A stretch of DNA of 64,000 bases. Origin: Eutreptiella sp. 'Long Island Sound 2002'. Taxonomy: Eukaryota; Euglenozoa; Euglenophyceae; Eutreptiales; Eutreptiaceae. This document shows, in pieces, positions 1-64,000 of the stretch. The notes beneath the pieces were generated by a model that saw only the letters and a list, made by a program, of their open reading frames with translations, was not told where the DNA came from and made no database searches. Numbering within the stretch: position 1 is the first letter of the stretch; each line of letters opens with the position of its first letter. Both the position numbers and the translations under genes were made by a program. Location of the stretch: the NCBI GenBank assembly GCA_964036045.1, contig OZ038402.1, positions 946,445 to 1,010,444 on the forward strand. Reading direction: 5' to 3'.

Positions 1-110
1 TAGAGCCCCATACACAGAATGTCAAAGCGGTGCCATGCAGACCGATTCACTAGAAAACCCATTCCATACATAGAGCCCCATACACAGAATGTTAAAGCGG
101 TGCCATGCAG
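1..110. repeat. 69-bp tandem duplication
   Basis: Two copies of a block beginning TAGAGCCCCATACACAGAAT start at 1 and 70 and differ by single bases. The left copy may continue outside the window. No coding signal is seen in it. Confidence 0.8.
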
Positions 111-1349
111 ATCCAAAGGGGTTCAACAAAATAACCCAAAACATGAAGGTCATCCAACGCAAGTGTCCATCAAAAATTGTTAACTACACATTTGTAATTC
201 CTTGAAACCAATGCCTGCCGAGGGTCTGCCACACTTTCATTTCTGCACCGCGTGCACACTGCAACCAGTGTTTGGCTGTGATGCTCGCCCCTGCCCTGCC
301 CTGCCACAAGCACCAACAGCGCATCGCAGAAAATATTGACGGGCGGGAGTTTATGCACCCCCTTCACAGGCCGCATTTCCACCACAGAACACAGGGGCAA
401 GTACAGGTGGAGAGCAAATCCCCACTCCCCAATCAACATGGCGCAAACATTAACACGAAAAAATGCTCTCAGGCAGGGAATTGCTGGGGAGTGGGGAGGG
501 GCACACAAGGGGCACACATGGTGCTTGGTTCTAGTCAGGCTGAGGCACCTCTGGAATCGAAAATTTTCTCGTGGCCAGCAACCCTTCGTCCCATGGCACA
601 TTCTGCTGCTTGTGGCAGGAAGTGCAATTGGGCACAGGACATACTTCCGCCTTTACGTCTGCAAACCAGGACCCAAAGGGCTAAATGGCAAGTCATATTG
701 TTGGGTTCATCATCACGCATGATCATTGCTCATCACGCATGATCATTACTCATCATGCATGATCATTACTATGCAGGTGCATGCACTACTGGGCACACGG
801 ATTCCCCATATTCCCATTGCCGTCGGTCACTATGCAGGTGCATGCCTCTCGAGGCAGGCGGATTTCCCATGTTGGGGTGTGTTTGCTTGAGGAAAGCGGG
901 TTCACTGCCGTGGGCTGGGCCTCCGGGTCAGACGGGATGCCCCTCCAATGAGCCTGCGCGGCAGGGGCGTGAGGGAGTGGCTTGCGCGGTGTGAGAGGCA
1001 CGGGCACGGGCAGTAGCGGGGGTGGTATGGTACACTGCTGAAGGCAAAGGGGCATAAAATATCAGGAGCCCCCCGGTCCGCCGGGACAACGGGGCATCCC
1101 GAGACGGAGGCGGCGGACGGGGGGTCCACAGAGGCGTGTCATGCGTTGCTGCAAGTGTCCCGCTGGCATTTGCGCTTGCCTCGGGACGCATTGCCTCGGC
1201 ACAACCTTGCCTCATGGCAAGCACGCGTGTCTAGTGCGACACGAGTGACGCGAAGGCTGCAGTGGTCGTGGCTTGGGCAGGGTGAGTTGCTTGGCTGCGT
1301 GGTGTGGCACCGGTTACCACAACGGGAAAGGAGACCCCGCCTTTTCAAA
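111..1349. other. Gene-free stretch
   Basis: Overlapping ORFs occur on both strands, but none resembles a protein family or shows consistent codon structure. The only structure I see is a short tandem repeat at 712-771. Confidence 0.4.
712..771. repeat. 20-bp tandem repeat, 3 copies
   Basis: Three copies of CATCACGCATGATCATTRCT. Each contains the palindrome ATGATCAT. The copies differ by one or two bases. Confidence 0.75.
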
Positions 1350-2000
1350 AAGCAGCCGTTTTTCTGCTCGACTGTCAAGCGTGCAATCCATGTCGGCAGG
1401 CATGAATGCGAGAGGGCGCGCAGCAACCGCCCCGGAATCACGTGTATCCAGGGCCTGACAGCGATAAGTCCCCACAGGGTGAGTGTGTTGCAGTGGGACT
1501 AGGGCGTTTCATGCCTGCTTGAAGGGTACACTATCCAGTACAGCATTCGCTGTCACGCCAGAGGCAATCGGCAGGGCTCATTTCAAAAAAGCGTACAGCC
1601 CGGTATCCAGTGGACCACCGGCTATCACTGAGCTCAGTGAGCGTTGGGAAGAACAGGCCTGTTTGTTCTTGTTTTTCTTTTGCACTGTGGTTTCATTCAT
1701 GCCCCCTTGGGCCACTGTTCGATGGGCTGCTCTGATACGTCACCCATGCACAACATTCGTGTGGTTGGAAACTCACATGAACGCAGCAAACGAATGCAGA
1801 AAAGTTTTGGGCCCGGGCCTTGGCAACCTGGCGAAGCCCGCCCACCACAAATCTCTCGGAATCAAGGATCAGAGCTGCCCGATGCTGCGATTGTCCCACA
1901 AAGCGATGTGGTAGCGGACATGGCACGTAGTGAGGATGAGCTGAAGAAAACACAGCACACGAATGCAACTACGGATTTGATGCCTCCATGCAGCCTGTAC
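1350..2000. repeat. Dispersed repeat R1, copy 1
   Basis: This block aligns, with scattered mismatches and indels, to 2755-3480 in the same order. Shared anchors include GGCATGAA, CCCCGGAATCACGTG, AAGTCCCCACAGGG, CAGTACAGCAT and TGTCCCACAAA followed by GTGGTAGCGGA. It is an older duplication or two copies of an unclassified interspersed element. No intact gene is seen. A plus-strand ORF (1644-2282) crosses it but is not recognisable. Confidence 0.65.
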
Positions 2001-2754
2001 GTGGGGAAGGAAGGGGGCTCGGCGATCTACACAACTATGCATCTCATTGCACGTGCGCATGCATGTGGCGGGGGAGGGGGCGCGCGCGGCCTCTGTGATG
2101 ACATGTGCCACTACGTGGGGGTGGACCCTGTGGGGTGCCCAGGGCGCATCTACGGGGGATGCGGTACGTCACTCCCTGCAGTATGGACAGGGTGCATCTA
2201 CTGGACACTGTACGTGTCCTGCAACTCGAGAATCACAAAGCAGCCGGTCCTGCTGCGGCCTGTGGCCCAGCGTCTGGCCTGATGTCCGTCGCGGGCGGCC
2301 CGGTCGGCCCCCACGCACAACGCCTCCAAGGCACCAGGACCCCGCATCCACACGGACCGGCATGGGGTGCCCGCGGAGACCAAACGCACGGCCCGGGGCC
2401 ATGTCTTGCAAAGCCCCGGTCGCGCGCGCAGCGCGCGGATCCGGAAGGGGGCGCGCAGGAGACTGATGTACGGATGGCGGCGACGGACATGGCACGCGTG
2501 CACTGAAGCGTGTGTCTGTTGGCACACCAACGGCCTCGATTGGTTGGACCGCACCGCAGACGGGGCGGTGGCGGGTTGCATGGCGCGGCATGCCCTCCGC
2601 ACCATCGGATGTGCCATGGCAAAACCACCGTGCAGCAAGGCCATGCCCGCGAAGAGACCCCGTGCCTTCACCACCACACCGCCACCAAGAACGCAGGGGA
2701 ACGCGAGGGAACGGAAGTGGCCGCATGGGCCCCAAGCCCATTTCCCTTTTTTGC
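2001..2754. other. GC-rich gene-free spacer
   Basis: Long ORFs exist in several frames of both strands, as expected from high GC. None has a recognisable motif. It separates the two R1 copies. Confidence 0.4.
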
Positions 2755-3480
2755 CTTTTTTTTTGGCTCGACTTTCGGAGTGCGCGACCCATGCCAGGCC
2801 GGCATGAACTGCCTGAAAGTGCTCAGGAACAACCCCGGAATCACGTGCATCCGAGGCTTGACAACGACAAGTCCCCACAGGGCAAGTGTGTTGAGATGGG
2901 ACTAGGACGCGCCATACCTGCTGAAGGGGCAGACCATGCAGTACAGCATGCGCTGCCACGCCAAAAAGCAATCGGGAAAAGGAACATGCGGGTGCAGCAT
3001 GGGATCGAGTGCACCGCCAGCTATCGAAGTGCTCAGTGAATACAGTGAATACCCCTTTGTAACCGAGCAAAAATGTATGCATATGTTTTAGTCTCTGAAG
3101 CCACTTCGTGAGGGAGCAAAAGCGTATGTGTGTGCTGTAGTCTCTGTAATGAAGCGTGTCTTTCCATATAAGTTGCCACCGGGCTGGGGTGGTAGCTCGC
3201 GCAGGGGCGCGGGATCTATGTACGGCAGGGGACATGTGAGGACGCTGCCACACGGCCGCCAAAGGCAAGAGGCGCAACCGGTCGCAAGCACGTTTCCTTT
3301 CCTTCTTTCAGTCCAGACCAAGATGAGCTGGTGGGGCCCGCTCACCGTGTGGTGCTCGAGAATACTCTCTGGATCAAGGTTCAGACTGTCCAGTTCGACG
3401 GTTGTCCCACAAATGGCTGTGGTAGCGGATGCAGTGGGGATGGGCTGACTTTGTTCGCAGGTTGTCTGACTTTGATCCTG
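2755..3480. repeat. Dispersed repeat R1, copy 2
   Basis: Second copy of the element at 1350-2000. The shared order of anchor blocks runs from the T-rich stretch upstream of GGCATGAA to the TGTCCCACAAA block. A minus-strand ORF of 345 aa (3088-4125) overlaps the right part but shows no recognisable domain. Confidence 0.65.
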
Positions 3481-4200
3481 TAGGCTGAAAAATGACGGCG
3501 GACTGCATAGCATAGCGGCACAAAGAGGGACTCCGGGTGTGCCCGGCTGCAGGAAAAATTGTAGGGTGGCAGAGACAGTATTGTGCATGATACCATTGGT
3601 CCCCAGCACGCTGCTCCTCCCTACCTCAAAGCAGCAAGGGACCTGCAAAGCCCTACAGATGGCACGATACCCATCTGGGCATGGAAGCAAGAGGAACACT
3701 GCACGTGTAGACATCCAGCGTGTTGCTCCCTCCAAGGCCCAGCCACACCGTGCACCGTCCAGTTTGGGGAGGGGCAGTCCATCCAGGGGGAGGAAATCAA
3801 AGTGCCTATATACCCCATGGGCTACCCAAAGAGGTGAACAATCAAATATCATTGCCTGGGGCAAAGGGAGGACGTGAGCCATCGAATGAGTAGATCCACC
3901 GACAAATCCGCGCGCATGGTGCATCATGTGGGTGCATGGTACACTGTCTGCGGGTGGGTGAGACGGCAGCTGACAGGGCCCTGGTCTCCGATACGGCTCC
4001 AGGCCGTCCATGTCAGGGTCTTCGATACGGCTCCAGGCCGTCCATGTCAGTGGGTGGATGGGGGGCGCAGGGATTACGCATGGAAACTGAGGGGGTGTTC
4101 CTGGCGTGCAGCAACCCCAAGGCAAGGCTTGATGCGTGGCATGGATAGCACCGGATGTAGCCCATGGGCAAACTTCGTTCCCTGTGACCCCCCATGAACA
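3481..4200. other. Gene-free stretch with a 34-bp tandem duplication
   Basis: No supportable gene. A block containing GATACGGCTCCAGGCCGTCC occurs twice, at 3990 and 4024, giving a 34-bp period. Confidence 0.4.
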
Positions 4201-4230
4201 CGCGCGCCCCTGCCCCCCCAGAAAAGAAGG

Positions 4231-4360
4231 TCGCGTAGTTCAGCGGTCATGCACGTGACGCCTGAACTAGAGGTGCTTGGTTCGAATCCCGGTGGGGTCG
4301 GAACGCAGTGTCCTAGGCTAAGTGTTTGCACTGCGTGCGCACTGCGTGCATAGTGCGCAC
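4231..4360 (+). repeat. tRNA-like Pol III head, probable SINE copy
   Basis: An A-box-like TAGTTCAGCGG (4236-4246) is followed by a perfect B-box GGTTCGAATCC (4279-4289). I could not fold a normal acceptor stem or anticodon arm, so a functional tRNA gene is unlikely. The following tract, with GCACTGCGTGCGCACTGCGT, recurs at 5998-6020 and in altered form near 18673-18697. This suggests a tRNA-derived SINE family. A decayed tRNA pseudogene is the alternative. Confidence 0.4.
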
Positions 4361-4494
4361 GCAGAGGCTAGGATACTCACCCAAGAATACCACTCATCTG
4401 TCCAGTAGCACGGCGAAGCAGCAAAGCCCAAATCAGAACAACAAAACTGCCTGCAGCTTGGTAATCCGGTGTCCTTAGAACAAGGAAATCAGCC

Positions 4495-5412
4495 TTATAA
4501 AGTACAACTATGCAAAGGCATGCAAGATGCACACATGTTCAAGTGGCAAGTGCCACACTCGGATATATCACCGGGACGGTGGCCACACAATTGGCAACAA
4601 ACACCGTCATCATTTTCTTCCTCTACAACGGTTGCCTCCTCCTGTGCCCATACAGACTCTGGCACATGAGGCCAAGGTCCATACGGTTGATACCTAGTCT
4701 GTCTGCGAATGCAAAACTGAGTAAGGTGGAGCAAAATACGCACATGGCCGTGCAGCTCCGTTGCAGAGCGTGTCCAGACATTGCGGACAATCCTCCACTG
4801 CCACAACCGTGCAAAGAGGTGCTCCACCCTTGCACGATAGAAGCCATGGACATCATTATACTCTTGTTGGTCGTCAGTCAAAGTTTTCCGACCAATATAA
4901 GGTACAGCGGTGTGCAAGCGGCCCTTAGAGGCGCCGTCATGCGCACCAATTTCGAAATCGAAAAACTGTCCATGTGTTCGCGAAGGACCACGTTGATCCC
5001 AAATCATAACATCGGCGGAGGTTCCGGGCATAAGGTCACAAATCCATACTATATTCCCGAGATTGTCCACCGCCACGGTTACCTTGTAAATGTGGCCTGC
5101 GTACTTGGGATTAAATAGCACATCCGACAACCACATACCAGGCTCAGGGTGCCCGTTTGACATTTGGCAACAAACGTGGGTGAGGCATGAACACATACAA
5201 GGACGCAACGCAACGGAGTGCAACACATTGTTTACGTCGTACAACAATCCGATTGAAAGAAAGAAAGAAAGAAAGCCCCTTTTTGCCTCCTTCTCGAGCC
5301 GGGGAAAAGCTCGAGGCAGGGATCTCCAGACCCCTGATTGCCTCCTCCTCGAGCCGGGGTATGAAAGCTCGAGGCAGGGATCTTCAGATGCCGGTATCGG
5401 CGAATTGAACAT
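4495..5412 (-). CDS. Harbinger/IS5-like DDE transposase with C-terminal Cys module
   Basis: The 305-aa ORF carries the DDE_Tnp_4 (Harbinger nuclease) signature: VAVDNLGNIVW with Asp116, AHDGASKGRLHTAVPY with Asp159, and RVEHLFARLWQWRI with Glu197. The tract LTDDQQEYNDVHGFYRARVE is the usual lead-in to the catalytic Glu. After an acidic linker come CCQLC, CGTC and CASC (residues 272-297), a zinc-binding-like Cys module not usual in Harbinger nucleases. The first ~85 residues look like intron or UTR read-through, so the real start is probably an upstream exon and the N-terminal part of the fold is missing. Harbinger elements usually also encode a Myb/trihelix partner; none is seen nearby. Activity is doubtful because the gene looks 5'-incomplete. 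Confidence 0.8.
   Translation of the reverse strand: MFNSPIPASEDPCLELSYPGSRRRQSGVWRSLPRAFPRLEKEAKRGFLSFFLSIGLLYDVNNVLHSVALRPCMCSCLTHVCCQMSNGHPEPGMWLSDVLFNPKYAGHIYKVTVAVDNLGNIVWICDLMPGTSADVMIWDQRGPSRTHGQFFDFEIGAHDGASKGRLHTAVPYIGRKTLTDDQQEYNDVHGFYRARVEHLFARLWQWRIVRNVWTRSATELHGHVRILLHLTQFCIRRQTRYQPYGPWPHVPESVWAQEEATVVEEENDDGVCCQLCGHRPGDISECGTCHLNMCASCMPLHSCTL
5270..5400. repeat. Two tandem hairpins
   Basis: Two imperfect palindromes, about 5284-5320 and 5339-5380, each read TGCCTC..CTCGAG, a short loop, then CTCGAGGCA. The unit is tandemly duplicated with a period near 57 bp. It lies at the 5' side of the Harbinger ORF and could be a terminal or subterminal structure of that element. Confidence 0.6.
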
Positions 5413-5420
5413 AGCAACAT

Positions 5421-5716
5421 AGCAACAGAGGGAACAAAATCAAAACTCAAAACCTACGCCAGGGGTCACCATGATGCACCACACAACAAAGCGTGGATTC
5501 AAAGATTGTCCCGGTTTCCTCAATAGCACCGGACGGTTGGGGCCCAAAAGAGGGCGGAAATGCTACGTCACCCCTGCATTCTCGGGGGTCCCCGACAAAG
5601 GGAACAAAATCAAAACTCAAAACCTACGCCGGGGGTCACCATGATGCACCACGCAACAAAGCGTGGATTCAAAGATTGTCCCGGTTTCCTCAATAGCACC
5701 GGACGGTTGGGGCCCA
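5421..5716. repeat. 172-bp tandem duplication
   Basis: Two near-identical blocks start at about 5427 and 5599, both beginning GGGAACAAAATCAAAACTC and ending in CACCGGACGGTTGGGGCCCA. A flanking motif GGATCTTCAG..CGGCGAATTG also appears on both sides (5375-5407 and 5762-5790), so the duplicated unit may be longer. No gene is supported here. Confidence 0.75.
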
Positions 5717-5869
5717 ATGATTTTTGGAAATGTCGCCCTTGTCTTGCCCTCAAGTATGCACGGATCTTCAGGTGGCGGTCTCGGCGAATTGGCTACACAG
5801 CCCCAGCAGACTCTGCCACAGGGAAGGGGCATTTACACAATTTACATTCCAAAATGGACAAGAATCTAG

Positions 5870-6045
5870 GAAATGGTTGACAATTCAAATATGCCACGTC
5901 CTAAATGCTTGGGAGGCCAAAAAACCCTTGTATGGAACCAAAAACTTGTCAAAAGGGGCCAAAACTAGGGTTCGAGTATTGGCCGACATCCAAAACTTTG
6001 CACTGCGTGCGCACTGCGTGCATGGCATTCCCCTAGGCGCTAGGG
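5870..6045. repeat. SINE-like dispersed repeat, copy 2
   Basis: It contains GGCCAAAACTAGGGTTCGAG and then TTTGCACTGCGTGCGCACTG. The same blocks in the same order occur at 18540-18720, and the second block follows the tRNA-like head at 4231. Consistent with a tRNA-related SINE family in this genome. Confidence 0.55.
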
Positions 6046-8460
6046 TGTCTGTGACCCCGGGCGCCGGAAGGGATGCTGCGAGGGACAGGTAGGGATCACG
6101 GTTACGCCGGAGTTCGGAGAGCGCCCAAGCACTTTACCTTGACCTTTACCCTGCCCCCCCCAGAACGTGCGACCCCCAACTCCCGGGAGGATTGGTCACC
6201 GAATGACGGCCCCCGCCCCCGAGGGGGGGCCGTGCCCAAGGACCCAGACCTCACATTTCCACTAAAGCTCCTTGACACCCGGAGGAAATTTTTTGGTAGG
6301 CGCCGTTGGCGCCCTGGACTTTCGGGGCAAGCAATCCCCCCCCCCTGAGGGGGACTCTGCGAGGTGGAGGGGGGGGCAGGGGGGGGGCTGTCCACAGGAG
6401 CGGCAGGGGGCTAACTTGGGCCACGGGCCTCTAAAAAGGAGGTGGGCCGGGGTCCACACAATTGTCCATTCGGGTCTTGGGGAGGGGGAGGGGGGGGGGG
6501 GGGGCACAGGTGCGCCATCCCCCCCCGCCCCAGTCCCAGCCCGAGCCCTGTCACGATAAGAAGAGACCCCGGCACCAGGGGCTCGGCCGCCCCGAAGGGG
6601 GGTGTACTGTGTGCCAACGGCTGTGTCAAAGGGATGGCTGGGCGGGCAGACGTTTGGAGGAATGGGTAAACAGTCACTTTCGCTTTGGTCAGCCGATTTC
6701 GATGGGGAACAGAAGAAAGATCAACGGCATCCACTGCCCAATGCGCTGCTCTCGACGCCATAGCGTTATGCGTGTTCAGGGATCCCGGGCCCCTCTGGTG
6801 TGCCGCCCGAGCGCTCACGGCCGCGCCCCCGGGACGAGGACCGGCCCCGAGCAGGGGGCATGGCACCCAGCGTGGCACACAGGGATGCGTAGCAAGTGCA
6901 AAAGCATGAGATGCTCGACCCAGGCCTTCGCTAAGTGGGGGTGGGGGTGGGGGGGCCGGGAGGGCAGGGCTGGTTCACAGTTCATTCGGCTTTCGTTCAT
7001 TCGTTGTCTGGCAGCGTATGCCGAATGCCCTGCCTGGGAATGCGTATATGTAACATAGGGGGTGAGCCGATGAAAGAAGGCTTGTGGCTCCGTCATTCTG
7101 TCTGCGATCCGTGGGACCGGATGAGGGGGTGTGATCGGGGGCGGGTGGTTCGTAGTGGCTGACCCTCACGATGGGGCTGGCTCCTACTCAGTTGCTCAAA
7201 AGCTGACCCACGTATGGGAGCAGATCCTACCGAGAACCACCAGGCCAGGGGAGGGGCGTCGCCCTCGCCACCCCCTTCCCGGCCGGCAAAAGCCTGGCCC
7301 TTCCCACCGCCGCTGCGGAATACGCCCGTTCGGTACTCAGGACAGCACTACTCTTCAGTACACCGCCGCACTGGAGGGGGCAGTGGGCAGTGGGTGCCCT
7401 TTCGTACACCGCTGCACGTGCAGGGGGCCCTGGTGGCGAGCCTTCCGTGTCCCTGCAATGCCAGCCACTCTGCCCGTGCGGGATGCCAGAGCGGGCGACC
7501 TGGTGGCGGGGCTGTGTGTGTGCACTGCAGGTCGCTCCGGGCCCCCGGATCCCGATATGCCATTCACCCCCGGGAACGCGAGCACACAGCCCTCCAACGT
7601 GACACGCATAATGCAACACAATAATAGGGAATAGGAATAGGAATAAGAATTACCAAACACTATCAAATACAACAAAAATTGAGCGTGATGCAGATTACAA
7701 ATAAGAGGAGCTTAGGCCTCCCGCGGGGAAGGAGACTGAGGTCGGGAGGGAGGGGGGGAATGCACGGGACGCATGGCGTGTGGATCACGCCGCAGGCAAA
7801 ATTGGTTCTCGCTGCTGCACTATGTCGGTCAGTCATTACATCATTACGTTGCGCCCATCCCTCGCCAACCGGCCATGCTAATGTGCTTTAGCAAGTGTTG
7901 AGGGTTCGGCTTCCACGGCTGCATCCCCACCATGCCCGCAAGCACTCCTGGTAGGGTTTGGAAGGAGCCCTGCGAAAGGCAGCCACTCAGTACTACTCGC
8001 TCCACTAACGTCCAGAACTCAGTAGGCTCTGGCTGCATCCAGTACATTGCTTGGTAGGACCCACCCGCGCCTGATTGTGCCTGGCTTGGCGGCCACGGGA
8101 TGGAACCGCCAACAAGGCCCCTCAGGACACGGAATCCCGTCCGGACGACAGTGGCAGGTCCGGTCCCATCCTGTCAGCTACGCCTATCCGCGTCCGTCCT
8201 GCATGGCCGGCCCCGCGCAGGACTTGCAAATGCTGGGGGGCCAAGCGCCAAGAATTACCCACAGGGCCCGGCAGAAGGCTGGGGGCCTGCGGCCAGTTTG
8301 GCCCGCCCGCACTACGGCCCATGGGCGTCAGAGGGGGCTAGCCAGCGACTTTAAACAGGCGAGACTGATACCCAACCCTCTCCGCCATGTGATCCATAGA
8401 TGTGCCACGCCGCCATGGCCGGATTTACCACTGAAGAGGCGCCGGCCAGGTCAGGCATGA
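6046..8460. other. Long GC-rich region without supportable genes
   Basis: G and C homopolymers (for example near 6340-6390 and 6488-6505) and many overlapping ORFs, none recognisable. Around 6925-6960 a GGCCTTCGCTAAGTGGGGG block resembles the terminal repeat of the MITE at 12289-12474. At 7170-7190 a CTACTCAG block resembles repeats at 8470 and 9155. Confidence 0.35.
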
Positions 8461-8464
8461 CCAC

Positions 8465-9225
8465 GAAGAGCTGGGTCCTAATGAGTCATAAATGGGACGC
8501 AGCTGGTTCCTACTGAGTTCCGGTTCCTACAGCAGCGGATGTCACTGACGGGCACATACGGGCCCGCGCTTGAAGGAGAGGAGGGCTGCAGGGTAGCGCT
8601 TGGAGAACCCTAGGCCTGTCTAAAATGAGTCTAAATGCAAACAGGTCCATCCGATGAGCCCGGCCAGGGCAAAGGAGGGAGCACGAAAGCGCTGGGCTTT
8701 ACTTCTAGTTTCTTGAGAGGGGGGTGGTCTGTGGGGGCCTGCACCCCAAGTGCGTTGGCAGAGCGGCACAACTCCTCTGTTCTTCGAAAATGGCCCACGA
8801 ACCGTCACCGGTGCCGCCCAGCGGCCAGTGTGCGCCCAAAGGCGGTTCGCGGTTTGTGGCTACCCACCGGCAATGGGTCGGCGGTTGACGACGGTTGGCC
8901 AGGAAGCGCCTCCGGTCGGAGGGTGGCCGCCAGCGGTTGGCGCCGGCGGTTGGGGGCCAACCGACGGCGGCAACCGCCGGAAGTGAGAGCCAGCAGTTGT
9001 TGGTCAACCGACGACGGTTGCCCAGCGAACGCCAGCAATTCGCCAGTCACCCTCAATCCAGAGGGCAGTCCTCAGAACGACTGGGCCCTAGAGGACAGCA
9101 GTGGAATCAAGCAGACCTGCCAGCAGCGTCCAGCAGATCAGACCGGATCAGAAGGAGCTGGGTCCTACTGAGTCGGACACGGGACGCAGCCGATTCCTAC
9201 TGAGCTCCGGTGCAACAGGAGCGAA
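8465..9225. repeat. GGTCCTA-type repeats and GGTTG-rich tract
   Basis: Two related blocks, 8468-8535 and 9153-9215, share GAGCTGGGTCCTA, GGGACGCAGC and TTCCTACTGAG in order. Between them, 8870-9030 is rich in CGGTTG and GGTTGGCC words, a looser version of the arrays at 13.5 and 14.1 kb. No gene is evident. Confidence 0.5.
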
Positions 9226-9337
9226 CATTACCGAGTGGCAGGCGGTGCGGGGCTGATGCCTAACAAAACCCAGCTCCGTTACCGGCAGGGGTTGCCGTAA
9301 GAGAAAAAGAAAAAAAAACTCGGAGTGTCCAATACGC

Positions 9338-9580
9338 CCTATGATGGCGGCCGGTGGGTAACTGATGGCGGTCGGTGGGTAACCGATGGCGGTTGGTGGG
9401 CAACCGATGGCGGTTGGTGGGTAACCGATGGCGGTTGGTGGGCAACCGATGGCGGTTGGTGGGCAACCGATGGCGGTTGGTGGGCAACCGATGGCGGTTG
9501 GTGGGTAACCGATGGCGGTTGGTGGGCAACCGATGGCGGTTGGTGGGCAACCGATGGCGGTTGGTGGGTAGCCACCAAAC
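9338..9580. repeat. 21-bp minisatellite, about 11-12 copies
   Basis: The unit contains GATGGCGGTTGGTGGG and has a 21-bp period, a multiple of three, so all six frames stay open as artefactual repetitive ORFs. The array is flanked by matching sequences: a GGTTGCC..A-run..ACTCGGAGTGTCC block at 9290-9332 and a GGTTGCC..A-run..ACTCTGAGCGTCC block at 9590-9630. The whole cassette looks duplicated or transposed. Confidence 0.9.
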
Positions 9581-9675
9581 ATCAGAGAGTGGTTGCCTTA
9601 GTAAAAAAAAAAAAAAAACTCTGAGCGTCCTAATGGCAACCCCTGGTTACCGGACAGTGCACCGCGAGGCCCCGC

Positions 9676-10080
9676 TCATTGCATGGGCAGCCCCCCCCGT
9701 TCGCTGGGCCGGCACACGGCCGGGGCGGCCAAGGCGCTCGGCCGGGCCTCGAGGATCTGCCCGTGGACCTGGTTCACGGTGTCCAGCAGCGCCTGGAAGA
9801 GCCCGAGGTCGACGAGGACCTGCGGGCGTCCGTCGATGTTGAGGACCTTCGGGGGGCCCATCTGCGCCGCGAGCGTCGCAATGGCGGTGGCTTGGCGGAC
9901 CAGTTGCGGTGTGGCAGCGATGGCCGGGGCGCTCTGGGCGGAAGGGGCGGAAAGGGCGGACCGGGGCAGGCGGGCGGGCGACGGTGGAGTCCCCCGTGCA
10001 TCCGGGCATGGGTGCGTTGCGTGCGCATGCGCATGTTTAATGTTTGTGGTACCCTTCCCCACCTCACAGGCACAGCTCAA
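9676..10080 (-). CDS. Putative exon, Ala-rich with helical segment
   Basis: The minus-strand frame reads VLNIDGRPQVLVDLGLFQ followed by ALLDTVNQVHGQILEARP, an amphipathic helix-like stretch after an Ala/Pro/Ser-rich linker. It resembles in layout the exon near 14.4-14.8 kb (helix, Ala-rich linker, second helix). No family is recognised. The 5' part of this frame (from about 10040) reads a TGCG-rich tract and may be intron. Confidence is low because GC-rich frames stay open by chance. Confidence 0.3.
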   Translation of the reverse strand: MSCACEVGKGTTNIKHAHAHATHPCPDARGTPPSPARLPRSALSAPSAQSAPAIAATPQLVRQATAIATLAAQMGPPKVLNIDGRPQVLVDLGLFQALLDTVNQVHGQILEARPSALAAPAVCRPSERGGLPMQ

Positions 10081-11069
10081 AGCGACAGAATCATATTCGG
10101 GGTCGGCGAGGGTCCCAGCCCCATGTTCATGTGGGTGTAATGCGTTTGCAGATCGCCGTATGTCTTCGCTTGCTCTCGTTCAATCGCTTGAGGACGTGTG
10201 CCCGGCGCATGCCCGGTGCGCCGGGCATCCAAATCGATATTCCGGCCATCCATCCCAATGCTTTACCCCCGGCATACCGAGCTTTGGGGGGGGGGGGGGC
10301 TTTCACAATGGCAAACACACAGCTCATTCAGCCATGATTGGAAGAAGTGATGGCCAGGGAGTGTAATGACAATATTAAGCCCTCTGGGAATGATCGCTTG
10401 CTCTCTTGGGCAATAAAGAAGTGCCCCCATCCCATTTTGCTGGGCTAGGTCACAAAATCCCATACAGACACGTACCCCAAACGGTTGGAGGTGGGACGGT
10501 GACCGTTGAAACTTTGCCCGGCGCGCCCAGCGCACGCCTGGCGAGCTAACATTCCCTCCTTGTTTACAGGAATGTGATGTGTGTAGATGGAGCGTGCCCG
10601 CCACAATTGATGCGGGAAATGCAACACAGGGTCACGGGGGCATGCTCTCATTGCAATCTCTGCTCGAATTGCGAGGTTCGTGACTTGCAGCAAACCGATG
10701 GGCCACGCCCCGTGGCTGAATAACGGCTCCATTTCACCTCCCAATGGACCACCGCATGGCACCACGGCGTGGGAGGCGCCTCATTGAACACCCATTTGCG
10801 ATCCTTTGATAGCCCAAGCGCCGTGGAAGGAGAACGGCCCTCATGGGAGACGCCTACTCGACATGCTGGCGATCGTCCTGAACTCTCAGGACGACCATTC
10901 TGAAAACTGGCTTCAGATAGCCATTTTTGGACACAAAATGGGCCATAAACTGGGCTAGATGGCTCAAAATCACACAAAACTTGTTGCAGGTGATGTGCAG
11001 TCATCTTGAGCTACTTGGATGCCGACTTTGAGCCACGGCAACAAAAAAAAACAACAACCTTGTTTTTGC
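10081..11069. other. Gene-free stretch
   Basis: No recognisable protein or RNA. A G-run lies at 10287-10299. The sequence is less GC-biased from about 10340 onward. Confidence 0.35.
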
Positions 11070-11078
11070 GCCTGCTGC

Positions 11079-11132
<54 letters not shown>

Positions 11133-11156
11133 GCTGCTGCTGCTGCTGCTGCTAAA
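11070..11156. repeat. CTG/CAG trinucleotide tract
   Basis: About 25 GCT/TGC triplets, interrupted twice by a single extra T. In different frames it reads poly-Leu, poly-Ala, poly-Cys or poly-Ser. I take it as a non-coding microsatellite. Confidence 0.9.
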
Positions 11157-11294
11157 ATACACTGCTCACCCTGGACCCTACAAAGAGTCGTAAACCCTCC
11201 ACTGGGGAAGACCCAGCTCGATAACCCCTGCCTACTTCCCATCTGTTGTGTTCACTTCGGCCCGGCGCTCACCGACTCCCCACCGGGGCACGCA

Positions 11295-11520
11295 CTACAC
11301 GTGGGAGGGAGGACGGGGCAGGGCTAGACAAGGCAGTGCACAGCAACCAGAGGCCGAGGGAGATGGATAGGCAAAGCACACCCCCACGGGCCTTGTCATC
11401 GGTTTGTTCGCCACCCCGGGGGGAGCGCCGCGGAGCTCCCCCTGTCCGTGAGCAAAGGTGCACAGGGCCCCAAAGTCACAGTGTCCGGACAACCAGTTGC
11501 GACAGATGCGCGTCTTGTAT
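11295..11520 (-). CDS. TTP-like CCCH zinc-finger exon
   Basis: The exon opens YKTRICRNWLSGHC and continues CDFGALCTFAHG then ELR. This is a canonical C-x7-C-x5-C-x3-H zinc finger with the YKT lead-in and G..ELR tail of the tristetraprolin/ZFP36 type, which binds AU-rich RNA and promotes mRNA decay. The exon begins at 11520 right after a 3' splice site (TTTCCACTCGCAG on the minus strand). Its downstream end is uncertain: the frame stays open to about 11295 but soon loses protein-like character, so a 5' splice site soon after ELR is likely. TTP-type proteins usually have two fingers about 18 residues apart; a partner exon is not seen here. The upstream intron contains the minisatellite at 11560-12105. 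Confidence 0.75.
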
Positions 11521-11559
11521 CTGCGAGTGGAAAGGTTGGAGGGGGGGAGGTGCGGTGTG

Positions 11560-12105
11560 AGGACTGTGTGAGGGCAGTGTGAGGACTGTGTGAGGGCAGT
11601 GTGAGGACTGTGTGAGGGCAGTGTGAGGACTGTGTGAGGGCAGTGTGAGGACTGTGTGAGGGCAGTGTGAGGACTGTGTGAGGGCAGTGTGAGGACTGTG
11701 TGAGGGCAGTGTGAGGACTGTGTGAGGGCAGTGTGAGGACTGTGTGAGGGCAGTGTGAGGACTGTGTGAGGGCAGTGTGAGGACTGTGTGAGGGCAGTGT
11801 GAGGACTGTGTGAGGGCAGTGTGAGGACTGTGTGAGGGCAGTGTGAGGACTGTGTGAGGGCAGTGTGAGGACACACTGAGGGCAGTGTGAGGACTGTGTG
11901 AGGGCAGTGTGAGGACACACTGAGGGCAGTGTGAGGACTGTGTGAGGGCAGTGTGAGGACTGTGTGAGGGCAGTGTGAGGACACACTGAGGGCAGTGTGA
12001 GGACTGTGTGAGGGCAGTGTGAGGACTGTGTGAGGGCAGTGTGAGGACTGTGTGAGGGCAGTGTGAGGACTGTGTGAGGGCAGTGTGAGGACACACTGAG
12101 GTGAT
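11560..12105. repeat. 22-bp minisatellite inside the CCCH gene intron
   Basis: About 25 copies of a 22-bp unit with core GACTGTGTGAGGGCAGTG. A variant unit (GACACACTGAGGGCAGTG) is interspersed in the distal half. Because 22 is not a multiple of three, each frame cycles through a 66-bp super-period, giving long artefactual ORFs on the minus strand. The array ends about 40 bp before the CCCH exon splice site, so it is intronic. Confidence 0.9.
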
Positions 12106-12288
12106 AACGAGATGGCATGCATGAGAAATTGGCAGGAGAAACCAGAGAAGTGGCCAAAGCCAGAGGAAAAGAAAAACAAGAAAATAGGGGGAGATATCCG
12201 GAAGAGAGGCTGAAGCGAACATGAAGGGGAGGGAGAAGAAGGGGAGGTCAGCAAGTCAGCTACATTCCGCTAGTCCGCAAGTCAGCTA

Positions 12289-12474
12289 CAGGCCTTCGCT
12301 TAGTGGGGGCTGGGGGTTACCCTGGTGGGGGTCTCAGTAGGATCCAGCCCCACATGCCAGTCAGCTCGTAGGAAGGAGCCCCGCCCTATGGGCAACCGAG
12401 TAGGACCCAGCGCCATCCACAAGGCTCCTCAGTAGGAACCCGCCCTGACCCCCCCCCCCCCACTAAGCAAAGGC
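12289..12474. mobile_element. MITE-like element with terminal inverted repeats
   Basis: GGCCTTCGCTTAGTGGGGG at 12290 is matched by its inverse near 12453-12474, giving about 20-bp inverted ends around a ~185-bp non-coding body. The body contains several AGTAGGA.CC blocks. The outer motif also occurs once near 6925. The superfamily is unknown. Confidence 0.6.
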
Positions 12475-13439
12475 CAGAGCGGAATGGTTGATTCGAGCAA
12501 AAAGAGAGCAGAAATTGGGATGAGTGGGAGGGGCAAGGCAGACCAAGGAGAGGAGAATAGGGATCATTAATGGCAACATGTAATGACTGTGGGGGAGATG
12601 TCATGAAGACATGGAGGATGACAGCTGGGGCAGGCCATTGCTTACGGACCACGGGGGGCCTGGCCGGCCGCAGTCGACCCACCCACCCACCCACCAAAAT
12701 CAGCAACATCTTCCTTAAGGAACACTGGGAGCTGACTAAAGATGCTGGAACTTGGAGGCCAACTTGAGGCACAGAAACTTGTGTGTGGCCCCGGACCCAT
12801 CTGCCGACCCACCCACCCTGAGGGAGGGGGGGGGGGGGGTTGGCACAAGGCCTTGGAGGGGGGGGGGGGGGTGCCCCTAAGCAACGGCCTGGGGAGGACC
12901 GATACAGAACCCATCGGCGAGATGGCACAGAGCAGGATGAAGCCAGAGAGGCGAGCACAGTGGGCTATGAGAGGCCTTTGCGGTGCGCTTACCAACACGC
13001 CTCTGCACTGCACCCCGATGGGTATGCCCACAAGGGCACAAACACATGCACCACACCACCTCGTGCAGTGCTCAACACTCCGGGGGATGGATGGAGGAAA
13101 TGATGATTGGGCTCCCGAAGAATAGACTTGGGGTGGGGGGCGGGGGCTTGGAGCCCCTTTTCCAAACCCCCCCCTGGGGGGGGGGGCTCCAAGGGCCGGC
13201 TCTCTTTTGTCCATCTTTTTCATGCACAGTTCAAATCATTGGTTTCTCATATCACATCGCAAAACTGCCCTGCCACTTGTTGGAGCTCTGTGTTAATTGC
13301 CGCATGCCCCTTGCCACACTTGAAATGCAGGCCCAGAAGGCTGCACACCCAGTCACAATGCTGGTGCCCATATGCCACGTAGGAGGAGAACAGACCGCAG
13401 CAGGGGGGTCCTGAAGAGAGAAAACTGTTCCGAAACGGC
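12475..13439. other. Gene-free stretch rich in G runs
   Basis: G or C homopolymers near 12829-12839, 12859-12870, 13136-13146 and 13168-13186 dominate. ORFs on both strands are not recognisable. The segment 13230-13400 is less biased but shows no clear exon. Confidence 0.35.
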
Positions 13440-14265
13440 AGTTTTGCAAAACGTCTGCATGTAGCTCATATGTTCAACCATGGGTGGTGGCGATTGGCGG
13501 TCGGCGACTGGCGGTTGGTGGCGGTTGGTGGTGGTTGGCGGTTGGCCGTTGGTCGCCGCTGCCGGCTGGCGGTTGGCGGTTGGTGGCGGTTGGTGGTGGT
13601 TGGCGGTTGGTGGCAGTTGGCGGTTGGCGGTCCCTTGGGGCGGTCCTTAAGAACGGTCCTTCACAGAAAAAAAAATCTAGTTCCCAAAGGACCCCCCTGG
13701 ACCGCAGCACTTTGAAATCGTTGGAGGCAGGAGTTCAGGCATTTGCATTTGAGGAAATAAGCGTGTGGCCCTTGGAGCCCCTTTCCGCAACCCCCCCCCC
13801 CCCGCAGTTTGCTGGGGCTCCAAGCCCCCCACCCCCCCACCCCCAAAGTACAATGTCCACGGGCCTTGTCCGCCCAACACTGCGGGCGATGATCTCACAA
13901 GTAAACACATGGCGAACGCATCTCCATCTCCACATATTCCCTCAGGGCGGTCCTTAACGAAGAAAAAAAAAAGGTTCCTGTGCACAGGTTTCCCAAAAAG
14001 GCCACGTGTAGCTCATATGTTCAACCATGGTTGGTGGCGGTTGGTGGCGGTTGGTGGCGGTTGGCGGTTGGCGGTTGGCGGTTGGTGGCAATTGGCGGTT
14101 GGCAGTTGGCAACTGGCAGTTGGTGGCGGTTGGTGGTGGTTGGCGGTTGGCGGTTGGCGGTTGGTGGCGGTTGGCGGCGGTTGGTGGTTGGTGGTTGGTG
14201 GTCCCTTGGGGCGGTCCTTAACAAAGAAAAAAATCTCGGTCCCAAAAGACCGCCCTGTATTCCCT
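13440..14265. repeat. Duplicated GGTTGG-array cassette
   Basis: Two cassettes, about 13450-13700 and 13995-14265. Each starts with TGTAGCTCATATGTTCAACC, runs through 150-180 bp of GGTTGGCGGTTGGTGGC-type repeats, and ends with CCCTTGGGGCGGTCCTTAA and an A-run. A third GGGCGGTCCTTAA plus A-run lies at 13945-13975. The G-doublet pattern could form two-tetrad quadruplexes. No coding function is apparent. Confidence 0.8.
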
Positions 14266-14376
14266 GCAACCAACAAACTTCCCACATCGATTCCGCACCA
14301 CAACTGAGCGCCCCCCTTCATCGAGGCGAACGACGTCGACCCTCCCTCCCCTCCCCTCTCCTCCCCCCGCACAGAC

Positions 14377-14790
14377 CTGGCCGCCGCCATGTCCTGCAGG
14401 GCGGCTCGCCTCCTGCTGCGACTGCTCCCTGTCGATCGTAGTGTACACCGAGTGCAGCGTGCTCAGCGCCGCGGCGATGTTCGCGTCCCGCGAGCCCCGG
14501 CCCGAACTCGCCCGCGGCGCCGCGGGCCCCGGCCGCGGCGCGCGCGGCCTCCGCGTGCCGCAGCAGCTCCACCGCCGCCGGCATCGCGCCGGGATCGGCG
14601 CGGGGCACCGGCTGCGGGGCCGCCCGGCCGGGGGCGCCGGGGGCTTCTCGGAGGAGAGGGCCTTCTGGAGCTCGGCGATCTTCTGAAGGATCAGGGCGTC
14701 GCGCAGCCGCACCTCCTCCGCCTCGTCGAGCCCCAGGGCCTTGAGGACGTCCTTGGGGCTCTGCCGCGGCGGCTCCTGCGAGGCCCCGGT
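14377..14790 (-). CDS. Putative exon with two helical segments
   Basis: One minus-strand frame reads SPKDVLKALGLDEAEEVRLR, then an IAELQKALSSEK helix, an Ala/Arg/Pro-rich linker, then DANIAAALSTLHSVYTTIDR. A consensus-like 5' splice site (CCAG|GTCTGTG) follows at 14376. The helical stretches are far more protein-like than the surrounding GC-driven ORFs. No family is recognised. The 3' splice site feeding the exon is uncertain. It may be related in layout to 9676-10080. Confidence 0.45.
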
Positions 14791-14904
14791 CGACGGGGGC
14801 CGGGCGCGCGGGCCCGGCGGCGTCGGGGACCGCGGGGCCCTCCACGGCCTTGGGCATGGGGACGACCATCCGCTGGCCGCCCACTTCCAGCGGCATCCAC
14901 TGAC

Positions 14905-15012
14905 AAGCGGCGGGGGGGGGGGGGGGGTGGGGGGGGGCGGGCAGTGGAAACGGGGGGGGGGGGGGGGGGGGGGGATGGGCAGAGGAGGAGGGGGGGGGGG
15001 GGGGGGGCGAAG
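14905..15012. repeat. Poly-G rich tract
   Basis: Consecutive G runs of 9 to about 22 separated by short interruptions. Such tracts recur throughout the window and are prone to length error in sequencing and replication. Confidence 0.8.
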
Positions 15013-17380
15013 GTGAGTGTATCAAAAACGGCCCCACCAGATCTTCCCAACGGTACATTTCGTGTTTTCCCACGATGGTCCCTGTGGGTGGGGGGGTGGA
15101 CCCCCCCTCCTCCGATGGTGTGCGGCCATTCTGATACTTCCCTGAAAGAGTTACCCCCCCCTCCAGGGCGCCCAGCCTATGCCCAGCTGCTGTCCCCCTG
15201 ACGCCAAGTGCCAGCCTCACTGGCATTTGTAACCGACAGTAACCGCCCCCAACCGCTTTGGCAACCCCTCCAACCGCCTGCCTAACCGCCTCTGAGGGTC
15301 CCTTCCCTTCTGATGCAGCCCTCAGGGGGGGGGGGGGGGATCCACAGCCCCGGGGCTCACCCCACCCCCCCATCACGCGGCCCTCGCACCGCCCCGTGGC
15401 CCTCCGCCTCGGGTCAGGGTGCGGTCAGCAACACCGGCGGCAACGACGGGACGGGGGGTGGTAACAAACAGGTCTGCGCGCGGGGGGTGGGCGTTGGAGC
15501 CCCATTTCTCAGAGCCCATCCTCCCCCGGCAACTTCAGGGCTCGGGTGAGGGTGACCGTACCGACCACCCAAAGGGAGGGGGGGGAGGGGGGCAGCGCAC
15601 GTGACTCCAAATAAGCCCCACATCAGGGGGATCGTTGTGATTGCCCATCCCCTTCTACGCTGCAAGGCAGAGGCTGCAGAGCAACAGTCCGGACAAAGAG
15701 CTCTTCCGTGACGCCATCGGATTCTGAGGCGCCTTCCGCGAAAACCAACAGACACATAGAAAGTGCACCCCCCCCCCAAGTCGTGATACTCGGGGGCTAC
15801 CCTGACCTTCATGGCAGTCTGGCCAACCCCCCCACCCCAACCCACGGCAGAGAAATGTTCTTCGGGCAAAATGGACATCACTGAGGGGGAGCTGGCGCAC
15901 GGCGTCAGATATTGGAACGACTTCTCCCGGGGGTCCCCCTTCGAAGCCCTGGTAAATACTGTCCCTCGGTGGAGGTGGCTGGGGGAAGAGGTATGGCAGG
16001 GCGTGAGGGCCTCCTTGGGCGAGCACCCATGCAACCGGGGCGGCGACAGGCCTGCCAACGAGGGACCGTTGCAAAGGACAGGGCACACGCAAAACAAAGG
16101 CGCACGCGCACATTGCGAACGTTCTTGGCCCCCCAACGGGACGCAGGAGCCTCTGAAGTGGCTGCAACGGTCTACAAAGCAGCCCCAAGTACACGTGGTG
16201 CGTGCGCATCGCGTCTGATACTCCCCCTCAAGAGCCCGGAACTTGGAGGTCGATGTTAGGTACACAAACTTATTTTTGGCCGCTGACCCCCCCCCCCCCC
16301 CCCCGAATGGTGCGTCGGGATATTCCCGTTAGCCAGGCACAGCTTTGTGACCCCTGGGGGGGGGGGGGGGGGCTACCCCCCCACACAATTTTTTGATCAG
16401 CCAAAGGCCCGGAAGAAAATTTGGCCCAATCCCTGAAGGGGGCGGTCTGGGGGGGGGGGGGGGGGGCACCCCCTGTGTGACATGTAGTCCATCGGTGGTT
16501 TCTTCACGGGGCCCCGGACAGTCACCCGTTGATTCTTCACCGCATGACGTAGTGTCCATCTTCTCCCGAAGGTCCGCCACGCCGTCCTGACCCCCCCATT
16601 TCTGTCCCTCCATCGGCGGCGGGTTGTGGTGGTCAAGACGTGGTGGTCAAGACATTAAAGATCCACACGGCAGTCACCTTCGCTCAGCGGTGCCGAGTTG
16701 TCAAAAGGAGCTCTGCCCCCCCCCCCCCCCCTCCGGTATAGCACCGACCGGTCACTGCGCAATCCCCTGCTCCCTCCCCCTTTGCACAAGCAGGGGCTCG
16801 GTCCCAAGGACCCGGGGAAACCGACGGTTGGACGGGGTCACCGGGCGTAAACACGGCCGTGTGCGCGCGACACCCGAGACGGCAGAGAGACAGCCACGCC
16901 GGGAAGCGCATGATGGGCCAAGGCTCACAATCACGTCCACACGAGCAGCAGCGGGTTGCAGTATGAGAGGCACAACGTTGTCAGAAGCAGAAGGAGCTAT
17001 CACAGGCACTGACCGAGCCCCTTATTCCGCCTCACATCATGTCGCTTTTGGGACCACAAAAACGCGGTGAGACGGGGATGCTGTGCTTCTACAAAGACGG
17101 GCTTGCGCAACGGAGGGAGCGGGGAGGGGGGGTACATATGTTGGGGGAGAATTGGGAGAAGAAGTTTCTCTTGGTGCCTTCAGCACTAAAACTCTCCAGT
17201 CGCAACGACAGTCCTGTCACCCGAATCCCCTCCCAAACCCCGACCCCCTCCTTTTGAGGGTCTCCAACGAGCCCATCCCCCAGCACAACCCTTTGTTCCT
17301 TTTTCCCCGTCCCCAAACAGGAGCAGCAACAGAAGCAGCAACCACGACAGCGAAGACGATCACGACGACCGCATCCACGA
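15013..17380. other. Long GC-rich region without supportable genes
   Basis: Numerous G/C homopolymers (15328-15340, 16287-16304, 16356-16372, 16450-16466, 16717-16732). The longest ORF (15414-16265, minus strand) has no recognisable motif and its frames look like GC artefacts. Confidence 0.35.
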
Positions 17381-17388
17381 CAACAACA

Positions 17389-17523
<135 letters not shown>

Positions 17524-17609
17524 AAATGAACGACCAATGGAAGGCATCGCCGACTCGCAGGGCTAGCCTCGCATGCCTGGCAGTGGGGAGGGTGTGTGCA
17601 AACCTTCGT

Positions 17610-17795
17610 GCACAACTCTTCCACCAGCGCATCCACTTCATCGGGGAAGTTCATTGTATTCCCAGGTTGAGGCTGCGAGACGGCCTCGGACAGGAAATCA
17701 CTGATATTGCCTTCGACGGAGGAAGTGGCGGCGCTGAACATTTTGTGTAAAAGATTGACTGGGTCTGCAGAGATGCGGTAGCGCGTGGTCACCCC
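17610..17795 (-). CDS. Putative short exon of unknown gene
   Basis: The minus-strand frame reads RYRISADPVNLLHKMFSAAT, then VEGNISDFLSEAVSQP and FPDEVDALVEELCTK. This is a convincing amphipathic, non-repetitive protein segment of about 60 residues. It is bounded by a C-rich tract and AAAG on the 5' side and by a GTTTGC 5' splice-like site on the 3' side, followed by the TTG-repeat intron. No family is recognised. Confidence 0.5.
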
Positions 17796-17819
17796 TTTCC
17801 ACATGCCGCCTCAGCCCCC

Positions 17820-18535
17820 CCCCCCCTCACAGGCCTTGTGCACTGCACGACGGGGTAATCCAATTGCCGTCGGGGGCTCATAAACCCTTTTGTTGACCAC
17901 CCCCTTCCCCTATCCAAAATACAGGAAGGTCCCGTATCAACACAACCCATTTGCCCCCTGTGTCTGAGACAAGCCATGCCAACCTCTGGACCAAAATAAG
18001 TTGCACACACAAAACAAAATCATAAATCAAGGCCAAGTTGGGGCACTGCGAGCGCATTGTACGGGCACTGTGTGGGCTGCGTGCAATGCCGACAAATCGC
18101 AACCTAGCCAGGGAAGAAGGCAAGAAACCACCTGCATTTATGCAGGCGTCACAAGGGTTTTCATATCCTTGGTGATTGGTGGCCGTGGCCAAGCACAATC
18201 TGCTTTTGCGTGAGTGTGTTGGAAGATGGTGGCAGCCTTCTACAGACATAGGCATTCTGCCTTGACCCGATTGCCGGTACTGATAAGCCATGCTAATAAT
18301 TCGCAATGATCTGAGAGTGTGGATGGAGGGTTCAAGTGTTGGCTCATAAAGAGAATCCACAAAGACATTGTTTCCTAGAGATAGGAAAGCATGAAGCCAT
18401 GAGGCCATGAAGGTTGGAATCCGCTTTGGAATTGTGAATGTACATGACGTCCGGTGATTCCCCCTCATCATAATCTAGCATCCACCTATAACAAAGAACG
18501 TGCAACAAAAGGGCATAAAAATGGGCTAAAATAGC
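17820..18535. other. Gene-free stretch
   Basis: A 197-aa minus-strand ORF (17878-18471) is open, but I recognise nothing in it. The composition is less GC-rich than the neighbours. Confidence 0.3.
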
Positions 18536-18539
18536 TGAA

Positions 18540-18720
18540 AATGGGTGAAAATGGGTGGCAATTTAAATGTGCCACATCCTGCATCCACAAGAAGCTTAAA
18601 AAAATCTGTTATGGAACAACCAACCGGTGAAAAAAGGCCAAAACTAGGATTCAAGTAATTGCTGACACACAAAAGTTTGCACTGTGTGCGCACTACGTGC
18701 ACAACATTCCCCAAGGCCAT
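18540..18720. repeat. SINE-like dispersed repeat, copy 3
   Basis: It shares GGCCAAAACTAGG, TTGCACTG.GTGCGCACT and CATTCCCC.AGGC with 5870-6045 in the same order. Diverged but clearly homologous. Confidence 0.55.
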
Positions 18721-21675
18721 GTGACTCGGCCCTGACTCAAAGAATAATAAATTCCGGCGGAATCGTAGCAAGAGCAACAGTAACGAAACAAAATAGTGAG
18801 TGCAACTCCTGCTATTGGGATAACGGTGGTTCCGCCCTGAGCATGGCCCATATACGTCCTGCGTAGTGGACAATTGGCATGGTGGGCTGCCCGGTGCCTC
18901 GAGCACCACCACACTGTGGCCCACACTGTCCCTCAGAAACCACTGCACTGTGGCCCAGAAGAGAGTGCCTCAGGCACCACTCTGACCCAAGGCCCCATAC
19001 TACACTTCGCTGCACAGAATTGGGGTCCCTAGCCCTCAGTTAAGAGTGCCTGTTGTCTGTTGCGGCCTCATGAGTGGAGGACCTTTGCTTCCCAAGGGCC
19101 CTGCTCAGACAGCACACAGTGGTACTCCGTGCACACAGGGATAACAAAGCGCTACTAGTGCTCAACCACGCCACCAGCCCCCAGCCGTGCGAGGGGTATG
19201 TGGGATTGGCATGGCAGGGCATATGGGCTCACTACGAATGGACTAAGTTTGGTGAGGTGCAGGTGGTCATTATTTTTGGATTTGGATTTTCGAGATATTT
19301 GGAGTCCCCAGGTGATTGTGAAGATTTTGAACAATCGCATGTGGGCTGGACACAATACTTCAGGGTGTAAGTGCAAACTTTCTGAGCGCCTGCGGGGGAC
19401 TTTGGCCAACAATGACTCTGTGCCCATTGGTGCAAGGGTTCTCCCTCGTGGTGCTCTGAGGGCACGGCGGTTGATGCAAAATAAAATGTAGAGAACACTA
19501 AAGGGCACTGGCAGGTAACAATTCATAATAAGCGCTGAATAACAATAATACTACATCTTTTCTTTGTTGCAGTAGACTTCACTATTAGCCTCATCAAAGT
19601 CTGTACCGCTAGACCGCTCGTCTATGGTGCCTGAGTCTGCAAAAACACCAGCAGAAGCACGGTTGTAAGTTCTACCGCGCGCCAGCTGGCAGCCTAGCAA
19701 AGCTCGTTCCAAAACTTACACCACATACCTCAAAGGCACAGTGTCCGTACGAGAGAAGAGAAAGGTGTAAGCAACAGGTGTCGGCGACCGCGCGGAGATT
19801 GGTTCAACACACTAGCACGTGCACATACCAAACAGAAATTCCTTCTGCAAATTCACTTTGCAGAAAAACAGCGAGCCGACATTTCGGCAGATGGCTGTCA
19901 CCACTGCTATCAAATAATCAATATAGACATTCCATTTCTCAGGATTTCGGCACTGAAACTTATAAATGACGTTCTTGGGCATATTAACTTCGCTAATGCA
20001 CCTTCAAATCCAGTCCCTACGCATATATGAATTCCCGGATGCTGCTTGGAAAAAGCTCCACTTTGGACCCACATATACTTTTGTAGATGATAAGACAAAA
20101 CGAAGCCCAAATTGCAAATTGCCTCGTTGGCACGGCTATTTTGAGGGGCAACTTTGTGGGTTGTTGAGGGGATTTTTTTTGGGGGGGGGTTTAGTGTCGC
20201 CACCTTTTTTCTATCATACGGTTCTGGGCGCGTGGCTCACGTGGCCACCGGGGCCCCTCCCCCAGCGGCCTGACAGTGGAAACCCCGCCTACCCACCAAA
20301 CATCACCATCCAGTATGACATTGTGTCTGGACCTGGGGGCTGGAGTGGTCCAAATTGCGTTGCGTGCAAACCGGCCCAGCTGAACCATGTTATGAGACGC
20401 CATGAAAAGTCTTACGGGGCACAATATCACCAACACCCCGGGGGCATGTCTAGTCTTACCCCACTTACGGATGCTGCCCAGTGATCTTTGCGAGGCTGGC
20501 GGAGGATTTTTCTGACCTTATCTTACCTTATCTAGCACTGCCTCTGGCAGATCGTAGTCAACAGATACCAGACGTGGTGAGTGGCCGCGTCTATTTATGG
20601 GATGGGTGTGTTTGTATGATGGGCTAACCCTCCCATGGACTCCAGCTTGCCACGAACGCTGCATGCCCATGGTTAGGTCGCTTTGACGGTGTTACTGCCT
20701 TTTCAAAAAAAAAAAAAAGAAAGAAAGAAAGAAAGCAAGAGGTGGGCCAGAGGGCAGTCTGGCATGTGCACATGAGACCTGCGGAGTCGGTGCTGCGCGG
20801 TGCTGGGCAGTCACTCCCTGTGGCACAGCGGGCGTCACGCATTGTAGCAGGCAGAAGCAGAGTGGGGACCCCGAACAATGTGTCTGTCTCTCACCACACC
20901 CCCCGAAGTGGCGTGCACGGGCACACAACCGCAAAGACCAGAGCAGCCTGGACCCGACCTCCACTGCCTCTCCATCCGCTGAGGTGATACAGGAGGCAAC
21001 TCAAAAATTACCCCCCTGTTTCCCAAGGATGGCAGGACACCAAACAGCGGCCAGCCACACACGCAACAAGAATGCACAGAGAGAAAGGAACGGTAGACCT
21101 CTGCATTGGATGCAATCATGTCCCACATGGTGTGTCGCGATGCATGCAGGCCAGCCACGCAGAGCCGTGGAAACACCCAGCAGGAGACATTCCTGGGGCC
21201 GATGACATCCTCATCGACATGAAGGAGGACCTTACAATAATACTACAAAGACCAGAAATTACAGTTGAAGGCCCGGCCAGAAATGCGTCCACCCACACTG
21301 CACCACACACCCGGAACAGTGGTGCTGTCGCGGAACGCCTCCAGTGTGATGAGGACAAACTCACAACAACTGTTCCGCACGTTCCGCAGGGGGTGTGGCA
21401 GGCACCCCAAGACCGTCGGACCGCGATGCCCTGACGCAAATGTGTTGCACCAACAACATCAATGAAGGCAGGAACCGCCTTGCATCAGTGGAAGATCCTT
21501 TTGAGGGGGGAGAGCAGGTGGGGCTCTCGGCTGCTCCTCTGTGGGCCACCGACGGAGTGCCGGGGGCGGATGCAAACCCTCATCCCAACAACACAAAACA
21601 GCGATGCGAACTTGCGCGCATCGGACAGGGTTTGGCAAGACCCCTGAACATGCGCTTCAGGCAGTGCGCAGCACA
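18721..21675. other. Region without recognisable genes
   Basis: At 18888-18990 a block with CACTGTGGCCCA is imperfectly tandemly repeated. The interval 19500-20110 is the most AT-rich part of the window and contains a TTTCTTTGTTGCAG splice-acceptor-like sequence near 19560. A plus-strand ORF at 19966-20484 has no recognisable motif. A G-run lies at 20179-20188 and an A-run at 20706-20718. Confidence 0.3.
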
Positions 21676-21678
21676 GCA

Positions 21679-22425
21679 TTAAACACAGTTCACCTCATAC
21701 TGGACCTTCACACATATCTCCACCTCAGTGCCTGGCCTTGAGGAGGGCTCAGCGCTGATGACCACGAGGCCCATGTTGCAAGGCAGCAGGACCTCGTTCT
21801 CGCCCGGAAACGCGCTGACATCATCAAGTCTGCACAGCTTTTTCAAAAATTGGTCGGGAACAGTGATTATAAAAAGATGGGGACCAAAATTGAATGGGGG
21901 TTCATGTAAACTGGTGGACGTGAGCCCTGCCCAAAGGAAGGGCGTGCCCGTTGCATACTGCTTCAGCTGCTCCGGGGACAGCCTCGCCCTCCGGAACAGA
22001 CGAGAGGTTGTAGCTGTGAGATGCAACTCCGGGGCCTGGGAGACCCCCATCAAAATCCCCTTAACCAGAGGCATAAAATATTTCAACACCGTCTTCTTGT
22101 CCTCGCGAAGGCCCCGATTGGCGTCCTGATACACCCAACCTTCAAGGGTATACAGCCAAAGCAAGGCTTTGACCGGTTTATCTTCGTACTTCTCCAGGGT
22201 CTCCTCGAGCTCTTCGATGAGAAGCGCAATATCCGTCTTCCCTGCAGCTTGTCCGTACTCCTTCAGCTTCGAGACGATGGCATCGGGCGTGGCAGTGGCT
22301 GACTCGCAAAGACTGAGGAAGTTCTGACCGGGGGCCTTGAAAAACGTGGGAGCTTCCTCCCGGCGCCGGCGGCGCCCTGCGTCTGACGATGGGGGCGTTG
22401 ACGAGCCCAGACCCCCGGAGCCCAC
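21679..22425 (-). CDS. ADP-ribosyltransferase (ART, R-S-ExE class), terminal exon
   Basis: The last exon encodes a catalytic domain of the mono-ADP-ribosyltransferase fold (NAD:arginine ART, PF01129-like), which transfers ADP-ribose from NAD+ to proteins. Numbering the open frame from 22605, the R-S-E signature is TTSRLFRRARL (Arg205/206), WAGLTSTS (S-T-S at 230-232) and PGENEVLLP (Glu269 and Glu271). The ExE form is typical of arginine-specific enzymes. Helical residues 105-190 precede it, as in eukaryotic ARTs. The exon start at 22425 follows a good acceptor (CCTGCCATTTTCCGCAG on the minus strand), so the N terminus lies in unseen upstream exons. No signal peptide can be judged. The stop is at 21679. 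It appears to be a host-type cellular gene rather than part of a transposon. Confidence 0.8.
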   Translation of the reverse strand: MGSGGLGSSTPPSSDAGRRRRREEAPTFFKAPGQNFLSLCESATATPDAIVSKLKEYGQAAGKTDIALLIEELEETLEKYEDKPVKALLWLYTLEGWVYQDANRGLREDKKTVLKYFMPLVKGILMGVSQAPELHLTATTSRLFRRARLSPEQLKQYATGTPFLWAGLTSTSLHEPPFNFGPHLFIITVPDQFLKKLCRLDDVSAFPGENEVLLPCNMGLVVISAEPSSRPGTEVEICVKVQYEVNCV

Positions 22426-23555
22426 CTGCGGAAAATGGCAGGGCTGTGCTGGCAGCAACGCAGGGGGGGGACTGCAGACACTAACGGAGTGGTCAGGGTG
22501 TGCAAAACCCAATACGTTGCCCTCAGAAAAAGGGCTGCACAAGCTGCCCAAGGAAGGGGTGCGAGAAAGGGAGTTTGGGAGCAGAAGCCCCTGTGCCCGT
22601 GGCATGAATCGCCGCCCGCAGTGAGTGCGAGTGGCATCCGAAATCCCTCTGCATGGCTTCCTGCCCCATCATCATCATCATCATCAACATGCGACAGTCT
22701 GAGGGACTGTGCGGTACAGTGCGAGTGGATGGGTGCGCCCCGGAAGGGAGGTCCACAGGTTTGCAGAGGTAACGAAAGAAGGGCAGACTGAAATGGAGGG
22801 CGGAGGTGAACAGAGGGAGGTCTTGGGGGGGCCGTAGGGGGATGTAGGCCGCCCCCCATTGAGAGATGGCAGGCGGGCACACCCCAGACCCCCCGGCCAC
22901 TGTAGTGAGGTCTGAGGGGATGGGAAGGGGGGGGGGGGTGGAGGTTGCCCCCCCCCCCCCAATGTATGCCTCAAATGGAGACACCCAATACACAAGCATC
23001 CCCTCCCATCAGAACCCCCCCCCCTCCCCTGCTTGTCTCAGAAGAGCCCTGCCTGTAAGAAGGGGGGGGGGGGGCTAGTGAATCGAGCCTACAGAGGCCG
23101 AGGGGGGTGACGGATACAAGAGTGGGGGCAAAGGAGAGATGGTGCCCTGCTGCGGTCGCCCTGCCCTGCCCCTGGTAGCCTCGTGTGTGGACACACTTGA
23201 GCCCCACAGAAGGCACTTCCGTACCCCCCACACCCCCACAGCCCCGTTGCCTCCCCACCGGCCCTGCAACACGTGCCTCTGCAACCATTGTCTGCGAGGT
23301 CGCTGCCTTCATGGTACTCCATCCTGTGGGCCCCCCAACTCTGCTATCCTCTTCTGCAGAGCGCTCACGATGCCGACGGCGGGCACAGTCCATGGCGTTC
23401 TGCGACGAGGTCCCATGCCCCACTTGTCGAGTCGCAAGGCTTCTTTCAAAGGGTACAGCACCAAGAACCACCTCCCCCTTGGGTGGAAATCTGCCCAAGA
23501 CTCCGTGGCAGAGTGTGCTGGGGCGGGGGATACCGCAGCGTCTCTGTCCCTCTGC
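22426..23555. other. Upstream of the ART exon; no assigned gene
   Basis: Probably contains intron and further 5' exons of the ART gene, but I cannot place them. It holds an ATC trinucleotide tract at 22668-22687 and G/C homopolymers near 22929-22937, 22951-22960 and 23063-23074. Confidence 0.3.
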
Positions 23556-23559
23556 CATC

Positions 23560-25520
23560 TTTTACGGCCATCGTTTACGATCTTCATTAATGGCCGTACA
23601 TGATCGTCGTGGAGGATGGCCGCAAATGATGGCCGTAAATGATGGCCGTAAAGAATGTCCATAAATGATGGCCATAAATGTCGGCCGTAAATAACGGTGG
23701 TAAATGATGTCCATAACCGCTGGCTGTAAACGATATCTATAAATGATCCCCACATATGATGGCCGTAAATGATGGCCCTAAATGATGGCTGTAAAGAATG
23801 GCCGTAAATGATGGCCGTCAGTGATATCCAAAAATGATGGCTGTAAATGATGGCCATAAAGAATGGCCGTAAATGATGGCCGTCAGTGATATCCAAAAAT
23901 GATGGCTGTAAATGATGGCCATAAATGATGGCCATAAATGGCAGCACTAAACAATGGCCGTACATGATAGCCGTAAATGATGGTCGCAAATGATGGCCGT
24001 TAACAATAGCCATAAATGACGGCCGTAAATGATAGCCATAAATGATGGCCGTAAATGATGGCCGTGGATGGTGGCTGCAAATGATGTCCGCAAATTATGG
24101 CCGTAATGATGCCGTAAATAATGGCCACAAATGATGGCTGGAAATGGTGGCCGTCAATAATGTCCATAACTGATGGCTCTAAATGACGGCCGGAAATGTT
24201 GGCTGTAAATGGTGGCCGTACATGATGGTCGTAAATGGTGGCCGTAAATGATGGCTGGAAATGGTGGCCGTCAATAATGTCCGCAACTGATGGCTGTAGA
24301 CCATAGCCGTAGATGATGGCCGCAAATGACGGCCCGATGGCGGTAAATGATGTCCATAAACGATGGCCACAAATAATGGTGGTAAAAAACGTTGATAAAT
24401 GATGGCCGTAAATGATGTCCATAAATATTCACCGTAAATGATGGCTGAAATTAATGGCTCTAAATGATGGCCGTAAAAGACGGCCACACATGATGGCCGT
24501 CAATGAGGGCATAAAATCACGGCCCCAAATGATGGCCATAAATGATGGCCGTAAATAATGGCCGCAAATGATGGCCATAGATGATGGCCATAGATGGCGG
24601 CCGGAAATGATGGCCGGAAGTGATGGCCGTAAATGATGGCCGTAAATGGTGGCCGTGAATGATGGTTGAAAAGTATGGCGGTAATAAATGTCAATAATTG
24701 ATGGCCGTAAATGACGGCCAGGAATGGCAGTAAATGATATCCACGACTGATGGCCGTAAATGAAGTCCACAAATGATGGCCATAAAGGATGTCCATAAAT
24801 CATGGCCGTAAATTATGACTGTAAACAGTATGATGGCCGTAAATAACGGCCCCAAGCAAGATGGCCGTAGATGATGTCCATAAATGATGGAGGCAAATGA
24901 TGGCGTTAAATGATGGCCGTCAATGATGGGCCGTAAGTGATGTCCATGAATATTGGCTGTAAATGATGGCTGAAAATAATGGCCCTAAATGATGGCCGTG
25001 ATTCACGGCCGGAAATGATGTCCGTCAGTGAGGGCCATAAATAATGGCCGTAAATGATGGCCAAATGACGGCCGTAAATGATGGCGGTAATTAATGTCAA
25101 CAATTGATGGCTGTAAATGACGGGCAGAAATGGCAGTAAATGGTATCAACAACTGATGATGATGGCTGTAAATGAAGTCTGCAAATGATGGCCGTACATG
25201 ATGGCCCTAAAGGATGGCCATAAATGATGGCTGTAAATGATGGCCATCAATGAGGGCCATAAATAATGGTAGTAAATGATGGCCATCAATGAGGGCCATA
25301 AATAATGGTAGTAAATGATGGCCATAAATGATGGCCGCAAATGACGGCTGTAAATGATGGCCGTAAATGATGTCCATAAATGATGGCGGTAAATGGTGGC
25401 CGTAAATGTTGCCCGTTAATGATGGCCCTAAGTGATGCCTATAAATGATGGGCATGAGTGATGGCTGTAAATGATGGCCGCAAAGGATGGCTCCAAATGA
25501 TGGCCGTAAACGATGAGATG
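23560..25520. repeat. 13-bp minisatellite, about 150 copies
   Basis: The unit is close to ATGATGGCCGTAA with variants CCATAA, CTGTAA, CCCTAA and TCCATAA. The 13-bp period keeps minus-strand frames open as a 13-aa repeat (IIYGHHLRPSFTA-like); these ORFs are artefacts. Divergence between units is substantial and some units are 11-14 bp, so the array is old. Confidence 0.9.
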
Positions 25521-26560
25521 GGAACACACAATGCGGCAACAAGGCACGGAAAAAATTGAAACTGTGGGGCCAAGGCCCTGGGTGCCCCTTTATCACTGTC
25601 CCCCGTGGGGGGGGCTCCAAGGGGAGACACCTTTCACACGATGAATAGTTGCCCGGTCACTTGCTCTGAGTGTCTTTTGTGCAGTGCACAGGCGAATTCT
25701 TCGTTGACACGATGAATTCAGCAACTCAGGGATCACTATTGCACTATTGCATTGAAAAGAATGTTTTGATCTCTTGGGGCCAGGCCTGGGAGAGGTGGAG
25801 CAAACAACAGGTACCATGCTGCCAATGCAACACAGCGTGGGAACACACACATGCATCGGTATGCGAAATGCCCACTTGACACAGAACTCCAAACACCACA
25901 CACATACCAGCACACAATAGACATACAACACCACATGTGAAACCAACTACTGCATGGCATGCACACCAATGGATGACGCACAAACCATTGCAGAATCACA
26001 CATCACACACGACCACACACCAGCCCTATAGCTAGGGGCGCGTGGCCCCCCAGTGGTGTGGGAATGTACCCAAGGGAGGCGCGGGTGCGCGCGCCTCGGC
26101 TAACACACAACCTTTGGGGTGGCAATGTTGTGGTCTCTGGGTGCACCCTAGGTGATCCTGCGGGCCAGGTGATTGGTTGGCATGGGCACTCAACGGATAT
26201 CTTACTTAGGGGGCATGCCCGTTGGGGGGCACCTAAGGGCGATGCCGTGGGCCACGAGGGTGGTTGGCACAAGCGCTCATGTCACCCATGCGGTGACACG
26301 TGGGTGTGTCAAGCGGTGATTGCGGGAATTGCGCAACAACACATGCACAACCAAAAAGAGATCAAGGCTAATCACAAACCAGAAAGACTGTTCCTAGGTG
26401 CCTCTCGCCAAAATGGGGCAATGTTCTTGGACCTGCACATACGTGAGAGCGCCTGCTCAGACTGGGCCAGCCACGCACATGTGAGTGCCGCTCACCCCAT
26501 GCCCATGGACCATCGTATTGATGGCTTTATGAAACCGGGTTTGTCCTGGACAAACATTAG
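25521..26560. other. Gene-free stretch
   Basis: No recognisable protein. CACA-rich between 25850 and 26020. Open frames on both strands have no motifs. Confidence 0.3.
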
Positions 26561-26563
26561 CAC

Positions 26564-26761
26564 ATGAACGCAATCAACAGACCCCCTCCCCCCGCCCCTA
26601 GTAAGGGCACCTGCACATGGTCAGGCCCGTGTCCACACTGTGACCAATGGCCGCACCACGCTCCGGAGTGTAGTATATGCCACAAGGCACACTTCATGTT
26701 GTCCAATACCGCATGGTGGTGGAGCGACATCTACAGACGATGTCTAGCTGTTAGTTTGTAA
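26564..26761 (+). CDS. Possible Cys-rich zinc-binding exon
   Basis: The plus-strand frame reads KGTCTWSGPCPHCDQW, then ECSICHKAHFM. This C-x5-C-x2-C..C-x2-C spacing resembles the Cys modules at 36.7 kb and 40.8 kb. The segment is short, its boundaries are unknown and no larger gene is apparent. Confidence 0.3.
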   Translation: MNAINRPPPPAPSKGTCTWSGPCPHCDQWPHHAPECSICHKAHFMLSNTAWWWSDIYRRCLAVSL

Positions 26762-27234
26762 CATGGCATACAACGTGATACATACGCGACCCACTTCTGG
26801 CTAAGTACAGCTTCATCGGGTGTGTAACTAAGAAACCGGTGTATGGCCTTGTGGGAAGCACAAATAGCGACCGATTCGTTGTGGCTGCGCAACAAGCTGA
26901 TTTGGAGCCATGTAGTTGCGTGACGCACGGAGACACGCAGGCATGCTACAATAACTGGCACACGTGAGCCATGGCCCATGTGCCTCTAGGAGCCTTGGCT
27001 GCTACCAATATGTTATCACGGAACCGCACCAACGCTGTTGGTGACCCAAATTGAGGTGCAGCCAGGCAGGATGAGGCCGACAACCCCCCCCCCCAAAAAA
27101 AGTGGTTTATTCCTCCACCATAACCCCCTCACATCCTATGACTTTTAGGTACTAAAACATGTAAAACATGTTTCCTATGCCAATGGGACCCATGTGCGCA
27201 CGTGCCGTGCGCATTTCGTAAAATCCCACGACAA

Positions 27235-27400
27235 CCCCAAGACAACCCTTGTCTTCACGACAACCCCCCTGTCTTGGTTCAGCTGTCTTACAACACCCCC
27301 CTGTCTTGACACCTGTCGCGACCCCTGTCCTAAGACAGCCCCCCTGTCTCGGCAATTGTCCCACAGCCCTGTCGCAAAGCAGCATTTTGGATTTCAGTTG
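27235..27400. repeat. GACAG-family repeat tract (locus A flank)
   Basis: Repeated CCCCCCTGTCTTG / GACAACCC words. The same family fills 28370-28505, 30270-30537, 38295-38440 and 45370-45515. Here it lies just 3' of the transposase-like fragments on the minus strand. Confidence 0.7.
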
Positions 27401-27405
27401 TCTCC

Positions 27406-28316
27406 TTAGGCCTTTCGTCGCCTGATGTGTCGCTTCTTGTCCTTCGTGTCATGCAACGCATGCCACATCTGCAAGCCCACGTCAAGAGCGTCAAGCTCCA
27501 GTATGTGGGTGAATGCCCGTGCACTAAAATACGGGCGCGACAATTTATAACCTAGAAATGAATGGCGGATGTCCATCTTGAACTCCACATTCCGCCTTTC
27601 GGTGGGGATGCTAGAAAAAATATAAAAATTGCGGTACTTGGCCGCAAACCCCCCAAAATGGACACATGTCCAATGTACCCACACTGTGGGTTGCCACTAC
27701 AACGCACGCCAATCATTGGCAAACTGTCCCACAGCCCGCCTATACGACTCCACCTCCTTATTGGTCAAACCAATCTTGTTCGACCAACACTTTTCCATAT
27801 ACCACAAACTAAGCAACATGCGCTGGATCACGGCATGCAGGGGGATGCTTGTCCCGCCTACAGCCACACGCTCTTGAGGCCCCACGTGCTATTGAATAAG
27901 CTGCACAACTTTTGCGTGCTTCGCCTGATCTCGGGCAAACAACCTTCCCCCCGCTAAATCAAAATTACCGTCCTTAGTGGGCCGCAGTGCGTCCTCGGGA
28001 GTTTGTCCAAATTGCGGACAGAAATTTTCATCCTTCGGAGCTGGCCCACCAACAAAACAGCGTCCTCCTCATTCTCATCGCAGTCCTCAAACTGCCCCTC
28101 TAGCCGTAGGGCGTGATGCCCCGTGGTGTCCGTGATGATCCGGGTGGGTTCCCGCAGAATTGCCGTATCGGCTTTCTCCAGCATGCGCAAGCGCTCATGG
28201 CGCCATCGGTTGGACAAAGTCCGACTAGGTGCCAAGTGGAGCTTGGCCACACTAGAGCACAGGGTGTCAAGAATCTCGAGCAGGCTGCTAGAGGCGATTT
28301 TTCTGTCAACAGACAA
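27406..28316 (-). pseudogene. C-terminal fragments of a D-D-E-like transposase (locus A)
   Basis: Three minus-strand frames in order: 27954-28316 (LLEILDTLCSSVAKLHL.. to NLDKLPRTHCG), 27697-27885 (MLLSLWYMEKCW.. to ANDWRAL) and 27406-27684 (WVHWTCVHF.. to IFSSIPTERRNVEFK). Each aligns in order with locus B: 46712-46980, 46499-46687 and 46195-46497 (HVLLSMHRMHALW; WVHWACDH; IFRSVPTECRNQPFK). The PTERRN glutamate is a candidate for the acidic residue ending a D-D-E triad. The two catalytic Asp blocks seen in locus B are not found here, so this copy looks 5'-truncated and frame-shifted. A Kyakuja-Dileera-Zisupton-like assignment is possible but unproven. Confidence 0.55.
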
Positions 28317-28393
28317 TGCGACACAATGCAGCAGTCTACCACACCCATAGCTGTCTCACGAACCGTGTTCAAGACAGGTTAGTAAGACAGGTG

Positions 28394-28497
28394 TCATGAC
28401 AGGGGTCTGTCTCAAGACAGGTTACCAAGACAGGTACTAGGATAGGGGGGCTATCGCCGTCTTGGTAACCTCTCTTGAGACAGACCCCTGTCATGAC
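28394..28497. repeat. Long near-perfect inverted repeat (GACAG family)
   Basis: About 39-bp arms (28394-28432 and about 28459-28497) with one mismatch and a ~26-bp loop. The arms include ATGACAGGGGTCTGTCTCAA. Capable of a stable hairpin or cruciform. It lies between the transposase-like fragments and the coiled-coil gene of locus A. Confidence 0.85.
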
Positions 28498-28499
28498 CC

Positions 28500-29112
28500 T
28501 TGTCTCGGTATCGTGTTGTGCTATCCCATCACCTTCATTCTCGGTTGACGTAGCGCAACCCCCCCCCCCCCCCATGCATTACGGTAGCATACACCCTTTC
28601 TCCATTGTGATCACGGCTGGCATCAAGGCCGCGGACATCCCATTGCATGGCGCATCGATCGTGACAATATAATCCCGTGCTTCACTTGCACATTCCAACT
28701 CAGGACAGAAGTTCAGTTCATATTGCTTCTATGTCGTTAAAAGAAACTGAGCACCGTGGCACAACCAATTTTGCTGTTAACTGGCCATCAAGCCACGTCT
28801 GCAACAAAAGGAAGAAAATGAATATCAGGCTCACACAGGGGAGCCACGTGATGACCGAGTGATACAAATGAAAATCAGGCCCACACATGGAGAGTGGTGC
28901 ACACTTGGTGCAACTCATTTACACTGCGAGTGATGCATTGACGCCCCCCCCCCCCCAGGTACACGGAGAGGGTTGGTCAACTCCCTATATCGTAAACAGC
29001 CTGCCAGGACCCCTAGAAAGGGGGTGAAGGCAAAGTGTTCCTGGGGGAAAGGGGACAGTGCCAATGGTGAAAAAACCCAAAAGGGACAACCTTGCATCGG
29101 AGTGGATTGGCC
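28500..29112. other. Spacer between the two locus A genes
   Basis: No gene supported. C-runs at 28559-28573 and 28945-28956. A 38-bp spaced duplication of ATGAATATCAGGC..CACA-type sequence occurs near 28816 and 28869. Confidence 0.35.
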
Positions 29113-30278
29113 TTATTGGGACTGTGACTGGGACTGGGTCGAACTGCCCTTCGCCGCCATGGACTGATACAGCTCCCGCCACTGTGCTGTCATCTCCTTC
29201 TGTGCCTCGAGTTGCGTTTTTAGGTTGTAAGGCTGGCTCTTTCCTTGGGCCAGCCGGCCTTCGAGCTCCACCCGGAGAGCCTTCTCCTGGTTGACTTGCA
29301 CCTTGAGGTCCGAGACCTCCAACTGGGCCTCTGCGGCAGTCTTCTTGGCATGCTCGAGTGCTTCCTTCAAACGGCCAATGGCCTCCTGCTGCTTGTCCTG
29401 ATGCTTCCTGCGCTCCTCAAAAATTGCCTCCAGTTTGGTGCTCCTTCTTGAGTGCACGGACATCCGTGGCGTGTGCCTCCTTGAGCGCCTTGATCGCTGT
29501 GGACACAGCCCCCTTTGCGGGGCGTGGTGGCTGCTCTGCCCTTGCGTCGCTCCTCGCCAACAACACCAGCTCCTCCACGAGGCCCCTGGTGGTTTTCCGC
29601 TTTTTTTGTGGGGTGTACGTCCGAGTCCGAATCCGCTGTGTCTTGGGCCTCCGACTTCTCCGACTTGACTTGCACTGCCTCTCGTTCCCGTGACCGGAAC
29701 TCATTCTCCAACGACGTGCGCACATGGTCCGTGAGTGGCTCCCCCCCAATGGTCGTGAACTTCGACAAGCTGGTCCAGCGGCTGTGGTTCCGTGTGTAGT
29801 TCAGAGGGGCCTGCACGAGGAACCGCTCCTTGATCTGCGTCCTACCCCCACCGCGAGGCTGAATTGTGCACCGCACCATTGCTCCAAGCGTACCGGTTCC
29901 GTCCCAGGCAGGGCTCTTGATCGCAATGGGCATCTTCACGTCGCGCGGCTTGAGATGGTCCTCGCTGTCGCAGAAGTTGATGGCTGCTCTCCTATAGAAC
30001 ACGGTCGCCCCCTTCGAGTCCCACGTGGCATCTGACGGTGTCCGGACCACTGCACTGCCGCACGGCACCGGGTCCGTGGTCTCCTCGCCCAACATCAGCG
30101 GGAACTCCCGCGAGGGGGCGAGCTGCAGAGCCCCATCCTCCTGCCCGATATCCTTCTGCCCCGCATCCTTCTCTCCCTGATCCTTGTTCCCGACGAACGG
30201 AAGGAAACGGCGAACTCTGGGGGTGACAGGGGTTGTCATGTCCATGGCCGGAAGAACATCCACTGAGGCCTGAAGTGA
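29113..30278 (-). pseudogene. Transposon-associated coiled-coil protein, 3' exons (locus A)
   Basis: The minus-strand exon begins near 30260 (VDVLPAMDM), continues through FLPFVGNKDQ.., WDSKGATVFYRRAAINFCD and KFTTIGGEPLTDHV, then an acidic Ser/Asp linker. It ends in a long coiled coil (AIKALKEAHATDVRALKKEH, then LEAIFEERRKHQDKQQEA to about residue QWRELYQSM) and a Ser/Gln tail with a stop at 29113. The frame shifts twice, at an A-run near 29603 and at CAAA near 29436, so as written it is broken. The N-terminal VDVLP and C-terminal coiled coil match the layout of locus B (FDVYP at 49.9 kb; coiled coil 48.78-49.07 kb). Function unknown; it may act with the neighbouring transposase. Confidence 0.6.
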
Positions 30279-30537
30279 GAGAGCACGTAAGGACAGGGGG
30301 GCATGACAGACACCGCGACAAGCAACTGTCGTAGAACAAGGACTTAAGACAAGGCACCCGAGAGGGGCTGTCGTGGGACAGGGCATGAAGACAGGGTACA
30401 AGACAGGGTTTGTCATTAGACAGGGGGCTTGTCGGCAGGGGGTCGTGGGAGGCTGTCGCGGGACAGGGGACTGTCTCGGGACAAGGGATTGTCTTGATGC
30501 CTGTCTTAGGCAGCTATCGCAATACACGGATCGCAAA
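30270..30537 (-). other. Intron built of GACAG-family repeats (locus A)
   Basis: On the minus strand the exon ends VLFAI, then GTGTATTGCG begins an intron made almost wholly of CCCTGTC/GACAG words. It ends in CTCACTTCAG (or an AG six bases further, which restores frame). Locus B has an intron at the corresponding place (after VLFAK), but filled with a different repeat family. Confidence 0.65.
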
Positions 30538-30789
30538 CAAAACTAGAAAACGCGCGTCGTCCGCAGCATGGGAGTTGTCTGGGTAGTGCACCTGCTGACA
30601 GGCACACGTCCAGTGCACTGCATCCTCCGTATCGCTGTCATCGCTGCCAGACTCGGCCCGGTGCCCCTTCTTTGGTGTTGCCGCCTTGGAAACCCTTGAG
30701 GATTGTTTTTCCCGTGGGGGAATCAGCCGTAGTACCGCGCCATACGTCAACCCAAGAGGGGTGTTTGCGGGGGAACAAGCGTGCACCAC
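30538..30789 (-). CDS. W-CACQQV exon of the transposon-associated protein (locus A)
   Basis: The frame reads GLTYGAVLRLIPPREKQSSR, a basic/acidic linker (SDDSDTEDAVHW), then TCACQQVHY and ARFLVLFAI at the exon end. Locus B has the parallel exon at 50297-50613 (FWCACQQVD and SVLFAK before its intron). This shared order shows paralogy. Function is unknown; the CxC within CACQQ could help bind metal. Confidence 0.55.
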
Positions 30790-30799
30790 AAGACACGAC

Positions 30800-31054
30800 C
30801 GCGTGTAGCAAAGAACTGCGGATCAGGAGGAGACCGAACAACAAAGCCCCCAAATTGTGTGCTGCGAAGAACGATACCCACATGGGGGGGGGACGTGAAC
30901 GGTGGCGACGACCGTGTCGGAAACGGTGGAAACGATGGAGTTGCCATGGCAAAAGTGACGCAACGGGCAACGCTCAGGGTTCGGTGCAGCGTCCCCTATG
31001 CTCCGCACTTCTGCGACCGCCCGAGGCATGTCAACCATCGTGAGGTACAAGTGG
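30800..31054. other. Spacer between locus A and the YR element
   Basis: No gene supported. Overlapping ORFs in both directions lack motifs. Confidence 0.3.
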
Positions 31055-31059
31055 ATTAC

Positions 31060-31540
31060 CAAGGCACACAAGCACCAAGACTTTGGGCAGGCAGACCGCT
31101 CTGGGCCGCAAAACACAGGACGACACTGCTTCCGCGGTTTAGAGTAATGCCCATTTGGGCAATAGAAACATATGCTGGCACTACTCAGGCAAACCTAGAC
31201 ACCCTGCAACACCCGCACTACCCTCTCCTCGCGCAAGGGCGGCCCTGGGGCTGCCCTGACTCCGGACTCTTAGTGCCGTCATACTCGCTGGCCTCGGGAA
31301 TTAAAGCTAGATCATGATGATGCATTCACACTAAACCTAACTGACACAAGCAACAAGGGGTCTTCTGCACACTGACGGGCTCCTAGATGGGAGGGCGGGC
31401 AGCAATAATTTTTCAATAGCCTGTAGAAGAGAGCAGTGGGGGGGTCGAGGTGGCAAACCCAGTTTGGCGGACAAACTGGTGTTTACGGAGGCACACAAGC
31501 ACCAAGACTTTGGGCAGGCAGACTGCTCTGGTTTACCTTT
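31060..31540. repeat. Internal repeats of the YR element (B2, A2, B1)
   Basis: B copies at about 31060-31108 and 31489-31540 share AAGCACCAAGACTTTGGGCA. The A2 copy at 31401-31480 shares TTTTTCA.TAGC.TGTAGA and GAGCAGTGGGGGG with A1 at 36564-36645. The motif GCTAGATCATGATG at 31308 is present inverted at 36552. Confidence 0.6.
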
Positions 31541-31811
31541 CCACCCTCCCCCACTGCCTCTCACTAGGTCCAGTGACTGCAAAGCGGGGGGGGGGGGGGG
31601 AGCTGGAACGAGAGGGGGAATAGTGCGGGGCGGGGGAGGAAGGTCAGGCGGACACGACCCAGCGCAAGAATGGTCACGTTGCGCAACTGGCGAAGATGGA
31701 CGCCGGAGCCGGCTGCCACAGGCCACGGCGCCAGTTCCTTGCCGACAGCATCTCGGGTTAGCTTGCGGAAGACCGACATGCAGGACTGCGGGTCGCTGCG
31801 GGATTAGACCC

Positions 31812-32379
31812 TCAACAACAAAGCTCACGTTGCATGCCCCTGAGTGCTCCCTCGGGCTCTGGAAAATCCGGCCACTCGCCAAACCAAAGCCGACGCTTCC
31901 TGGACCCAAACATAAAGGAGGCCGACGCCTCCTTCCCTGTGGTGAGTCGACAGGGACAGGTAAACCACCCCGCCCCCCGCTCCCTCCATAAGGATCTGCC
32001 AGCGATGGCGGCAGTGGTGGCGCTCCCCCGGGACCTTGACGTCCGGGTTGCCATCTCCCCGCACGCCCTGCCTAGGGCTGGACTGCATGCGGGTGGCCAA
32101 GTCGGTCGCCGCCGCTTGCAGGAGGGCCGGTGCCTCCTCTTCCGCGCACGGTTGCGCGAAAATCAACCGGGCCTGGTTGCCTAGGATCACCCGTCGCACG
32201 GGACGTCTCGCAAGACGCCGAGAGTGTACTTCGCGCACATGTTGTTGCGCACGCGCCCTGCGATGGGCCAATGCCTGCGCCGATGTGCGGTGTGGGCGGC
32301 CACCACGGTGCCCCCGCGCGCGGCTACGTGCCCGGTTGCGTTGCACCTTGCAAGTCAAGACTTCTGCACCGAAGGGCAC
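31812..32379 (-). CDS. Possible 3' reading frame of the YR element
   Basis: Two overlapping minus-strand frames downstream of RNase H read VVYLSLSTHHREGG and GSRKRRLWFGEWPDFPEPEG. They lie where a YR retroelement could carry a C-terminal extension, but I recognise no domain. May simply be GC-rich open frame. Confidence 0.25.
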
Positions 32380-32424
32380 GGACAGTCTCCGCTTAGCTGA
32401 GAGTACCCCCCACCACCAGCTCCG

Positions 32425-33720
32425 TTACACGCGAGACCCACAAGGTGCCTCCCGTGTCAGACAAGCAGCACCCCGAAGACAGAGCAAGCTTCTGGGGAGG
32501 ACAAGACGTTCATAGATGCACCACACCTCGAATTCCGTTGCGCCTTTATTCCCGTTGTGGTCGGAAAACAACCGACTCAGGCGGTCCGCTGCCTGCAACG
32601 CGGACGGGACCCACACAAACCTCACAACCATACCTGACACTGCCAACCGCCAAACCAGTGCCCAGAGCACCCACATTGTACGCTTGAGCCACGTCTGAGC
32701 CCTCAGGTCGACCGCCTGGTAACCGGCCGCCGTGCTGTGGGTAAATATAGTAACCGCGCGCCATCCGAAACGGCACGCCAGGCGTATCGCCCTCACCACA
32801 CCCTGGACCTCCGCCTCCTGTAGATTGAAGACCCGACTCTAGACTGCCCAGGCTCGTGCACCCCGCCTCGGTACCACCCCCCCCACCCGATATCCAAACT
32901 TGTCCCACGCCGCATCGACAAAAATGGACGGCCCAAAAGTCCGGGCTGGTTATTTTTGCAACAACCATGCTACGCGCCAGGCTGAACTCATTCTGGGAGG
33001 GGGGTCTCCATGGCTCCGCACAGCGCGTCATAAACGTGATCAAAGAGTGTAAGACCTTTACCGGAGTGGGCAACTTCGAATTAGCCCACCTGTCATGACA
33101 GTAGGCTCCGGCAAGGAACGGTCCGGAGCCAACACGGGGACGGACATGCCACTGCAGGAAACCGAGAACCTTGGGCAGCAGTCTGCTGCTGGGTTGTGGC
33201 TTGCACGCAATCCGTACCCACGCATGGAACATCTGCAGGAAGGCTCTAGGGTGCGACCTAATCTCCCTAGCCTTAAGGTCCAACCACTTACCGAAAAAAG
33301 AAAGATGTTCTGGACAGGGTTCAGCGTGGACTTCTGGCTAACAATAAATGATGCCGCCAGTAGGGCAGCCACCACCCGGTCGGTCACCGCCTGCACCTCC
33401 TCGGGATCGCTCCCCACCAACAAAAAGTCGTCAACGTATTGTAACAACTCCATGTGGGGGGGCACCAGGGGTCTCACCAAATCACCCAAAATAAGCTAGC
33501 AAAAAATCGGCGAAAATTTCCATCAGAACGGCAGCCTATCCAAAGCAAAGACCTGGCCACCCGGTCGTCCCCGAAAACGGAACGCCGCGCGGATCTCTGG
33601 GCGGAGGCGAAAACTCCACAAAACGTTGGTGAGAGCCACGTGGGTGCAAAAAAGTCGCCGGGACCGGGGCGTGGCCACCAGCAGCTGTGCTATCCCCTCC
33701 CAAGAAGGTAGCTAGAATGT
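32425..33720 (-). pseudogene. Reverse transcriptase-RNase H of the YR element, broken
   Basis: RT motifs in order on the minus strand: VALTNVLWSFRLRPEIRAAF, then VFALDRLPF (R-PFG motif, Gly codon replaced by TGA near 33520), SPIFC followed by a TAG stop, LILGDLV, then the active-site block LLQYVDDFLLVG (33440 region). The thumb-like region follows in another frame (33283-33010: SHPRAFLQMFHAWVRI..). RNase H is in 32425-32950: WDKFG-like start, then VRAIRLACRFGWRAVTIFTH and a VRFVWVPSALQAADRLSRLF end typical of DIRS-type RNase H. At least two nonsense codons and two frameshifts are visible. Confidence 0.75.
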
Positions 33721-34725
33721 ACGGTCGGGACGGGGGTTCCCGCAGACCCAGCCTTCAGGATCCGCACCGAGGAGCGACCAGCAGGGCCAAGCCGAGGGGG
33801 GGGGGGACAAGCGGCGCAAGCGCAAGCGACAGGCACCCACACCAACAACCCGGGACAGGCCAGGTAGGCGCAGAGTTCGGGCTCTGGGCGTCCCCAGTGA
33901 TCTTGAAGGGGGGGGCAAGCTGACCCGCAGGTGGGAGTGGAGGCTGTCTCCCCCGGAGTCCCTCCCACACCCCAGCTTTGTGTTCTTAGGCTCCGCACCG
34001 CACGAGTTGCGCTTGGGGCGGGACCACCGCCTAAACGACGTACCCCTGGCGATCAGAGGGCGAGCCAGGGTGCGGTCCAGTAGGCCACGGGCCTTTCAAC
34101 AAAGTTTGCAAGAGGCACTCCTGATCCCTTGTCTTCCCCCTTTTTGTGTTCTTCCTCTTCTGCAAATAGACAACCAGGCAGCCCCCGCCCTTTCCGCCTT
34201 CGCCGGGACTGCCACCCACACCCCCCCCGGAACCCCCCACCCCCACCCTCGTCCTTGCACAATGGGGTTGCGAAAGTAGAGCTGCCTTTTTTTGTCCAGT
34301 TCATGAAGATCTTGGCCCCATCTATGCCGTGGATCGCCTGTAAAGTGTCCCTCCCTTTAGAGGTCATGTTCAAGAGATCCCATATGTTTCCGGAGCAAAT
34401 TTTGTAGCACGGCGGAGGATTTGAGGCTGGAGGAGGTGTTGCATGTGCTCCTACATAGCTTTGCCGAACTCAGGGAGGATGCATGGGAAGGATGGGCGCA
34501 CCTGGCCACTTCCCCCATTCCCCAGTTGACGCGCTCTGACCCGACCCTCGCTGCGAAGGGGTTGGGTAAGGTGGGCTCGTACGTTATTCCCCAAGTCCTT
34601 TGGAGGGAGTTGGTCCCCGAGTCCTTTTTGCGGGACGACCTCGCTTACAACGTTAAGGCAGACCTCAATGAAGGTTCGGGTATGGTGGGACCGGGAGTGC
34701 GGAGCTTGTAGAAGAACTGTCCGAT

Positions 34726-35766
34726 TTATGGCCAGGAGAGCCGCCGTGGCTGCCCCCCGACCACTGTCGCAGGCGGCCCAGCAGCCACAGCGCCAGGGTG
34801 TGGGAGAGCAGGACCCAGGACGGGCCCCAAGTAGCCTAGGGACTCTTCCACTGTGTCCGCCCCGCACATAGCAGAACCCCAAAGAGATAGGCAATTGACC
34901 ACCGGAGGCTCCTCGACTCCCGCTCCAGGGCATGGCAAGCCCAATGACTCCAACACTCCATGATCAAGGAAAGCTGTCGCGTAGCGCATGGCAACCCCCG
35001 TAGAAGCCGAGCCTCCCCGCCATTTAAAGTAGGGCAACCCTAGCTTTTGGTTCCAACAAGAGGGTGCGCCTCCTCTCCTGAGGCGGTGCCATGCGTAATC
35101 GCTCCACCGCGACCCGCGGAGGAGAGTGGTGAGGCCTTCCTCAAGGAACCCTCCCCCCCCCCCCTGAAGATGGGCTGTTCGGTGGGGAGGCCTCTTGCAA
35201 TACTCCGACAGGTAGCCAACCCAGGACATGTCAAAGTTCAATGGCGGTCTCCGATGCCATCCTCCGGGGCCCCCCGACTTCGTGCGGTAGAAAGACACCC
35301 CACCCGCCTTAAGCAAGTGGAAGGGGCGGACTGACACCGACTCACCGACCGTCAAAAAGCATCCAGGACAGGACGGCAAGGGCAATGAAGGCGCGGTCCC
35401 TTTCCGAGGCTGCCTGCGGCCACAGGTGGCGGAGCATCTCTGGGGTCGCATAATCCTGCGCCCCTGGCTTGGCACCCCCCCCCCCCCTGCGATGCGCCTG
35501 TGGATGGCGCCGAGAAGGGGTGGGACGATGCACATGTCTTTGAGGGCGCGGACCTCGGCGAAGATGCCCCGCATCCCCGACGTTGAATAGCCTTCGTCCG
35601 ACTTTTCGGCGAGGCACGCTGCCAGAATTTCAGCCATTCCCAGATCCGGGCTCTCCCGCGCCCCGATAGCCGCCAGTTGACCGATGGCTGACCGGTACCT
35701 TTGACGGGTGCTGGGGCGCCGTGCTCGTTCTGACGCCGCCTTCTCCATCTCCTTTGGCGGCCTCAT
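34726..35766 (-). pseudogene. Tyrosine recombinase (YR) of the retroelement, broken
   Basis: The N-terminal core-binding part reads STRQRYRSAIGQLAAIGA. The catalytic part is scattered over two frames: FIALAVLSWMLF (35342-35617), then TVGESVSVRPFHLLKAGG, then DYAWHRLRRGGAPSCWNQKL (HxxR box), FKWRGGSASTGVAMRYATAF (Tyr box). The usual box-I arginine (LRVGE in relatives) appears as LTVGE, one base from Arg. A homopolymer frameshift lies beside it and another at the C-run near 35477. YRs cut and rejoin the circular cDNA of such elements; this copy is almost certainly inactive. Confidence 0.75.
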
Positions 35767-35862
35767 TCCACATCTGCCTGGCTTGGCGAAAGGACGTCGC
35801 CTCCAGGCCCCACACCATGGCCCCTGACGCGTCTGGGCGGCCCTCTGCTCTATGTCGGCAGG

Positions 35863-36341
35863 TCACCCTGCCGCGGGGAAGACACCCCAACTGAGGCGCC
35901 TCTGTCGAACTCGAAGAGTCACGACCTGTGGGGACACGGGAAGTGCCAGTGCCTGCGCTTGCCCTCCTCGACTCTCAGGGACGTGCACTTGCGACAGTCC
36001 CCACTCGGGGCGGCGGTGACCGGGATGTGGTTGCCGGTGGCCGCCACTGACCGCAGGATCCCCTCTTTGGTAAGGAACCTGACCGCACGGTACACGAAGG
36101 CGGCAACCCCCTTCTGCAGGGCTTTGTCCCATGGCAACTTGTCCAGTGTATCCCGATAGGCTAGGGTATCGCCTGGCGGCGGCTGGGCCTCCACCTCTCC
36201 GCCGACATGAGGAGGTCGTGTAGGTGACTGGTTCGCCGCCAAAAACCGCTTGAGTGCCGCTGACGATTCCCGCATCCGCTGCAGAATCTTGTCCCTGCCC
36301 AAAAACTCCTCGATGCCATTGAGCGTCACCTCCGGCACCAC
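35863..36341 (-). CDS. gag-like ORF of the YR element
   Basis: The ORF (140 aa from MVPEVTLNGIEEFLGRDKIL) is the first gene of the element. The middle reads DTLDKLPWDKALQKGVAAFV and RAVRFLTKEGILRSVAATGN. It ends CRKC, a basic stretch, HWHFPC, which could be a C-C-H-C zinc-binding motif as in nucleocapsid-like proteins. Identification as gag rests mainly on position. The start at 36341 is the first Met. Confidence 0.45.
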
Positions 36342-36645
36342 GCTTCTATCGGAGAGCTTTTGGGCCCCGAGTCAAGCCCTCAGGCCCTCTAGTTCCATTT
36401 GCTGCTTCTGTAGAGCCGCTTGAAGCTCGCTCTATAAAGCATCCTCGGGCACTAAAGAGGAGGCGGGAGGGGGGGGCGGCAGCCACTGCTGGAGCTGCTT
36501 CCCCATTTCCACCCTGGTTAGGTGCCTGCTGTGGTCGAGAGGGTGAACGCAACATCATGATCTAGCAATAATTTTTCAAAAGCTTGTAGAAAAGAGCAGT
36601 GGGGGGGGTTGAGGTGGTAAACATAGTTTGGGGGACAAGCTGGTG

Positions 36646-37171
36646 GTATTCTCGTCGTGCAACAAGAAGCAAAGCGCCAGCAAAAGCTCCCGTTGCACGC
36701 TGTGTCAAGAAGAGCCGGCGTGCCGGAGCTGCTCCCAGGCTGGTACATGTTGTGGGGCGTGCCGCACCAACCCACGTTGGCACTTGGAATTCAAGGCAAA
36801 GACGGTCACCAACATCCCTAGTCTACCGGGTATGGCAAGCCTCTTCATGTTGTGCAACCTGTGCATGGTCCGACTTGACTACGATTGTCAGGCGGAGGAG
36901 CCATGGTGCAATCAAGGGGCGGCAAAACTGGATATCCGGCACGGTGGGTCACGCAATGTGTCCCAAAGCGCATAACAATGGGGACCAATGGCTCATGCAT
37001 ACCGTTGCGCTTCCCAAGGAAGCGAACAATGCAGTCGGATGGGCAAAGCAACAACTCGCCGAGCACCGTGGGGAATGGCAACGTGTTCCATGCAAACCTC
37101 CAAATTTGGATGGGACGAAGTACCCGTTCGTTGTACTATTCGCCGTATGTGACCCAACAACCAGAGCGTAG
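36646..37171 (+). CDS. Cys-rich fragment of the transposon-associated family, plus strand
   Basis: The plus-strand frame reads SSRCTLCQEEPACRSCSQAG then TCCGACRTNPRWHLEF, a dense C-x2-C zinc-binding pattern. After a gap another frame reads WAKQQLAEHRGEWQRVPC then LDGTKYPFVVLFAV. The VLFAV end resembles the VLFAI/VLFAK exon ends of loci A and B, so this may be a third, inverted copy of the Cys-cluster and W-C exons. Frames are broken between the two parts. Confidence 0.35.
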
Positions 37172-37202
37172 GATTTGAGGAATATCCCGTTGTCAGGAGC
37201 AA

Positions 37203-38198
37203 GGCGTCTTTGAACTGCACGATGAACTGGCCCCGGTGATTCATTGAGAAGACACACCAACTTGACGAACAAAAGGTGGAGCTGCTTTTGGTCATCCGCT
37301 AAGGACGTTCGCACCCTGTCAAGTTGCTTCATGGCAAACCCGCGAACTTGTGGTAAAAGAGCCCTGTAACCATGCGAAAGCGTTGTCACTTCCTTTGCCT
37401 AAAGACCAAGCAAGTCGTCGAGGTAGAGATCCTAATGAGGGGGCTTCCCCGCGACGGTCTCCCAGTGAAAATTGTTGTGGGCCACCCTAACCTCTTGTCG
37501 TAGCTCATCAATGATGTTGATTGATTCTTGCGCGAGAACGTACCACCACCGTCGATCTGAGTCTTCCAATGTGCCTCCAGCACTGTGGTACCGTCTACCC
37601 CCTTGACACGGTCGTCGAATACCCTAATACTTAGTGGTGGTGGTAGAGAGGGGATGGTAATGGGGTCGTTGTTGTGCGTCACCCATAGCCCAGCGGACGT
37701 TGTTTCTTGCCCATGTTCACTCCATTGGTGAGGGGAGTCACTTCGGAGGGAGTACACGGGACTTGACAAACTTGGATCCTTTTCCATGGACAGGCAAAGG
37801 CGGTGCAGCAAAGGTCCTTGCCATGATGGCTTTTTCCGAGAGGCCCCTTGGGAGGCATCTGCTTGGAGGTCCAAGCACCCGTCGTCATCCAGGTTCTCGA
37901 GGTACACTGTCTCCTGGCGGACATCCCCAGTGACGGTAGCTTGGCCGTACTCAAACAGGTGCTCCAGGTCTTCGCCATTGGGCCGTACCGCCACAAGCTG
38001 CAGATCTGGGTTCCCTTCCAAAATATCGTGTAGCACATCACTGAAGCACCCTGGGGATCGCTTGGGGGTGAACGCGGGCAGCACCTTGACATCCGCCAAG
38101 GCACCATCGCATTGCACCTGCATTCTCTGCCTCTCAAAGATGCATTGTGTGGGCATTTTGGCAGCATGAGCCACCGCTGCCCCCGTCTTGGTCCCCAC
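37203..38198 (-). CDS. N-terminal exons of the transposon-associated protein (copy 1)
   Basis: The 270-aa ORF (37386-38198) has VKVLPAFTPKRSPGCFSDVL then HDILEGNPDLQLVAVRPNGE, an acidic stretch, and THNNDPITIPSLPPPLSI. The same blocks occur in locus B (51830-52330: KDPCAFSDLIAETLRRNPDI and FHVRPSGAE; 51.6 kb: NNDPIWLANLQHLFI), showing homology. Downstream, another frame (37389-37203) reads ALLPQVRGFAMKQLDRVRTS and HLLFVKLVCLLNES, matching the LPRLTAMVTRVKTKL helix of locus B. No enzyme motif is seen. Upstream is the GACAG-repeat tract, probably intron. Confidence 0.55.
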
Positions 38199-38471
38199 AC
38201 TGCCAATCCATCACTTTGCAAGGTTGTCCACTTTTGGCATTGCAATAGAAGAGAGGAGCCAACACAGGTGCTAACACAACACAGGTGCCGTAGACAGATT
38301 TCAAAGCACGGGCTTGTCCGTAGACAGGGGGTGCAAACAAGCTTCAGGACAGGCAGCTGTTGTAAGACAGGTGGCACAAGACAGGGGGGCTGTCGTCCGA
38401 CAGACCCCTTGTGTTGTGCAAAGACAGGGGCTGCTTCGCCGAAACGCAAGCGCACAACGCAACCGCTTGTA
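37303..38471. repeat. 1.17-kb duplication, copy 1
   Basis: It matches 44373-45549 with roughly ten substitutions and one 3-bp indel (by eye). Left boundary at AAGGACGTTCGCACCCTGTC; right boundary after CAACCGCTTGTATAT. Contents: the 3' part of a GACAG-repeat tract (38295-38440) and one exon of the transposon-associated protein family. Confidence 0.95.
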
Positions 38472-38544
38472 TATTCCTTTGGCTACCATCTGTACGTTTC
38501 TGGCCGGAGGCGCGCTTTTGTGGCCCACGGTGTTGCACGTAAGG

Positions 38545-38690
38545 TTTTGAAAACGCGTAGAGCGCGCACAACGCGTACAACACGTACAGACCAAGTAACA
38601 CGCACAGAACGCGTAGCACGCCGAACACGTGCCTCCAGAGGCACGTGCAGAATTGGAATACCGGACCGCGCAGAACGCGCAGCACGTCGC
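38545..38690 (-). other. Degenerate member of the CGCGT intron family
   Basis: Tandem-like GCGTTCTGCG / GTGCTACGCG words with a central GTGCCTCTGGAGGCAC, as in the introns at 40.4-44.2 kb, but without a clear GT start or CTGCAG end. It lies directly beside the right boundary of duplication copy 1. Confidence 0.55.
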
Positions 38691-38846
38691 TTTGCACATG
38701 GGCGCACATTGACGAGGGGCCGCGTCCTCACAGTTGGGTATCCAGCCTACGCGGTTGTCCCCCAGGGTTCGCACTGGTCCCATGGGTAGGGATAGCACAG
38801 GCTCCGCCTCCATGATCGTCTCGTTCAAGCCCCCCATTCCACCACA

Positions 38847-40415
38847 CTACTCCTCATCCTCCTCATCCTCCTCATCCTCCTCGTCCTCCTCATCCTCCTC
38901 GTCCTCCTCGCCTTCCTCGTCCTCCTCGCCTTCCTCGTCCTCCTCGTCCTCCTCGTCCTTCTCGTCCTCCCCGTCCTCTTCGTCCTCCTCATGGTCCTCC
39001 TCCCACACCTCCTCGTCCTCCTCGTCTACCTCCATGTCCCGTGCGCCTTGCACACCTCCATAGCCATGTCCCGGTGCAAAGCACAACACGTGGAATGCCT
39101 TTCCACAACCGGTACATTCATAGCCGGTTTTTCCCCTCTTGCAAAAGTGGCACACACGCCGCCGTTGTGTCGCCACCGGCACGTGTACCTCTTGTCGTAG
39201 GGGGTGGGCAAAGTACCGCCGCCGCAACACTTGCCATTGCCATTCCCACATACTAGTGGTCTCCTTGCAAAGTCCCAATTGCCGACAAGTTGCGAACACA
39301 TTCACAACCGCGTACCGGAGAACGAACGCACGCACCGCGTGGGCCCATGTCATCTGGCGGCTAACCCGCCTCATCTGCAGGGCCATCTGGTTCACACCAT
39401 CGACACCGCGCGACAGTGTGCGGTACGCCGCCACCACGGGGTGCACTTCCCGCCCGCTTCGCCGGTGAGGTGGTCCCTTTCGGGCAAACCACACATTCGT
39501 CAACATCGGCACAACGCGGGGGGGTTTGTGCCCGACCTTCGGATTCTTGTACGTGCACAGACTGTACTTGAAATCCGCAACAGTGCACACCGCCGTCTGC
39601 CCCTCCTGCACCTGCTCCCCGGCCCATGTCACGCCGTACGTGGACCTCTTCGTCATCATGAGGAATTCCCGCTTGTTGGCGGCCAATTCCTTTGCAAGGC
39701 CGTGGGACCCGAAAAAGGAGTCGGCACATAGCACCGTCCCCTCGGGCAGCAATGATGCCCACAACTTCATGATGTTTTTGGCATCGAAGTTTCCCGCCGC
39801 AGTGCCGTAGCGGCGTAGCCGGCCACGTACACCGGTGTACAAATACATGTCCACCACGTACCCCCATGTTGCATCGGCCAGGCAATACAACTTTATCCCG
39901 GTTCGGTGCGGTTTCCGGGCTATGAACATTTTCAAGGGGCCCGCTAGCATCCCCTTGTGGGGCATCACGGACTCATCGCCGCAGGCCCCACCCCCCATGC
40001 ACCACGCTCCCGCCCATTGGCCATTGCAGTCTTCCAGTAGCGAGACGACATCGGTACGTAGCAACCGTTGCAGCAAGTAGTATTGGCGACGCGTCAGCAT
40101 GTTTGCCATATAGGGATTGTATAATAGGCCCTTGCGGTCCCAAACCCCGTCCACCTGCATTGGTCGCACCATCCCCAATAGAATTAGAAATGCATTGTAC
40201 CTAGGTACTAGAGGTAGCAGGTCTGGCCTTCCGTGGTCCCGTAGGGCTTGGCATTGTAGATTCTCTATGGGGGCCATGATATGGTCCCACACCTCGTCCT
40301 CAGTATAGCCGATGAGCCAGGATTCCCCGGGCCGGATACCGTATTGGATATCGGCCGCACAGTCCTCCCGTGGGAGCCTATGGTCGTACAGCGGTGGTTG
40401 AAATTTTGGTGGCAT
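38847..40415 (-). CDS. piggyBac-like transposase
   Basis: DDE_Tnp_1_7 family transposase, which cuts and pastes DNA at TTAA. In the 576-aa frame opened at 40577 the triad is CGDESVMPHKG (Asp201), VLCADSFFGSHGLAKEL (Asp286) and RGVDGVNQM (Asp393). IARKPHRTGIKLYCLADATW and GYVVDMYLYTG are the usual intervening strands. The likely start is Met55 (MPPKFQPPLYDHRLPRE, codon at 40415), because sequence above it is an intron of the CGCGT family. C-terminal to the catalytic core is a zinc-ribbon-like VCHFC..YECTGC..FHVLCF (476-499), as in piggyBac Cys-rich domains. An acidic GAG/GAT tail of about 60 residues ends at the stop at 38847; such a tail is unusual. The frame is intact, so this copy could be active. 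Flanking TTAA-bounded inverted repeats were not identified. Confidence 0.9.
   Translation of the reverse strand: MPPKFQPPLYDHRLPREDCAADIQYGIRPGESWLIGYTEDEVWDHIMAPIENLQCQALRDHGRPDLLPLVPRYNAFLILLGMVRPMQVDGVWDRKGLLYNPYMANMLTRRQYYLLQRLLRTDVVSLLEDCNGQWAGAWCMGGGACGDESVMPHKGMLAGPLKMFIARKPHRTGIKLYCLADATWGYVVDMYLYTGVRGRLRRYGTAAGNFDAKNIMKLWASLLPEGTVLCADSFFGSHGLAKELAANKREFLMMTKRSTYGVTWAGEQVQEGQTAVCTVADFKYSLCTYKNPKVGHKPPRVVPMLTNVWFARKGPPHRRSGREVHPVVAAYRTLSRGVDGVNQMALQMRRVSRQMTWAHAVRAFVLRYAVVNVFATCRQLGLCKETTSMWEWQWQVLRRRYFAHPLRQEVHVPVATQRRRVCHFCKRGKTGYECTGCGKAFHVLCFAPGHGYGGVQGARDMEVDEEDEEVWEEDHEEDEEDGEDEKDEEDEEDEEGEEDEEGEEDEEDEEDEEDEEDEEDEE
38850..39030. repeat. GAG/GAT triplet tract encoding the acidic tail
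   Basis: Plus-strand TCC/TCA/TCG triplets (minus GAG/GAT/GAC) encode an almost pure Glu/Asp tail of the piggyBac transposase. The reading frame is preserved over the whole tract. Confidence 0.85.
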
Positions 40416-40445
40416 CACAAACAAAGATTGTTGAGAAATGAGACT

Positions 40446-40602
40446 CTGTAGAACACGCAACACACCAGTGGCAGTTCCAGAGGCAACAGCAGAGGCAGCA
40501 AAAGCGGAACGTGCAGAACGCGCAGCACACGCAGAACGCGTAACACGACCTCCAGAGGCAGACACAGAAGCAGACACGTAGAGCGCGTATTACACGAAAC
40601 AC
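40446..40602 (-). other. CGCGT-family intron 7 (piggyBac 5' region)
   Basis: Minus strand: GTTTCGTGTAATACGCG start, repeated GCGTTCTGCG words, two GCCTCTGG motifs, and a CGTGTTCTACAG end, followed by AGTCTCATTTC and the ATG at 40415. It matches introns 1-6 of the neighbouring gene in length and motif order. The first base could also be two bases upstream. Confidence 0.7.
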
Positions 40603-40687
40603 AGGCAGGACAGGGGATGGGGCAATGGGGGCGGCAACACGAACAAGTCAATTGTCGCTTTCCTGAAACGGTGTCCGTGCACCCTAC

Positions 40688-40945
40688 ATGGTCCACGCAG
40701 AGCAGCGGCCGCAGCCGCCACCATTCATCCGAACGTCGAAAAAGTATTCACAACGCAATAAATACCGGCGTTGGTGCCCCAATGGAAGCGCCGCCTACCG
40801 ATGCCACCACTGTGGGGTTGGCTGTGAATGTGCTTGCTGGGCCAACGGCACTGGCCTGGAAAAGAAGAGGGGTTGTGAGGTTTGTCTGCCGCGGACCTCA
40901 TCGGGGTCGGGCCACTCATCCCCCTCCTGTGTGTTTGAAAAAATG
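40688..40945 (+). CDS. Orphan zinc-binding exon, plus strand
   Basis: The plus-strand frame reads KYRRWCPNGSAAYRCHHCGV then GCECACWANG and KKRGCEVC, a C-x9-C-x2-C-x3-C-x-C-x10-C-x2-C pattern. It is clearly more protein-like than the opposite strand. It resembles the C-terminal Cys modules of the piggyBac and Harbinger transposases here, so it may be a stranded C-terminal fragment of a plus-strand transposase. Boundaries unknown. Confidence 0.4.
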
Positions 40946-40982
40946 ATGCTTGGGCTGCTCCAACTTAGGTCGGCCCGATTTA

Positions 40983-43786
40983 CTAAATCTGCACTATCTC
41001 GTTCTTCTCCTCCATCTCCTCTCCCGCCGCTGCGGCTTCCTCCGGGGGCTCCTCTCCCATTTCCGCATCGCTCTTCGGCGCCCCGGCGCTCTCTTCCTTG
41101 GCTGCCTCCGGCTCCTGCGGTGGATCCATTGGCGCGGTCGGCTCCTCCTCCGGCTCCGTTTTGATTGGGTGCTGCAGAACACGGAACACGCGTGAAACAT
41201 GCAACCCACCTCTAGAGGCAATCCGAGAGGCACCAAAAAGAAAACGTGTGGAACGCGCAGAACACGGAGAACACGGGGCTCGCATCCAGAGGCACACCCG
41301 GAGGCTACGCGCAAATCCCCTAGAACGCATAGTATTAATGTGCAACGCGCACCTGTGCACCTTCCGTGTGCGGGGGTCCCGTCTCCGGCCCCATCTCCGG
41401 CCTGCCTTGCTGCTCCCCGGACGGTGGCGGTGGTGGCGGAGGTCCTTGCGGCAGTGGCTGGGGTGGTGGGAGTATTGGCGCTGGTGGGATCCCCGGCGGT
41501 GGCGGTGGCTGCAGCATTCCTTGCGGTGGAGGATACGTGGGTGGCGGCGGATAATCCTGGGGCCGGTACCTGTACGGGTCGGACCCATACGGGAGGCTCC
41601 CGGAGGTCGAAGGCATTTCCGGATCCGTCTTCATCGGCTGGTACTCGTACCGCGGCTCATACTCGTATCGCGGCTCATACGGATACCCATGCTGCTGCGG
41701 ATACCCATACTCCTCCCAGGTTGTCTGCAGAACATGCAGAGCGCGCAAAACAGGTAAGACATGGGAAGGCAAATCCAGAGGCAGTCACAGAATCGAACGT
41801 GCAGACCGCGTAGAACGCGTAGGACGCCCAAAGCAGACAGGAGGCAACTCCAGGGGCAAGTGAAAAGACCCGTGCCACGACGCCCAGCACAGGAATGCAC
41901 ACCCGCTGCCTCTTTGCATCCTTTGTTCTCACGAGTGTCCATGCCCCTGTGTCGGGGAGGGTGACACCTCTGTCCTCCGTTAAGGTGTAGGCCATGAGGC
42001 CAGCCATGCGGACCGTGCGCGACCGCTTCTCCTGTACAGACCACGCAAAGCGCGTGCAACACCGGAAGGCACCCCCAGAGGCAACGAAGAGGCGCAACGT
42101 CGGGAACACGTAGCACGCGCAGAACGCCGAAGACGCGCTACACGCTGCACTGGAGGCGTTACAGAGGGAACACGCAACACATGCAGTACACCTGCAAAGT
42201 GTCAGTGGGCATGTCGACAATGTCCTCCGCACCAAACGCACTCAGCTGGTCCATGCTGCGCCGTGGTCGGTATCCAGATGACAGGGCCTCCCCCTTCAAT
42301 TTCGCCAACGGCAGGCCTGCAGCTGCGGGGTCACCGAATTCCGTAGGCCAGTCCGGGGCTCCGACACAGTTCGTGCACACCGACACCCCCTTGATCAACC
42401 CGGTTGCGACTTGGCGGGGTGAGCTGCTGGGGTATCGCTCCTCAAACAGTTCTCTGGCAGCGGCTGTGCTTTGTGCATTCTTCGTGCCACAGCGGAGGAC
42501 CATCTGCACACTGTACGCCCGCACGTCCGTCACCAGAAGCAGCGCCAGGCCCAATTCGCGGCGCGCTTGTGTTTCCTCGGCCAAACACACTTTGTAGTGT
42601 TGGCATACTCGTCCGAGTGACACTTCATATTCCGACTCCAGGGTGCGCTGCATGACCTGCACATCGTTGTCATAGGTGGCCCCGGCTTGGTACTTCTCCC
42701 CTCGGGTTGCACCTGTGGGCATCGTCCTGTGCGGTTCGCCTTCCACTGCGTAACGCACATGCTTGGGCCTCTCCTCCACCTTCTTGCCCTTGCTGCTCTT
42801 CTTCTTGGGTGGACTCTTCGTCTTTTCCTTCTTCTTCTTGGACAGCTCCTCCGGCTCTGGCCTTGCCTCTGGCTTTGCCTCTGGCTTCGCCTTCACAGGG
42901 GTCCCCTTTGTGGCCATGCGGGCAACCACCTCGAGGTGGGTGCTTCGGGGTGCGCGTTGGGCGAGGGAGGGCTCGTCCTCGTCCTTCACACTGGCAGCAT
43001 CACTGCCCTCCTCCTCCTCCTCCTCCTCCGCCTCCTCTGCCTCCTCCGGCTCCTCTTCCGAATCCTCTTCCGACTCGTCCTCATCCGAACTCTCCGTGGT
43101 TCCCTCATCTTGGATCCACGTCCACAGCCGGTCGCGCGGAATCTGTAGAACATGCAGAACATGCAATACACATGGAGGCGACCCCAGAGGCAATACCAGA
43201 GGAAGCACGCAGAGCGCCAAGAACGCGCAAAACGCATAACACACAACCAGAGGCAGATCCAGAGGCAACGGAAAAGGGAACGGATAAAACGGGCAGAACA
43301 CATAAAACACCTTTTTGTATTTCAAGTAGCCATCCTTCTTGTTGCGGACGTCCTGCACCACATGCGGCGCATGTGGCTTGCCCTTCGGGGCCTTGACCTG
43401 TGAAAGGGTGCAAGAGGCGGTAGGGGACAACAGGCAGCGCAAAATAGTGGTCACATGAACCGCAAACCCGTGAACGTGGTACACCTGATACGTTGTGAGG
43501 TTCGTCAACCAAAATTCTTTCTCCTGCTTGTCCTTGGCCCCTTTCTTCTTCCGATTGACCAATCTGGCATGCCACCCCGCTGCGACACAAGGGGGTGAGG
43601 AGGACAGCGGTGCAAGGCGAGAAGCGAGATGAAAACGAAGACACACACACACATACTCGTGGCTTGTTTAATTTGAAAGACAACGAAGGCGTCGTGCTTC
43701 AGTTTCTCCGGATGCTTCCACTCTCCCAGCTTCCCACCCTTCTGCAACCATTGAGAATGTGTGGCGGGGTACAGGGGTGCAGGCAT
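40983..43786 (-). CDS. Unrecognised seven-exon gene with family introns
   Basis: My model on the minus strand: exons 43786-43657, 43579-43485, 43397-43311, 43142-42192, 42031-41870, 41724-41353, 41171-40983. All six junctions keep frame, giving 661 codons with no internal stop. The first intron is phase 1, the others phase 0. Visible parts: N-terminal YPATHSQWLQKGGKLGEW; basic HARLVNRKKKGAKDK; a Glu/Asp-rich block then a Lys-rich block (exon 4); a globular-looking region (YDNDVQVMQRTLESEYEVSL through VSVCTNCVGAPDWP); exon 5 VRMAGLMAYTLTEDRGVTLP; a Pro/Tyr-rich exon 6; and an acidic last exon beginning HPIKTEPEEEP, a SUMO-consensus-like site. Nuclear localisation is plausible from the basic and acidic tracts. 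No family is recognised. Neighbour of the piggyBac gene on the same strand with the same intron family, so they may belong to one element. Confidence 0.7.
41172..41352 (-). other. CGCGT-family intron 6
   Basis: 181 bp, minus strand GTGCGCGTTGCAC..CGTGTTCTGCAG, phase 0 between GAQ and HPIKTEP. Contains TGCCTCTGGATG and TGCCTCTAGAGG. Confidence 0.85.
41725..41869 (-). other. CGCGT-family intron 5
   Basis: 145 bp, minus strand GTCTTTTCACTTG..CATGTTCTGCAG, phase 0 between VVAR and TTWEEYG. Contains TTGCCTCCTG, TACGCGTTCTACGCGGTCTG and TGCCTCTGG. Confidence 0.85.
42032..42191 (-). other. CGCGT-family intron 4
   Basis: 160 bp, minus strand GTGTACTGCATG..GGTCTGTACAG, phase 0 between TDTLQ and EKRSR. 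Contains GTTGCCTCTGGGGGTGCCTT and GCGCGTCTTCGGCGTTCTGC. Confidence 0.85.
43143..43310 (-). other. CGCGT-family intron 3
   Basis: 168 bp, minus strand GTGTTTTATGTG..CATGTTCTACAG, phase 0 between KYKK and IPRDR. Contains four GCCTCTGG-like words and GCGTTTTGCGCGTTCTTGGC. Confidence 0.85.
43398..43484 (-). other. Ordinary intron of the seven-exon gene
   Basis: 87 bp, minus strand GTGTACCACG..CCCTTTCACAG, phase 0. Unlike its neighbours it has no CGCGT words, so the gene mixes two intron types. The 43580-43656 intron (GTATGTGTGTG..GTGTCGCAG) is also ordinary. Confidence 0.6.
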
Positions 43787-43839
43787 GGCTCCTGCACCAT
43801 AAAAGCAGAGCGGCCTATGAATGTTGGGACAAAAACATG

Positions 43840-43939
43840 CTGCAGAGCACGTAGCACGCGTAGAACGGCTCCAGAGGCAACGTCAGAAGCGAAAAGCGAC
43901 AACACACAAAACACCCAACACACGTGGGCAATGTAGCAC
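43840..43939 (-). other. CGCGT-family intron 2
   Basis: 100 bp, minus strand GTGCTACATTGCC..CGTGCTCTGCAG. Contains GTTGCCTCTGGAG. The flanking exons upstream of 43786 are uncertain (possibly 5' UTR). Confidence 0.65.
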
Positions 43940-44360
43940 CAAGGCAAACGCATAGGCAGAAGGCAATTGTCGTTGGAATACGCACGTTTCAGTTCCATTG
44001 GGAACCAGTGCAGGTGTGTGGCAGAGTACACGGGTGAAAGCATGGCAAAAAAAAAAATCGGGGGTGGTATGATAGGTGTGAAGCGCTTAGCCCCTGCAGA
44101 ACGCGTAGAACGCGTAGGAAGACTTCCGGAGGCAGACTCAGAGGCACCGGACCGAAACACGCAGGACGCGCAACACACGCAGCACGCGTAGCACCAAGAC
44201 AGAGGCAGATGCAGGAGGCAATTGTGCTTCTCTCCTCGAAAATGGTTGAATTGAGCTAAACGGATAGTTCCATTGCGTCGGGCACCCTCGAAAACCCCCC
44301 GGAAGCACAAAACAATCATAAAAGCAAAAACGCGACAAAATTTCGTGCTATGCGTTCTAC
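43940..44360 (-). other. Upstream exon-like segments of the seven-exon gene
   Basis: A segment near 44044-43960 reads SPVYSATHLHWFPMELK, similar to APLYPATHSQWLQ at the presumed start (43786), and 44290-44215 reads GCPTQWNYPFSS. These look like repeated or alternative first exons separated by introns 1 and 2. An A-run at 44046-44056 and the lack of a clean frame leave the 5' end unresolved. Confidence 0.35.
44094..44194 (-). other. CGCGT-family intron 1
   Basis: 101 bp, minus strand GTGCTACGCGTGCTGCG..CGCGTTCTGCAG, with GGTGCCTCTGAGTCTGCCTC in the middle. It is the most regular member of the family. Confidence 0.7.
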
Positions 44361-44372
44361 GCGTGGTAGCCA

Positions 44373-45549
44373 AAGGACGTTCGCACCCTGTCAAGTTGCT
44401 TCATGGCAAACCCGCGAACTTGTGGTAAAAGAGCCCTGTAGCCATGCGAAAGTGTTGTCACTTCCTCTGCCTAAAGACCAAGCAAGTCGTCGAGGTAGAG
44501 ATCCTAATGAGGGGGCTTCCCCGCGACGGTCTCCCAGTGAAAATTGTTGTGGGCCACCCTAACCTCTTGTCGTAGCTCATGAATGATGTTGATTGATTCT
44601 TGCGCGAGAACGTACCACCACCGTCGATCTGAGTCTTCCAATGTGCCTCCAGCACTGTGGTACCGTCTACCCCCTTGACACGGTCGTCGAATACCCTAAT
44701 ACTTAGTGGTGGTGGTAGAGAGGGGATGGTAATGGGGTCGTTGTTGTGCGTCACCCATAGCCCAGCGGACGTTGTTTCTTGTTGCCCATGTTCACTCCAT
44801 TGGTGAGGGGAGTCACTTCGGAGGGAGTACACGGGACTTGACAAACTTGGATCCTTTTCCATGGACAGGCAAAGGCGGTGCAGCAAAGGTCCTTGCCATG
44901 ATGGCTTTTTCCGAGAGGCCCCTTGGGAGGCATCTGCTTGGAGGTCCAAGCACCCGTCGTCATCCAGGTTCTCGAGGTACACTGTCTCCTGGCGGATATC
45001 CCCATTGACGGTAGCTTGGCCGTACTCAAACGGGTGCTCCGGGTCTTCGCCATTGGGCCGTACCGCCACAAGCTGCAGATCTGGGTTCCCTTCCAAAATA
45101 TCGTGTAGCACATCACTGAAGCACCCTGGGGATCGCTTGGGGGTGAACGCGGGCAGCACCTTGACATCCGCCAAGGCACCATCGCATTGCACCCGCACTC
45201 TCTGCCTCTCAAAGATGTATTGTGTGGGCATTTTGGCAGCATGAGCCACCGCTGCCCCCGTCTTGGTCCCCACACTGCCAATCCATCACTTTGCAAGGTT
45301 GTCCACTTTTGGCATTGCAATAGAAGAGAGGAGCCAACACAGGTGCTAACACAACACAGGTGCCGTAGACAGATTTCAAAGCACGGGCTTGTCCGTAGAC
45401 AGGGGGTGCAAACAAGCTTCAGGACAGGCAGCTGTTGTAAGACAGGTGGCACAAGACAGGGGGGCTGTCGTCCGACAGACCCCTTGTGTTGTGCAAAGAC
45501 AGGGGCTGCTTCGCCGAAACGCAAGCGCACAACGCAACCGCTTGTATAT
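44373..45549. repeat. 1.17-kb duplication, copy 2
   Basis: Direct-orientation copy of 37303-38471. Boundaries are abrupt on both sides; the left edge abuts the 5' region of the seven-exon gene. The ~6-kb interval between the copies contains the piggyBac gene and the seven-exon gene. Confidence 0.95.
44458..45273 (-). CDS. N-terminal exon of the transposon-associated protein (copy 2)
   Basis: 271-aa ORF nearly identical to 37386-38198, with one extra residue from the 3-bp indel and a few substitutions. It has the FSDVLHDILEGNPDLQL, VAVRPNGED and NNDPITIP blocks. Unlike copy 1 it is cut off downstream at 44373, so it is a partial gene. Upstream is the GACAG-repeat tract at 45370-45515. Confidence 0.55.
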   Translation of the reverse strand: MGTKTGAAVAHAAKMPTQYIFERQRVRVQCDGALADVKVLPAFTPKRSPGCFSDVLHDILEGNPDLQLVAVRPNGEDPEHPFEYGQATVNGDIRQETVYLENLDDDGCLDLQADASQGASRKKPSWQGPLLHRLCLSMEKDPSLSSPVYSLRSDSPHQWSEHGQQETTSAGLWVTHNNDPITIPSLPPPLSIRVFDDRVKGVDGTTVLEAHWKTQIDGGGTFSRKNQSTSFMSYDKRLGWPTTIFTGRPSRGSPLIRISTSTTCLVFRQRK

Positions 45550-45985
45550 GCGGGCTATTTTCACCGGGTATGTGTATAAAGTCCGATGTCTGATGTCTTA
45601 TATGGGATGTTGTGTGTGCAGTCTGTCCAAGAAGATGCCTGATGTTCCTGCCTATTGGAGATGGGTCTGAGGGTCTAATGCCTAGAGGAACTTGGGAGAA
45701 ACTATGCCTAAATCAAATCTCCCCCCCCCCAAATGAAAAGGGAGGACACAATTGGAAAATCATTGGGCATCCACCTTGGACAATCAGAAACATGGCAATA
45801 TGGGGTGCAGCCAAGGAAGGATGGCCTTGGAACCCCCCCCCCCCCTTCCGGCGATTTTCTACTCCTACACGTTATGACGGCACCAGAAGACTTTGAACAC
45901 AAACACCGCACCTTCAATGCGCCTACTTTGGGGATGTTGGGTCCTGGGTTGGTCATGCCCGATTTTTGGGTGTTTTTGGAAACCC
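45550..45985. other. Spacer
   Basis: No gene supported. C-runs at 45721-45730 and 45834-45845. Less GC-biased than flanks. Confidence 0.35.
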
Positions 45986-45989
45986 CGTT

Positions 45990-46130
45990 TTGGGCAAGAC
46001 CCCCTTAGGAACCCCCCTTCCTGGCCAAGAAGGGGGGTTCCTAGGGGGGTTCCTGGGCAGGAACACCCCCCTTCCTAGAGCCTTTCCTTACCCCCCTTCC
46101 TAGACCCTTCCTATGACCCTTCCTATCCCG
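45990..46130. repeat. TTCCTG-family repeat tract
   Basis: Tandem CCTTCCTAGACCC / GGAACCCCCCTTCCTGG words. The same family fills 47920-48182, 49922-50297 and 52380-52525. It lies at the 3' side of the locus B transposase and could be a terminal intron or UTR. Confidence 0.75.
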
Positions 46131-46194
46131 AGGCAATAGCACACAAATCCGTTCGCTGGGGCTTGAATCGTATTGTGCCACCACATTGATGTTG

Positions 46195-48300
46195 TCACTG
46201 GTCCACATGCCGCTTGCGTCGCTTGACAACGGCTGCACCGCGGCCTTGTCGCGCCTCATACAATTGCAAACCGACACTCAATGCGTCAATGTGCACCACG
46301 TGCCTCATTCCGAGGCGTGTGATGCGGGGTCGCCGAAGGCACCAACTGCGCATCGAGTTTTTAGGATGCCGCTTGAACGGTTGGTTTCTGCATTCCGTCG
46401 GAACGCTGCGAAAAATGTACAAACTCCCAAAGCGGCGCGCAAAATATGCGCTGTGATCACATGCCCAATGTACCCAAGGGGTCACACCCCATTGCAATTT
46501 ACCCCAACACTCCCCTAAACGGTCTCTCGCGGACTCCCATTCCTTGCGTTCGGCACTGTGTTAGCCAATCCCTTTTGCGCCAGAGCGCGTGCATTCGATG
46601 CATTGATAATAACACATGCTTCATCAATAGGAAAAATTTAACGCCACCAAAGGCCACGTCGGGTAGGTTGTCCTGCAATACAGCCACAACTCGGCCATGT
46701 AATGCATTGTCTTAAAAAAACATGTTGCCACCTACTATATCAATTTTTCCGGCCTTGGTTGGCCGGGGAGCCAACCGCTCAGCATGCAGAACATTTTTCA
46801 CGTCATCCAAAAGCTTGTGAAGCTCCAAAACCAAGGCTTTCTCTGCGCCCCTTGCAGCACGGGCAACGTCGGGTGCACCGTTTTCAATCAAATCTTTCAA
46901 TGTTTCATTGACTCGCTTCAGAATTGCGTTCGCAATACGACACGAGCCATGCTCCACGTCACCAACGCGGTTGCATGGTCCAGTTGCCCTCAAAAATTGC
47001 ATGGTCCAATTGCCCTCAAATATGAGCCCCACCTGCATTGGGCCGGTACAAAATTGGCACGTGCCAAGGAGTCAATGCAATGGCAGTCCACCCAACATGT
47101 CCCCTTGTGATAAATGGCCGGGAGCATGGCTTTGCTATCACATGTGAAGGCACATACACCGGGGATGCGATTCCCCAAGTGCCAAACATCCACAGTGACC
47201 AAAACATCCAAAACATCCTGATTCAGGGTTTGCCTTAGCGTCCATGGCCCGGAGACAGTGCGTGTCATCGGGACCATCGAGCGCCCACCACGTCGCCTAG
47301 CGTCGCACGTCGCTTGCAGCCGCTACACCCTCTTACCAAACGGTCACGTGGATGTCGCACTTGGTGGCCGAGGTCTGCCACAGTGGTGTGGCATCTGCGC
47401 AAATGATAATCAAGAGCCGGTCTTGGCGAGGGATGTTAAACGTACCGCACGCCCTACTCAACGTCCGCTGTCTTTGCACTACTTCAAGGAGTGGACATAC
47501 AGCGGCAGAGGCGCGATACCACCCCCGATGAAACCTCGAGGGCGGTTGAGACATATGACAACAGTTTGCTGCGCCCCTCCATTAATTCCCTTCGTGTACA
47601 ATTGCGCTTCAGTTTTAACATGTTGCGCGTGGAGAGGCTCATTTGCTGTGCCGTTGCAACACTTGGATCACTTCCTCGGGGACATGATGTTCGTCGTCAT
47701 CGCGCACCTCTTGGCTGCCCGACTCAATCACTATACCGTTACCGGTTGTGCGCACAACGATGTCGTCATGTCCAAGCACAGCGCCCGAACCACAACGTCG
47801 CGAATGCATTTTTGTCTCTGTCGCCGTGCATCAACCTCCAGATCCCAATACGGGGTCACACAAAGGACACTGCCAAAGAAATTGGCAACGGCCTTTTGCA
47901 TTACATTTAAAATGAAAGCCTGCCAATAATTGTGAGGGCAGGATGTGCACAGGAACCCCACAGGAACCCCCTTCCTGCACAGGAACCCCCCCCCCCTTCC
48001 TGGCCAGGAACTATCCCAGGAACCCCACAGGAACCACCCTTCTTGTACAGGAAAACCCTTCCTGGACCCCTTCCTGGACTCCTTCCTGCACAGGAACCCC
48101 CCGCCTTCCTGTACAAGAACCCCCTTCCTGTACCCCTTCCTAGACACTTTCTGCACAGGAACCCCCCCCCCCCTTCCTGTACCTTGTGTTTCGGTGTACT
48201 GCCCCATCGCAACCGCAACAGATGTTACCCGGGTCCTCTCAAATGCCGTTGTCACATCAGGGCCAGACAATGCATCCTTGGCTGCATTCCAACCACACAT
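46195..48300 (-). pseudogene. D-D-E-like transposase (locus B), several frames
   Basis: Minus-strand order: exon 48300-48183 (VTTAFERTRVTSVAVAMGQ), intron 48182-47920, exon 47919-47731 (AFILNVMQKAVANFFGSVL). Then CADATPLWQTSATKCDIHVT (about 47420), VLVTVDVWHLGNRIPG, CAFTCDSKAMLPAIYHKGTC (about 47120), LKDLIENGAPDVARAARG, HVLLSMHRMHALW, and RSVPTECRNQPFK (about 46400). The Asp in DATPLW, the Asp in CDSKAM and the Glu in PTECRN are candidates for a D-D-E RNase-H-fold triad. The DATxxW..SAT..D and GDxKA patterns resemble large algal and fungal transposases such as the KDZ group. Frames change at least four times, so it is decayed or intron-split. Confidence 0.55.
47920..48182 (-). other. Intron built of TTCCTG-family repeats (transposase, locus B)
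   Basis: 263 bp, minus strand ACACAAG|GTACAGGAAGGGGG..ATTATTGGCAG|GCTTTC. Between the splice sites it is almost wholly TTCCTGTRCAGGAA and G-run units. The sense strand is G-rich, opposite to the intron at 49922-50297. Confidence 0.75.
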
Positions 48301-48780
48301 GCCATGGAACTGCGTCCATGCTTGGAGACCTTGGAAATCTCCGTGGTGCCCCCAAAGGTGAAGCTATGTGAAGCTCCCCGCTCGTGGCACCACATTACGT
48401 GCCCTGCGCACGACGTGACTACTATCCTACGCGACTGTCGCGCACAAAATAGGATAAGGGTTAGATATGCGTCAGGGTTACGCCAAAAAGGACTAGTTAT
48501 TGGTTATGGGTTAAGGTATGGATTTTTTTTTGCGTACTCCGTCCCACAACCCTTGGCGCATTCGCACAGCCTTGCATGCATGCGTGCAATCTTGGGAGTG
48601 GGCTGGTCACAACACACGTGTACCGCAACCACCGGAACGCAACTCCCTCTCAGTGTGCCACCAAGGGTTGTCTCTCCACGTCTCATGCCCACAAAACCCG
48701 AGCACCCCTCAACAGCCGCCAAGGCCGGAGGGACACTCGGGATCCTTGCGCTCTCATCGCCACCGTGCCTCGCCACTCCT
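48301..48780. other. Spacer between the two locus B genes
   Basis: No gene supported. A T-run lies near 48522-48530. Confidence 0.3.
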
Positions 48781-48782
48781 CA

Positions 48783-49500
48783 TCACTTGCTGGGGCTGGG
48801 GCCCTGGCCGTACGTCCGGTGGAGGATGCTCAACGCCCGGTCACATTCCGCAGCTTTCTCCTCGAGCAGAGACTCGGCCTTGACCCTGCCTGCCTGCGCC
48901 TCGCGCGCCACGTCTTCGGCAGCTTCCAACCGGTCTTCCAAGGCAACCTGTCGTGCCTGCAAACTTGCAATGGTTGCCTCGTGCTTGACAACCTGTTCCC
49001 GTGCTTCGCGCTCCTTCTTGGTTGCCTACTCTGTGGCCCGCTCTGCCCGGGTCTTGCCGTCACTTGCCATCGCCTTCTCAACGGCATCAATCAACACCTC
49101 CTTCAACGCCGTGCGCACGACCTCCTGCAACCCAGGTGCCAGCTTCGTGATCACTGTCCCCGTGTCCATTGCCATTGGACTTGCCCGCCCCGGGCTGCCC
49201 GGTACCCGCCGCTTGGAGGGGGAGTCGGTGATGACGGTCCTCGGGGCAGGTTGCTTCGTGGATCCCCGCACCGCCCTCTCTGATTGCCTCGACTTGACCT
49301 CGGCCCCAGGTTGCCGCCACAGTGGCCGTGTATTTGCGTCCGTGCCGGCCTCCTTTTTCACGTGTGAGTGTCCACCGAATTGACCCTGTTCGTGCCGCTT
49401 GCGGTACTTCTCCAACCACTCGTCAACCGCGTCCTGCACCTCAATGGGGACACCGGCATCCAAACCCATCAGCCTTGCCAGATTCTTCCGCGTCTTGAAG
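48783..49500 (-). pseudogene. Coiled-coil C terminus of the transposon-associated protein (locus B)
   Basis: The frame runs KTRKNLARLMGLDAGVPIEV, DAVDEWLEKYRKRHEQGQ, a basic Ser/Pro/Thr linker, then LAPGLQEVVRTALKEVLIDA. After ERATE there is an in-frame TAG (49029-49031), and the same frame continues KKEREAREQVVKHEATIASL through LEDRLEAAEDVAREAQAG to a stop at 48783. The region after the stop is a clear heptad coiled coil, parallel to the one ending locus A. The TAG is one base from a Gln codon, so it is probably a recent nonsense change. No enzyme motif. Confidence 0.6.
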
Positions 49501-49921
49501 CTAGTCTACTCGCTGTACACCAAGAAAGACCATGTGTTGCTGGCCTTGGCATGGCCAACAAGGCACAAGTACTGCGCAACCACGTACGTCTTGCCATGTC
49601 CTGCATGCCCCTGGGGCAGCTCGGCCAGGCTGCTCGTACATGCCACTGGCAACCGCAGTTGCAGGGCAGTGGCTGCCTTCCCCTTCCAGACGGTCAGTGT
49701 GCGGTAAATACCATGTGCCCGACTCCCTGGTAACATGACTGTGCATGTCCGTGATGGTCGGCGTCGATTGCAACAGCCATGTGGGAGGGTCTTGAAGACT
49801 TGGTGCTCGCCCCTCCACAGCCCGCGCAGCCTCCGATGGTGCCACTGGCAGCGGGGCTGCCCACTCCTCCTCATCGACAGACTTCAGGACCAGCCGCGGG
49901 TACACGTCGAAGTCAGCCTGA
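49501..49921 (-). CDS. Middle exon of the transposon-associated protein (locus B)
   Basis: It begins after the acceptor CGTACTTCTCTTCAG with ADFDVYPRLVLKSVDEEEWA, aligning with VDVLPAMDM of locus A at the same place. Further down, two frames look protein-like: THTDRL-type sequence in one and TYVVAQYLCLVGHAKASNTW in another. A frameshift near 49700 is therefore likely. Confidence 0.5.
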
Positions 49922-50297
49922 AGAGAAGTACGCAAAATGCCACTGACGACAGGAAGGGGTCCAGGAAGGGGGTTCCTGCGCATGAAGGGGGGGGGTTCCT
50001 GTGCAGGAAGGGTCCAGGAAGGGTCTAGGAAGGGGTCCAACAAGGGGGTTCCAGTGCAGGAAGGGGGGGGGGTTCCTGTGCAGGTAGGGGGTTCTTGGGG
50101 GGTTCTTGGGATGGTACCTGTGCAGGAAGGGGGGGGGGGGTTCCTGTGCAGCAAGGGGGTTCCTGGGGGGTTCCTGGGACGGTTCCTGTGCAGCAAGGGG
50201 GGGAGTTACTGAGTAGCATGCACATGCCACAGCCCACACACTGTGCCCCGTTCAAGCCCTCAAACTGCCCTCCCCTTGCATTGCCACTACCGCTGAC
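49922..50297 (-). other. Intron built of TTCCTG-family repeats (coiled-coil gene, locus B)
   Basis: It follows VLFAK (minus GCCAAGG|GTCAGCGG) and ends TTCTCTTCAG. The inner part is CTTCCTGCACAGGAACCCCC units. The sense strand is C-rich, the opposite orientation to the family member at 47920-48182. Exact 5' splice base is uncertain. Confidence 0.65.
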
Positions 50298-50613
50298 CCT
50301 TGGCAAACAGTACTGACCATATATTTGCCCCATCGCATTGTGAACCCCTCCAACCAAAGGCCCTGCCATTCAAAGGGGACAGAGTGTCAACCTGCTGGCA
50401 TGCGCACCAAAAGGCCTGCTCCTGTGCCACCTTGGTGTTGCGAACGATCGCCCCGGCCGCCATCAACAAGCTCGGGTCCACGGGTCTGGGCTCGGGTGGT
50501 GCCATCTCCATCCGGTACACCAACACGTCACTGCTCTCCTCGGTACCCCGGTCGAATCCTCCGAATCGGCCGTTCACCACCACCAAAATGCTCCCAGGCG
50601 GCGTAACCAACAA
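50298..50613 (-). CDS. W-CACQQV exon (locus B)
   Basis: The frame reads PPGSILVVVNGRFGGFDRGT, SDVLVYRMEMAPPEPRPVDP, EQAFWCACQQVDTL and NIWSVLFAK. Parallel to 30538-30789 in locus A (W-CACQQV and LVLFAI). Strand-like hydrophobic runs suggest a folded domain. Family unknown. Confidence 0.55.
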
Positions 50614-50639
50614 GGCGTGGTGTTCGAATCTCGGCCAGG

Positions 50640-51060
50640 GCAGCCATTCGCTCTCGTGTGCAAGTCCTCCAGCTTGGGGGTTGTGTCAGCGGGAATCACA
50701 TGTGGTGCGGCCGCTGCCTCGTAATGCCCGGTGTAAAGCGTCGTTCCATCTGATGAAATCAAACATGTCACCATGTGCTGAAGGGCAGGGACACGACTCG
50801 GATCCGCGGCCTCGGCACTGCCCACATCGGATGTTGCTGCTTGTGCTGCTTCAGTGTCGCAGTGGCTACACTCGATTCCCGTGTGATTGCGGCAAAGGAC
50901 TTGGACTGCACACCCAAAACACTTCTCACTTGTCGGCTTCTCGCAGCATGCGTGGACTCCACAACTCACAAGCGGCCTTGTGCGCCCAAAACGGGGGCGT
51001 GAGGGTAGGTGATATGACACGGTATGCGTTGACAGCCCGCACAACCCAATAATACGGCGG
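50640..51060 (-). CDS. Cys-cluster exon (locus B)
   Basis: Minus-strand frame with RTRPLVSCGVHACCEKP, KCFGCAVQVLCRNHTGIECS and HC: eight Cys and two His in about 40 residues, a treble-clef or CxC-type zinc module. It is followed by SSDGTTLYTGHYEAAAAP. CxC clusters are known N-terminal to KDZ transposases, which is compatible but not proof. It lies in the ORF 50574-51191. Confidence 0.5.
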
Positions 51061-51200
51061 GAGCCCGGTTCCGCAGCCAATGGCAGGCCGCCTCCTTCAT
51101 GCACCACCGTCGAGCAGATCACCCATAGGGAACCCCTTCGCATTGGCATGCGGTGGATCATCCGAGGCCGAGGGAAGGCACGGGCCGACATGGCGACGAA

Positions 51201-51660
51201 CTATGCGCAAACATCATCGTCAGGAATATCCATTGACAGTGCTGAGAACAAGGAGAGGGCGATGCCATCCACAGGAAGTGACGCTGTTGGGAAATCTCCG
51301 TGCGGCAGTTGTCGAACGTGGGTGATGGACTCGATGTACCCTTGCATCATGACGTGCGGCGTCTTGCCCAAGATCGCCTCCAGCTTGGTCTTCACCCGCG
51401 TCACCATGGCCGTCAGGCGCGGCAGGTCCCACAGCTGGATGTGTTCCTCCCCATCCGGATGCTTGGGCATGTCCTCCGGCTTCCCCCACACAATCTTGCG
51501 GTCCGGCGGGTCCTGACCTCGGCCACCAACTGGGCGGTTGTGGTTGAAGATGCGGGCCCAGTGCTCCTGGGCGATCGCCAATGCCTCCTTGTGCGCCTCC
51601 TCCACCTCATACTTCGGAAAAAAAAACCCCGGATGAACAAGTGCTGCAGGTTGGCAAGCC
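51201..51660 (-). CDS. NNDPI/helical exon (locus B)
   Basis: After NNDPIWLANLQHLFI in one frame, the frame 51605-51201 reads EEAHKEALAIAQEHWARIFN, a Gly/Arg-rich loop, HIQLWDLPRLTAMVTRVKTK and HVMMQGYIESITHVRQLPHG. It matches the order seen in the 37.2-38.2 kb copy (NNDPITIP; AHWKTQI; LDRVRTSL). The A-run at 51620-51626 separates the two frames. Confidence 0.5.
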
Positions 51661-51829
51661 AGATGGGGTCGTTGTTCACGGCAGTGGGGTAGTCACTCGA
51701 CGGCTCCAACAAGGGGTCGTCGTGCACGACAAGGAGCAGGGTGGAGGTGACGGGAAGGGAAAGCAGCCCGCTGGCCGCATAGGCACTCGGCACGGTGAGC
51801 CCGGGGTTATCGCCGTCCCACTCCCACGC

Positions 51830-52330
51830 TTAGCGCCTGGAGACGGAGTGGATGGGGAGGGTCTCCCAAACGGACTGCCGCGGATTAAAGAGGAACAGCT
51901 TCCTCTTGGCGGCCTCCTTGTACCACCCCTCCTTGGCTAAAGTGGCGGGCTTGGGCTTCGTGGAAGCGAAGCGGAGGGTGGTGGGCAGCTCGGCATCCAC
52001 CGGGTGGGCAGCCATGTAGTGGCTGTGGATCCGGGTGTGGTCGCTGGGCAGGCGGGTGGACAGGGACTCCAGCAAGGAGTACTCCGCTCCGCTGGGCCGC
52101 ACGTGGAAGGCGGTGATGTCGGGGTTGCGGCGCAGTGTCTCCGCAATGAGGTCTGAGAAAGCACACGGGTCCTTGTCGCGGAGGATGGACTTGGTGATGC
52201 GCACCCGGCCAACGGTCGTGCCCAGCGGCCAAATCACGACGGCGTTGGTTGGGATGCCCGTGTCTTGGAACGTCTGCCCCTCCGGAAGGGAGCAGCCACG
52301 TGTACTGGCGGGGCCTGTGACGGCCGCCAT
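51830..52330 (-). CDS. First exon of the transposon-associated protein (locus B)
   Basis: 166-aa ORF with TGIPTNAVVIWPLGTTVGRV, KDPCAFSDLIAETLRRNPDI and FHVRPSGAEYSLLESLS, then AAKRKLFLFNPRQSVWETLP. FSD..L..NPD..VRPxGxE is shared with 37386-38198 and 44458-45273. The start at 52330 (MAAVTG) is the first Met. A TTCCTG-repeat tract lies just upstream, so this may be exon 2 of a longer gene. Confidence 0.55.
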   Translation of the reverse strand: MAAVTGPASTRGCSLPEGQTFQDTGIPTNAVVIWPLGTTVGRVRITKSILRDKDPCAFSDLIAETLRRNPDITAFHVRPSGAEYSLLESLSTRLPSDHTRIHSHYMAAHPVDAELPTTLRFASTKPKPATLAKEGWYKEAAKRKLFLFNPRQSVWETLPIHSVSRR

Positions 52331-52379
52331 CCAATATCAAGGGAAGGGACATGCACACATTGCGAAAACCGGGCTGCCC

Positions 52380-52525
52380 TTTAAGGGGCAGGAAGGGTCA
52401 TAGGAAGGGGGGTTCCTGGCCAGGAAGGGGGGGGTTCCTGCCCAGGTCGGGGTCTAGGAAGGGTCTAGGAAGGAGGTTTCCTACCAGGAAAGGGTCCAGG
52501 AAGGGTACAAGAAGGGTAGTAGAAG
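52380..52525. repeat. TTCCTG-family repeat tract
   Basis: GGAAGGGTCTAGGAAGG and TTCCTGCCCAGG words, same family as the introns at 47.9 and 49.9 kb. It separates locus B from the composite element at 52.5-59.4 kb. Confidence 0.75.
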
Positions 52526-52580
52526 ACAGCACAACACAACAGAACAAAAGGGCACATGCAAATCTGTGGGAACCATCCTT

Positions 52581-52950
52581 TCAGTCATCGATGAGTCCAT
52601 CCATGTCATCCACCAGCTGCGAGCAACTGGGTTGGGAGCTGCTTGGTGGTGCTGGGAACGCATAACAGGGTCCGTGTCTGGCACAAAGGCATCCCACTGT
52701 GCCAACAATGGCAACACATGCTGCATAGCAAGGTCCCTCATTTGCCGCCGGTTACTGTTACCTGCCACCTTCACACCAAGGACATCTAGACAGTGCAACA
52801 ACGCCCCCCTTGTCCAATCACGCAGCTTGCCATTCTGCACTGCCATTACCAACTTCGCGTGCACCCTAGCCACACCACGCCCCTTATGTGGCTTACGTGG
52901 TGTGGCCAGTTCGTCTGCACTATTGTTCTCCCCCTCGTCACAGGCATCAT
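52581..52950 (-). CDS. SAP-like DNA-binding module, transposase C-terminal exon
   Basis: The minus-strand frame (ORF 52481-52969) has DEGENNSADELATPRKPHKG, then LVMAVQNGKLRDWTRGALLH and LDVLGVKVAGNSNRRQMRDL, which fits the helix-loop-helix of a SAP domain (hydrophobic pattern plus the G.S.R..L.D segment). A splice acceptor GAATGTTGCAG lies at about 52955, joining it plausibly to the zinc-finger end of the transposase ORF upstream. Another frame near 52600 ends VDDMDGLIDD, so a late frameshift is likely. Confidence 0.5.
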
Positions 52951-52999
52951 CTGCAACATTCACCACCACCTCCGCACAAGGACGCGGACTTGCGCAAAA

Positions 53000-53881
53000 T
53001 CATGCATGGCACACCAGACATGTATTGCACCAGATGTGAACCACCTCCTTGCATGTGGCACACTGCGTACCTCTGCGAAAGGTGATGAAGGAATGGATGC
53101 CAGCATGCGAGTCACGGGTCCAATCTGGTGCAACAGTGCTGACCACATCAGCGTGGTGCCGCTCTGTACCCTTTCCTGAGGGTGCCGTAGAGGTCAGTGG
53201 TGTACCCGGCCCTCCAAAGAAGGGCAGGATGTCACCATCATCAACCACCGCTTCATTACCTTGCAGACATTGAAGCATTGCAGCTTCCACAGACTCTCTG
53301 TCACCTACCTTCCTTGAAACACTGTGTCTTGGGCGCAGATCGAAGCGTGCACGGGCAGCTAGGTGGCGTACCACTGCAACACCTGGTCCCTTTGCCCATT
53401 GCTGTAAAGGGGGCAAGTTGGAATGCAATGCCATGCACACGCGAAGGACATGTGTCTCCACGATGTCATGCATACTACTGCAAAACCTCGAACGCATAGA
53501 GATGGCACGCTCTACTGCAGCTTCAGCAGGGCAATATGTTCGCAATAATGCGAGAACACGCGACACATTCACCCACTGTGCATGTGCCCTTTCAGGTGCC
53601 AAGGCCACCCACATCTTGGACATTTGCACAGTTGCAAAGTGCTGCACCATGTGCTCGTTAAGGCCTTCCCACTCTACCAAGGCACGGTCACAGCTCACAT
53701 GTGCTGCACGCAACTCTTCTTGGTGTGAAGCCATGAACTGACGCAACGACTGTACCTTATATGCAGCACGCTCATTGACCGGGAGGGCAAGGAAACGGCC
53801 ATGGTCCAACAATATTGCGCACTCCAACACCCCCCTCGGGACAATGAGTGCGTGCCCCTCCTTGATGCCTGCAAGCAACAC
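53000..53881 (-). CDS. hAT-like transposase, C-terminal dimerisation part
   Basis: 293-aa ORF. Residues 105-160 (VLALLRTYCPAEAAVERAIS, MHDIVETHVLRVCMALHSNL) fit the hATC dimerisation signature (s.a..ER.FS..........v..l..l..N). After a Gly/Pro/Thr linker come RGTQCATCKEVVHIWCNTC, a small Cys-rich module. The first residues continue the helical region of the upstream ORF at 54221. A probable intron follows the last Cys (CTG|GTGTGCC..TTGCAG), leading to the SAP-like exon. Confidence 0.55.
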   Translation of the reverse strand: MLLAGIKEGHALIVPRGVLECAILLDHGRFLALPVNERAAYKVQSLRQFMASHQEELRAAHVSCDRALVEWEGLNEHMVQHFATVQMSKMWVALAPERAHAQWVNVSRVLALLRTYCPAEAAVERAISMRSRFCSSMHDIVETHVLRVCMALHSNLPPLQQWAKGPGVAVVRHLAARARFDLRPRHSVSRKVGDRESVEAAMLQCLQGNEAVVDDGDILPFFGGPGTPLTSTAPSGKGTERHHADVVSTVAPDWTRDSHAGIHSFITFRRGTQCATCKEVVHIWCNTCLVCHA

Positions 53882-54220
53882 ATAAGTTACTGCACGCGCC
53901 TGAACGCCTGGAAAAGGGGGGGTTGCTGCACACTTCTGCCCAACTGAATCAAACTAGACCAACTGCACACCATGCCATGCACGTGCCACAGTTTGCTCCT
54001 TCAACTGCAACCACCCCGGACCCTCCTCTTGCGCCACCTTCTGCAACCGTGCTTGTCGCATACCTTTGGCAGTGGCTAAGTGTGCACGAGTGGGCGCGCG
54101 CAATAGTGCCACACTGTCAAAACACCGCATGCCATGCAGAATGTCCCCATAAACCACCCCCCATGCAAGCAAATTGGCATCGTGGCAGTCCTCCCACACA
54201 TCCTCCTCTTTGGTAGAATG

Positions 54221-55306
54221 CTACACCTTGGAATCCAAGTGCCGTGCCACCCAGGGGACATTGGCCAAAACAGCAGTGTTGCGCCGTGCATGTGCCCGTG
54301 ACCACCTAATGCGATGACATATGGGGATGAGTCGCAAGCCACTACGTTTATCCTGCACGTGCTTTTGCACACACTTTTGCAACTCCTTCCACTGCCGTGC
54401 CCCATTGTACAAGCCTCGTTGGCGATCCACGGCTGCCATGTAATCAGCATGGGTTGGGCCTGCAGCCTCCAATGCAGGACCCGGCTTGCGCTGCAACACA
54501 TGGCAGGGCTCACCCAAGGGTGTCATCAAGACCAACCACCTCCCAATCAAGGCGAACACATTGCTCTCAATGGCAGAGACATCAACAACTTGCCGCGCAC
54601 GCGCACCCCGCACACCAAGGTTAGAAGCCCGGTCCACTGCAAAGGTCACCAACCTCTTTGCCCACCAATCACGGTCAGGAATCCAGGACAGCAGGACGCA
54701 TTCTAGCTGCGTTGCAATCTCTTGCGCAGCACCACACGCCACATCCACCAGACCAAAGAACACCTCACATATGCCCCCGAGGCCAGTCCCAGGGAAAACA
54801 AGCAGAAGGGCGTACTCATTGACGCGATGCCTCTGCCTATCCGAGCCGTCAAGCAACAGGGCAATGAACGTTGCCAAGAATAGGGTGTGTGTTACCTCGT
54901 CCTGCGGGGCATCATGCATTGCTGCAATAGCCTTCTCAACTATCCACGGCCGTGATGTGTGGTGCCTAGGGGCATATGTCAAAGAACAATGCGGAACAAT
55001 GCGCTCCCTTAAAGCACGGATGGAAGTGCGCATGCGTAACCCAATATACAACTCAACCAACCCTGACAAAATGGCTGCCTCAGCATCTGTCACTGCCACA
55101 CCAATGTCCATGGCTTCCCCCTTCATGAACACAATGTTCTCTCCCACCACTTCAGCTGTGGTAGCAGTGGGGCACAATGCGAGATATCGCTCTGCACAAT
55201 GCTGCTTGAAACTCTCCTCGGCCAGTCGGTGGTGGTGCCCTGGCCTACGCAGATTCTTTCGCGCTGATGTTGTGCCACGTGATAACCCCGAGTGGCTTTC
55301 CAACAC
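54221..55306 (-). CDS. hAT-like transposase, catalytic core
   Basis: 361-aa ORF. ATFIALLLDGSDRQRHRVNE (Asp153) corresponds to the first Asp strand (LmlDestD) of hAT/ZNF862-type transposases. RLVTFAVDRASNLGVRGARA (Asp225) matches the GfgsDGas..G..nGv block. EPCHVLQRKPGPALE matches the HC.AHrl.La block, and GLRLIPICHRIRWSRAHARR matches the ..tRW.s.... block. This is an RNase-H-fold hAT-type transposase diverged in key positions (DR instead of DG). The catalytic Glu is expected in the following ORF. The ORF ends at 54221 with a stop; the sequence continues in another frame at 53881, so an intron or frameshift intervenes. Confidence 0.6.
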   Translation of the reverse strand: MLESHSGLSRGTTSARKNLRRPGHHHRLAEESFKQHCAERYLALCPTATTAEVVGENIVFMKGEAMDIGVAVTDAEAAILSGLVELYIGLRMRTSIRALRERIVPHCSLTYAPRHHTSRPWIVEKAIAAMHDAPQDEVTHTLFLATFIALLLDGSDRQRHRVNEYALLLVFPGTGLGGICEVFFGLVDVACGAAQEIATQLECVLLSWIPDRDWWAKRLVTFAVDRASNLGVRGARARQVVDVSAIESNVFALIGRWLVLMTPLGEPCHVLQRKPGPALEAAGPTHADYMAAVDRQRGLYNGARQWKELQKCVQKHVQDKRSGLRLIPICHRIRWSRAHARRNTAVLANVPWVARHLDSKV

Positions 55307-55424
55307 TTCCCTCCGCTATGTTTTTGGGCTAGAGGTCTTCATACGCATCCCTTCAGCATATGTTCCCAATACCAAGGCTTCACTGGCCCGAGGGGGACGC
55401 GCCACCCCAAGAATGCCACACACA

Positions 55425-55871
55425 TTAGCCCATGCAGAAACATACACACTCAACACCCCCACTTGTCGTAAACTGATATTGCCAATGAGCGTCTACAAAC
55501 GCTTGCAGTGTCTTTGAGCCACCGTCCAGTCGCATGGGAGCAGCTTGCAGCAACACGCACAATGCATCCTTCCCTGATGCAGCCAATGCAATGGACCGCA
55601 ACCTGTCTTGCTGCACTGACTGTGCCACTGACGTTTGTGACATGGCATGCTCTGCATGCCGCTCATCGCACTCTTTTGCATGCCGTGCTCTACGTTGCAT
55701 CTGGTGTGCTTCAACACGCACTTGTAGATGCCTTGCCACTCGCACCTTGCGCTTCTGCAACAACTGTGCCACTGCCTCAACAAATTTTGAGGACGGCTGA
55801 TTTGCACCAACGGACATCATGTCGTGCTGGTCACTACAAACATGCTGTAGGGCGCCACGGCGGCCACACAC
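55425..55871 (-). CDS. Putative N-terminal part of the hAT-like transposase
   Basis: Minus-strand frames in this interval read SSKFVEAVAQLLQKRKVRVA and a His/Gln-rich helical stretch ARHAKECDERHAEHAM. It lies directly upstream of the catalytic ORF. A C-H-C-H zinc finger (BED-like) would be expected here in a hAT protein, but I cannot define one. Two frames compete (55493-55810 and 55425-55871). Confidence 0.3.
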   Translation of the reverse strand: MCGRRGALQHVCSDQHDMMSVGANQPSSKFVEAVAQLLQKRKVRVARHLQVRVEAHQMQRRARHAKECDERHAEHAMSQTSVAQSVQQDRLRSIALAASGKDALCVLLQAAPMRLDGGSKTLQAFVDAHWQYQFTTSGGVECVCFCMG

Positions 55872-55883
55872 ATCTCACCAGGC

Positions 55884-56130
55884 ATGCTCTGGGCATGCAT
55901 ACTCATGTTCCTGTCCCCTACCCTTGATGCACTTTGTGTTGCAGTGGGGGAAGGGGGGGGTGCACCTCGTGCCAGTGCCATGGCTGGCATAGAGGTGTCA
56001 ATAGGCATGCTTTGGGCATGCATAGTTCTGTTTCTGTGCCCAACCCCTGTTGCACCCTGTGTTGCAAGAGGGGGGGGACGCACCTCGTGGCAGCGCCATG
56101 GCTGGCACCGAGGTGTCAGAAGGTATGCCC
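55884..56130. repeat. Tandem duplication at the end of the USP-like ORF
   Basis: Two to three imperfect copies of a ~115-bp block: ATGCTCTGGGCATGCATACT / ATGCTTTGGGCATGCATAGT, each followed by a GTGTTGCAG.GGGG segment and GCACCTCGTG..CCATGGCTGGCA. Confidence 0.8.
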
Positions 56131-56795
56131 CCGGCATCCCATGTGTTATCAAGGGGTGAAGCCCCCATCCGTTGGGAGGTAGACTGCGACATGTCTGGTA
56201 CCATCAGATAGTTCCGTTTGCGCTTGTACAACAAAAAGGTCGCTTTTCGTGGATTGGGTGGTGGGCTCATGCCCGTCACTGACGTATCATCACACAGCCA
56301 CCACTTGTCGTTAAAAACGACATACACCACAAAGTGACCGTCATCCTTGGTTGCTCCAATGTGTACCACCATGGCATGCAAAAACCATTGCCATCCCAAG
56401 ATATCCAGAAACTCATGGTCCACAACCAACTTGTACTCTTGTTGGTTGTGGACATGTAACCCTACGACTTCATTGAACACAAAAGATGCATACATTGGTG
56501 CCTCTCGCAGATCACCCCCACAAGCACAAGGGGGGGGGTATCGGGTAGGCCAACATTTCGCCCCTTCATTCCCTCCTTCACACACTGTCGCACACTCTGC
56601 CACTGATTCGTTACGTGTAGTACGTGTGCTGTCATCCCTGTCTCCCCGCCCCTCCTGTAGAACCTTCACTCTACATTGCCCACACCGTTGCCAGAACTGC
56701 TCATAAGACAGGCAACATGATAAATCCACCACCCCAACAGCCGTGAGCTTGGGCACCATGTACTTCCAACATTCCGCCATCTCTGCCTGCTGCAT
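55998..56795 (-). CDS. USP-type deubiquitinase-like protein, C-terminal half
   Basis: 265-aa ORF. WFLHAMVVHIGATKDDGHFV (His154), VYVVFNDKWWLCDDTSV (Asp169/170) and KATFLLYKRKR form the His box and end of a C19/USP catalytic domain (avv.H.G....GHy.ay......W...dD..v....ayll.Y.r). Upstream, CCLSYEQFWQRCGQCRVKVL has paired Cys as in the USP finger. The N-terminal Cys box (GNTCYxN) is not visible; it may lie in an exon between 56.8 and 57.2 kb or be absent. USPs cleave ubiquitin from proteins. After the domain the frame reads Ser/Pro-rich sequence with a duplicated segment (see 55884-56130). Confidence 0.6.
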   Translation of the reverse strand: MQQAEMAECWKYMVPKLTAVGVVDLSCCLSYEQFWQRCGQCRVKVLQEGRGDRDDSTRTTRNESVAECATVCEGGNEGAKCWPTRYPPPCACGGDLREAPMYASFVFNEVVGLHVHNQQEYKLVVDHEFLDILGWQWFLHAMVVHIGATKDDGHFVVYVVFNDKWWLCDDTSVTGMSPPPNPRKATFLLYKRKRNYLMVPDMSQSTSQRMGASPLDNTWDAGGIPSDTSVPAMALPRGASPPSCNTGCNRGWAQKQNYACPKHAY

Positions 56796-57177
56796 CCATT
56801 GGAATTTTGGTGCAGGGGCTTTGCACTTGCAACGCCCGCTGCATCACCGTCTCACATATGGCACCCTCCAAGGCCAACATTTCAGCAATGTCCTGCGGAT
56901 TGTACGCAATGCTTCCCACATGTGCTACAACATCCTACCACAATGTCCCCCCCAAACACCCCTCATCAAGGCATTGTGGGTGTTGTCCTCCATGTCCACC
57001 AGACGCCACCAAGAGGCATTGCAGTGTGGTACCGTACCCAGCCAACACCACTTGTAGCCTGATGGATTCTCCATGCCCCATGGTCGCCGCGGTGCTCCTC
57101 CAAGTGGCCCACTATGCACCTGCATCGAAGCGGAATGCAGCCTCGTTGAGGAAAGCACGGTCCCATGGCGGGAGTGT
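56796..57177 (-). other. Unassigned stretch within the composite element
   Basis: Minus-strand frames such as SIAYNPQDIAEMLALEGAI look protein-like and directly precede the USP-like ORF, so an exon is likely here. No Cys box is recognised. Confidence 0.35.
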
Positions 57178-57720
57178 TCACCAATCACCACGGGAGTATA
57201 ACACCACCAACCTCCTCTCCCCGTGCCAAGAACAAGTGCCATGCCATGCACCCGGACGTACCAGAACCGGTTGTTGGGATACATTGTACGTTGTGCCATC
57301 CCGGGTAACATCATCCAAGCACTGCATACTACATCTCCGTCCACCTGGACCATTACATACACCACCCACCTCCACCAATAAGTGCCCCCGTGTGTGCCGT
57401 CCTGTGGAAAAAACTGCCGACCAAAGGGATGTGTCATGCACATGCTGATGCGGTTTTGTGAGGACATTGCAAGATAATTGCATGGTAGTCCACGTGAACC
57501 ATTTAGGCAACATCTCCCTTGCAATTCTGTTTACCACGGTCGCCAGTGGCTTGTAGTTGCGTGTTTGTTGCAGTAGACGGCGGCAGTCTCTTGCATTGGT
57601 GTGGCCCTTCATACCGCCAACCCCTAGCTGCAAATGCCACGCTCTAATCCCCCCAACCGGCCCACGCTTCCATGGCAACATGCTCATCATCCCATGCAAT
57701 GTACAAAAGGGCGCTACAAG
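57178..57720 (-). CDS. 2-oxoglutarate dioxygenase-like domain (TET/JBP-type pattern)
   Basis: In the 223-aa ORF that starts at 57849, the first ~45 residues overlap the end of the OTU-like ORF and are probably not real. The remainder reads CRRLLQQTRNYKPLATVVNR, LPKWFTWTTMQLSCNVLTKP, HQHVHDTSLW, RGHLLVEVGG, then LVRPGAWHGTCSWHGERRLV and VLYSR. The order (FT.v..n, H-box, G..LwvE, ..WHgt.p..GeR..lv.Y) matches the 2OG-Fe(II) dioxygenases of the TET/JBP group, often carried by algal and fungal transposons. Distal His203 and Arg213 are in place. The metal-binding HxD appears as His134-Gln-His136, so the Asp ligand is missing or replaced. Activity is therefore uncertain. Confidence 0.5.
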   Translation of the reverse strand, partial: LVAPFCTLHGMMSMLPWKRGPVGGIRAWHLQLGVGGMKGHTNARDCRRLLQQTRNYKPLATVVNRIAREMLPKWFTWTTMQLSCNVLTKPHQHVHDTSLWSAVFSTGRHTRGHLLVEVGGVCNGPGGRRCSMQCLDDVTRDGTTYNVSQQPVLVRPGAWHGTCSWHGERRLVVLYSRGDW

Positions 57721-59363
57721 CAGCGAATGATCAAAGACTGCTCCCCGAAAATGGCCACCACCTTTGAAACCTTCTCGTTCCGCCTCAGCAATAACCACCA
57801 CCATTGCCGTTGGCAATGCTCCTCCATATCTCCACAACCACGGACACACAGCGGAACGTCACGTCCAGGCACCCAGAAAGTAGGCGATGGCAATTCGCTG
57901 TCCATCGCAAATCGTGGCGTCACCATGCTGAACCTGTTTGTTCGCAACAACACCACACTACCGTCCACATGCTTTGCCAGACTAGCAAAGTGGTCAGGTA
58001 GTCCCCCTTGGAGCCGGCGACCCCATGTGTCCTTCTCAAGATCCCGGTTCACTGATAGTGCAGACTCCTGAATCGAAGACCCAGACATTTCGCCACACAC
58101 GCCAATGGCTTTTCGCAGCGATGTGTCATCCAAGGGGACGTCGCTGCTCAAAGCATGCAGGCTTTGGGCCACGGCATAGAAGAAACATGCCCCTGCAATG
58201 TACCGGTCCGCTAAAATGCGTAGCTTCAAGGACCTGACAGTTGGCAGGTCCCTATTTTGCTTGGCCTTGTTGGGCCTTTGATCCACCTTGTCCAATGGAG
58301 TATCATCTGGATCAATCGGAGCTCTCTTTGTGCCTTGCTCTTTCTTGGCACATTTCAGGGGAGCCCCAGTACTCGGGGGTGTAATCCCTGGTCGCTTCCT
58401 GCTCACCGGGCTCTGTTCCAATGAACTGGGGTATTCAACTGGGGTGGTGACAGAATCAGTACTAGACTGACTACATGCCTTCACCGTTGCCACACTGCCT
58501 GTGCTACAAGGACTACAGTCCACAGCAACCGGCTCCCTGGGTTTCTGTGCAAGTGGTATAGGGGACTCCTCCAAGCAACTCGCCACCTCTCCATCACTAG
58601 CTGCCGGTGCCAAACATGCAGCGTCCACCACTGCAGGGGGGGCAGGGGGCTGTGGCGTGAGAACCCCTGTAGGGCCCACTACAGATGCAATGCAAGGTGA
58701 CTCACCGGTGGGGCAAACTTGGGGCATGTGGCCTGGTGTTCCATGTCCTCGCGTTGCAATACATGCCAGGAAGTCAGTTACACCACCTTTGGGGGGGGCG
58801 GGGGGACTGAGCACCCCGCCATGATCCAGCGCACCATGGCTATCCACACTATGTGCACCTGCTAGGGGACCATGCCCTTGTGCCAAGGAGGTCGAAGTGG
58901 GATTTACATACTCATTGCTTCGAGGGTGTCCTGCAATGAGGACTGCTGCTCCATGCCCCTGCGCTATGGCAGAGGATGCGGAGTCATTGGGGTCACCTGG
59001 TGGGTTCCCTTCTGGACTTAGTCGTTGGGTGTATGCCGGGCGCACCCCGGCCTCCTCCAATTCCTCCACTAATTGCTGCAACATCTCCAGACCTCCATCA
59101 TCCCTCCATGCGATGTCCACAACCCGTACTGCCGCATGCAGACGGCCGGGGTGACTATCCGGTACCTCCGGGCTGAAGGGTCTGCAACGCATCCACAGCT
59201 CACTAGAGTCTTGCATGGGCACCCGCATGCTATTCGCAAAGTGGCGGCCTAGCGTGTATGCTGCCACCAGGCTGTCCTCGCTCAATGGTTTATTGCGCTG
59301 CTCCTGCAGCCTTTGGCATGCAATCGTCACGCAGCGGGCAACCCCACGGGCGGCCTGCATCAA
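57714..59363 (-). CDS. OTU-like cysteine protease with long disordered N-terminal region
   Basis: 549-aa ORF, the longest in the element. Residues 1-110 are helical (CVTIACQRLQEQRNKPLSED, LEMLQQLVEELEEAGVRPAY). Residues 110-370 are Pro/Ser/Gly/His-rich and probably disordered. Residues 380-480 contain LRILADRYIAGACFFYAVAQ (candidate catalytic Cys393), EKDTWGRRLQGGLPDHFASL and AKHVDGSVVLL, which fit an OTU fold (DG.ClF.a...; ..WGg...l.AlA......i.v). The catalytic His end (WWWLLLRR) lacks the usual HY motif. A start upstream of 59363 is possible. Confidence 0.5.
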   Translation of the reverse strand: MMQAARGVARCVTIACQRLQEQRNKPLSEDSLVAAYTLGRHFANSMRVPMQDSSELWMRCRPFSPEVPDSHPGRLHAAVRVVDIAWRDDGGLEMLQQLVEELEEAGVRPAYTQRLSPEGNPPGDPNDSASSAIAQGHGAAVLIAGHPRSNEYVNPTSTSLAQGHGPLAGAHSVDSHGALDHGGVLSPPAPPKGGVTDFLACIATRGHGTPGHMPQVCPTGESPCIASVVGPTGVLTPQPPAPPAVVDAACLAPAASDGEVASCLEESPIPLAQKPREPVAVDCSPCSTGSVATVKACSQSSTDSVTTPVEYPSSLEQSPVSRKRPGITPPSTGAPLKCAKKEQGTKRAPIDPDDTPLDKVDQRPNKAKQNRDLPTVRSLKLRILADRYIAGACFFYAVAQSLHALSSDVPLDDTSLRKAIGVCGEMSGSSIQESALSVNRDLEKDTWGRRLQGGLPDHFASLAKHVDGSVVLLRTNRFSMVTPRFAMDSELPSPTFWVPGRDVPLCVRGCGDMEEHCQRQWWWLLLRRNEKVSKVVAIFGEQSLIIRCL

Positions 59364-59540
59364 CGCTTGGTCAAAGCGCTATTGCCGTGTTTGGGTGATA
59401 GTGACACAGGCACGTGGGGCCACAGCCTCAGGCAGCAACGAGTTGCGCCGACGGGCATCAGGCGCCCTGGGACCTGGTAACAGGTCGCTCACCAGTGGTT
59501 TGGGCCCACTTGTAGCTTGGGCCCACAGAAAAGGGCCGGG

Positions 59541-59689
59541 CTAGGTCCCACTTTTGAGGATCAGCCGCTCATAGAACTCGGCCGTAGAAGGGGTGGGATA
59601 TGGATCACGCCCAGTTCAGACTGGCCACTCGTCAACCAAAGGTAGGGCACACACCAATTCACACCAAATTGCCCTTTGGTCTGTCGCCT
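59541..59689. other. Upstream flank of the composite element
   Basis: No coding signal or inverted terminal repeat was recognised. Confidence 0.3.
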
Positions 59690-60040
59690 TCACAATTGTG
59701 GGCCACCGTGAAATAGCACCAGCCTGACGAGCACCTGGACGACCGGTGTGTCGTTTCGCAAGCCGTTCCCTAGCTGTGTAGCAACTTGACGATAGTGCAC
59801 GTGGCTGCCCCCATCATGCATTGTGGGCATGGCAAACCCATGCTCGGTGTACATGAACCGGCACAATGGCCTTGCACCATGGTGATTCACCACTTCAAGG
59901 TCACATGTTGCCATGTGGTCCCTCAACGTTCCATAGCTGTCCTGCCACCTCAGGGGTGGATTCCCATCCCCATTGTCCTTTGGCCAGCAATAGGGCCATA
60001 CTTCTTTCTTGCGGGCTCCAGTAAGTGCTCCGGCGGCCAC
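59690..60040 (-). CDS. Small ORF of unknown function
   Basis: 116-aa frame: VWPYCWPKDNGDGNPPLRWQ, SYGTLRDHMATCDLEVVNHH, ARPLCRFMYTEHGFAMPT. C..x..H...C spacing is reminiscent of a degenerate zinc finger. The sequence is protein-like but unclassified. It could be an exon of the composite element or of another gene. Confidence 0.35.
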   Translation of the reverse strand: MAAGALTGARKKEVWPYCWPKDNGDGNPPLRWQDSYGTLRDHMATCDLEVVNHHGARPLCRFMYTEHGFAMPTMHDGGSHVHYRQVATQLGNGLRNDTPVVQVLVRLVLFHGGPQL

Positions 60041-60545
60041 TCAGGAGGCTGGTCCATTGCTGGGGTCGTGCACCACGACCGTTAGCGGTTCCGGTGGTTT
60101 TCGTGCCTTGCAGGGTCAACAACCGTGACCACTAGGGGGCTCCCACAACTCCAGTGGGCAATCAAGCTTAGGACCTTGGTACTCAAAGTGCCAGCCTGGC
60201 TTCTCCTCAGGCTCACCAGCTGGTTCACGAGACGCCGTTGTGGGTGAGTTTGTCTCAAGAGCGCTATGGCTGTGACCACAAACGAAGTGCTGCGGCTCAG
60301 TGGCACGCAGTGGTTAGGACAAGGTTTGGTCGCGAAGCGCAAGGGCTTAGACCAAAACCGACTGATGTGGCTCAGAGGCACACAATATTGTAAGCAGATG
60401 AATTGGCTTCTAATGCCAACAACACCCGGGTTGTGGCGACAGAACACGAACGTACACCTCACACGGTGTAGTAAGGCAAAACAAACTACAAGGAGAAATG
60501 GCATAGATGAAACCACAGAAGGGCGATCCACATTCCAAACGTGTC
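60041..60545. other. Spacer before the palindromic satellite
   Basis: An imperfect ~67-bp tandem duplication lies at 60270-60400 (GCTGCGGCTCAGTGGCACGC / TGATGTGGCTCAGAGGCACA). No gene supported. Confidence 0.4.
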
Positions 60546-63500
60546 CACGGGGCCCTATTCATTCTAGACCCCCAAAATAATTGACGCATAAGCACGCGTC
60601 AATTATTTTGAGGGTCTAGACCCCCAAAATAATTGGCACGTGCCCACGTGCCAATTCCAAGGGGGGTCTAGACGCCCAAACTAATTGGTGTGTGCCTATG
60701 CGCCAATTCCTAGGGGGTCTAGACCCCCAAATAATTGACGCATAGGGAGGCGCCAATTCCTAAGGGGGTCCTTGCCCCCAAAATAATTGGCGCGTGGGCA
60801 CGCGTCAATTATTTTGAGGGTCTGGACCCCCCCAATAACTGGCGCATAGGCACACGTGAATTTTTTCGGGGGTCTAGACCCCCCTAGGAATTGGCGCATG
60901 CGCACACACCAATCATTTGGGGGGTCTAGACCCCCCAAAAAATTGGCGGGTGGACACGCGTCAATTGATTTGAGGGTCTAGACCCCCCAAAAATTGGCGC
61001 GTGGGCACGCTTCAATTATTTGGGGAATAATTGGCACATAGGCACACACCAATTCCTAGTGGGGGCTAGACCCCCCAGATAATTGGCGCATGCCCACGCG
61101 CCAATTATTTTTGGGGTCTATACCCCCTAAATAATTGGTGTGTGGCGACGCGTCAATTATCATGAGGGTCTAGACCCCCCAATTAATTGGCGCGTGGGCA
61201 CGCGTCAATTATTTGGGGGCTCTAGACCCTCATCATAATTGACGCGTCGCCACGCGCCAATTATTTTGGGGGTGTAGACCCCCCTAAGAAGTGGCGCGTG
61301 GGCACGCGCCAAAGATTTTGGGGGTCTAGACCCCCCAAAAAATTGGCGTGTGCCCACACGTCATTTATTTCAGGGGGGCTATAGCGCCCTAGGAATTGGC
61401 GCGTGGGCACGCGCCAATTATTTTGAGGGTCTGGACCCCCCAAATAACTGGCGCATAGGCACATGTGAATTTTTTTGGGTGTCTAGACCCCCCTAGGAGT
61501 TGGCGCATGCGCACACACCAATTATTTGGGGGGTCTAGACCGCCCAAATAATGGGCGGGTGGACACACGTCAATTGATTTCAGGGTCTAGACCCCCCAAA
61601 AAATTGGCGCGTGGGCACGCTTCAATTATTTGGGGGATCTAGACCCCCAAAATAATTGGCGCATAGGCACGCGTCAATTCCTACGAGGGTCTAGACCCCA
61701 AAAAAAATTGGCACATAGGCACGCGCCAATTCCTAGGGGGGTCTGGACCCCGTAGATAATTGGCGCATAGGCACGCGCCAATTCCTAGTGGGGGCTAGAC
61801 CCCCCAGATAATTGGCGCATGCCCACGCGCCAATTATTTTTGGGGTCTATACCCCCTAAATAATTGGCGCGTGGCGACGCGTCAATTATTATGAGGGTCT
61901 AGACCCCGCAATTAATTGGCGCGTGGGCACGCGTCAATTAGTTGGGGGCTCTAGACCCTCATCATAATTGACGTGTCGCCACGCGCCAATTATTTTGGGG
62001 GTGTAGACCCCCCTAGGAATTGGCGCGTGGGCACGCGCCAAGGATTTTGGGGGTCTAGACCCCCCAAAAAATTGGCGTGTGCCCACACGTCATTTATTTC
62101 TGGGGGGCTAGAGCGCCCTAGGAATTGGCGCGTGGGCACGCGCCAATTATTTGGGGGGTATAGACCCCACAAATAATTGGCGCGTGGACACACGTCAATT
62201 ATTTCAGGGGTTTAGACCCCCCAAAGAATTGGCGCGTGGGCACGCGTCAATTATTTTCAGGGTCTGGACCCCCCAAATAACTGGCGCATAGGCACACGTG
62301 AATTTTTTCGGGGGTCTAGACCCCCCTAGGAATTGGCGCATGCGCACACACCAATTATTTGGGGGGTCTAGACCGCCCAAATAATGGGCGGGTGGACACG
62401 CGTCAATTGATTTGAGGGTCTAGACCCCCCAAAAATTGGCGCGTGGGCACGCTTCAATTATTTGGGGGATCTAGACCCCCCAAATAATTGGCGCATAGGC
62501 ACGCGTCAATTCCTACGAGCGTCTAGACCCCAAAAAAATTGGCACATAGGCACGCGCCAATTCCTAGGGGGGTCTAGACCCCGTAGATAATTGGCGCATA
62601 GGCACGCGCCAATTCCTAGGGGGGGCTAGACCCCCCGGATAATTGGCGCATGCCCACGCGCCAATTATTTTTGGGGTCTATACCCCCTAAATAATTGGCG
62701 CGTGGCGACGCGTCAATTATTATGAGGGTCTAGACCCCCCAATTAATTGGCGCGTGGGCACGCGTCAATTATTTGGGGGCTCTAGACCCTCATCATAATT
62801 GACGTGTCGCCACGCGCCAATTATTTTGGGGGTGTAGACCCCCCTAGGAATTGGCGCGTGGGCACGCGCCAAGGATTTTGGGGGTCTAGACCCCCCAAAA
62901 AATTGGCGTATGCCCACACGTCATTTATTTCTGGGGGGCTATAGCGCCCTAGGAATTGGCGCGTGGGCACGCGCCAATTATTTGGGGGGTATAGACCCCA
63001 CAAATAATTGGCGCGTGGACACACGTCAATTATTTCGGGGGTTTAGACCCCCCAAAGAATTGGCGCGTGGGCACGCGTCAATTATTTTGAGGGTCTAGAC
63101 CCCCAAAAAACTGGTGCCTGGGCACGCGTCAATTATTTCGGGGGTCTAGACCCCCCAAATAATTGGCGCGTGGACACACGTCAATTATTTTCAGGGTCTA
63201 GACCCCCCAATTCAATCATTGCCGTGTGGGCACGCGTCAATTAGATGAGGGGTCTAGACCCGCCTAGCATTTGGCGCATAGGCATGTGCCAATTATTTTG
63301 GGGGTCTAGACCCCCCAGGGAATTGGCGCGTGCCTACGCGCCAATTATTTCGGGGGTCTAGACTCCCCAAATGATTGGCGCGTGGGCACGTGTCAATTAT
63401 TTGGAGGGTGTAGACCCCCCTAGGAATTGACGCATAGGCACGTGCCAATTATTTGGCGGGTCTTGACCCCCCTAGGAATTGGCGCGTGGGCACGCGCCAA

Positions 63501-63718
63501 TCATTTGGGGGGCTAGACCGCCAAACTAATCGGCGCGTAGGCACGCGCCGATTCCTAAGGGGGTCTAGATCCCCCAAATAATTGGCGCGTGCCCACGCGC
63601 CAATTCCTACGGGGCTCTAGACCCCCAAAATAATTGGCGCATAGGCACGCGCTAGTTCCTAGGGGGATCTAGAACGCCGAAATAATTGGCGCGTGCCCAC
63701 GCGCCAATTCGTAGGGGG
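60546..63718. repeat. Two-palindrome satellite with higher-order repeats
   Basis: About 65 units of roughly 48 bp. Each has two palindromes: a cold-spot arm pair TTGGCGCGT / ACGCGCCAA around a GGGC or GCCC centre, and GGGGGTCTAGACCCCC centred on TCTAGA, joined by AT-rich TTATTTT or AAATAA links. Variants of the first palindrome include TTGACGCGT, TTGGCACGT and TTGGCGCAT. A group of variant units beginning TTTTTGGGGTCTATACCCCC recurs at about 61109, 61838 and 62669, giving a higher-order period of about 730-830 bp. The copy starting near 61790 and the one near 62630 are almost identical over several hundred bases. Confidence 0.95.
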
Positions 63719-63990
63719 GGCATGAGGCAACAAACAACATACACCTACACCTACGATCTCGTAGACTGCTGCCCTTTGCCGCTGTGCTCTTTACCCTCCG
63801 CCTCTAGCCACCACTCCTCAACTTTTTCTAAAGACTCTTGAGACTTCCTTGCATCTTGGGGCAGCCTTTTACATGGTTAGGCTATGCAGAAGTGCATCTT
63901 GCGGTTGCCAAATCCATTGCGTTCAAAGAATTGCATTGCAGGCATGGGCAAGTGCTGTTTTGAATCATGTCATGTCTCTGATACGTGACG
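63719..63990 (-). CDS. Partial exon at window edge
   Basis: Minus strand: PCKRLPQDARKSQESLEKVE then EWWLEAEGKEHSGKGQQSTR and a stop at about 63759-63761. Upstream in the same frame, FFERNGFGNRKMHFCIA ends in TAA. In another frame the upstream part reads CPCLQCNSLNAMDLATARC, a CPC..C pattern seen at the start of some plant CACTA transposase-associated domains. The C-terminal segment looks genuinely coding. The gene may be intron-split and continues beyond the window. Confidence 0.4.
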
Positions 63991-64000
63991 TGGTTTGCCA

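Follow-up and report, generated by a model that had tools for sequence, protein, structure and literature searches.

Do the seven minus-strand ORFs crowded into positions 52530..59540 of the analysed stretch of Eutreptiella sp. DNA (64,000 nucleotides, hereafter the window) form one mobile element, as the original prediction proposed when it joined a hAT-like transposase with OTU-like, USP-like, dioxygenase-like and SAP-like domains, and what would such an element do with these enzymes? They most probably belong to a family of very large DNA transposons of hAT-like type that move by cut and paste, an explanation that includes the roles proposed below for the genes ORF1 and ORF2. All seven ORFs are present, but comparison with 20 sister copies, among them copies with open frames, reveals them to be fragments of two adjacent minus-strand genes and not separate units. 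The copy in the window, an old family member that has decayed and been split by an insertion, contains the following features:

45565..45797, minus strand: 3' end of the window copy including the 3' terminal inverted repeat (TIR), matching the 3' ends of copies L013 and L010 at 84-87%
45798..52521 (borders approximate), no strand assigned: nested insertion of ~6.7 kb that divides the window copy's 3' UTR, delimited by homology breaks
52581..57125 (lower end about), minus strand: ORF2, broken by stops and frameshifts, with USP, hAT-like transposase, Cys cluster and SAP-like tail, mapped from L013
52715..52825, minus strand: putative SAP-like tail, from sequence reading
52994..53062, minus strand: Cys cluster, CATCK..CNTCLVCHACFC in copies; the window has a TGA stop inside
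53498..53530, minus strand: hATC-like end, PAEAAVERAIS, the best local Hermes hATC match in ORF2
54298..54856, minus strand: hAT-like DDE core with LLDGSD, FAVD(G/R)ASN, CH and RW motifs, from an ordered motif pattern
56318..57053, minus strand: peptidase domain of USP (C19) type by Pfam UCH, with KWCWLG as its Cys box and DDGHFVVYVV as its His box
57112..60057, minus strand: ORF1, broken, with an N-terminal region of no assigned type, an OTU-like and a dioxygenase-like segment, by alignment to L013 ORF1
57213..57483, minus strand: putative dioxygenase-like segment, PHQHVHD ... WHGTCSWHGERR, a motif reading conserved in copies
57735..58193, minus strand: OTU-like segment, Cys box GACFFYAV, His box GGHFRGAV, from consensus alignment and motif pattern
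60563..63709, no strand assigned: 52-bp palindromic tandem array inside the element, upstream of ORF1

The transposase core was scored at 112 places in the 2.28-Gb genome, the window counted among them, and the other places are 82-85% identical; eight of the 112 have open frames of 1534-1584 aa that match without a stop. For ORF1, 43 candidates were scored (59 matches), and four of them, including L013, contain the full 1073 aa without a stop. Scans of viral contigs confirmed no protein relatives outside the genome. The element ends in a perfect 14-bp TIR, CAGCTATGTGTATA, and its 3' terminus is identifiable in all 20 fetched copies (≤5 mismatches). Perfect 8-bp target site duplications (TSDs; TTGGGAGG, GGGACCAG and GTGAGCGC) flank these TIRs in all three copies in which both ends were reached, so the search for copies with inverted ends and 8-bp duplications, recommended with the original prediction, bore out this part of it.

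The longest copy, L013 (20.7 kb, TSD-bounded), carries on one strand, in this order, a helicase gene (ORF0), the 52-bp palindromic array, ORF1 and ORF2. The TIR/TSD-bounded copy L017 has ORF1 and ORF2 without the helicase, and L015 (6.8 kb, exact TSD) has neither ORF1 nor the helicase; thus, ORF1 and the helicase are not strictly required in cis. Arrays with a 52-bp period sit between the 5' TIR and ORF1 in both L013 and L017, and the OTU/2OG region adjoins ORF2 in 18 of the 20 fetched copies. That the window copy contains a nested insertion and part of a helicase in inverted orientation could suggest that adjacent ORFs from separate nested elements or host genes were assembled by accident. 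This is very improbable, as the order of ORF1 and ORF2 is repeated in 18/20 copies and a single TSD pair encloses both genes in L013 and L017, and the helicase as well in L013. An accidental composite of the two genes is therefore rejected, and the other copies assign the ORFs to one shared element, not to separate ones as had been considered at the outset. The pattern also exceeds chance because of the 112 scored core places, the exact TSDs, and dN/dS ratios of 0.19-0.51 for every module when L013 is compared with the window (L013 was aligned with 14 copies plus the window, with values reported for six pairs).

Homology to L013 ends at 52522, and homology to L010 picks up at about 45797, on the far side of the nested insertion. 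Inverted subterminal repeats lie close to the edges of this insertion. The limits first given to the element do not hold, since their left edge is the point where the insertion interrupts the window copy, whose 3' terminus lies at 45565, and the right side runs beyond the window. Two 13-point pairs of inverted ends near those limits were judged, without a control, to be chance. Helicase remnants, one part of them inverted, are found beside the window copy in the 3 kb past the window's right end, beyond the 52-bp array; the 5' TIR was not found within the same 3 kb. On the minus strand, a codon-usage score for which three of the seven ORFs themselves served as training set is positive at ~59.4-57.9, 55.9-55.6 and 55.3-52.7 kb and weak between. 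The two-gene structure, the far greater length, and the helicase gene and satellite array of the longest copy were absent from the original prediction.

Shared gene order, TIRs and TSDs uphold one element joining a hAT-like transposase, an OTU-like segment and a USP, although Pfam backs only the USP directly: of the HMM searches proposed earlier (hATC, UCH, OTU, TET_JBP, SAP), UCH matched and the others had no match in Pfam. The USP is part of ORF2, which encodes ~1500 aa (open over 1578 aa stop-to-stop in L013). An ATG in the ORF2 frame overlaps the ORF1 stop in the motif ATGCAGGTGCATAG in 19/20 copies and the window. The His box, recognized as such from the beginning, matches Pfam UCH with E-values of 3e-8 (window ORF), 1.3e-8 (His-box piece) and 1.7e-6 (L013 ORF2), and the Cys box lies on a separate broken piece in the window (57053-57012). 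Both residues are kept in 20/20 copies and the window, with residue counts here and below taken from the best tblastn matches within 20 copies. Pfam and the Cys and His boxes confirm the identity of this USP/C19 peptidase, whose activity is predicted. PDB sequence searches returned USP chains at marginal E-values (best 0.3 and 0.13); one of the other PDB searches had no match, and the matches of the rest were taken as chance.

Transposases of the hAT superfamily have a DDE core with CxxH and RW motifs and a C-terminal hATC region, and hAT TIRs are short and of the CA(A/G)NG type. The hAT assignment, like that of the OTU-like segment, is suggested by motif tests, and in the case of hAT also by the termini. 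The ordered D, D, CH, RW, hATC-like pattern, which was defined post hoc and corrected once, occurred in 0/20,000 shuffles, and the core residues are kept in 19-20 of 20 copies. The Hermes hATC match to ORF2 was equalled by 11/300 shuffles, and a hATC consensus also lands at 53498..53530 (44/300 shuffles, not significant). Pfam gave no hAT or hATC match in the window ORFs or L013 proteins, and among 150 listed PF05699 (hATC) matches of 1757 candidates, compared by eye, none lay at a listed family copy. Compared with the CA(A/G)NG type, the fifth base of CAGCTATGTGTATA is T, not G; the 8-bp TSD expected of the superfamily is present in 3/3 bounded copies.

Duplications of 8 bp occur beyond hAT too, and the transposase of an otherwise identical element could belong to another DDE superfamily with this TSD length, e.g. 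KDZ or P. The missing Pfam match and the marginal hATC scores would be consistent with this, and we take the Cys cluster and SAP-like tail of ORF2 to be reminiscent of KDZ, but the ordered motifs and the conserved core residues make such an assignment improbable. No Pfam KDZ model matched at E up to 10, which is an insensitive test. The SAP label was not borne out by Pfam, with no match in the window ORFs or L013 proteins.

For the OTU-like label in ORF1, the results point both ways. A local alignment to an OTU consensus scores 62, a value reached by 0/300 shuffles, and the OTU Cys..His pattern, composed after the sequence was seen, occurred in 0/20,000 shuffles. The Cys and His are kept in 18/18 copies and the window, where the two boxes fall in different frames. 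On the other side, Pfam, NCBIfam, PADLOC and PHROGs had no match for OTU, 2OG or hAT, and OTUD5 as sole query was not significant (60/300 shuffles as high). The hhalign match is weak, spanning 12 columns with a score of 17.5 (equalled by 7/200 shuffles; reversed 10.1; other segments of the same proteins ≤15.0). Between L013 and L017, the OTU dN/dS ratio is 0.98, based on few changes.

An HxD...H iron triad is expected of 2OG dioxygenases. In the dioxygenase-like segment, the HxD reads HxH in all 18 copies examined and the window, and the first His of the motif is replaced by Arg in one of the 18. The segment may thus be catalytically dead or no dioxygenase at all, a possibility to which we give even weight. 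Three prolyl-hydroxylase-type queries against ORF1 did not rise above shuffles (62, 47 and 138 of 300 as high) and found their best places outside the segment; TET/JBP, searched through Pfam, had no match; and an AlphaFold2 model of the window 2OG ORF, made from the single sequence without an alignment, has a pLDDT of 31.5 and an unreadable fold. Still, the segment has a dN/dS of 0.26 between the window and L013, and its later His/Arg are kept in 19/19. The original 2OG-dioxygenase label, a motif reading, is not upheld by these results.

The ORF0 product of L013 is an SF1 (UPF1-like) helicase (AAA_11, 1.6e-15; AAA_12, 1.2e-11), with a dN/dS of 0.44 over 736 codons. A C-terminal part of the helicase lies beside L009 and an N-terminal part of ORF0, without helicase motifs, beside L028, where the dN/dS spans 15 codons and is too short for use. 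This search covered copies with fetched 5' flanks, as 15/20 copies were not followed far enough. Across copies, the predicted catalytic residues are kept, mostly without exception. Alignment A1 comprised 11/15 candidate copies and two window pieces (L010, L022 and L024, with stops, and L019 excluded), and alignment A2 10/16 copies and the read-through window protein (excluding L017 and L019, with stops, and L014, L018, L022 and L025).

The element is best read as a hAT-like transposon that may bring along its own host-interference enzymes. The ORF2 product would be a transposase bearing its own N-terminal deubiquitinase, and ORF1 and ORF2 could be translated from a single transcript via termination-reinitiation or a frameshift at their overlap. 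OTU and USP may strip ubiquitin from the transposase or from element chromatin, which would prevent degradation or silencing, and the dioxygenase-like segment and the helicase may target host silencing marks or RNA. The element may in this way escape ubiquitin-dependent control, modify DNA and counteract silencing. Less securely, it could be an autonomous ~20-kb transposon with a counter-silencing kit of two unrelated deubiquitinases (one transposase-fused), a dioxygenase with an altered motif (HxH), an SF1 helicase and an array of palindromic satellite repeats, hitting host control at the ubiquitin, DNA/histone and RNA levels together, a scenario we regard as doubtful.

There is a substantial, if less than even, chance that the deubiquitinase-like domains instead mature or stabilize the element's own proteins, or serve DNA repair at excision sites, as has been proposed for Ginger1. 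The fusion of the USP to the transposase itself is consistent with this, as are the roles in transposition and repair proposed for OTU/Ulp1 in PMC2836005, but two different peptidase-type segments, an oxygenase-like segment and a helicase would exceed the needs of self-processing. TSD-bounded short copies without ORF1 or the helicase offer a natural comparison of each module's contribution. Conservation of the boxes in the USP and the OTU-like segment is sufficient to assay the use of deubiquitination by transposons directly.

We know of no hAT core, and no TIR or TSD like those of the present element, in Helentrons or Helitrons. These share with it a helicase and an OTU-like protease within one element but use a rolling-circle Rep/Hel protein (PMC6431247). 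Parts of the element's repertoire are already known separately: hAT elements with a TET gene have been described, and so have transposases that carry a protease. In Puccinia, TET+ hAT7 transposons (Kojima 2025, PMC12730594) pair a hAT transposase with a dioxygenase gene, which lies upstream and in the same orientation in three named families and is proposed to oppose methylation silencing; this resembles the combination of a hAT-like transposase and a putative dioxygenase-like segment seen here. These elements differ in their 7-bp TSDs, compared with 8 bp here, and in the TET/JBP family of the enzyme, and the main text nowhere mentions OTU, ubiquitin, protease or SAP. In Ginger1, an OTU or Ulp1 protease domain forms the C-terminal part of the DNA transposase, but this transposase is Gypsy-integrase-like, with one protease per element (Table 1), and the parts of PMC2836005 concerned do not mention a dioxygenase or helicase. 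The same parts report a C19 peptidase fused to a transposase_11 domain in Trichomonas, and Mutator elements that resemble the present one as DNA transposons with a ubiquitin-like protease (Ulp1) and differ in both the transposase and the protease family. The combination of a hAT-like transposase, USP, OTU-like segment, dioxygenase-like segment and helicase was not found described in the literature searched. The element thus adds to the few DNA transposons with anti-silencing or ubiquitin-pathway enzymes, with several modules at dN/dS <1 in one repeated element.

On the minus strand of the window, between ~60.1 and 52.5 kb, open frames shift register. Codon-usage scoring, with three of these same ORFs as the training set, gives positive values along most of the interval and weak ones at ~57.9–56.0 kb. 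In the element's minus-strand frames here, Pfam recognises nothing except a UCH His box, at 56.3 kb. Because the ORF fragments looked like one decayed unit, the window's own genome (2.28 Gb, 2205 contigs) was searched for sister copies. The transposase-core ORF was found at no fewer than 112 places, namely the window and 111 others at 82–85% identity, a lower bound with the best candidates alone scored. In a sample of 20 sister copies (~10 kb each), homology to the window spans ~60387 to 52522.

The longest copy, L013, has open frames for ORF1 (1073 aa; OTU-like and dioxygenase-like) and ORF2 (1578 aa stop-to-stop; USP, hAT-like core, hATC-like end, Cys cluster and tail). The ORF2 frame reaches at least 1555 aa in 7 of 11 listed copies, and ORF1 is complete without a stop in four, including L013, of at least 43 scored candidates. 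The OTU/2OG part adjoins ORF2 in 18 of 20 copies, the exceptions being L009, which has no such part, and L015, which retains the last 44 residues of ORF1 alone. In the window and 19 of 20 copies, the ORF1 stop codon coincides partly with an ATG of the ORF2 frame (ATGCAGGTGCATAG), and ORF2 may be translated via termination-reinitiation or frameshifting at this overlap.

All 20 copies have a recognisable 3' terminus, reading ...TTATACACATAGCTG or ...TTATACACAATCCTG apart from minor variation. Three copies reach the 5' terminus, each beginning CAGCTATGTGTATA, and all three have perfect 8-bp duplications, a feature to be sought in other copies according to the original prediction:

L015, 6.8 kb, 8-bp duplication TTGGGAGG
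L017, 13.7 kb, 8-bp duplication GGGACCAG
L013, 20.7 kb, 8-bp duplication GTGAGCGC

The subterminal regions are inverted copies too (89% over 256 bp in L015). The window copy ends 3' at 45565 and is interrupted by a nested insertion:

45798–52521 (~45.8–52.52 kb), insertion with inverted GGAAGGGGG/TTCCTG-rich repeats close to its edges

Further inverted pairs lie inside it (47950–48156 and 49950–50176). The 5' terminal inverted repeat of the window copy was not found in the 3 kb past the right window edge, where helicase pieces with an internal inversion occur. In this flank (L033, window 64001–67000), the broken helicase occupies about 278–2998, with ORF0 residues 798–959 inverted relative to the rest.

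In L013, the helicase gene ORF0 is 1110 aa stop-to-stop, with Pfam matches to AAA_11 (1.6e-15) and AAA_12 (1.2e-11) in its C-terminal 778 aa; a proline-rich stretch lies upstream in the same frame, separated by one stop. Among the five of 20 copies whose upstream flank was followed far enough, L013, L009 (C-terminal part) and L028 (N-terminal part only) showed ORF0, and the duplication-bounded L015 and L017 did not; further pieces of it flank the window copy. Between ORF0 and ORF1 sits a 52-bp palindromic array (~3.9 kb in L013, >7 kb in L011, 3.1 kb in the window), and a 52-nt unit of it gives one hairpin of -31 kcal/mol when folded as RNA. In L017 and its flank L031, a 40-bp GC-rich array runs directly into the 52-bp array inside the duplication-bounded element, with no helicase match.

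The predicted USP His box is borne out by a Pfam UCH match and a Cys box, with Cys and His kept in 20/20 copies and the window. The OTU-like protease is partly supported: its consensus alignment scores 62, a value that none of 300 shuffles reaches (highest 56), the Cys..His pattern occurs in 0/20,000 shuffles and catalytic-type residues are present in 18/18 copies, but the segment has no Pfam match, and shuffles score as high against OTUD5 alone (60/300) and by hhalign (7/200). The ordered hAT-like motifs LLDGSD, FAVDGASN, CH, RW and AEAAVERAIS, a pattern composed knowing the sequence and corrected once, recur in 0/20,000 shuffles, and Hermes hATC is best placed at the AEAAVERAIS spot (11/300 shuffles as high); the core has no Pfam match and the hATC consensus against ORF2 is equalled by 44/300 shuffles. 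None of the best 150 of 1757 genomic PF05699 (hATC) matches falls at a listed copy. For the proposed 2OG-dioxygenase, alignment-versus-shuffle tests gave no statistical support; HxH replaces HxD in 18/18 copies and the window, and the first His is replaced in 1/18 copies. Similar segments presumably occur in dinoflagellate retroelement proteins. For the SAP-like label, the Pfam profile search gave no SAP match.

dN/dS (NG86), L013 versus window
ORF1 N-terminus, 0.40
OTU, 0.45
2OG, 0.26
USP, 0.19
Linker, 0.36
Core, 0.36
hATC, 0.51
Cys and tail, 0.43

The helicase value is 0.44 over 736 codons. Decay of the window copy should raise these values. In the same comparison, pS in the USP stretch (0.43) exceeds that of the other modules (0.12–0.30). 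In some close pairs the changes are too scarce for a verdict, as with L013 and L017, where OTU dN/dS comes to 0.98. L013 and L023 are near-identical in the 5' half and diverged in the 3' half (pS 0.14–0.21), a mosaic, with the 3' half from another subfamily, which suggests that subfamilies swap halves.

Other transposase ORFs in the window include:

38850–40589, minus strand, piggyBac-type (DDE_Tnp_1_7, 5.4e-21)
4498–5439, minus strand, Harbinger-type (DDE_Tnp_4, 4.2e-10)

The former sits between direct repeats (37301–37998 and 44373–45073) that are 98–99% identical. Long tandem arrays include a 13-bp array at 23590–25515 and a 22-bp array at 11547–12092, the latter sharing one ORF with a CCCH zinc finger. 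Among other hAT elements of the genome (best 150 of 1757 Pfam hATC candidates scored), some have open frames of >800 aa.

In the titles and abstract openings covered, which represent part of the literature, no hAT element combining OTU, USP, dioxygenase and helicase was found. The nearest precedents are rust-fungus hAT7 elements carrying TET/JBP (PMC12730594), Ginger1 carrying OTU or Ulp1 and a Trichomonas protein joining C19 to a transposase (both PMC2836005), and OTU-bearing Helentrons (PMC6431247). Given such partial precedents, and a set of modules not found described in this material, we regard the element as a variation on already known transposon types.
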